Shown: positions 1 to 30,832 of the stretch, piece after piece | Layout: every line of letters starts with the position of its first letter | How positions within the stretch are numbered: the stretch's first letter is position 1 | Virus record (IMG/VR): IMGVR_UViG_3300047491_000704 | Location: 1-30,832 of that record | DNA: 30,832 nt | Direction: 5' to 3' (one strand) | Origin: a virus | Program-made: the position numbers and the translations under genes | The notes under the pieces: model-generated | Database searches by the model: none | What the model was told of the DNA's origin: nothing | Seen by the model: only the letters and a program-made list of their open reading frames with translations

Positions 1-46
1 AGATATATTGGATTACCGTAGTAATATTCTTTACGGTATAAGCCAT
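1..46 (-). CDS. Start of an unidentified gene (first 15 residues only)
   Basis: An ATG at 46-44 opens a frame that runs out of the window. The visible residues are MAYTVKNITTVIQYI. A strong ribosome site (GGAGGTGTTGT before the ATG) and an AT-rich promoter-like stretch just upstream support a real start. The gene follows the neck and tail-terminator genes, so a tail gene is expected from T4-like and HK97-like gene order, but 15 residues are not enough to identify it. Confidence 0.6.
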   Translation of the reverse strand, partial: MAYTVKNITTVIQYI

Positions 47-66
47 ACAACACCTCCGCTCTGCGT

Positions 67-84
67 CGTTTATATATATAATAT
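67..84 (-). promoter_or_regulatory. AT-rich promoter-like element (TATATATAAACG)
   Basis: On the minus strand the 77-base spacer between two genes contains TATATATAAACG, about 20-35 bases before the ATG at 46. Similar TATATA-rich elements lie in other spacers of this window. The form recalls T4-type late promoters (consensus TATAAATA), but no -35 box was recognised and assignment is by similarity only. Confidence 0.35.
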
Positions 85-123
85 CTAACGAATTTTCCGC
101 AGGCTTTACAGAGAAGTGTCTGT

Positions 124-702
124 TTATTCATCAAGAAGTATGAAATCAATAACCACGGTTTCGATACGGCTAACTTCACTAAGTTGCATAATAGAAGCGT
201 TTGTAAGCGTAAGGTCAAACATTGTCCGATACATTTTCCCCTTATCTGTAAATCCCGTGTAGTCAGATTCTTCATTCACATCCTCAACCTTTAATGTTGC
301 CGCTGTAGAAATCCATTCTACCGGCTTTGTCATCTTAAACTTTACAATCGGTTTTTTTAAGAGGAAAAATAGAAGTTCTGAGGAAAGTTGATCTACGTCA
401 AACCGTCTATCTCCTATTACGTTCATCTGATACTGGATTGTGATAGGTATGGTAGGGAACTGGACAATTTCTCCGCTACTTCCGTAGTATCGCCCCCTCC
501 CTTGAAAAATTGCAGGGTTATTATAGTTATCACTATCAAATCTCCATCCCAGACGTTCTACAACAATTACAGGAAGTTTTACATCGCCCCCTGCCGCCTT
601 CGCTGCTTCTTCCAGCATTGTATCGTCTGTAGCCATTACAGTATTTGTATATACTTTTCGTATTTTACTCACTAATGACTCATCGTATAGATAAACGCTC
701 AT
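124..702 (-). CDS. Probable tail terminator / tail-completion protein
   Basis: This 192-residue protein has no motif that identifies it alone. It begins with a helical stretch (MSVYLYDESLVSKIRKVY), then contains beta-rich segments (LPVIVVERLGW, FPTIPITIQYQMNVIG), then a DVDQLSSELLFFLLKKPIVKF helix. That pattern, and its place directly after an HK97-gp10-like gene, fit the tail-terminator/completion proteins that follow gp10-like genes in many tailed phages. Its ATG overlaps the upstream stop as TAATG (700-704), so the two are probably translationally coupled; GGGAGAAAGCCGTA provides a ribosome site. It could instead be another neck protein. Confidence 0.5.
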   Translation of the reverse strand: MSVYLYDESLVSKIRKVYTNTVMATDDTMLEEAAKAAGGDVKLPVIVVERLGWRFDSDNYNNPAIFQGRGRYYGSSGEIVQFPTIPITIQYQMNVIGDRRFDVDQLSSELLFFLLKKPIVKFKMTKPVEWISTAATLKVEDVNEESDYTGFTDKGKMYRTMFDLTLTNASIMQLSEVSRIETVVIDFILLDE

Positions 703-1280
703 TACGGCTTTCTCCCGGTTTGCTTACAAAACTTTATATAATAATCCCGGATATGTTTCCGCATGTACGAAGTGACGTTCCTAAAAAGAGGGCGAGGGGG
801 AATTCCTCGTTTTGTTCCGTACTCCAGCCAGTGTGCTACTAACAAAATACGTACAGGCTTAGTTCGGTGATAATAAGCATCCGGGTCAGGGCCTACAACC
901 CAAGCCCCTCTTTTTTTAATCACGATAATAGATTCTTTTAACTGTCCTGTAGCTTCCCAAATATTTAAGGAAAGCCCCATTCGTCTCTTTTTTTCCAGAT
1001 ACGCTACATTTAACGGCTTCCATTTTTTAGCGAAACGTTGAGTATCTATGGCCTTTACTAATTCTTTTTTGTACTGAATTGCCATAAACGCAACAAATTC
1101 CCTCCATGTTTTCGTATCCAGATTCATTTCACTACCGGGTGCCCATGCCTTCCTGTTTACGGGAATCCATAGGTAAAACACCCCCGATAAAGCATGGACG
1201 CTTGTGCGCGTACCGTGCGCATCATATCGGGGGAGGTCAGGGGTAACTCTAGGTCCTCGTTTACGTTTGGTGTAGTCCAT
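702..1280 (-). CDS. HK97-gp10-like neck/tail-completion protein
   Basis: A basic protein whose second half carries the pattern of the HK97 gp10 family: W-ATGQL-SI, then VVGPDPDAYY, then AHWLEYGTKRGIPPRPLFR, then a C-terminal basic helix. These proteins join head and tail late in assembly. I place the start at the ATG at 1280 (MDYTKRKRGPR), which overlaps the upstream stop as TAATG, the same arrangement as at the next junction. An in-frame GTG at 1307 would add nine residues but has no good ribosome site. The N-terminal 50 residues are rich in Arg and Lys. Confidence 0.7.
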   Translation of the reverse strand: MDYTKRKRGPRVTPDLPRYDAHGTRTSVHALSGVFYLWIPVNRKAWAPGSEMNLDTKTWREFVAFMAIQYKKELVKAIDTQRFAKKWKPLNVAYLEKKRRMGLSLNIWEATGQLKESIIVIKKRGAWVVGPDPDAYYHRTKPVRILLVAHWLEYGTKRGIPPRPLFRNVTSYMRKHIRDYYIKFCKQTGRKP

Positions 1281-2053
1281 TATGATGTTGTCGTATTTCT
1301 CCCGCACGTTTGGGCATTCATTAACTCTTGAATCCCTACTTCAATTCTCCCCGCTGCCCGATTGACAACCGAAACCATTCCCTGAGTAATTTCTGGCTTA
1401 TCGAGTACAAAATCTACTCCGATATATCCTAGAGGATTTCCTTGAGTATCATAAATACCGAGAGTAATAGCTGCTTGAATCCCCTCTGATTTTAGCTGTA
1501 GCTGTTCATTTTCAGAAAAATTTTCTATGTCATCAATAATTATAGTTTCATGTTTCGCAATTTTATTACATCTCCATGAGGTATAGGATACGGACATGTG
1601 CTGGTAGTTATGTAATTGTCTTAGAACACCGTTTCGACAGATTTCATGAGTACGGGTTTGGTAAAGAAAGGGAATCCCGGAGATAAGCTGCCCACCATTA
1701 TGAAATTGTGTTACCCAAGCACGATCTGCGTTTAGGGTTTCTGCTAACTCACACAAAAAGGTTTCAATGCGCATACTCATTTCAGTCTGTAGAAGAAGTT
1801 GCTGATTAAATTGTGACGGCGACTTTTTTTGCTGGAGTATCGTAGTTAGCATCTGATTTAATGTACCATCTAACATTTCGTTTCTCTTTTCCATTTTCTG
1901 GATAAGTCTCCATAGAGCGATAGCCAGTAACACAGCAGCAACAACTGCGAACCCGTACTTATCTATTAGAGCAAGTATCATAGACGGTTCTGCATCTGTA
2001 GTCAGGCTGATAGCTAAGGGCATCTGTAGTTGCATCAGAGTTGTTAAATCCAT
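1280..2053 (-). CDS. Membrane-anchored GAF-domain protein
   Basis: A 257-residue protein with one predicted membrane span at about residues 27-49 (MILALIDKYGFAVVAAVLLA), then a charged linker/coiled coil (residues 50-85), then a GAF-like domain at about 88-245. The GAF-like signature is visible as AETLNADRAWVTQFHNGG, SGIPFLYQTRTHE, an IIIDDIE strand and GNPLGYIGVDF near the end. GAF domains bind small ligands or mediate dimerisation; no ligand can be named here. The gene sits among neck and tail-completion genes with a clear ribosome site (AGGAGCTTTGAAGT). It may be a virion protein or act at the host membrane. The topology predicts a short outside N-terminus and a cytoplasmic GAF domain, by inference from positive charges after the span. 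Confidence 0.65.
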   Translation of the reverse strand: MDLTTLMQLQMPLAISLTTDAEPSMILALIDKYGFAVVAAVLLAIALWRLIQKMEKRNEMLDGTLNQMLTTILQQKKSPSQFNQQLLLQTEMSMRIETFLCELAETLNADRAWVTQFHNGGQLISGIPFLYQTRTHEICRNGVLRQLHNYQHMSVSYTSWRCNKIAKHETIIIDDIENFSENEQLQLKSEGIQAAITLGIYDTQGNPLGYIGVDFVLDKPEITQGMVSVVNRAAGRIEVGIQELMNAQTCGRNTTTS

Positions 2054-2070
2054 ACTTCAAAGCTCCTTTT

Positions 2071-2577
2071 TTACTCTGCTTTTGACATGTCTAAGTAGAC
2101 GTTGTTCTCTCCTAGTGAAGTAGATTGCGGTATAATTTCTTTCCACGGGGCAAGTTTACAAATATACCAGTGAATTTCATATCCGCTATACTTTACTTCA
2201 GTGATGATGAATCTTCGTGTGTTACCATTTTCGTTATAGCCAATTTCCATCTCAGCATGTTTTGTGGGGTATAGTGAAATTTCCACCCCCTCTGCATCTA
2301 CATAATAGGTTGGCAGATACGCTATGACGGGAAGGTTATTTTCGTCTTCGGTAAACCACCCCAGTCCTTTTAAAGTTTTAAGACTGGGATACTCTTCTAA
2401 AGCGGTGTGTATAGAGATGGCAGGGAGCAAGGTTTTTGTCACGTCATTTTCATGGTCTGCAGTAGAAGTGTCTACGAGATATAAAGACGCGGGAATTCCC
2501 CGAGCTTGTAAAAACTCGTACATATACCTTCGGTGCAACCCAATCTCTTCTTGTGACATGTTTGTATTAATTACCAT
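2071..2577 (-). CDS. Probable head-closure / neck protein
   Basis: A 168-residue protein with a helical N-terminus (SQEEIGLHRRYMYEFLQARG) followed by mostly beta structure, ending in KYSGYEIHWYICKLAPWKEI. An early helix, a ligand-free beta barrel and a late W/Y-rich strand, together with its place between connector and gp10-like genes, fit a head-closure (neck) protein. No family was firmly recognised. The start has an AAAGGTG ribosome site and lies 20 bases after a TATAAATA element. Confidence 0.4.
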   Translation of the reverse strand: MVINTNMSQEEIGLHRRYMYEFLQARGIPASLYLVDTSTADHENDVTKTLLPAISIHTALEEYPSLKTLKGLGWFTEDENNLPVIAYLPTYYVDAEGVEISLYPTKHAEMEIGYNENGNTRRFIITEVKYSGYEIHWYICKLAPWKEIIPQSTSLGENNVYLDMSKAE

Positions 2578-2596
2578 CTGTGTAACACCTTTCTTT

Positions 2597-2604
2597 TATT
2601 TATA
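2597..2604 (-). promoter_or_regulatory. T4-type late promoter match (TATAAATA)
   Basis: The minus strand reads TATAAATA exactly, the T4 late-promoter core, in the 29-base spacer before the gene starting at 2577. T4-like late promoters need only this core plus a phage sigma factor. The match is short, and such octamers occur by chance in AT-rich DNA, but it lies in one of the few AT-rich intergenic spacers. Confidence 0.4.
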
Positions 2605-2606
2605 TA

Positions 2607-3821
2607 CTAAACAATACTTTTTAGATAATTTAAGGACTCTTCAACACCCATACTTTCTTCATCACCGTACTCTTCAACCTCTTCTTCCATCTCAGAGAGT
2701 TCGTCAATAATACTTAGAAGTTTCGAGGTCGGTTTAATAACGATTACGTCTGCAGAAGGGTTTGTTTGTAATGCAGAATCTAGGGTAGTGGCTTCCTCTT
2801 CCGTAAAGGAGATGTTATTTTTTGCCGCAATTTTCAGAGATACCGTGCTTGAAGTGAGTAACCCGTCAACTTCTAATGCATCAAGAAAATCATCTTCCTC
2901 TCCCTCCTCTCCGAATTCCCGGTAAGCTTCGGCAAATTTTTTCCCGCTACAGGGGAGTTCAATAGATAATTGTAACAGTAGTGAGAGGTCACCGGACATT
3001 ACTGAGTTTTTAATCCCGTATCGTTCGGCAATATCTCCCATGACTTCATTAAAATACTCCTCATCATCCCCATCACTGTATTCTTCTTCCTCTTCTTCAA
3101 TATCAAATTCTTCTTTTAACGGAAGAGAAGTCCCTGTATAGGAAGTTATTGTTTTTAAGTACACTTCAGGGTTTTCTGCAATAATGTCAAGGGCATATCT
3201 TAAAGTGGAGGAGTTTGTAAAGGGAACTGCGAAAACAGCAATGTACTGTTTCGCTTCAATCAAATCTTCTTGTAAATCCACAAGAGAAGTGTACCGATCT
3301 TGTAGGATATTATTTAGAATATGCTGTACCGCATTTGACGAACGCTTCATTAAATAACGTGCAGTGTCTAAAAGAGTAGGAAGAGTTTTGATATAAAGAG
3401 GGATGGAAAAGGGAGTAAGCGACATACGGGCGAGGGGCTGGTACTCTGCACTTCCGAAAATAAAGTTGTTATCTACAGGAGTGGTATCGACTAGCGCATC
3501 TAAAAAACCAAACTCTCCGTACTGCCACTGATTTTCTGTAAATACGCGAACACCATAAAGGATACGAGAAGCTTTTAAGAGCATTCTCTGTACTTCATCA
3601 TCGAGCGGGTCACTTCCGGGGGTAGATTGTAAGTATGCAATAATTTCTTGTTTGACTATCTGAATATCATCTACAACATCAAGTAAGTTTTTATAGTAGG
3701 AGATTGTCTCTACATCTCCCTTATCGTAAAAGCGTTTTAGTGCAGGGATTCCGCCACTGCTAAGGATAGCTCTAATGTTTTCTTTTATCTCTTTTGGTGA
3801 GTACAGGGGAGTTATATTCAT
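2607..3821 (-). CDS. Acidic protein of unknown function, possible head-core protein
   Basis: A 404-residue protein not matched to a known family. The first 230 residues are helical. Around 235-260 there is a run dominated by Glu, Asp and Tyr (FDIEEEEEEYSDGDDEEYF), and the last 35 residues are again acidic. The C-terminus ESLNYLKSIV closely resembles the tails of the modular proteins at 26175 and 27681 and of the scaffold fusion at 8044, which suggests a shared head-targeting tag. The start has GGAGTAGGACA upstream. It follows a hairpin terminator after the gene at 3901. High acidity and the tail suggest a core or internal head protein; this is inference. Confidence 0.55.
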   Translation of the reverse strand: MNITPLYSPKEIKENIRAILSSGGIPALKRFYDKGDVETISYYKNLLDVVDDIQIVKQEIIAYLQSTPGSDPLDDEVQRMLLKASRILYGVRVFTENQWQYGEFGFLDALVDTTPVDNNFIFGSAEYQPLARMSLTPFSIPLYIKTLPTLLDTARYLMKRSSNAVQHILNNILQDRYTSLVDLQEDLIEAKQYIAVFAVPFTNSSTLRYALDIIAENPEVYLKTITSYTGTSLPLKEEFDIEEEEEEYSDGDDEEYFNEVMGDIAERYGIKNSVMSGDLSLLLQLSIELPCSGKKFAEAYREFGEEGEEDDFLDALEVDGLLTSSTVSLKIAAKNNISFTEEEATTLDSALQTNPSADVIVIKPTSKLLSIIDELSEMEEEVEEYGDEESMGVEESLNYLKSIV

Positions 3822-3836
3822 TGTCCTACTCCATAT

Positions 3837-3872
3837 AAAAGGGGAGGGAGTCCTATTAACGCCCTCCCCTTT
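3837..3872 (-). terminator. Hairpin terminator, GGGGAGGG stem
   Basis: The inverted repeat AAAAGGGGAGGG (3837-3848) and CCCTCCCCTTT (3862-3872) leaves a 13-base loop. On the minus strand the stem is followed by TTTTATAT, consistent with intrinsic termination after the gene at 3901. It also ends in TTTCGGC TTTTT on the plus strand, so it could work both ways. Confidence 0.7.
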
Positions 3873-3900
3873 CGGCTTTTTGTGCAGTTGTTTTTCCTAC

Positions 3901-5031
3901 TTACTCTTTCGTGCGCTTAGCTTCTTGAATGTAGTTAGCTACGCGGGTATAGTCTCCCATACGGAAGGCTTCGAAGATTGCAGCCGGAGCCTGATACTGA
4001 TTAAGCATACCCTCGATTACCTGCCGGTCGTGTGCAGAAAGAGAATTCTCATTCACAGCACTCTCATAAGTTTCCTGTCGGGCGCGGGTCACGTCTAGTT
4101 CAATCCCTTCCTTCTTTACGCTGTAGTTCTTATTTCTTTTCTTACCGAACATCTTTGACTTCGCAATAAGTCTGCGGAAACGTTTTGCATGTTTTGCCAA
4201 CCATTTACCTGCTTTCTTACGAGCAAGCTTAGCTTTACCGGTAAGTACCTTCTTTACATGGCCTGCGATTCTTTTCAGTTTCAAAGCACCTGATTTCAGA
4301 CGTTTTACAACAGTTTTTGCTTTAACCCATGCTTCGTTAATAGGAACACCGTTTCCAATCTGGCCGATGATATCCATGTAGGACTCAGTTAGATAACCTT
4401 CCGGGTTTTGTAGAATTCCGTTAATATCAATCGAAAGGGAAATCTCACCATCCCCGATACTTTCAAATACGACATCTTCCATATCATCCGCGTAGGATTC
4501 CAAGAAAAATTCATATAGATCAGAGTTAATAAACTCTTCTGCAGCTTCCTGTAGCTCTTCCTCGGTTGCCCCTTCTTTGGAGATATTGACGATAAGCATT
4601 TCGTCGTCTTCATCAATATCAGCAGTTACGAAAGCGCCGGTTTCGGGCAACTCTTCACCATCAATTACATTTGCCCAGTCGTCAGCAGCTTCTATTAGGG
4701 TTACTGTGGGCATTTCATTCTCTTCCCACAGGTCATGCAGCATTTTAGCGTCAGCAATAAACTCCTCTTCGCTGATTTCTTCTGCATCTTCGTCAATCTC
4801 AACTTCTTCCATGACTTCTTCTTCTTCGACTTCCTCTTCTTTTTCTACTTTCTTTTCCACGGGCTTTTTCTTACCCTTCTTTTTGGCTTCAGAAAGCTCC
4901 TCGGCTTCTTCTACAAAATCTTCTTCCTCGGATTCATTAACAAGAAGTACCTTTTCCTCCTCATTAGCGAGGGCAGTTTGCGTTTTTTGTGCTTCCGACA
5001 GAATACGGAAGATACTAGATTTTTCACTCAC
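3901..5031 (-). CDS. Charge-segregated head-core/internal protein with a basic segment
   Basis: A 376-residue protein with a striking charge split. Residues 24-190 are very acidic. Residues 234-318 are strongly basic (about one residue in three is Lys or Arg, e.g. KRFRRLIAKSKMFGKKRNK). Sites matching the T4 prohead-protease consensus (I/L)xE| lie at ILSE13|A, LSE48|A and INE233|A. The last falls exactly at the acid-to-basic boundary, so cleavage would free a DNA-binding-like basic piece. The C-terminal 45 residues are similar to those of the 123-residue neighbour. T4 core and internal proteins are the nearest functional analogy. The start is a GTG with AGGAGGACTCTACC upstream. A terminator follows the gene. 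Confidence 0.6.
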   Translation of the reverse strand: MSEKSSIFRILSEAQKTQTALANEEEKVLLVNESEEEDFVEEAEELSEAKKKGKKKPVEKKVEKEEEVEEEEVMEEVEIDEDAEEISEEEFIADAKMLHDLWEENEMPTVTLIEAADDWANVIDGEELPETGAFVTADIDEDDEMLIVNISKEGATEEELQEAAEEFINSDLYEFFLESYADDMEDVVFESIGDGEISLSIDINGILQNPEGYLTESYMDIIGQIGNGVPINEAWVKAKTVVKRLKSGALKLKRIAGHVKKVLTGKAKLARKKAGKWLAKHAKRFRRLIAKSKMFGKKRNKNYSVKKEGIELDVTRARQETYESAVNENSLSAHDRQVIEGMLNQYQAPAAIFEAFRMGDYTRVANYIQEAKRTKE

Positions 5032-5043
5032 GGTAGAGTCCTC

Positions 5044-5415
5044 CTATTGCATTACAGATTTTAGATATTGGGCTACTATATTATAGTGCCCGTTCTCAAG
5101 CGCACTGTGCAATTCAGCAGGCGCACTATGTTTTACAAGAATTTCTGAAAGTTTTTGTACCTCATCCTTTGAGAATACCTCATTCGTTTCCGCAGCATCC
5201 GCTTCATTTTTTACAATAACTTTTCTGCGCTTCTTCATGCTCTTTGCCTGTTTCTTACTCGCATCCGGGTCATTCTTTCTCGCTAGAGCGGCAATTTTTG
5301 CATTTCTACGTCGCGCAGCTTTCTGTTTAGGTGTCTGCTTAGCGGGATTTGCATTAACAAGGGTAACTTCCCCGTCACGGATAACTTTTTCTTTTCTTAC
5401 TTCATTTATCTCCAT
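5044..5415 (-). CDS. Small basic protein, paralogous at its C-terminus to the next gene
   Basis: A 123-residue protein. Residues 25-75 are highly basic and Ala/Lys/Arg-rich (KQKAARRRNAKIAALARK, then KKQAKSMKKRRK), resembling nucleic-acid-binding tails. A candidate prohead-protease site lies at INE5|V. The last 45 residues align with the end of the 376-residue protein: both have a hydrophobic helix, then a shared APA, a spaced Ala and Gly-x-Tyr, then VAxY near the end. It ends YLKSVMQ, like several other head proteins here. A head-core or DNA-binding internal protein is likely. Ribosome site GAGGTAAGTAAAG precedes the ATG, and the next gene follows 12 bases later. Confidence 0.55.
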   Translation of the reverse strand: MEINEVRKEKVIRDGEVTLVNANPAKQTPKQKAARRRNAKIAALARKNDPDASKKQAKSMKKRRKVIVKNEADAAETNEVFSKDEVQKLSEILVKHSAPAELHSALENGHYNIVAQYLKSVMQ

Positions 5416-5458
5416 CTTTACTTACCTCATGAAGAAGCTTAAACAACACTGTTCTATT

Positions 5459-5470
5459 CGTATATATAAA
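5459..5470 (-). promoter_or_regulatory. AT-rich promoter-like element (TTTATATATACG)
   Basis: The 59-base spacer between the connector gene and the 123-residue gene contains TTTATATATACG on the minus strand, about 45 bases before the ATG at 5415. It resembles the elements at 67-84 and 9563-9575. Evidence is similarity in sequence and placement only. Confidence 0.3.
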
Positions 5471-5474
5471 AACT

Positions 5475-6161
5475 CTAACGTAAAACCACAAAAAATCCAG
5501 CAGAACCGTTATTTCCTAATTGTTCCTCTAGGGCTTGTTTTTCACTAGTGCCTTCTGCCGCAATAGTGTCACCGTCAATAGTATAGGGAGCATTGTTAAA
5601 CGTGAATTTTCTTCTTATTTCACCAATAGAGCATTTAACTAAAGCTACAGTATATTTTAATACCCATTGTATTCCAAACTCAGTTGTAATATCTGAGAGG
5701 GAAGATATTTCCTTCAGGCATTCTATCGTAAGAGGACTTCCAGAAAAGTCGTCTACAAAAAGCTTCCCGTCTACGTATCGAAACCCTTTGTCAATAACAG
5801 ACTCGTACTCACTTCGGGTATATGAAGCGATAGCCGCACTAACCATATCAAACTTTACCCTGTAGTTCAGGTCAAATATTTCTCTGTCAAGATTAGCGTT
5901 TGCGAAGAGCATAGAGTCGGACGCTGCTAAAGTTGAAGTCGTATCAAATACCTTACACACCTCTACTACATGATCGTCTGCTAAATTAATAACTCCATTT
6001 ACAGGAGTTCGTACCAGCATTGAAGTCCCTGCGTAGTAAGGGGCATATGTAATAACTGCCATTTCAACTAACGTATTTATTTGTTCGTCAGTTAATTCAA
6101 ACCCTACCCCCGGAGAACCGAGAAGGACTTTTACCATTGTAGTAAGTTGCTGGTTAGTCAT
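5475..6161 (-). CDS. Head-tail connector (adaptor) protein
   Basis: A 228-residue protein with the arrangement of connector/neck proteins that follow T4-like capsid genes. It has a helical N-terminus (LTDEQINTLVEMAVITYAPYY), a central beta region, and near the end a typical WVLKYTVALVKCSIGEIRRKF helix followed by a Gly/Asp loop and AEGTSEKQALEEQL. In relatives this last pattern (W..kYalalaKe.LG.iR.KF, then an acidic helix) is characteristic. Such proteins form the ring beneath the portal. It starts 10 bases after the upstream stop with AAGGGAT as ribosome site. Confidence 0.6.
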   Translation of the reverse strand: MTNQQLTTMVKVLLGSPGVGFELTDEQINTLVEMAVITYAPYYAGTSMLVRTPVNGVINLADDHVVEVCKVFDTTSTLAASDSMLFANANLDREIFDLNYRVKFDMVSAAIASYTRSEYESVIDKGFRYVDGKLFVDDFSGSPLTIECLKEISSLSDITTEFGIQWVLKYTVALVKCSIGEIRRKFTFNNAPYTIDGDTIAAEGTSEKQALEEQLGNNGSAGFFVVLR

Positions 6162-6171
6162 TTTTTATCCC

Positions 6172-6564
6172 TTATTTGCGACTTTTACGGCCAGATGTCT
6201 TCCGGGCAGGTGCTTTTACTTCGGGAACTTCTTCAGTTACCGGTTCCTTTTCTTCAATTACCGTTTCATTAACTTCTGTTTCGGAAACTTTTTCGAGAAC
6301 TTCTTCTTCTACAACAACTGTAGCTACAGGTACTTCTTCTTCAAGAATTTCTTCTGTTGCTACAGGAGCTTCTTCCGTGACTTCATCTGGAATATATGTT
6401 AAAGTTAGCCGATGAGCTTTTGCTATTTGTTTGTAATAGTTAAGCTTTCTCTGTTCGTCAACATTAATAATAACAGATTCCCCTTTGGTAAGTCTGCGTT
6501 CCTTGCGACTTTTATACAAAGGAAAATCTACGACATAAGAACTATTATTTGTCAGTACTAGCAT
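6172..6564 (-). CDS. Small E/V-rich protein with a basic tail, unknown
   Basis: A 130-residue protein in three parts. Residues 1-58 look like a small folded beta domain (LVLTNNSSYVVDFPLYKSRK, then GESVIINVDEQ). Residues 60-115 are a low-complexity run of Glu, Val, Thr and Pro. The end is basic (KAPARKTSGRKSRK). Its position directly after the capsid gene suggests a head accessory or decoration role, but I do not recognise the family. A strong ribosome site (AAGGAGATAGGT) and the hairpin just upstream suggest separate control from the capsid gene. Confidence 0.55.
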   Translation of the reverse strand: MLVLTNNSSYVVDFPLYKSRKERRLTKGESVIINVDEQRKLNYYKQIAKAHRLTLTYIPDEVTEEAPVATEEILEEEVPVATVVVEEEVLEKVSETEVNETVIEEKEPVTEEVPEVKAPARKTSGRKSRK

Positions 6565-6589
6565 ACCTATCTCCTTATTTGAGAATTTA

Positions 6590-6612
6590 GGGGGGAGATG
6601 ATCTCTCCCCCC
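6590..6612. terminator. GC-rich hairpin after the capsid gene
   Basis: GGGGGGAGA (6590-6598) and TCTCCCCCC (6604-6612) form a perfect 9-base stem with a 5-base loop, between the capsid stop and the next ribosome site. On the minus strand no T-run follows the stem; on the plus strand TTTTTATTT does. It may cause pausing, partial termination or mRNA end protection for the abundant capsid transcript. Confidence 0.55.
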
Positions 6613-6634
6613 TTTTTATTTCGGCAATGCTTGC

Positions 6635-8029
6635 TTAGGAAGCAGTGATGGTACCCTTCACGTACATGTAGGGGTTCAGCATTTTCTTGCCGTAGGCAGT
6701 GGCGAAGCCTCTGCGACCAACAAAATCTTCGGTCATTAGGAACTGAGTAGCGAAGATTGGGAGGTACGGGGCGTATACATAACCCGCATCGAGGAACATA
6801 TCACCCTTATAACCTACGAGGTATGCGCTGTCGGCATAGTAGGGGTTCTTATAAACCTTCCACTTACCATCAATCACACCGATGTAGCAGGGGCCGTTCT
6901 GACGCCCGCTAGTTGCAGGCTGGAAGCGCGGCATACCAAAGCTTTCGATGATGTTAGCAGCATCCCGACCGCAGACAATGAAATTACCAGACGCACGCTG
7001 AGTGGACATGTAAATTTTGTTACTGCACTCTACAAGGTGATCTAGGAAGTTCAGCTTATGGTCATAGGCGGAAATTTCGGTTGAGGCAGGGGTCTTATCC
7101 CAACTTGCGGTATTACCAGCCTGCACGTACAGATCGTTCATGATTTCGCCATCAATTTCATGCAGGATTTCACTGGTCACTGCTTCAAGAAGAGCGAGGT
7201 CAATGTCAATACCGTAAGCCATTTTCACGTCATAACCAGCGGAGAAGGCATAAAGAGCCTTTAGACGGCGGTTCTGAGCGCGGATGATAGTTTCATCAAC
7301 CTTGAAGGTAACTTCGGGTACGACAGAGGGGCCGAATTCCTGATTGTACTGATAAGTAGCAACTACGTCTGCGCTAGTTTCACTGTTGAAAGTGATCGAG
7401 AAAGCGCCAGTAGAGTAGTTAAGAGTACCAGTAACGCCAGTAGCAGCAAGCGTGGCAGTACCATCGCCAGCATCAGTTTCTACCAGAGTGGTATTCCCAC
7501 AAGAAATTTCTACCGAACCTGCAACTACAGGGGTGTAGGCAAGGTTACCAGTGTAGCTCGTAGCGCCATCGGTACCAAGCATTTCTTCCTCAATAGTTTC
7601 CGAGGAGTAGTTGTACTTGTTGGCAGCGCCCGTGACGGGGTCAAACATTAGGCTGTTCTTTACGATGTTGCCTTTCTGTGAGCCGAACAGATACTTCAGG
7701 TAGAAAACCTGACCAACTTTCTGCTGCATGGGCTGAACGCTTACCAGTTCCTCAGCGATAAGATTCGGCATTACTGCAGTAATCATGTCGAAGACGTACT
7801 TGGTGAACGGGCCTACATCACTAGACTGAGTGGCTTCATTCAGACGCATAAAGCGATTAATTTCATTCTGGGTATTTTCCAGCAGGATAGCGAGACGTAG
7901 ACGCTGATCAACCGGAAGTTCACCCTTCACGGCTTCCGCAGCTTCCAGCTTGCTCCCCCAGTTCTCCATTAGGCGACCCGAAAAGTCCGAGCCATAAATT
8001 TCAGTTAGAGTCATGCCAGACTTATACAT
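6635..8029 (-). CDS. Major capsid protein, T4 gp23 family
   Basis: A 464-residue precursor of the capsid shell. Alignment by eye with T4 gp23 is clear around AVMPNLIAEELVSVQPM and KVGQVFYLKYLFG, which match the gp23 segment containing IPNLIAFDICGVQPM. I place the start at the ATG at 8029, which has GGAGG seven bases upstream; an in-frame ATG at 8044 lacks that spacing. With this start, the sequence LNE65|A66 falls at the same residue number as the gp21 cut in T4 gp23, so residues 1-65 are a propeptide. Residues about 165-230 form a Gly/Thr-rich insertion (SVEIS..., GTLNYSTGAFSITFNS) seen in many gp23 relatives. The upstream gene ends at 8044. Confidence 0.9.
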   Translation of the reverse strand: MYKSGMTLTEIYGSDFSGRLMENWGSKLEAAEAVKGELPVDQRLRLAILLENTQNEINRFMRLNEATQSSDVGPFTKYVFDMITAVMPNLIAEELVSVQPMQQKVGQVFYLKYLFGSQKGNIVKNSLMFDPVTGAANKYNYSSETIEEEMLGTDGATSYTGNLAYTPVVAGSVEISCGNTTLVETDAGDGTATLAATGVTGTLNYSTGAFSITFNSETSADVVATYQYNQEFGPSVVPEVTFKVDETIIRAQNRRLKALYAFSAGYDVKMAYGIDIDLALLEAVTSEILHEIDGEIMNDLYVQAGNTASWDKTPASTEISAYDHKLNFLDHLVECSNKIYMSTQRASGNFIVCGRDAANIIESFGMPRFQPATSGRQNGPCYIGVIDGKWKVYKNPYYADSAYLVGYKGDMFLDAGYVYAPYLPIFATQFLMTEDFVGRRGFATAYGKKMLNPYMYVKGTITAS

Positions 8030-8043
8030 GATAGATTCCTCCA

Positions 8044-9492
8044 TTATTTGCGGATATTTTTCAAGAGACTAATTGCAACGGATTCTTCTTGTGCAATATT
8101 TTTCTCTTCTGTAATGGCTTTCACCGAAGTCTTCCGCTCTACTAGCGAGGTTGACCCCGGCACCCTAGCCTTTAGTTTTGCGACAACTACATCAAAATCT
8201 TCTTTGGTAAACCCCTCGGGAAGTAGCTTCTCGACTTCATTTAGTGGAAGGGCAAATGCATTTACGATAGATTCTTTAAGTAGTTTCGCATAGTTTTCTG
8301 CACGAAGACGTTGTGTACTAATTTCCTCGTACAATGTGTCCATACGTTCATCAAGGCGTTTTGCTTCCTGCATAACCTTGCTGGTTTGTGCTTCTTTTTT
8401 CTCAAGAAGCGCAAATGTCGAAAGATAATCAGCACTTATCCGAGTGCTTTTTGTCTGTACTTCAGACAGTTCATGACGCAATTCCGACACTTCCTGTTCT
8501 TTTTCTTCGACAATCTCCTGCGATTCATTCACAGTTTCACGAGCGCTGGATAGTTGCAGAGAAACATCAGCAACAGCATCCATTAAGAAATAGGTACGTT
8601 CCGAGATGTCAGACAAGTCTTGCTCTATACAACGACGAAGCCGACGTTCTAACTCAAGGTCAGAAGAAGTGTCCCTCCCTTCGCTAAGTCGGAAAATTTC
8701 GTCTTTTAGAGACTTGATTTGCTGGTGCGCTTCCTCAAGGAGTGAAGTGACTCCATCACGCACATTACCGGCAACAACCCTTTCCTGCACTTCGGTAATA
8801 ATATCCGAAAAATACTCACTATCAGCGTAACGCAGAACATTCTCGACTATCTGGAGTTGGCTTGCGTCATACCCTCCAAGACCCTCGGAAATCGCCTTTA
8901 GCAAATTCGGATGGTTAATAAATTCTTGTGCTTCGTTAATTAGTTGAATACTTTCATCCACTACAGAGAGACGGCTACTCTTGAAGGAGGGGCAGGGTAC
9001 AAAATCATACGTAAAAAATACGTAATCGCTTTCATTCACTCGCTCCTTTTCTCCTTCCTTTACTGTAGTACCGGCACCGCGAGAAGAGATTCCTATTGTA
9101 CTGCCATACTCAACTAACGTATTAATGACTCTTCCTGCCGGGGTATCTAAAATATCTGCCGTACCGTAAATAACACCTTCCTTAAATTGAAGACTCGTAA
9201 TACAGTGACTTACTTCTGGTAAGTAAATTTCAAAACGGTTCGCGGGGTGACTCGCTTCCCCAAAGAGAGTCTTATTAGCTAACATTTCTTTCGTATAGGA
9301 AGACTCTACAATTTTCTTTTTTAACAAGTCCGATGAATATAGCCGTTTATTTCTGTTATCGTCTTTAGAGACAGAATCGGCTACGGAGAATACCCCTTTC
9401 ACAGTACGGAGTACACCGCTTCTCTGTGAAGGCTCTGCTCCCTCGACAATCTCAAGACGGGTATGGTGAATTTCATTTATTTGTTGTTTCAT
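8044..9492 (-). CDS. Prohead protease fused to a scaffold-like coiled coil
   Basis: A 482-residue fusion. Residues 1-175 match the T4 gp21 prohead protease family: the catalytic His lies in FGEASHP (H82), the catalytic Ser in GISSRG (S136 or S137), and VPCPSFKSSRLS ends the domain. T4 gp21 has His85 and Ser140, so spacing agrees. The remaining 300 residues are helical, with long charged coiled coil at about 245-400, as expected of a core scaffold (the role of the separate T4 gp22). Likely self-cut sites are INE7|I and LINE187|A, the latter between protease and scaffold. The protein ends in SLLKNIRK. Ribosome site GGGGGAGTTGATAC precedes the ATG. Confidence 0.85.
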   Translation of the reverse strand: MKQQINEIHHTRLEIVEGAEPSQRSGVLRTVKGVFSVADSVSKDDNRNKRLYSSDLLKKKIVESSYTKEMLANKTLFGEASHPANRFEIYLPEVSHCITSLQFKEGVIYGTADILDTPAGRVINTLVEYGSTIGISSRGAGTTVKEGEKERVNESDYVFFTYDFVPCPSFKSSRLSVVDESIQLINEAQEFINHPNLLKAISEGLGGYDASQLQIVENVLRYADSEYFSDIITEVQERVVAGNVRDGVTSLLEEAHQQIKSLKDEIFRLSEGRDTSSDLELERRLRRCIEQDLSDISERTYFLMDAVADVSLQLSSARETVNESQEIVEEKEQEVSELRHELSEVQTKSTRISADYLSTFALLEKKEAQTSKVMQEAKRLDERMDTLYEEISTQRLRAENYAKLLKESIVNAFALPLNEVEKLLPEGFTKEDFDVVVAKLKARVPGSTSLVERKTSVKAITEEKNIAQEESVAISLLKNIRK

Positions 9493-9562
9493 GTATCAAC
9501 TCCCCCACGACATACCATTAAAACTGGAGTTTATCCGAGAATTTTTACAGGCTTTTCTGCTA

Positions 9563-9575
9563 GATATATATAATT
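9563..9575 (-). promoter_or_regulatory. AT-rich promoter-like element before the protease gene
   Basis: The minus strand reads AATTATATATATC in the 194-base spacer between the VWA-gene terminator and the protease start at 9492. Because a strong terminator lies just upstream, a promoter is needed here to express the protease and capsid genes. The element resembles those at 67-84 and 5459-5470. The rest of the spacer is AT-rich with no other recognised feature. Confidence 0.45.
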
Positions 9576-9620
9576 CAAATGTTTTTATTTGTGTAAATAA
9601 TAATGTATGAGGGGAAACGC

Positions 9621-9660
9621 AGAAAAAAAGACCTCAGTATTTTTCAATACTGAGGTCTTT
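9621..9660 (-). terminator. Strong intrinsic terminator ending the MoxR-VWA block
   Basis: Perfect inverted repeat of 14 bases (AAAGACCTCAGTAT at 9627-9640, ATACTGAGGTCTTT at 9647-9660) with a 6-base loop. On the minus strand it is followed by an uninterrupted T-run (seven Ts, 9629-9623). This is the clearest terminator in the window. It separates the VWA block from the protease and capsid genes. Confidence 0.93.
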
Positions 9661-9686
9661 AGCAGCTAGAGTTGTTGTATTTTGTT

Positions 9687-10769
9687 TTACTTTACCCGAA
9701 TTATACGGTTGCTCCCTACATTTCCGAGGGCGATATCTCTATCTGTTAATGTCGCAGCTTTTTCGTCATAAAGACGAACGCTTTGAATTTGTTCAGCAGG
9801 AGTAGACCCCCCTTGACCCGGAATTAAAACCCATATTAAATGGTCATAGTGGCTTTTAATAAACCCTTTAACACGAGCGTCAACTTTACCAGTAATATTG
9901 CCGTAAGTATCCCTACTACTATCTGACCACTCCGCATCCGTAAGCACGATAATAACATCTGGCTTTGGAACTTTTTTCATCATCATCATAAATCCGACAT
10001 CTGGATAAGTACCGCCCTGAGGAACTTCTTTCTGTCTAGTCTCGATAGAGCCTGTAAGATTATTAAAATTTCTCAGCTTTGTATAGTCAGTGGGATGTGC
10101 CGGGGAGTTATCTGACCATAAAATAAGATGGAATTCGCACTTTGAAAGCTTCCGCTTACTTGCTTGTAGAAAATTTCTAATCTCAATAAGTGCAGATTCA
10201 AATTTACTTGCTTCCATAGAACCCGAATTATCCATGAGGAATACGACGTGTTTAGGTACCTGAACATCAACATCCTTTCCCGGTTGATCTTCATACCTCG
10301 GGTTTTCTGCTTCAGGGTCATAGACAACCGACCACCCGAAACAATTTTGCAGTGCGTATTGTAGGGCTTTTCTCCAAGCGACTAGTTTTTTTGCGGAAGC
10401 GCGTTTCACTACACGGTTAAGCCCTATCGCCCCCATAATACCCAATTCTTGCGAAGTATGTTCCTTACCCTCACTAGTAAAAAATTCTTTTGTTTTATTT
10501 GTCTGGTGTTCCGCAGATGTCGGGTCTTTTGGTTTTGAGAAATTATAAGTGTGGCCCGGATTGTTCGAACTCCACTCTGTCTGGGTAGTCTGCTGATTTA
10601 TGTCATCAATTTCTTGCTCAATTCGAGAGGGGGCAGAAGTTTTCTCATGAAACGAGTAGACTTCATACTTTCCATCCGGTCGAATATTACCTATAATACC
10701 AACGGTCTTTTCCCCTTTTCCTCGGTTGACAAAGACCTTTTGGCCGATAGAAAATGTCTGCTGTGCCAT
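9687..10769 (-). CDS. VWA (von Willebrand A) domain protein, DUF2201 C-terminal type
   Basis: A 360-residue protein. Residues 8-45 form a small SH3/KOW-like segment (IGQKVFVNRGKGEKTVG), then a polar linker. A VWA-like domain spans about 170-320. Its metal-ion site is intact: DNSGSM at 180-185, GGTYPD at 252-257 and LTDAEWSD at about 276-283. The Gly-Gly-Thr-x-Pro-Asp form is typical of VWA-like domains of DUF2201/COG3864 proteins, which bacteria encode next to MoxR ATPases. I chose the ATG at 10769 over a GTG one codon earlier, because GAGG then has eight-base spacing. It lies 13 bases after the Q/N-rich gene and ends the block before the terminator. A substrate-holding partner of the ATPase is likely. 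Confidence 0.85.
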   Translation of the reverse strand: MAQQTFSIGQKVFVNRGKGEKTVGIIGNIRPDGKYEVYSFHEKTSAPSRIEQEIDDINQQTTQTEWSSNNPGHTYNFSKPKDPTSAEHQTNKTKEFFTSEGKEHTSQELGIMGAIGLNRVVKRASAKKLVAWRKALQYALQNCFGWSVVYDPEAENPRYEDQPGKDVDVQVPKHVVFLMDNSGSMEASKFESALIEIRNFLQASKRKLSKCEFHLILWSDNSPAHPTDYTKLRNFNNLTGSIETRQKEVPQGGTYPDVGFMMMMKKVPKPDVIIVLTDAEWSDSSRDTYGNITGKVDARVKGFIKSHYDHLIWVLIPGQGGSTPAEQIQSVRLYDEKAATLTDRDIALGNVGSNRIIRVK

Positions 10770-10782
10770 CACTTTATCCTCA

Positions 10783-11754
10783 CTACGCCCACGGTGGAGT
10801 TACCGGCTTATCTGTTTTATTTGCCGGGTCGTACTTTACATTTGACGCACCCTTAGGTGCATATCGGTTTATCTGATTCTGTGAGACGATTTTCGGCTGT
10901 CCTGTCACATATTCATCCCACCAGTTTTTCTGATTCTGCTGATTCTGCTGATTCTGCTGATTCTGCTGATTCTGCTGATTCTGCTGATTCTGCTGATTCT
11001 GCTGATTCTGCTGATTCTGCTGATTCTGCTGATTCTGCTGATTCTGCTGATTCTGCTGATTCTGCTGATTCTGCTGATTCTGCGGATTCTGCTGATTCTG
11101 CTGATTCTGCTGATTCTGCTGGTTCTGCTGTCCTTGGCCCTGCTGATTCTGCTGATTCTGCTGTCCTTGGCCCTGCTGATTCTGCTGATTCTGCTGTCCT
11201 TGGCCCTGCTGATTCTGCGGATTTTTCTGATTCTGCTGATTCTGCTGATTCTGCTGATTCTGCGGATTCTGCTGATTCTGCGGATTCTGCGGATTCTGCT
11301 GATTCTGCGGATTCTGCCCCTGTGAAGGAGAGCCGGGAGGATTACTTGGCTGGAAAGGGTTTTGGCTTTGCCCTTGACCTTGGCCCTGCTGTCCTTGTCC
11401 CTGCTGATTCTGCTGATTCTGCTGTCCTTGGCCCTGCTGATTCTGCGGATTCTGCGGATTCTGCTGATTCTGCGGATTCTGCTGATTCTGCTGATTCTGC
11501 GGTCCTTGGCCCTGCTGATTCTGCGGATTCTGCTGATTCTGCTGATTCTGCTGATTCTGCTGATTCTGCGGTCCTTGGCCTGAATCCTGATTTTGAGGAT
11601 TGCCGGTTTGTTTTGCCCGCTGCTCTCCTTCTTTATCAACGTATGGCTCTAGCGCATCTAGGGAGAATGCGCCAATAAGTTTACCTAGTATATATCCCCC
11701 GAGAGTTTTCACCTCTTCAAGGAGACGTACATATGCTGTTTCTAAATTTTTCAT
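10783..11754 (-). CDS. Q/N-rich low-complexity repeat protein
   Basis: A 323-residue protein. Residues 1-45 are a helical head (NLETAYVRLLEEVKTLGGYI) and the last 50 residues are a non-repetitive tail (WWDEYVTGQPKIVSQNQ, then KPVTPPWA). Everything between is built from short units QNQ, NPQ and GQG encoded mainly by CAGAATCAG, about 17 in one uninterrupted run. Such Q/N-rich stretches are disordered and can self-associate (prion-like composition). The start overlaps the upstream stop as TAATG (11752-11756), with GGGGAGGGCA as ribosome site, so it is coupled to the HExxH gene. It may link the HExxH and VWA proteins. Function is inferred from position only. Confidence 0.8.
   Translation of the reverse strand: MKNLETAYVRLLEEVKTLGGYILGKLIGAFSLDALEPYVDKEGEQRAKQTGNPQNQDSGQGPQNQQNQQNQQNQQNPQNQQGQGPQNQQNQQNPQNQQNPQNPQNQQGQGQQNQQNQQGQGQQGQGQGQSQNPFQPSNPPGSPSQGQNPQNQQNPQNPQNQQNPQNQQNQQNQQNQKNPQNQQGQGQQNQQNQQGQGQQNQQNQQGQGQQNQQNQQNQQNQQNPQNQQNQQNQQNQQNQQNQQNQQNQQNQQNQQNQQNQQNQQNQQNQQNQQNQKNWWDEYVTGQPKIVSQNQINRYAPKGASNVKYDPANKTDKPVTPPWA
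10930..11580. repeat. Minisatellite of 9-base units (CTGATTCTG on +)
   Basis: The plus strand repeats CTGATTCTG, interrupted by GCGGATTCTG and TGTCCTTGGCCCTG variants. About 17 identical units run without a break from 10930 to about 11082. All units keep the coding frame on the minus strand, so copy-number change by slippage or recombination would lengthen or shorten the protein without breaking it. Open frames on both strands through this stretch are a by-product of the repeat. Confidence 0.95.
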
Positions 11755-13142
11755 TATGCCCTCCCCAAATTCACAAGACCCGGATTTGATTTAAAGTGAT
11801 CTTCCAGCCACTTTTCAATATCGGGGATTTTAGCAGGGTCTACTTGCTGAATTACTGCCTGCCCGGTACGGTCATCAATATCTGTGACAATGAATACTTT
11901 ATTAGGGTCAGTTTCATCCCAAATAACGTCACCCTTATAAAACTTTCTCCCTTGCCGCACTTCCACAGGATTCTTCATTAAGCGAAGAACTAGGAAGTGG
12001 ACCATGCGCACAAAATTTACGGAGGAATTGCTAAAAGCATCCGAGTATGTGTTTTTCGGGTAAATAATTTTTAGAATAAATTTACCCCCTGCCGCGAGAT
12101 CAGAACGGGGAGTAAGTTTTCCCTCTACAGGATAGCTTACATATTTACTGAATTCTTCTAATACTGCATCCAGAATTTTGGAAACCGGCTTCCCAACAAA
12201 CTCATCTTGTAAAGTAGCTTCTTGGCGATCAATAGCGTCAGACTGCCCTTTTTTGCTACTACCAAAGATAGTTTCATCCCCGATCATAAACGCAGGCGTC
12301 ACGGGCTTATTTACAAACCTTTTATCGTACAGAAGGTCAGTTAGCGCCATATTAATATATGCATCTTCTGAGATGTTTGAAAGGTTATGATCAGTGCAGT
12401 CTGCGAATACTTGTGAACGATTAATTAAATGTTCTTCCATGCGATGGGATAATTCGTGACAAATTCCAAAAACAAGATTATAAAAGTACATATTCTCAAA
12501 GGAAGTATACCGACTCTTGTTGTAGAAGTAGTCAAATAAAGTTGTGCGTATAGGAGTATACGTGTTAAAAAGTAACAGGTAGCGGTTCATTTCTTCCGAC
12601 CATCCCATAGCATAGGTGCGGTTGAAGTTCGGCATAGTTACCTGTACAGCTTCTCCGTTAGGACCTTGCGTTACCCCTGTAACATAGGTATCGTCAATCA
12701 TGTATGTATCATTAAGGGCATTCGCAAAGGCGGTAGACCGTTGGGTAATATATTCAGATACTTTATCAATATACTGTTTCCAGAGAAGGTCAGCATCTAC
12801 GCGCATGAGTACTTCATTCTCAATTTTGGAGAATGAGTCGAAGCGACGTATCGCTGGAAGAACGGCTTCCTTCCCTTGATCTTCCGGTAAATACTCTTGA
12901 TCGACAATTTTGAATGCGATTTGCTGTTTGATATCAGGAAACGCCGGGTCAGGGGACTCAAACACGGGAGCAAAACCGACTTTTAATGTCAGCAACTCAC
13001 CTTTCGTAGTCTCCAGACGAACGATAAAGTACATAACTTCTGGGTTATTATCTTTAGGAGGGGGAGGTTGATCGTTAATACTATTACTAACCTCCCGCAA
13101 GAAGTCTTCAAGCTGCCATATGTTTGTAATGTCCTTAGCCAT
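11754..13142 (-). CDS. HExxH metallopeptidase-like protein, DUF2201 N-terminal type
   Basis: A 462-residue protein. At 229-233 lies HELSH within ICHELSHRMEEHLINRSQVF, followed by DCTDHNL and EDAYINMAL at about 248-266. In DUF2201/COG3864 proteins a zincin-like HExxH helix is likewise followed by an Asp/Asn pair (NxAxDxxIN), so this gene looks like the N-terminal half of that family, the C-terminal VWA half being the gene at 9687. Whether it cleaves proteins is unknown; bacterial members are suspected to be binding modules. The start has GGGAGTGTAACA upstream; the stop overlaps the Q/N-rich gene. Confidence 0.7.
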   Translation of the reverse strand: MAKDITNIWQLEDFLREVSNSINDQPPPPKDNNPEVMYFIVRLETTKGELLTLKVGFAPVFESPDPAFPDIKQQIAFKIVDQEYLPEDQGKEAVLPAIRRFDSFSKIENEVLMRVDADLLWKQYIDKVSEYITQRSTAFANALNDTYMIDDTYVTGVTQGPNGEAVQVTMPNFNRTYAMGWSEEMNRYLLLFNTYTPIRTTLFDYFYNKSRYTSFENMYFYNLVFGICHELSHRMEEHLINRSQVFADCTDHNLSNISEDAYINMALTDLLYDKRFVNKPVTPAFMIGDETIFGSSKKGQSDAIDRQEATLQDEFVGKPVSKILDAVLEEFSKYVSYPVEGKLTPRSDLAAGGKFILKIIYPKNTYSDAFSNSSVNFVRMVHFLVLRLMKNPVEVRQGRKFYKGDVIWDETDPNKVFIVTDIDDRTGQAVIQQVDPAKIPDIEKWLEDHFKSNPGLVNLGRA

Positions 13143-13195
13143 TTGTTACACTCCCGCTATCTAGTATACTCATATGCCTGCAGTATGTCTATACC

Positions 13196-13624
13196 CTAAG
13201 AAGGGATATTGACAGATTTTTCAAAGTGGAGTACTTCACGCTCACGCTTTAACATCTCTTCAGCAAGCGCAAAGGTAGGAACGTCATAATTTCCGCCAGA
13301 GACGCTGCTGATAAATGTTACCCGTTTAGGGGAAATAGAGAAATACGTACCTAGAGCATGGAACGTAAAGGTAAAATCAAGCGTACAGGTATACTTACTC
13401 TCCATATTATATGAGAGGGAAAGTACAGTTTGACTTTTTTCAACTCTCGCATTGTTAGCCATGCGAGGGATATCTAGTAAACGATCACGTAGCTCTAAGT
13501 ATGAAGCCCCCGAGATTGACCCTGTAGTAGTTTCCCCTGTCACTAGTACATCATTAATCTGTACTTCAGAGAGTAGATAGCCTGCGTCTTCTAGTAAATC
13601 CATAAGAACGGAAATTGTATACAT
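13196..13624 (-). CDS. Small unknown protein of the MoxR-VWA block
   Basis: A 142-residue protein I do not recognise. It begins with a helix (MYTISVLMDLLEDAGYLL), continues with alternating strands rich in Ser and Thr (TTTGSISGASYLELRDRL, FTFTFHALGTYFSI) and ends with a basic helix (AEEMLKREREVLHFEKS). Two conserved-looking Gly-rich turns hint at a beta sandwich. It has an excellent ribosome site (GGAGGATTTCTCTA) and sits between the ATPase and the HExxH gene, which suggests an accessory or substrate protein. Confidence 0.6.
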   Translation of the reverse strand: MYTISVLMDLLEDAGYLLSEVQINDVLVTGETTTGSISGASYLELRDRLLDIPRMANNARVEKSQTVLSLSYNMESKYTCTLDFTFTFHALGTYFSISPKRVTFISSVSGGNYDVPTFALAEEMLKREREVLHFEKSVNIPS

Positions 13625-13649
13625 TAGAGAAATCCTCCAAAGAGTGGGA

Positions 13650-13671
13650 GGGGAGGGGTAGTACCCTCCCC
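13650..13671 (-). terminator. GC-rich hairpin after the ATPase gene
   Basis: GGGGAGGG (13650-13657) and CCCTCCCC (13664-13671) form an 8-base stem with a 6-base loop, in the 56-base spacer between the ATPase stop and the next start. No T-run follows on the minus strand, so full termination is unlikely; pausing, attenuation or mRNA processing fits better. The stem is the same as at 3837-3872. Confidence 0.45.
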
Positions 13672-13680
13672 CTGTTTAAG

Positions 13681-16600
13681 TTAAGCGTTAACATCTAGTA
13701 ACAGAGATTTACGCTTCTTCTGGGTACCGGCTTTACGTACCCCTGATTTAATATCCGTTTCAATCTGCAGTACTTTTTGCACGGCATCACTAATCTCAGT
13801 ATCAGACGAAACGCCAGCGGCTACTAGAACTTCCTTCGCAAACGCAATGTCCCCTGCCTCTGCACCTTTTAGGAGTGCGTCGAAGGATTCTGCGGTAAAT
13901 TCTCGCAACAGTGCCGTTTTCGGAGTCGCTGTTCCGATATTACCGCTACCGATAATGGTATACTGCAGAGACTTAACTACCCATTCTCGGTAGTGTTCAC
14001 GAGAGATTTTCCCGTTTCCTTCCGCGAATGCAATAAAAGCACCGGTTTCCTGCAATATAATATTACGGCGAACTACGCTGTCTGCTTGATTCTGCGTTAC
14101 TTGTTTCAAGTACTTAGAAATATTCGTGATATCTACGCATTCCGGGATTGTCAGAAGATGTTCGTCTCTCCCGCTCTTGGGATTGTAGAATTCACAGAAC
14201 ATCTTTGCCGCTTCATCCCCGATAAGGTTGCCGATCTCTTTTTGGCGGTTATTTTTAATCTGTGTTTCCAGAGAAGACATACCTCCGATAAGTTTGGAGA
14301 GGTACTGCATTAAAGTATCTCTAACTTGACTTTCGGGTGCATTCTGGGATTTTACCCATGTCATATCCACAAAGAGCCGGTCGTATGCCAACTTAAAGAG
14401 CGAAACAATTTCTGTCGCAGATTTTCGTGTACCGATATCAATAGTGTTAGATTCCGACATAATTCCTGCCCAGTTTTCAAGGAAAGGAATTATTTGATCG
14501 CAGTACGCTTTAAGTTTCATGCCGGAAGTCGCAAATGACGCCCCGCGAGTAATTTCAATCTGCCACTTATCCCGTAAATCTTGGGTATCGGGGTCTTCGA
14601 AAAGCATTGCGCCATGAAGAACCGGAAATACTTTTGCATTACTTGTCAGATACCGCGACAACTCGTTAATAGAGCGCATGGAGGGGCATCCCCGGTCTAC
14701 CGTGCGTTCTTCAACCTTAGAGATTGCCTCGATAAGCTTCCCCTTGGTAGACATGTCCTTTAACCATTCCAGTACCAAGGGAGAGAAGTAATCCTCATCC
14801 TTCGGACCCTTTTTAATGCATTTGTCGAAGTACTCTAACATGCCTTCCACGTCACTCTGTTCATAGTGGTCACGTCGAAGGATACAGAAACGTGCTGCGA
14901 ACGCCGGGTCTAATTCCTCAGCCTGTTTGTACGCAGAGCCTACGTTACATGCCCCTACTACCGTCACTCGGTCTTTTTCACTTGAGAAATTAATACCGAA
15001 AATACGATAGTCAGAAATAGCCTCGAATACTGCAGACATCAGAATGGGGTTACAGCGGTTCATTTCGTCAAAGAATAGGATAATACGCTGCCCCGGAATA
15101 TTTAAAGCCTCTTGCAACTGAATCCCGTAACGAGTACGAGGAGCGCGAACGGTAGTTTGCGGAGGTAGATCACACTCTGTAACTAGCCGTGCAAGGGCAT
15201 CCGCGAGGTTTGATTTTACTCCCGCAGACTTCGCCATTTCTTTTTCTTGCTCAGGATTTTCGGGGGTATTTGTTGACGATACTGGAACGTCAACAAATTC
15301 ATAGCCGTCAAGCTGGAGATTATCAGGAGTAATCTCCGAGCCATCTGGATTGAATTTGGGCATTCTCCCTCTTCCCGGACCTGTACGGCGTAGTACCTTT
15401 TTCGTAGCTACTGCAGAAGGTGCTAACACACGGCTTAACACAGCTTCGTCTGAATTTTTGTCTACCGGGATATTCTGCAATAGTTCCATGTGAGGGCCAG
15501 CAATAAACTGTGCTGTAGAAACGCCTGCTAACGCCCCCATAATATCAGTACGGTCTAACTGAGACAGGTTAATAGAAATCATCGTAGTCCGATTTTTCGG
15601 ATTGCGACAGAAATTCTTAATACGGGTAGTTTTACCTAAAGACGAAGGGCCTACGAGTAGTGTAGGAACTCCTGCCTTCATATTAGCTTCTACTAAAGAG
15701 TCCAGTTGGTTTTTACGCGGAGCTTCGGCAACCTTCCATCCACGAGAGGTGAGGAATTCGCTAAACTGCTTTCCGCACTTAATACCCACTAATCCGTAGA
15801 TGGTATCCAAGTTTGCAGTAAGTTTTTCCCCCTCTGCTGTATCATCTTCTACACGGTACATATACCGAGAAATCATTTCCCATGTACGGAAGTTCGGGAA
15901 GGGGTTTGTTGAAAGATCGTCTTTTTCCCCGTTATCTTTATACTTCTGTAACACTTCGCTGAAATCGTAAGCATTCTCCGAAAATTCACTTCCGGGAACG
16001 GGATTTTGCATTAAAAATTCCAGCGTTAGGCGATGGAGATTTGCAGGGCGACGGGCATCCACGGATTTAAGATCGCCTATTTTCGTCTCTTCCATAGGTG
16101 CGGTGAATTCCCCTGCGTAGGAAATTTCCCCGCTTGAAGATTCCCATAGAATTTGTTCTTTGTTATTGGAGACAATCTGGAATTGAATTTTTTCTCCCGG
16201 CTTAAGAGTTACTGTTTCAGGAGACAGTGTAAATGCCGGGTCGTTCCCTCCGCTAATCGTTGGGAAATTAATAGGCTTTTCGGACACTGCGATACGTGCA
16301 AAAGCTAATCGTCCTGAAGCGCTTTTCGCCGTGACAGTGATAAATCCGGCAGCGTTTTTCTTTGCCCATTTTCCCCATGATTTTTTGAAGTCATCAGGAG
16401 TTACGCGCAGAGGAATGAAGCGGTCATTGAAGGCTACGTCATCCATCTGTTCCCCAATATAAGCTTCTGCCATACCCGGCTCTTCTTCATACTCAACAGG
16501 GTAGTTAGCAGCACAGATAATTCTCGCCTTGGTCATTTTCTTACTAGAAAATTCTTTCTGGTCGAGGATTTGGAGCATAGCCTGTCGGATAGGTTTGTCA

Positions 16601-17739
16601 GAACGGGCAATTTCATCAAGGAACAGAATGGGCGGCTTGGCTTTTTCCGCGTAGTTATCCCGGATATTCTGAAGTTGGTTACGAGTTTCCGGGTCTAGGG
16701 AAGTATCCGCTAAACTTTCATCAAGGATAGGGATAGCCCGTTCACAGAGCTTAATATAGTCATCGGTACATTCCAGAATACGCTGATTTAGAGCTTGGTA
16801 GGAAAGAACGGTCGCATCCTTAAGAACGGAGATGTCTTGCGCATTTTTCCCGGTAGTTGACATTAAGCGTAAAGCTTCATCTACCGGAAGTGAGCGAGAC
16901 AGCCCTTCGAAGTCAAGGCGCGACATAAACCCTACGCGCATATCTACGAGACGGTACCCGTGTCTTTTACAGAGGTCTTTTACCATTGCCGACTTAGCTA
17001 CTGCCGTCATACCTAACATGAGCGGTACTTTTTTCATCGGAGGGTTTGCGCGAATGTAAGAATCCAAGGTTTCTTCAATCGCGCCCATCCCCAGCTCCCC
17101 TGTTGCAGAACCGGGGGCTTTAAGGGTAGTGTTCACATCGTCAAGGTTAAAATCTGCATCCTCAAAAAGACGTTTAATCATAGCCGGGTACGAAATCCCT
17201 TCTGAGAGTGTGTAGTCTCCCAACGTTCCCGCAAAAAGTCCCTGTGGTGCGAGTGTAACTTTCTTCGGGTTGACTATCGGTGTAATGTCGATAGCATATT
17301 TTACATCAACATCCGCGATTTGTCTATTAGTTGCGAGATTTATTAGGTCAGCGGTAACAATTTCTTCTCTCGCCATCCCGTTCCCTTCCGGGAGGAAGGC
17401 ATAGAATTTTCCATCTTGCGCCGTTCCAGTGGTAATTCTACGTGCTACTGGAACGTAATCTACGTCGTAGATTGTACAGGTGACAGGCTCGGGCTGATTA
17501 CGGTAGAAGACAATACGAGCAATAGAAGCATCCATGACATAGATATCTAGCGGCAATACGTGATAGACACGTGGCTTAGAGTTTACGAGATACTCAGCCT
17601 GTATTGCCATCCCTCGTAGAATTTCCTGCTCATCCCCTACGTATGCAGGCAGGTAAATTTGAGTCATATCCAAACTTTCCACCCGCATAGCATTCCACGG
17701 TGCCTGTTTTAAAAACGGTAAAATACTATCATAATACAT
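13681..17739 (-). CDS. Double AAA+ MoxR-type ATPase with Ig-like insertion
   Basis: A 1352-residue protein with two AAA+ modules. Module 1: P-loop GMTAVAKS at 243-250 (degenerate, Ala for the last Gly), Walker B ILFLDE at 371-376, sensor Asn412, candidate arginine finger R440 (FNDRF). Residues 465-550 are an Ig-like/Big domain (ITVTAKSASG, then TVTLKPGEKIQFQI) before the second module. Module 2: intact P-loop GPSSLGKT at 697-704, Walker B ILFFDE at 887-892, sensor Asn932, and Arg950 in DPAFAARF, with a 130-residue insertion between P-loop and Walker B. The DEIxR/DEMNR pattern and neighbours mark the MoxR class, which partners VWA proteins. The N-terminal 220 residues are unassigned. The start is an ATG 17 bases after GGAG, unusually far; a 13-codon overlapping frame starts at 17750 with better spacing. 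Confidence 0.85.
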   Translation of the reverse strand: MYYDSILPFLKQAPWNAMRVESLDMTQIYLPAYVGDEQEILRGMAIQAEYLVNSKPRVYHVLPLDIYVMDASIARIVFYRNQPEPVTCTIYDVDYVPVARRITTGTAQDGKFYAFLPEGNGMAREEIVTADLINLATNRQIADVDVKYAIDITPIVNPKKVTLAPQGLFAGTLGDYTLSEGISYPAMIKRLFEDADFNLDDVNTTLKAPGSATGELGMGAIEETLDSYIRANPPMKKVPLMLGMTAVAKSAMVKDLCKRHGYRLVDMRVGFMSRLDFEGLSRSLPVDEALRLMSTTGKNAQDISVLKDATVLSYQALNQRILECTDDYIKLCERAIPILDESLADTSLDPETRNQLQNIRDNYAEKAKPPILFLDEIARSDKPIRQAMLQILDQKEFSSKKMTKARIICAANYPVEYEEEPGMAEAYIGEQMDDVAFNDRFIPLRVTPDDFKKSWGKWAKKNAAGFITVTAKSASGRLAFARIAVSEKPINFPTISGGNDPAFTLSPETVTLKPGEKIQFQIVSNNKEQILWESSSGEISYAGEFTAPMEETKIGDLKSVDARRPANLHRLTLEFLMQNPVPGSEFSENAYDFSEVLQKYKDNGEKDDLSTNPFPNFRTWEMISRYMYRVEDDTAEGEKLTANLDTIYGLVGIKCGKQFSEFLTSRGWKVAEAPRKNQLDSLVEANMKAGVPTLLVGPSSLGKTTRIKNFCRNPKNRTTMISINLSQLDRTDIMGALAGVSTAQFIAGPHMELLQNIPVDKNSDEAVLSRVLAPSAVATKKVLRRTGPGRGRMPKFNPDGSEITPDNLQLDGYEFVDVPVSSTNTPENPEQEKEMAKSAGVKSNLADALARLVTECDLPPQTTVRAPRTRYGIQLQEALNIPGQRIILFFDEMNRCNPILMSAVFEAISDYRIFGINFSSEKDRVTVVGACNVGSAYKQAEELDPAFAARFCILRRDHYEQSDVEGMLEYFDKCIKKGPKDEDYFSPLVLEWLKDMSTKGKLIEAISKVEERTVDRGCPSMRSINELSRYLTSNAKVFPVLHGAMLFEDPDTQDLRDKWQIEITRGASFATSGMKLKAYCDQIIPFLENWAGIMSESNTIDIGTRKSATEIVSLFKLAYDRLFVDMTWVKSQNAPESQVRDTLMQYLSKLIGGMSSLETQIKNNRQKEIGNLIGDEAAKMFCEFYNPKSGRDEHLLTIPECVDITNISKYLKQVTQNQADSVVRRNIILQETGAFIAFAEGNGKISREHYREWVVKSLQYTIIGSGNIGTATPKTALLREFTAESFDALLKGAEAGDIAFAKEVLVAAGVSSDTEISDAVQKVLQIETDIKSGVRKAGTQKKRKSLLLDVNA

Positions 17740-17765
17740 TTTTCAGACATCCCCCACTCCTTTCA

Positions 17766-18572
17766 TTATTCCACAATTAATTTGACGATTAGCGCAAAAT
17801 AGGTAGACACGTACTCGTAGTCATCTTTGCTAATCGTGCGCTGCTGTAAGGGAACTCCAGCAGCGGCAGTACTGACTGCCGTAACACCTGATTTTTTCAG
17901 CATTTTATTGATATCGTCAATCTGTTGCTGAAGCTGTGCGGGAGCCTTCGGGGGCCGTCCTCTCCCCCGCTTCCCTCCCGGTGCGTAAACTGCCTCTCCG
18001 TTATAGATGATCACATCCGCAGGGAGAGAGGGAATGCCCTTACTGACAGGGACAGACGTAGTTGAAGAAGAAGTATCATCCCCTTCAACTTGCGTACTGA
18101 TAAACGCAAAGAACTGAGAAAATACTGCAATGGCGAATTTATCAAACCCGTACTTCTCCGCTCTACCGTCAATGCCATTACCAGTAGCCTTTGCTGCCTG
18201 CATGTTTGCGACAGAGATACTAACGACATCATACATACGGGAGACTATTACAAGCCAAAGCATGTAGAGAGTCATTGTCATGGATTGTGTGTTAGAATCC
18301 GAGGAAAAACTGTCAGGATTATCGCAGAATTTCTTTATCTGCATAGCAATCTTTTGCAGGTTGGTATCTTTTAGATGTTTCCCAATCGCTAGGGGAAAAG
18401 CATCCTCAATATCAATATCCTGCTGATTTGAGTAGTTGGTTTGCACTTCTAAAGCGCCGAAGTAGTTATAATACTTGTTCCAAAAACGCTCAACTTCTTC
18501 GTCAAGGGTTACTTTATTCCTTGCCTGCTGAAGCTTCTGAGCCGTTTGGTTCACAAGGAGCCATTTTTTCAT
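17766..18572 (-). CDS. Unknown protein with an AT-hook motif
   Basis: A 268-residue protein of the MoxR-VWA block. The N-terminal 160 residues are helical; residues about 100-124 are strongly hydrophobic (MTLYMLWLVIVSRMYDVV), either a buried helix or a membrane span. Residues 165-210 are a Ser/Thr linker leading into KRGRGRPPK (201-209), a textbook AT-hook that binds the minor groove of AT-rich DNA. A Gln-rich helix (QLQQQIDDINKMLKKSG) follows. The start has AGGAGATTTACA upstream. A DNA-contacting member of the complex is possible, but one AT-hook in a linker could occur by chance. Confidence 0.6.
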   Translation of the reverse strand: MKKWLLVNQTAQKLQQARNKVTLDEEVERFWNKYYNYFGALEVQTNYSNQQDIDIEDAFPLAIGKHLKDTNLQKIAMQIKKFCDNPDSFSSDSNTQSMTMTLYMLWLVIVSRMYDVVSISVANMQAAKATGNGIDGRAEKYGFDKFAIAVFSQFFAFISTQVEGDDTSSSTTSVPVSKGIPSLPADVIIYNGEAVYAPGGKRGRGRPPKAPAQLQQQIDDINKMLKKSGVTAVSTAAAGVPLQQRTISKDDYEYVSTYFALIVKLIVE

Positions 18573-18609
18573 TGTAAATCTCCTCTCACTATTATACCTT
18601 AAGTAGGGG

Positions 18610-19911
18610 TTATTTCACAAGATTAATTAAAATCTTGCTGAGATGTCTGGATATCTGCATAAAATCAATAGTGCCCATCACTTTATCCCCGTCTTTTGGC
18701 ATCCATCTATCTTTTGCCGGGAAGGACAGAGAGCCTGCTGCTGTGGTAAACATATTGTCTACGTAGACATTCCCTTGGGTACCGGCTGTTTGTATACCGG
18801 AGCCTAGTGTTGGAAGGATTTTTTGCATTTCCTCCCACTGATTTTTCGTCATTAACGTTTGGTTAATCCCCAACGACTCTACGCCTTTAAGGAAGTACTG
18901 CGCGAATTCCGGGTAATTGTCAGAACGGGTAAATGCGGACATTACAGCTTTCTGTGCATCTTCTCCAGCTTCACTCATCATATCTAGGATATTTAGAGCT
19001 TGGGCCGTGACTTGTAATTCCTTTGCAGAGGCATGGACTATAATTTCACTGGGACCATTACCCGAAAGGAAATAAATTACACGAAGTTTGCGTTCGTACT
19101 CTGCGTCTGTTCTTCGTGAGGAGTCTACCTCTTGCAATTCTTCCAGCAGAGCTACAGATTCACCAGTAGCATATCCTGCAAAGTTCGTCATCGGAGCTAC
19201 CGCCGATAGCAGTAATTCTCTTTCAGGAAACTTGTTCACTTCTTCGGTAAAGGAAGCGGGATTAACCTCATAAAGGCCACCGACACGTGCCCCGGCCATT
19301 ACTCGCCACACCTTACAATGCATACGGAGGAAATCGGCTGCAATAACCTTACCAGTCCTTTCCTCTGTCTGGTTTAGGGTCACGTCAATCCCCGTGTCTG
19401 AAAGAGAACTTCCTTTATTATCAAGAACATTAAGAGCATTCTTGGTATACGAGAAATCCGCATTAAAATCATCTTCCTTTTCTGCGAGGGAATCTGCGGA
19501 TGATCTGTGCATCATTTCATCAAATGCAACATCAAGCTCTATCACCCCTGCCTTATATTTTTCGATAATTTCTGCGATGTCTTCACGAGTCGCTTTACAG
19601 TTATAAGTTTCTCGCATAACATCATAGAAATTATAAAAGCAGAGATAGCTATTACTCTTATAAGGTGCAATAGCTACTTCTCCAGTACGGGCATTAAAAG
19701 GAAGCCCGAGGAACCAAATAATTTGCCCCGGAGATTCCTCAATGAATTCTCCCTCGACTTCAAAGACATCGCTGCTACCAGTAGAAGTCATCTTAAAATG
19801 CAGTTTATCCTTAAATCTGCATTTCTCAACCTCTCGGATAAACTTATCTACGTCAGTAGCTTGCAGCATTGTCTCTGACTTTTTCATCAGATATTTGAAC
19901 GTTTCGCTCAT
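18610..19911 (-). CDS. Unknown protein, diverged paralogue of the preceding gene
   Basis: A 433-residue protein without a recognised domain. It appears paralogous to the 452-residue protein immediately upstream: LPFNARTGEVAIAPY aligns with RWVNPITGNVFFSPH, and 47 residues later KYKAGVIELDVAFDEMM aligns with DYKLGILSIKELFQKLL, with YTKNALNVLDNKGSS against YTSRTFAALDVKGTS further on. The C-termini (SRHLSKILINLVK) also agree. The gene has a GAGGTAGACTGACT ribosome site, preceded by a small hairpin. It belongs to the MoxR-VWA block; a substrate or adaptor of the ATPase is possible. Confidence 0.65.
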   Translation of the reverse strand: MSETFKYLMKKSETMLQATDVDKFIREVEKCRFKDKLHFKMTSTGSSDVFEVEGEFIEESPGQIIWFLGLPFNARTGEVAIAPYKSNSYLCFYNFYDVMRETYNCKATREDIAEIIEKYKAGVIELDVAFDEMMHRSSADSLAEKEDDFNADFSYTKNALNVLDNKGSSLSDTGIDVTLNQTEERTGKVIAADFLRMHCKVWRVMAGARVGGLYEVNPASFTEEVNKFPERELLLSAVAPMTNFAGYATGESVALLEELQEVDSSRRTDAEYERKLRVIYFLSGNGPSEIIVHASAKELQVTAQALNILDMMSEAGEDAQKAVMSAFTRSDNYPEFAQYFLKGVESLGINQTLMTKNQWEEMQKILPTLGSGIQTAGTQGNVYVDNMFTTAAGSLSFPAKDRWMPKDGDKVMGTIDFMQISRHLSKILINLVK

Positions 19912-19932
19912 AGTCAGTCTACCTCACAAGGT

Positions 19933-19955
19933 ATATCTGTCTTTTTTACAGATAT
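19933..19955 (-). promoter_or_regulatory. Hairpin in the leader of the 433-residue gene
   Basis: ATATCTGT (19933-19940) and ACAGATAT (19948-19955) make an 8-base stem with a 7-base A/T loop just upstream of the ribosome site of the gene starting at 19911. It has weak terminator character, so a role in mRNA stability or translation is more likely. Confidence 0.35.
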
Positions 19956-19970
19956 GTCCTGTCAAAAAGT

Positions 19971-21329
19971 TTAATTCGCCCCTAAACGAACTAATATCTT
20001 CTGTAATAACCGGGATTGTGTGGCAATAGGCGATATCCGTATCCCTGCAATCTTCCGGTCAAAGGCGATGTTTCCCAGCCCACCCTCAGCATATGATAGC
20101 AGACTCATCATAGTTTTGTCTAATACTACCGGACAGTTGAAGATAGATTTATTCTTCCTATCAGATATTTTTTGAATAAATCCTTCCGGTAGGTACTCCT
20201 GTATGGCCGAGTCCGTAAGTACGGATAATAGAGTCTTACCCTTCCCCATAGCTGCAATAAGAGGGGCTTCGATACCAGCACCGCTAAATAAATTAACAAT
20301 ATTCAGTAGAAGAGCAGTTGCATTACGATCATCAGTTACGGGTACGGTAAAAAGTTCGTCCAGTCCGTAAGTAATTCCTACGCCTGAAGTAAAATACAGC
20401 AATTCTTCTAATTCTGGCATGTCATCTGTATTTGAGGGGTCAGCTATTATTTTATTAGATAAATTATAGATATCCTTCCCTACTTCGGTGTTTGCAAAAG
20501 TAGGAGACATTAGAAACCCTCGTATGAAATCCAACTTCTCCTCATCAAATATAGAAAGAAAAGTTTTCGAATTTACCGTTAGGATACTTTTAAGATCAGC
20601 CCCCGAAAATTTATCATAGGATTTTAGGGGCAGTGTGAAGATGTTTGCAATCATCGCGATAAATTTATTTAGGTATATCTCACTATCGCTTACTCCTAGT
20701 ATGGGCGGGGTAATAACGGAAGTTCCTTTTACGTCCAGTGCCGCGAATGTTCGAGAAGTATAAGAAGTATCAGTACAGGAAAGTATACGGTCAAACCGCT
20801 CAGTTTCAGTCCCTTTACCCATAAGCAATTTCTGGAAAAGTTCCTTTATAGAAAGAATTCCGAGTTTATAGTCTTCGAAAGCAACAACCATTTCCTCTTC
20901 GGTACAACAGGACCCGCAAATTTTTAGAAAGCAGAAGAGGTTGAAAAATACTGGAGATTTTGTTTTAACATGAGGAGAGAAGAATACATTCCCCGTTATC
21001 GGATTAACCCATCTTCCAAATAATAGAATACTGTCAGTCATATCATCAGCAACCCAGTCGATTTCGTACTGTTTAGAAGAAGAACGGGAAAATACAGGAA
21101 GGTTTAATTCTGCAAGGAGCGTAGCGTAACGGTTAGGCAGACCTGTGAGTTTACAGCCAACTTCTACTGCCTGTTTCAGCAATACGGGAGTCGCTTCGAG
21201 AGTACTGTAAATTTGGTTGTTAAGAATATTCTCAGCTATAGTGAACAGGCGTTTTAGAGATGATAGCCTCACCCCTACCACGCCTGTAGGAAACGGAACG
21301 TTATTTAAGTCTAGGGAAAATAACGGCAT
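19971..21329 (-). CDS. Unknown protein, paralogue of the next gene; first gene of the MoxR-VWA block
   Basis: A 452-residue protein not matched to a known family. Its first 190 residues contain the segments shared with the 433-residue neighbour (TGNVFFSPH, then CCTEEEMVVAFEDYKLGIL), so the two genes probably arose by duplication. It is less acidic, with a Cys cluster (KICGSCCTEEE) around 138-147. The leader contains CCCGC and GCGGG arms (21339-21358), whose 3' arm borders the GGGGGG that serves as ribosome site, so pairing could limit translation. It is separated from the SWIM-like gene by 50 bases and begins the block. Confidence 0.6.
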   Translation of the reverse strand: MPLFSLDLNNVPFPTGVVGVRLSSLKRLFTIAENILNNQIYSTLEATPVLLKQAVEVGCKLTGLPNRYATLLAELNLPVFSRSSSKQYEIDWVADDMTDSILLFGRWVNPITGNVFFSPHVKTKSPVFFNLFCFLKICGSCCTEEEMVVAFEDYKLGILSIKELFQKLLMGKGTETERFDRILSCTDTSYTSRTFAALDVKGTSVITPPILGVSDSEIYLNKFIAMIANIFTLPLKSYDKFSGADLKSILTVNSKTFLSIFDEEKLDFIRGFLMSPTFANTEVGKDIYNLSNKIIADPSNTDDMPELEELLYFTSGVGITYGLDELFTVPVTDDRNATALLLNIVNLFSGAGIEAPLIAAMGKGKTLLSVLTDSAIQEYLPEGFIQKISDRKNKSIFNCPVVLDKTMMSLLSYAEGGLGNIAFDRKIAGIRISPIATQSRLLQKILVRLGAN

Positions 21330-21338
21330 TCTTAACCC

Positions 21339-21358
21339 CCCGCAGATAGTATAGCGGG
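21339..21358 (-). promoter_or_regulatory. Hairpin overlapping the ribosome site of the 452-residue gene
   Basis: CCCGC (21339-21343) and GCGGG (21354-21358) can pair with a 10-base AT-rich loop. On the minus strand the downstream arm runs into GGGGGGTTAAGA before the ATG at 21329, so the stem could hide the start of the ribosome site. Evidence is pairing alone. Confidence 0.35.
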
Positions 21359-21379
21359 AGTTTTTCGCCCTGTCAATAT

Positions 21380-22021
21380 TTACGTACCAGTATTTTGTAT
21401 ATAGTTTTTGGAGTCCTCTTCTACCTCATCGTCAAACCAGCGACCCTTTTGTAAATCGCGAGTAATAGAATCCAAGTAAGAATCCCACCGGCTAAAAATA
21501 GCAAGCATGTGTTTGCAAAGTGCCCCGCGTTGTTGGGGGTTTCGTATTTTAGGCTTTCGCGTCTCTTTTCGCAACCCCCATCCGCCTTTCCATCCTATAT
21601 ACTTATATCCCCAATAGAGATGCGCCGGGCAAGAACACCAGATACCAACATCATCGTTCTTTACTCGATCACGCAGGGTTTTCTTATTCTTCTTCCCGTA
21701 TTTCCTTAATTCCCCTAAGTGTACCAGCTTGATTTTCTCAATATAAAAACGCCCCTTAATTGTGGCAGACTCCGTTCGGAAGATAATTTCTCCGCTTTTT
21801 GATAATCCAAGGTATTTAATGTATTTAACCTGTTTCCACCGTTCTTTGACATTGAGAAAGTTATCGTGTGTCTTTGCTACGAGGTACTTCACCGTGACCT
21901 CATGGATAGGGACAAACGGTGAAGTACCTCGGGTTACGGGTTTACGAGGAAGGGGGAGTGTGTTAGTCGTTGCTTCTGAAATAGGCAGCAAAGTGCTTTG
22001 TGAGATAGGAATGAATATCAT
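21380..22021 (-). CDS. SWIM zinc-finger-like protein, likely virion component
   Basis: A 213-residue protein. Its ends carry the SWIM signature CxC...CxH: CSC at 129-131 in WCSCPAHLYWGYKYI, and CKH at 169-171 in GALCKHMLAIFSRW, with a basic 35-residue spacer. SWIM motifs bind zinc and often DNA or proteins; phages with T4-like heads often carry such genes near the portal. The ATG at 22021 has GAGG nine bases upstream and is preferred to an in-frame GTG at 22036. With that start, ISE16|A is a good prohead-protease site and would remove a short propeptide. The gene overlaps the previous one by 59 bases. An unusual 16-base perfect inverted repeat lies inside its coding region. Confidence 0.65.
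   Translation of the reverse strand: MIFIPISQSTLLPISEATTNTLPLPRKPVTRGTSPFVPIHEVTVKYLVAKTHDNFLNVKERWKQVKYIKYLGLSKSGEIIFRTESATIKGRFYIEKIKLVHLGELRKYGKKNKKTLRDRVKNDDVGIWCSCPAHLYWGYKYIGWKGGWGLRKETRKPKIRNPQQRGALCKHMLAIFSRWDSYLDSITRDLQKGRWFDDEVEEDSKNYIQNTGT
21880..21931. repeat. 16-base perfect inverted repeat inside the SWIM-like gene
   Basis: CGAGGTACTTCACCGT (21880-21895) and ACGGTGAAGTACCTCG (21916-21931) are exact reverse complements separated by 20 bases. The repeat lies within codons near residues 30-48 of the SWIM-like protein. Such a long perfect palindrome in coding DNA is unlikely by chance. Confidence 0.9.
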
Positions 22022-22436
22022 GTGGCGTTTCCTCACCTGTTAAAAATCTCGCCGTTAGCTTTGCCATTTCAGCTATATAGAGGGGGTAGTAAGCTCCTTC
22101 TCCCTTATTCTCCATCTCGATAAGCGCGTGAGTTACATAAGAGGAGAGGAGTTTTGCAACAGTAATATCCGGGAGTACTTCCCCCTCAACAATTTTCCGT
22201 AAGTTTTTCGCAAAGGGCTTTTCCCGCATTTCATATAAAAAGGATTCGCAGAGAGGGGTGGGGTGTATTTCCTCCTCATTGGAGAGGGGTGCTTCTCCCT
22301 CTCCAATGCTTTCTTCGAGACTCACCGTTTTCCATACCTCTTGAATCTGCATCCGCAATCCATCCGCCTCACTCACTTTCCCGGCAGACTCCGCTTCAAA
22401 CAGCTTTTCGTAAAGTTCATCAATATTATAGGACAT
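21963..22436 (-). CDS. Small acidic protein next to the portal, unknown
   Basis: A 157-residue protein. Residues 1-40 form a helix pair (NIDELYEKLFEAESAGK); residues 40-60 are an acidic linker (EESIGEGEAPLSNEEE); the rest is helical and ends TKHFAAYFRSND. It overlaps the portal stop by 11 bases and the SWIM-like start by 59 bases, with GGAGATAGTAGCG as ribosome site, so the three genes are probably co-translated. A portal-associated or core protein is possible. A 12-base perfect inverted repeat (22277-22308) falls in the acidic linker. Confidence 0.55.
   Translation of the reverse strand: MSYNIDELYEKLFEAESAGKVSEADGLRMQIQEVWKTVSLEESIGEGEAPLSNEEEIHPTPLCESFLYEMREKPFAKNLRKIVEGEVLPDITVAKLLSSYVTHALIEMENKGEGAYYPLYIAEMAKLTARFLTGEETPHDIHSYLTKHFAAYFRSND
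22277..22308. repeat. 12-base perfect inverted repeat inside a coding region
   Basis: CATTGGAGAGGG (22277-22288) and CCCTCTCCAATG (22297-22308) pair perfectly around an 8-base loop within the 157-residue gene. It is followed on the minus strand by AGGAGGAAATAC, which resembles a ribosome site without a nearby start codon. Confidence 0.85.
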
Positions 22437-24210
22437 CGCTACTATCTCCTTTCCCCTGTCTGATTAATTTATGGAGTAATGCTTCTTGTGTCATTTCTTC
22501 TTCAGGAGGGGTATCCGCCTTTTCTCCCGGCTTTAGTTTGAATTTATCGTAGTCTACTCCTAGAAGGTCGAAAATGTATTCGACAAGGCGTTCTTTATTC
22601 ACCTTATTTAGCGCCCCTTCCAAATTCGAAAGAATATTAACGATAGAATCTGCAGCAGCGGCCTTGTTTGCAATATCAGCTACACGGTCGGTTTCCTCTG
22701 CGTCGTTAATTCGAGTCATGGTAATTGTGAATTTGCCGATAGCGTCTGATTTCCCCTGCGTTGTTAAATAGTAGTCGCAAAGTTCCCCCACTCCGTTTTT
22801 TAGACAGGTGACAATACGTTTGACAGTACGGGCATACCGGATATCTAAACGGGTAAGTGAGGTATTACCAATTCCGCCCGTACCCTGATCTTCTGCCCCG
22901 AGGAAAGCGCGGGGTACGTGTAATGCGCCGAAAAGTTTATTTAGGAAATTATCAAAGTCTACCATCTGCCGTACATCTACATTTCCCCCAATTTCCTGCA
23001 CCTGTACATCACCTTTACCGTTTCGTACAGGAAGTACTACAAAGTCTGCAATAGGGACAGGGTTGTTATCAGAACGATAGTACCCCGACTGAGGGTTGAA
23101 CGTTTCCTTAGACTTTAAGGCATTCTTAACTTCCTTGAGCATACGGATGGTTTCAGCGCGGTCAGCACTCCCGACATTAACAGAAACTAGCCGGATAAGG
23201 GCACTGCGAGAAATACGAGAGAGGACAAGGACATCCTCTAGTAGGCGTACAATTTGCCATGCCTGTACCGCCCCTTCGATATAAGAAGTGCCGTATTTTA
23301 CTTTGAACTTGCGCTTAATTTCTTTTTCACCATTTTTATCTTTAATCGGGAGTTCGATAGTTTCCCGGTTACCGCCGCGATCACTCATAAAGTGGATGAA
23401 ATCTTCAGGTCGGTAAAGGGTACCCTCGGCTTTTTTTGTCGAAGAAGTTTTTCCCGGCTTCGTAGTGTCTTCATAATACCCTACAGTTTTCCCGTAAAGC
23501 GTAATATGGTACACTTTCTCTGGAGAATCTACTTCCTCGAAAACTTTTCCCTTCTCTAACTTTAGTCCTACCATCTCGGAAGCTTCGTTTAAGGACATAA
23601 ACTGGCTGTCCTCACTCACAATACCTGCGGATTCTGCTTTTGTAGAAGGCTTTTCCTTCTCTTTTCCTTTACCAGACAGTGCTTTTACAGTTGCCGTGGA
23701 AGGGGAAGCTGGTTTGGGAGAGCCGTCATCTGTAATTTGTTTTTTACCAGCATTACTCTGTGTCTGTTCTATAAAATCCGAATGGAAGGTGCGAAGGTAC
23801 ATCTCACCATACAGGATTATCTGATAAGCCCAGTTCCAAACACGAGAATCAATATCGACAATATTATGTAGGAATTCGTTGAGTTCCTTCTTTAAATTTT
23901 CATCGTCGGACTCAACCCATACAATTTTTTGTTCCTGCATATCAAACTGTGTAGCATCGTCAGCAATAAGTTCCATTGCAGAGGCTACAACACTGTCCTT
24001 TGCCATTACACGGTACTGCTCGAATTTTTTAAGTCGGGTACTTTCAACATTACGGACAAGGTTGAGGAATTCCCATAATTTACCGGCTTCCTTCAGGTCG
24101 GTAAAAATATCTTCTAACATGCCTAGTCGCTTCTGTTCGAAGTTTTCCTCTTCGCCGGAAGGGGCATCTTTCTTTTTACGTGCTTCTGTTATCCAGTCAA
24201 ACCATCCCAT
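22426..24210 (-). CDS. Portal protein, T4 gp20-like
   Basis: A 594-residue portal, the ring through which DNA enters the head. The segments EQYRVMAKDSVVASAMELIADD and NWAYQIILYGEMYLRTF match gp20-type portals, and LGAEDQGTGG together with TSLTRLDIRYARTVKRI correspond to the gp20 wing/crown region. T4 gp20 is 524 residues; the extra length is a linker of low complexity at about 145-200 (PKPASPSTATVKALSGKGKE). A candidate protease site lies at ITE9|A. The start has GAGGAAATAAATT as ribosome site and the gene follows the terminase by 38 bases. Confidence 0.85.
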   Translation of the reverse strand: MGWFDWITEARKKKDAPSGEEENFEQKRLGMLEDIFTDLKEAGKLWEFLNLVRNVESTRLKKFEQYRVMAKDSVVASAMELIADDATQFDMQEQKIVWVESDDENLKKELNEFLHNIVDIDSRVWNWAYQIILYGEMYLRTFHSDFIEQTQSNAGKKQITDDGSPKPASPSTATVKALSGKGKEKEKPSTKAESAGIVSEDSQFMSLNEASEMVGLKLEKGKVFEEVDSPEKVYHITLYGKTVGYYEDTTKPGKTSSTKKAEGTLYRPEDFIHFMSDRGGNRETIELPIKDKNGEKEIKRKFKVKYGTSYIEGAVQAWQIVRLLEDVLVLSRISRSALIRLVSVNVGSADRAETIRMLKEVKNALKSKETFNPQSGYYRSDNNPVPIADFVVLPVRNGKGDVQVQEIGGNVDVRQMVDFDNFLNKLFGALHVPRAFLGAEDQGTGGIGNTSLTRLDIRYARTVKRIVTCLKNGVGELCDYYLTTQGKSDAIGKFTITMTRINDAEETDRVADIANKAAAADSIVNILSNLEGALNKVNKERLVEYIFDLLGVDYDKFKLKPGEKADTPPEEEMTQEALLHKLIRQGKGDSSDVL

Positions 24211-24248
24211 AATTTATTTCCTCTGTTTTATTGTACACGAAACTACAG

Positions 24249-26165
24249 TTATTCGTTACTCATAAGCCAAGAAACCGGGAAAAACTCATCGTCGTCAGAA
24301 AAGGAGTCATTATTTGCCTCTACAAAAGCGGCAATTCCCTCTGTAGTAGAAATCGCATCCGCAAGAGGGCTTTGAAGGGCATTATAGACAGCCCCCGCCA
24401 CCGCGTCTGCCACGTCTTTAGAAGATTGAGGGGGGTGGTCTACTTTTCTTTTCTCCCGGTCATGGATTAATTGAAAGAGTTCTTCTTTATATGGGCTATA
24501 GTCATATTGAATAATGCGTTCTTCATAATACAGATTTGTTAACGCAAGATAGGCTTGGTCGGTACGGTCAACGGACTGGAATTTACAGGAAATTTCGGCC
24601 TCTTGAAGAACCTGAACGCTTTCTTGCGAACCAAATGTATCATAGCTAATATGTCCTATCTGTAGCTTAAACCTATCCCGCAAATAGAACACGAAATCCC
24701 GTACTTTAGAAATAGAAATTTTCTTTGGGGAACGCGGAGGGGGAATACGTAACATAAAATCAATTGCAATAACTGGCTTTTGTATCCCGTCAACTACACG
24801 TACTTCTGAGACATGACAACACGCAATACCGGTGTTATCCCGGCTAGTGGATTGGTCGATATGCAGGTATCGCTTTTTTTCCGGGTTAATAAAAGTAAAT
24901 CCCGGCTTAATGTAACGGTCAAGGGTTATATCCTCCCCCGTAGATATGGTAATTTCGTTTTTTGTAAAGGGGTGCTGTAATCCCAAGCTCTCCCCTTCCC
25001 GACAAGACGCAGTAAATAGGGGGCGAGAAGAAAAAAGTCTTCCTAAAGGAGCAATAGAAACACCCGCGATATTTTGCAATGCTGTTAATAAATCAGCATC
25101 AAATGACGGGCGAAAATCTTCTGGGATAGAAACGAACATCTGCCTATGTTCAGGGGGGAGTTTATCCACCGCTAACGGAATAGTTACATAATCAGGGTCA
25201 TATAAAGGAAGTCCTACAGAAGAGCAGTAATGGTTAATATCTTCAACATTTTCCACAATAAAGGGGTCTAGGGTGTCGCTTCCCGTACAAACATAAAATT
25301 TCTTTGTAGAGTAAGTCCCCTTCGGCTTCACTTGCCAAAGTTTTGTTTGGATATATTTTACTCCGGGGTCTGTAAGGGCGAGTTTTTTACGACGCTCCGT
25401 AAAGGAATTTGCGTGTGTGGAAGAAGACACTAGGATAGAAAGGGAGGAATTTACCCCGTTACGCATAAAACGGCTTTGAGCGCGCTGAATAATATTAGCG
25501 TATACAGACGCTACGCGGGAATATTCGGGGATAGCCGCGTTAGCGTCTGTACTCTCCCCGCCAAAGAAGTTTGCTTCGTCTAGGACAGCGCCAATAACAG
25601 ACATACCAATTGCATGACTGGCGTTTGAACCGTGAATAAGTAGGAGTTTTTCAGTAGGCCATACTAGAATTGACGAAAAGTTCTTATCCCGGCTAAATTC
25701 TTTTTGGAAGTACGGAGAGCTATCAATCAATTCTCGCATTTCCCCATACCCTGTTCTCTCCGCTTGTATCTTTGTCAAGGAAAAATAGAGAAATACGAGT
25801 TTCGTTTTACACATTAACCCAAACATTGCAGGGATGTTTGTAAAGCAAGATAACTCGTATATTTTACGTAGCAGCATTAACTCAGCAACCGAGCTTTTAC
25901 CTGTTCCGATAGCTCCATCAATAATTACTTCATGGTATTTGTTCTGGTACTCAAAAATATCGGCAAGTTCATCTTTCCAGTAGTCGTAAATTCGTGCGTA
26001 GTCAGGCCCGACATAATACTCAGACTCTAGCCATTTTTTAATAGGGACAATCTCTCGTACTTGTCGGGAGTCTAGCAATTCTTTTTGAATATCAGTCGCA
26101 CTACCGAAAATATCTCTTAATATCTTTCGCTCTTCGGGTGTTAAATCGTCAAAAATATCTGCCAT
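24249..26165 (-). CDS. terL: Terminase large subunit
   Basis: A 638-residue DNA-packaging motor. The ATPase has P-loop GAIGTGKS at 84-91 and Walker B VIGAVLDEAN at about 190-199. The nuclease domain shows the three expected Asp sites: YLHIDQSTSRDNTG (about 426-440), HISYDTFGS, and DVADAVAGAVYNAL near the end. This is the T4 gp17-like arrangement. The start has AAGGAAGATTT upstream and follows the modular gene by 9 bases. No small subunit gene is visible in the window. Confidence 0.93.
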   Translation of the reverse strand: MADIFDDLTPEERKILRDIFGSATDIQKELLDSRQVREIVPIKKWLESEYYVGPDYARIYDYWKDELADIFEYQNKYHEVIIDGAIGTGKSSVAELMLLRKIYELSCFTNIPAMFGLMCKTKLVFLYFSLTKIQAERTGYGEMRELIDSSPYFQKEFSRDKNFSSILVWPTEKLLLIHGSNASHAIGMSVIGAVLDEANFFGGESTDANAAIPEYSRVASVYANIIQRAQSRFMRNGVNSSLSILVSSSTHANSFTERRKKLALTDPGVKYIQTKLWQVKPKGTYSTKKFYVCTGSDTLDPFIVENVEDINHYCSSVGLPLYDPDYVTIPLAVDKLPPEHRQMFVSIPEDFRPSFDADLLTALQNIAGVSIAPLGRLFSSRPLFTASCREGESLGLQHPFTKNEITISTGEDITLDRYIKPGFTFINPEKKRYLHIDQSTSRDNTGIACCHVSEVRVVDGIQKPVIAIDFMLRIPPPRSPKKISISKVRDFVFYLRDRFKLQIGHISYDTFGSQESVQVLQEAEISCKFQSVDRTDQAYLALTNLYYEERIIQYDYSPYKEELFQLIHDREKRKVDHPPQSSKDVADAVAGAVYNALQSPLADAISTTEGIAAFVEANNDSFSDDDEFFPVSWLMSNE

Positions 26166-26174
26166 AAATCTTCC

Positions 26175-27650
26175 TTAGTCACTTTCTATGAGTGACTGTA
26201 AATAGTATAGCGCATTTACAAGTTCTTCGTTTTGTGCGTTAGAGGGGTAGATATTCTCCTTAATAAGTTCTGTCATATCATAGTAAATGATCACTTTTAG
26301 TTTACCGTTTTCAAGAGATAAATCCCCTCCTATTCTACCTGCCATATCTAAGAATTCATCGACATCCCCGAAGCGTCTGACAGATTCAATAAGGTATTGA
26401 ATGTCAATTTTACTCTTAATAATATCATTTTCTATTTGAGCAGTAATACGGGTAGTTCTCCCCTTCCCTTTATTTTTATCTGCAATATACACTTTGTAAT
26501 AGTTAGGGATAAAAGAGACTTTTAACGTCGTATTATCTACTTGAACATCTTCGACTACCAACTCGCCGTCATACCACATCCCGGTATTGTTATTAGTTGC
26601 TCGAAGGGGGTATTTACCGGTATTTTTCTTTAAGCTCTGTTCTACATACTGCCGCCACGCCTCTGCTACCCCTCCGTGAGCTTCTTCTAAGGGATGGGTA
26701 GCTTCGTTTACATCAGTCGGATAGAGATTATTTGTGATGTAGTACCGCATATCGACAACTTTACTCTCTCCGTAGTTTTGATACTTTCCCTTCTCCCCGA
26801 CTTTTAGTTTTTTCGGAAGGGGGAGTTGGTTTATGTGCGCTTGAAGTCTATCATCAAGGAACTGGCTCGTCATACGATTACCAAATATATAATAAGATGT
26901 TTTAAAGGGTATTTTTGTACCGTCTATGTGAGAGACTATATAAAAATCATCGCTTAATGCAAGGGTGATTTGTGCCTTAGAATTTCCTAACACATCAATA
27001 GACTTAATATAAACATCCCCTACAGCACGTTCTGCAGGCCCCCCGCCACTTCGAATTAAAATATCGAGGTGCTGACGAAACGTAGACTGTATTTTTTGGC
27101 GGAAGTAGCGAACCCAAGCCTCAAGGACCCCTCCCCTAGCCTCGGAGAGAAGGTACCTTAAAGACTCATTAACGTTTTCCGGGTAGGTGTTATGTTTTAA
27201 TTCTCGATAAATTTTCGCACGGTATTTGACAATAATCTGCCCACTTATCTCTTCGACATTAGATACATATAGTGTAGGAGATACCTTAGCTAACACACCT
27301 GTACCTTGCTCTTCATATTCTCTTATCAGGTAATAGAGAATACTGGTAGAAGCAGGACGGTCTACGAAGTCGTCCTCTCCGAAGTATTTACGGGTACTTC
27401 TCGTTTGATAGCGCCCGACAAGCGCGACAGAGAATTCTAATTCTCCCGCACGCACGGCAACGTCCCCTGTAAACATAAGAACTCCGTTAAATTTTACCAT
27501 CGTATCGGCACTGCGTATGTTCATCGTATAGTCAATAGGGAGACGCTGAACGTGTTGTTTGAAAAGACTTTTATAATAGGCTATCCACGCCTCTTCTACC
27601 CCACCTCTCGCTTCGGTAAGTGTATTTTGGCTATTGTTTGTAATATCCAT
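26175..27650 (-). CDS. Three-module protein with internal prohead-protease sites
   Basis: A 491-residue protein made of three modules of 153-168 residues. Each begins just after LTE13|A, LSE170|A or LEE323|A with A(R/H)GGVxEAW followed by an amphipathic helix, continues with beta-rich sequence, and ends with (N/H)xYPxxxxE. The E|A sites match the T4 prohead-protease consensus (I/L)xE|, and T4 internal proteins carry just such a cut after their targeting peptide. The protein may therefore be a polyprotein giving three head-internal proteins. The tail NALYYLQSLIESD resembles the sequence before each cut. The modules match those of the next gene upstream. GGAGGAATACAGA is the ribosome site. Confidence 0.75.
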   Translation of the reverse strand: MDITNNSQNTLTEARGGVEEAWIAYYKSLFKQHVQRLPIDYTMNIRSADTMVKFNGVLMFTGDVAVRAGELEFSVALVGRYQTRSTRKYFGEDDFVDRPASTSILYYLIREYEEQGTGVLAKVSPTLYVSNVEEISGQIIVKYRAKIYRELKHNTYPENVNESLRYLLSEARGGVLEAWVRYFRQKIQSTFRQHLDILIRSGGGPAERAVGDVYIKSIDVLGNSKAQITLALSDDFYIVSHIDGTKIPFKTSYYIFGNRMTSQFLDDRLQAHINQLPLPKKLKVGEKGKYQNYGESKVVDMRYYITNNLYPTDVNEATHPLEEAHGGVAEAWRQYVEQSLKKNTGKYPLRATNNNTGMWYDGELVVEDVQVDNTTLKVSFIPNYYKVYIADKNKGKGRTTRITAQIENDIIKSKIDIQYLIESVRRFGDVDEFLDMAGRIGGDLSLENGKLKVIIYYDMTELIKENIYPSNAQNEELVNALYYLQSLIESD

Positions 27651-27680
27651 TTCTGTATTCCTCCGGGGATGGGTAGTTTT

Positions 27681-30536
27681 TTAGAGTAAATCTATAAGAG
27701 ATTTTAGGTACAGAAAAGCTTCTGAACTCTCGCTCATTCCCGCAGGGTAATGATTGTACTCAATAAAATTCGTAATATCAATATCTAGGTAGACAAAATG
27801 ACCCGTTTTATCAGTACCGCCGATATCAACATATGACATAGATTTATCAATACCGTAAAAACCTAACTTTTTTAGGAGAGTGTATTTAACTATAGAGTCC
27901 CCCCTACAGAGTGACGTATTATATAAAACATCGGCTATTTCAGCATCTACTTTTTTCTTTTGTTTTACATAGGTGCGGAGATCGTAACATAGAACTTCGT
28001 TTTTTGTAAAACTAAAATTAATATGTATTTTAGTTTTTTTACCATACTGGAAAACATTAACACTGCTATAGTAAAGCTCCCCTGTAATTTCTTCTCTCGC
28101 GGTTCTTTCCTCGAAAGGAATCTTCATATCTTCAATTTCCCTTTCTATAGTCTTTCTCCACGCTTCTGCCACCCCACCTCTCGCTTCGGTAAGAAGTGAT
28201 TTTAAGAAGAGGGTATCACCAGCACCCTCACTTACTCCGGGAGGGTATATGTTTTTTTCAAGTAAAGTGTCAATGGTATAGCGAATATAAATTGCATCGT
28301 CTCGACCGTCATGGATAGCCTCTTGAAGAATAGCCCGAGGAAATTTTACGGTATTTTTTAGTTTGCGATTTACCTCTATTAATATTTGTTCCCCTAGTAA
28401 GCTTGCGGCGTCATATTTAGCCATGTAAATATCAAATTCTTCTAGTTTTTTACCGGCCATTTCAGGAGATACTGTACCGTCAAAAGAAAATTTTACAGAT
28501 AAATCAGTATAATCTTCTTTAACTGTCAATAGCACTTCACTAAAAGCATACTCTCCCTTTACAAATATTTTTTCCCCGTTTCTTATCGTTGAGAAAGCAA
28601 CCGGATATTTCATTTTACTGGCTTTTGTTGTAATATAACTTTTCCATGCTTCCGCTACTCCCCCTTTAGCTTCTGTCAGGAGAGACTTTAAGAAGATGGT
28701 ATCATCCACACTCTCATTTACGCCGGAAGGGTAGATATTATTCTTAACTACGTAAGTTATAGGAATTGACACCGTGCCTACCGTATCGGGATTCTTCGAC
28801 TTAACTAAGTCGCGTTTTTTTGAAAAAACTATCGCGGGGTAATTCAACCCTTTTTCTCTTCCCGGTTCTACAAGAGGGTCTACTAACGGCAAATCGTTTA
28901 TGGCTTTTTGAATATAAACACCATCAATATTCGCAATATATTCTTTCAAGACATCATCTCTTTTAACCCTTCCCTTTTCTTTCACATCACCTTCAAAATA
29001 CACATCAAAAAAAACAAACATACTCCCCTGACTAGTTGTGTAAATACGGGTGCTTTCTAAATCGGCCTTTACAACGCCTTTCCAAGAAAAACCTTCTCTA
29101 TGGTTATAATTTAGGGTAACGCTATAGTTTTTCAAGCTTTTACGAACGGTATTAAGCCACGCTTCCGCCACCCCACCCTTTGCCTCAGTAAGAAGTGACT
29201 TTAAGAAGAGGACATCACCAGCACCCTCAGTTACGCCGGGAGGAAATATGCGATTGTTTGCTAAATCGCCTAGACCAGTGAAACGAGCATTCATAAATAT
29301 TTTACCATTCTCTATACGAAGGGTAAAGTAATGTGAGGGGGCATACTCTGTATTTGGAAAATTCTGTGTTAGATACTTAGATAATGAGAAGGGATTTTTC
29401 TCACTATTTGTTCCAGCTTTATCCCAAAATAATCTGCAGATGTCTTTAATATCTTTCTCTGGCAATGCGTTCAAATCTACAATTACGCCTTTCCTCCCGT
29501 CTTCTCGGGTCTGTCTACACCGCAACTCTCCCGAGAAGGTATACTCGAAAGATACCCCTGAATACGTATTTGAATGACTCCTATCCATCCCCTCTTCCGG
29601 GAGACGTTTTGAAAATGTAAACGTACCATCTAGGAAAAAGGTCTTCTTAACAGATTTATTCAAACTATCACTTTCAAAACGCTGATCAGTAGAGAAATCA
29701 ACAGAGTACTTAAATGAGTTCCACTCTTTCTCACAAAAATTTTGAACAAAGGTTGCCCATACTTCCCATGCATCACCCTTTGCCTCTACTAAACTCCCTT
29801 CAGAAAGAATATCCTTTGCGCTTGTAGGGGGAATCGTTAGCTTAACAACAGGAATTTCAATATACAGCACAATCGTAGGGTTCCAGTTGATATAAGAACT
29901 ACTCGTATACCATGCAAAACGCCCCGTCGTATAGTCATATCCGCCACGTTGTAAAGCCATGAGGAAATCTTGAAGGATGGGATGTTCTCTAAGTACGGGT
30001 TTTAGTGCCATCTCAATCTCTTTGTCGGTAGCCGTTTGAGGATTAACAGCATTTACTCCAAGCCCAATTCCTACAAGGACTTGCCCCTTATTTCCATACA
30101 CACCCGTCTGTTCAAACTCTGCTTTGTTGTCATTAAAGCTAACAATATCTTTATCTGATAACGGCTTGAGTTCTTTTTTCCACGCTTGCCATACTTTATA
30201 CGGGATAGTAGAATGCTTTGCGTCAAATCGAGTTGCCTTAGCTTTCCCATACCCGTAGATGCGTTTGGTGGCCGAGATATAATCCGCTGCCTCTTTTCGC
30301 CACTCTTTCTCTGTAGCAGCATCCCACTCTTCCCGATCTTCTTCAGCTTCACGCTCTTTATATGTCACGTAGGCGTCAATATACTTTTTCTCAGCGGCTG
30401 CGTCACCTTGCGCTGCCCGAGTACGCATATCCTGTACTTCACGCGCAGATGTATGGTCTAAATAACGGGAAGTGTAGGAATCAATAGAGTTAAGTTCTTT
30501 TTCAGTAATTAATCGTTCAAAAATAGCACGTCGCAT
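27681..30536 (-). CDS. Large modular protein, four LxE-bounded repeats; likely head polyprotein
   Basis: A 951-residue protein. Residues 1-250 are unique; residue 12 already follows LITE|K, an N-terminal site like those of T4 internal proteins. Four modules of 162-200 residues begin after LVE251|A, LTE451|A, LTE622|A and LTE784|A, with the signature FLKSLLTEA(K/R)GGVAEAW in three of them. Each ends with YPxGVxE, then a charged linker and the next FLKSLLTE. Nucleotide identity between the last copies is visibly high (28161-28250 against 29161-29250), pointing to recent duplication. It ends FLYLKSLIDLL. Start chosen at 30536 because AGAGGTGG precedes it; the longer frame to 30608 would begin in the leader hairpin. 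Transcribed just before the three-module gene. Confidence 0.8.
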   Translation of the reverse strand: MRRAIFERLITEKELNSIDSYTSRYLDHTSAREVQDMRTRAAQGDAAAEKKYIDAYVTYKEREAEEDREEWDAATEKEWRKEAADYISATKRIYGYGKAKATRFDAKHSTIPYKVWQAWKKELKPLSDKDIVSFNDNKAEFEQTGVYGNKGQVLVGIGLGVNAVNPQTATDKEIEMALKPVLREHPILQDFLMALQRGGYDYTTGRFAWYTSSSYINWNPTIVLYIEIPVVKLTIPPTSAKDILSEGSLVEAKGDAWEVWATFVQNFCEKEWNSFKYSVDFSTDQRFESDSLNKSVKKTFFLDGTFTFSKRLPEEGMDRSHSNTYSGVSFEYTFSGELRCRQTREDGRKGVIVDLNALPEKDIKDICRLFWDKAGTNSEKNPFSLSKYLTQNFPNTEYAPSHYFTLRIENGKIFMNARFTGLGDLANNRIFPPGVTEGAGDVLFLKSLLTEAKGGVAEAWLNTVRKSLKNYSVTLNYNHREGFSWKGVVKADLESTRIYTTSQGSMFVFFDVYFEGDVKEKGRVKRDDVLKEYIANIDGVYIQKAINDLPLVDPLVEPGREKGLNYPAIVFSKKRDLVKSKNPDTVGTVSIPITYVVKNNIYPSGVNESVDDTIFLKSLLTEAKGGVAEAWKSYITTKASKMKYPVAFSTIRNGEKIFVKGEYAFSEVLLTVKEDYTDLSVKFSFDGTVSPEMAGKKLEEFDIYMAKYDAASLLGEQILIEVNRKLKNTVKFPRAILQEAIHDGRDDAIYIRYTIDTLLEKNIYPPGVSEGAGDTLFLKSLLTEARGGVAEAWRKTIEREIEDMKIPFEERTAREEITGELYYSSVNVFQYGKKTKIHINFSFTKNEVLCYDLRTYVKQKKKVDAEIADVLYNTSLCRGDSIVKYTLLKKLGFYGIDKSMSYVDIGGTDKTGHFVYLDIDITNFIEYNHYPAGMSESSEAFLYLKSLIDLL

Positions 30537-30577
30537 AGTAAACCACCTCTTCTTTTTGTTTATATAGAAGAATGAGG

Positions 30578-30625
30578 GAAAGGGAAGCCGTATTGGAGAC
30601 ATTAACAATTACCGGCTTCCCTTTC
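30578..30625 (-). terminator. Hairpin in the leader upstream of the large modular gene
   Basis: GAAAGGGAAGCCG (30578-30590) and CGGCTTCCCTTTC (30613-30625) form a perfect 13-base stem with a 22-base loop. On the minus strand it is followed by CTCATTCTTCTATATAAAC, with no T-run, about 40 bases before the ATG at 30536. It could be an inefficient terminator of the previous gene or a leader element. Confidence 0.55.
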
Positions 30626-30634
30626 GAGGAGGTA

Positions 30635-30673
30635 GAAGGCGTGAAAATAAAAATTAAGAAATAAAACGCCTTC
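30635..30673 (-). repeat. Second leader hairpin
   Basis: GAAGGCGT (30635-30642) and ACGCCTTC (30666-30673) pair across a 23-base AT-rich loop. It stands ten bases before the larger hairpin. Together they make a structured 100-base leader or terminator pair. Confidence 0.45.
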
Positions 30674-30680
30674 ATTTATA
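30674..30680 (-). promoter_or_regulatory. TATAAAT promoter-like element
   Basis: The minus strand reads AATATAATATAAATG in the AT-rich spacer after the stop at 30707. TATAAAT is one base short of the T4 late core. It would start a transcript through both hairpins into the modular genes. Confidence 0.35.
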
Positions 30681-30706
30681 TTATATTACATTTTAGGGAG
30701 AGACGT

Positions 30707-30832
30707 TTACTTCTTACCCCTCGCAATTTCTCTCGCTTTACTCATTGCATTTTTAGACCTTTCCTTTGCCGTCTCTCTCGCAATCATTTTTTCGATCTCT
30801 TCAGCTTCATCATCTTTACCTTTACTGCGAAG
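30707..30832 (-). CDS. C-terminal end of a small charged protein (partial)
   Basis: An open frame enters from beyond the window and ends at a TAA at 30709-30707. The 41 visible residues are highly charged and helical, beginning LRSKGKDDEAEEIEKMIARE and ending KAREIARGKK. Composition and even spacing suggest a coiled coil or a small DNA-binding or core protein, but the family cannot be named from this fragment. Confidence 0.55.
   Translation of the reverse strand, partial: LRSKGKDDEAEEIEKMIARETAKERSKNAMSKAREIARGKK

Follow-up and report, generated by a model that had tools for sequence, protein, structure and literature searches.

The window, by which we mean the whole stretch of DNA analysed (30,832 bases of the virus record IMGVR_UViG_3300047491_000704), carries all of its plausible genes on the minus strand, and around the two proteins considered here, A and B, these form a head gene cluster of the T4 type, comprising a terminase large subunit, a portal protein, a protease-scaffold fusion and a gp23 capsid protein. 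Protein A (27681..30536, 951 amino acids) and protein B (26175..27650, 491 amino acids) lie directly upstream of the terminase gene (24249..26165; phrog_2, 3.3e-7, and tblastn), which follows B without interruption, and each has its own Shine-Dalgarno-like sequence, AGAGGTGG ahead of the ATG of A and GGAGG ahead of B. The T4-type portal protein (22426..24210; Pfam Portal_T4, 1.5e-44) begins with MGWFDWITE/A, the slash marking here and below the position of a possible cut. A prohead protease of the gp21 type, fused to a long scaffold-like region, is encoded at 8044..9492 (Peptidase_S77, 6.5e-12; phrog_207, 6.3e-36); a protease of the appropriate family is thus present in the same genome as A and B and is presumed to be the enzyme that cuts them. 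Next to it lies the gp23-type major capsid protein (6635..8044; Gp23, 1.2e-65), whose closest relatives are found in SP-15, LIS04 and GXN1, all phages of Firmicutes, and an acidic/basic core-like protein is encoded at 3901..5031.

Protein A consists of an N-terminal region of 251 residues, A0 (29784..30536), which starts with MRRAIFERLITEKEL and ends with ILSE/GSLVE/A, and of four modules: A1 (29184..29783, 200 residues, after LVE/A), A2 (28671..29183, 171 residues), A3 (28185..28670, 162 residues) and A4 (27684..28184, 167 residues), the last three each following LTE/A. Protein B has a leader of only 13 residues, MDITNNSQNTLTE/A (27612..27650), with a protease-type LTE/A site at its end, followed by the modules B1 (27141..27611, 157 residues, after the LTE/A of the leader), B2 (26682..27140, 153 residues, after LSE/A) and B3 (26178..26681, 168 residues, after LEE/A). 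The first-pass annotation had described two adjacent proteins with four and three modules of 153-200 residues, and both the coordinates and the module lengths were confirmed. Scanned across the window, a profile built from the modules recovers precisely the four copies of A and the three of B, with nothing else convincing. By eye, A0 could pass for an eighth, diverged module, since it contains VWQAWKK and a similar order of elements, but its profile score of -0.3 falls within those of shuffled sequences and we do not count it as one. The isoelectric points of the modules range from 5.0 to 9.0, so they are not uniformly basic, unlike the T4 internal proteins.

The claim that the seven modules are homologous stands for their conserved ends and for most full-length comparisons, whereas their cores are almost unrelated in sequence. 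Most pairs of complete modules score clearly when aligned (z up to 24); when the ends are trimmed, z exceeds 3 in only 2 of 21 pairs, A4-B1 (5.4) and A1-A3 (3.5), and cores left out of the profile mostly score near or within the shuffled range. The main argument for common descent of the cores is their shared predicted fold. An AlphaFold2 model of A3, computed from the seven-module alignment (pLDDT 75, pTM 0.70), begins with a helix and three strands, continues with a long helix, two further strands and a short helix, and closes with a linker and a tail helix, and the predicted alpha-beta-beta-beta-alpha-beta-beta-alpha order is common to A3, B1 and B3 and, for the most part, to B2. Modelled as a whole from three alignment rows, B is weak overall (pLDDT 56), and its sites fall within the low-confidence stretches 1-16, 159-178 and 302-327. 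The best fold matches are the P74-26 neck for A3 (Z 7.5, 3.6 A, 112 aligned) and the Milano neck for B2 (Z 6.2, 3.7 A, 103 aligned), both tied with unrelated folds and both with Z below 8, which may mean a common arrangement only; the modelled fold resembles tail terminators at most loosely. A Foldseek search of A3 against the PDB gave no match below 0.001, and the two matches below 0.001 obtained for whole B against BFVD were dismissed, as their TM values were only 0.08-0.17.

Each module is preceded by a short motif. When the boundaries are located solely by a downstream mark, G[GD]..E.W, exactly seven places are found, and the residues before them read LVEA, LTEA (four times), LSEA and LEEA; the annotated rule that every module starts right after L-x-E/A therefore applies to 7/7, with L, E and A invariant and x being V, T, S or E. 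Four of these junction sites lie in A and three in B, the leader included. At a given position, [LI]xEA would arise by chance with a probability of about 0.0007. T4 gp21 cleaves after L/I-x-E (PMC9026906), and all seven sites match that rule, with P3, P1 and P1' invariant and P2 varying. Across the junction alignment the residues P, V, E, L, E, A, G, G, V, E, A and W do not change, and a DNA pattern encoding EA-x-GGV-x-EAW is present 6 times where 0 are expected. Although the A junctions differ from one another by 6-12 synonymous changes over 28 codons, their peptide is unchanged, so they are under selection at the protein level and are not a fresh copy. The locus shows conserved junctions next to cores that diverge fast.

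The same motif is not confined to A and B. Compared with shuffled sequences, [LI]xEA is found 5 times against 0.74 in A, 3 against 0.34 in B, 3 against 0.50 in the portal protein and 7 against 0.86 in the core-like protein at 3901..5031, while shuffling revealed no comparable excess in most tail, ATPase and other genes of the window. Within the first 25 residues it occurs in 5 of 25 window proteins (0.47 expected, p 0.001), including B, the portal protein and one that is core-like. In the capsid protein, the propeptide would end at RLNE70/A71 (cut at about 7834/7835); the E at residue 70 is kept in the relatives compared, where A, T or S comes next, and this position is near the length of the 65-residue propeptide removed from T4 gp23 (PMC9026906). 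L-x-E-A is a short motif that also arises by chance, and the core of A3 holds one such LQE/A at residue 737 of A.

The peptide FLKSLLTEA, which had been taken for a targeting peptide like that of T4 internal proteins, does not behave as one. It is exact at three junctions, with an equivalent (RYLLSEA) at B1/B2, and FLKSLL equivalents also end both proteins, YLKSLIDLL in A4 and YLQSLIESD in B3; neither the B leader nor the junctions A0/A1 and B2/B3 contain it. As both proteins retain it at their C-terminal ends, with no module after it, it belongs to the module end, and judged by this distribution FLKSLL is the C-terminal tail of most modules and not a targeting peptide of the next. An N-terminal targeting peptide of 10-19 residues ending in a site, one for each protein, was not found; only B1 has one. 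Each module further contains a possible second, less canonical E site upstream of its end, mostly of the form [VM]xE/[SGA] with E invariant (GVTE/G, GVNE/S, GVSE/G, GMSE/S, NVNE/S, DVNE/A, AQNE/E), and since this site lies upstream of the tail, a cut there may remove the tail from the module. The C-terminal pattern [FYLI]L[KQR][SN][LIV] is found in 5 of 25 C-termini of window proteins against 0.02 expected, a pattern picked after inspection, and an unbiased all-against-all comparison of the window's C-termini gave nothing beyond random; a C-terminal tag common to A, B and other core proteins was therefore set aside and is kept as a lead only.

Searches for relatives returned no homologue of A or B in Pfam, PHROGs, the PDB, 50,697 phage records, IMG/VR or bacterial genomes. 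For known core-protein families in particular, neither protein has a PHROG or Pfam match, and none recurs among the modules. Queries of IMG/VR with B, three A modules, the terminase, capsid and portal proteins and the junction profile, together with the junction profile run on bacterial genomes, revealed no phage with these modules; two contigs picked up by the junction DNA pattern were discarded as chance hits, their frames being full of stops. Neither a match to the module profile nor a self-repeating protein was found in the parts covered of LIS04, SP-15 and GXN1 and in most of a 142-kb IMG/VR relative.

Taken together, a T4-type head cluster and related domains joined by a sequence of the kind cut by its protease suggest that A and B are head precursors which are cut at the module boundaries into seven paralogous proteins of the head interior, a reading to which we assign a probability of roughly 0.6. 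The proposal that a polyprotein is processed by the prohead protease which the phage itself encodes is well supported at the level of sequence by the 7/7 sites, the protease family, the capsid site and the linkers predicted to be poorly ordered. Cleavage itself at the L-x-E boundaries is likely, and the chances that its products then stay in the head or are ejected are about even, a head-internal or injected location being plausible from the genome position and the type of site. In such a scheme, the precursors would enter the assembling prohead, where the gp21-type protease would cut after each L-x-E and release seven single-domain paralogues of about 17-23 kDa (or about 15-21 kDa with additional trimming of the tail at [VM]xE/[SGA]), plus A0 and the 13-residue leader, and the domains would be retained in the head, either as internal proteins or for ejection. 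Their conserved ends, namely the GGVAEAW helix, NIYPxGVNE and the FLKSLL tail, would act in steps of entry and processing common to the modules, and the module cores would have diverged toward separate roles. We give somewhat less than even odds to a true polyprotein strategy, in which seven paralogous head-delivered effectors or structural proteins would be made in a fixed ratio from two precursors, enter the prohead in that form and be freed only inside it by the maturation protease, and in which their conserved C-terminal tails would be shared with other core proteins.

Tandem duplication alone would account for shared linkers with no need of a protease, and A and B could then be uncut tandem-domain structural proteins, for example of the neck, the collar or the capsid surface, with L-x-E-A as an inherited linker; the weak likeness of A3 and B2 to tail-terminator and neck proteins (Z 7.5 and 6.2) would fit such a role at the head-tail interface. 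We regard this as rather unlikely, because L-x-E-A persists after the B leader and at the divergent A0/A1 junction, both places without a conserved linker upstream, because P2 varies as in a protease site, and because the motif is enriched in head-type proteins of the window; Z values below 8, moreover, may reflect a common arrangement only.

Two other explanations accept cleavage and differ in its outcome. It is improbable that A and B belong to the prohead core (scaffold), as gp22, gp67 and gp68 do in T4, and are cut for clearance so that the pieces leave the virion: T4 core proteins do undergo cleavage into several fragments and are for the most part removed (PMC9026906), and the nearby core-like protein (3901..5031) has seven sites, but cuts at domain borders would leave folded domains of 17-23 kDa, probably ill-suited to exit through pores of the shell, the modules are predicted alpha+beta domains and not charged helical core proteins, and there is one canonical site per boundary with a single clear extra site within a core. 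That only the ends are processed, with the B leader and A0 removed to leave mature three- and four-module tandems, is highly improbable, since the internal junctions have the same or better sites and their linkers are equally low-order; the short leader of B ending in LTE/A would agree with it, as would the sites of SPN3US, which mostly (13/14) serve removal of an N-terminal propeptide (PMC10052503).

Should the release of seven head proteins from two precursors be confirmed, the capsid maturation protease of a tailed phage could process a polyprotein much as eukaryotic viruses do, several paralogues would be made in equal amounts, and their release would depend on prohead assembly. Protein loading of phage heads would also gain a natural multi-cargo precursor, and the modules would represent a new head-protein family whose ends are conserved and whose cores diverge freely, a pattern expected in conflict with host defences.

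According to the first-pass annotation, no polyprotein of this kind is known to have been described for a T4-like head, and the literature on tailed phages that was consulted, mainly open-access, likewise yielded no prohead-protease polyprotein of tandem paralogues. In the studies consulted, prohead proteases remove propeptides or shred core proteins and are not described as freeing folded tandem domains, which speaks against such an arrangement. A close parallel is offered by IPI-IPIII and Alt of T4, which a gp21-type protease frees in the prohead after L/I-x-E and whose sets vary greatly between phages (PMC9026906): they share with the present case small head proteins, L/I-x-E sites and a protease of the gp21 type (with cleavage predicted here), but each has its own gene and one N-terminal targeting peptide, whereas here seven paralogous domains are found in two precursors and FLKSLL is a C-terminal tail. 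T4 gp22, gp67 and gp68 likewise carry several L/I-x-E sites per polypeptide for the prohead protease, as seen here, but are shredded and mostly removed, while the canonical sites of A and B lie at the borders of related domains predicted to be folded. Phages phiKZ and SPN3US possess inner head proteins that fall into paralog families (A and B), some of them cut by the prohead protease (PMC5694885), and resemble our case in having families of diverged paralogous head proteins, placement in the head interior being inferred for ours; theirs are encoded by separate genes, with N-terminal propeptides and A-x-E or S-x-E sites, and no polyprotein has been described (PMC5694885, PMC10052503). Phage polyvalent proteins, multi-domain proteins delivered with the phage DNA, were compared to polyproteins by their authors (PMC5512222), but they combine unrelated enzymatic domains with embedded peptidases, in contrast to the single repeated domain and the separately encoded prohead protease here. 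The working principle would be that of T4-type prohead proteolysis, and what appears to differ is the arrangement of tandem paralogues in a polyprotein.

Two adjoining core-like proteins with lysine-rich stretches are encoded on the minus strand at window positions 3901-5031 and 5044-5415, and they have a C-terminal segment in common (APAAIFEAFRMGDYTRVANYIQEAK / APAELHSALENGHYNIVAQYLKSVM). The former contains seven L/I-x-E-A sites, the presumed cleavage motif of the prohead protease, and basic peptides may therefore be excised from it. In the 142-kb relative L010, NE|S and NE|A motifs are numerous in the core-like (L010:12765-14228) and protease/scaffold (L010:8355-9911) proteins, which suggests that the site preference of the protease has shifted in that lineage.

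Short C-termini are alike in the proteins at 2607-3821, 5044-5415 and 8044-9492 (the protease-scaffold fusion) and in the modular proteins A (27681-30536) and B (26175-27650): ESLNYLKSIV, AQYLKSVMQ, AISLLKNIRK, YLQSLIESD (B) and YLKSLIDLL (A). A shared prohead-core tag is a possible reading of these endings; an unbiased test of the likeness was not significant. The N-terminal region of A (A0, 29784-30536) resembles a further diverged module by eye (VWQAWKKEL..., then apparent strands, helix, strands), and the profile gives no support for it as a module.

Amid the neck genes lies an apparently membrane-anchored GAF-domain protein (1280-2053; PF01590, 1.1e-4). A protein with a SWIM-type zinc-finger-like pattern (21380-22036; CSCPAHL...CKHM) has counterparts adjoining head genes in L010 (CECDDF...CKHQ) and in another compared sequence, L012 (CSCPDF...CKHV). 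A 323-aa protein consists mostly of N/Q/P/G repeats (10783-11754; QNQQNPQNQQGQG), and the overlying plus-strand ORF (DSADSAD) is probably spurious. The head cluster also encloses, within 9687-17739, a von-Willebrand-A-like protein (361 aa; DNSGSMEASK), a 462-aa protein with HELSHR and a double AAA ATPase of 1352 aa, distant relatives of which are found in Rhizobium phages.
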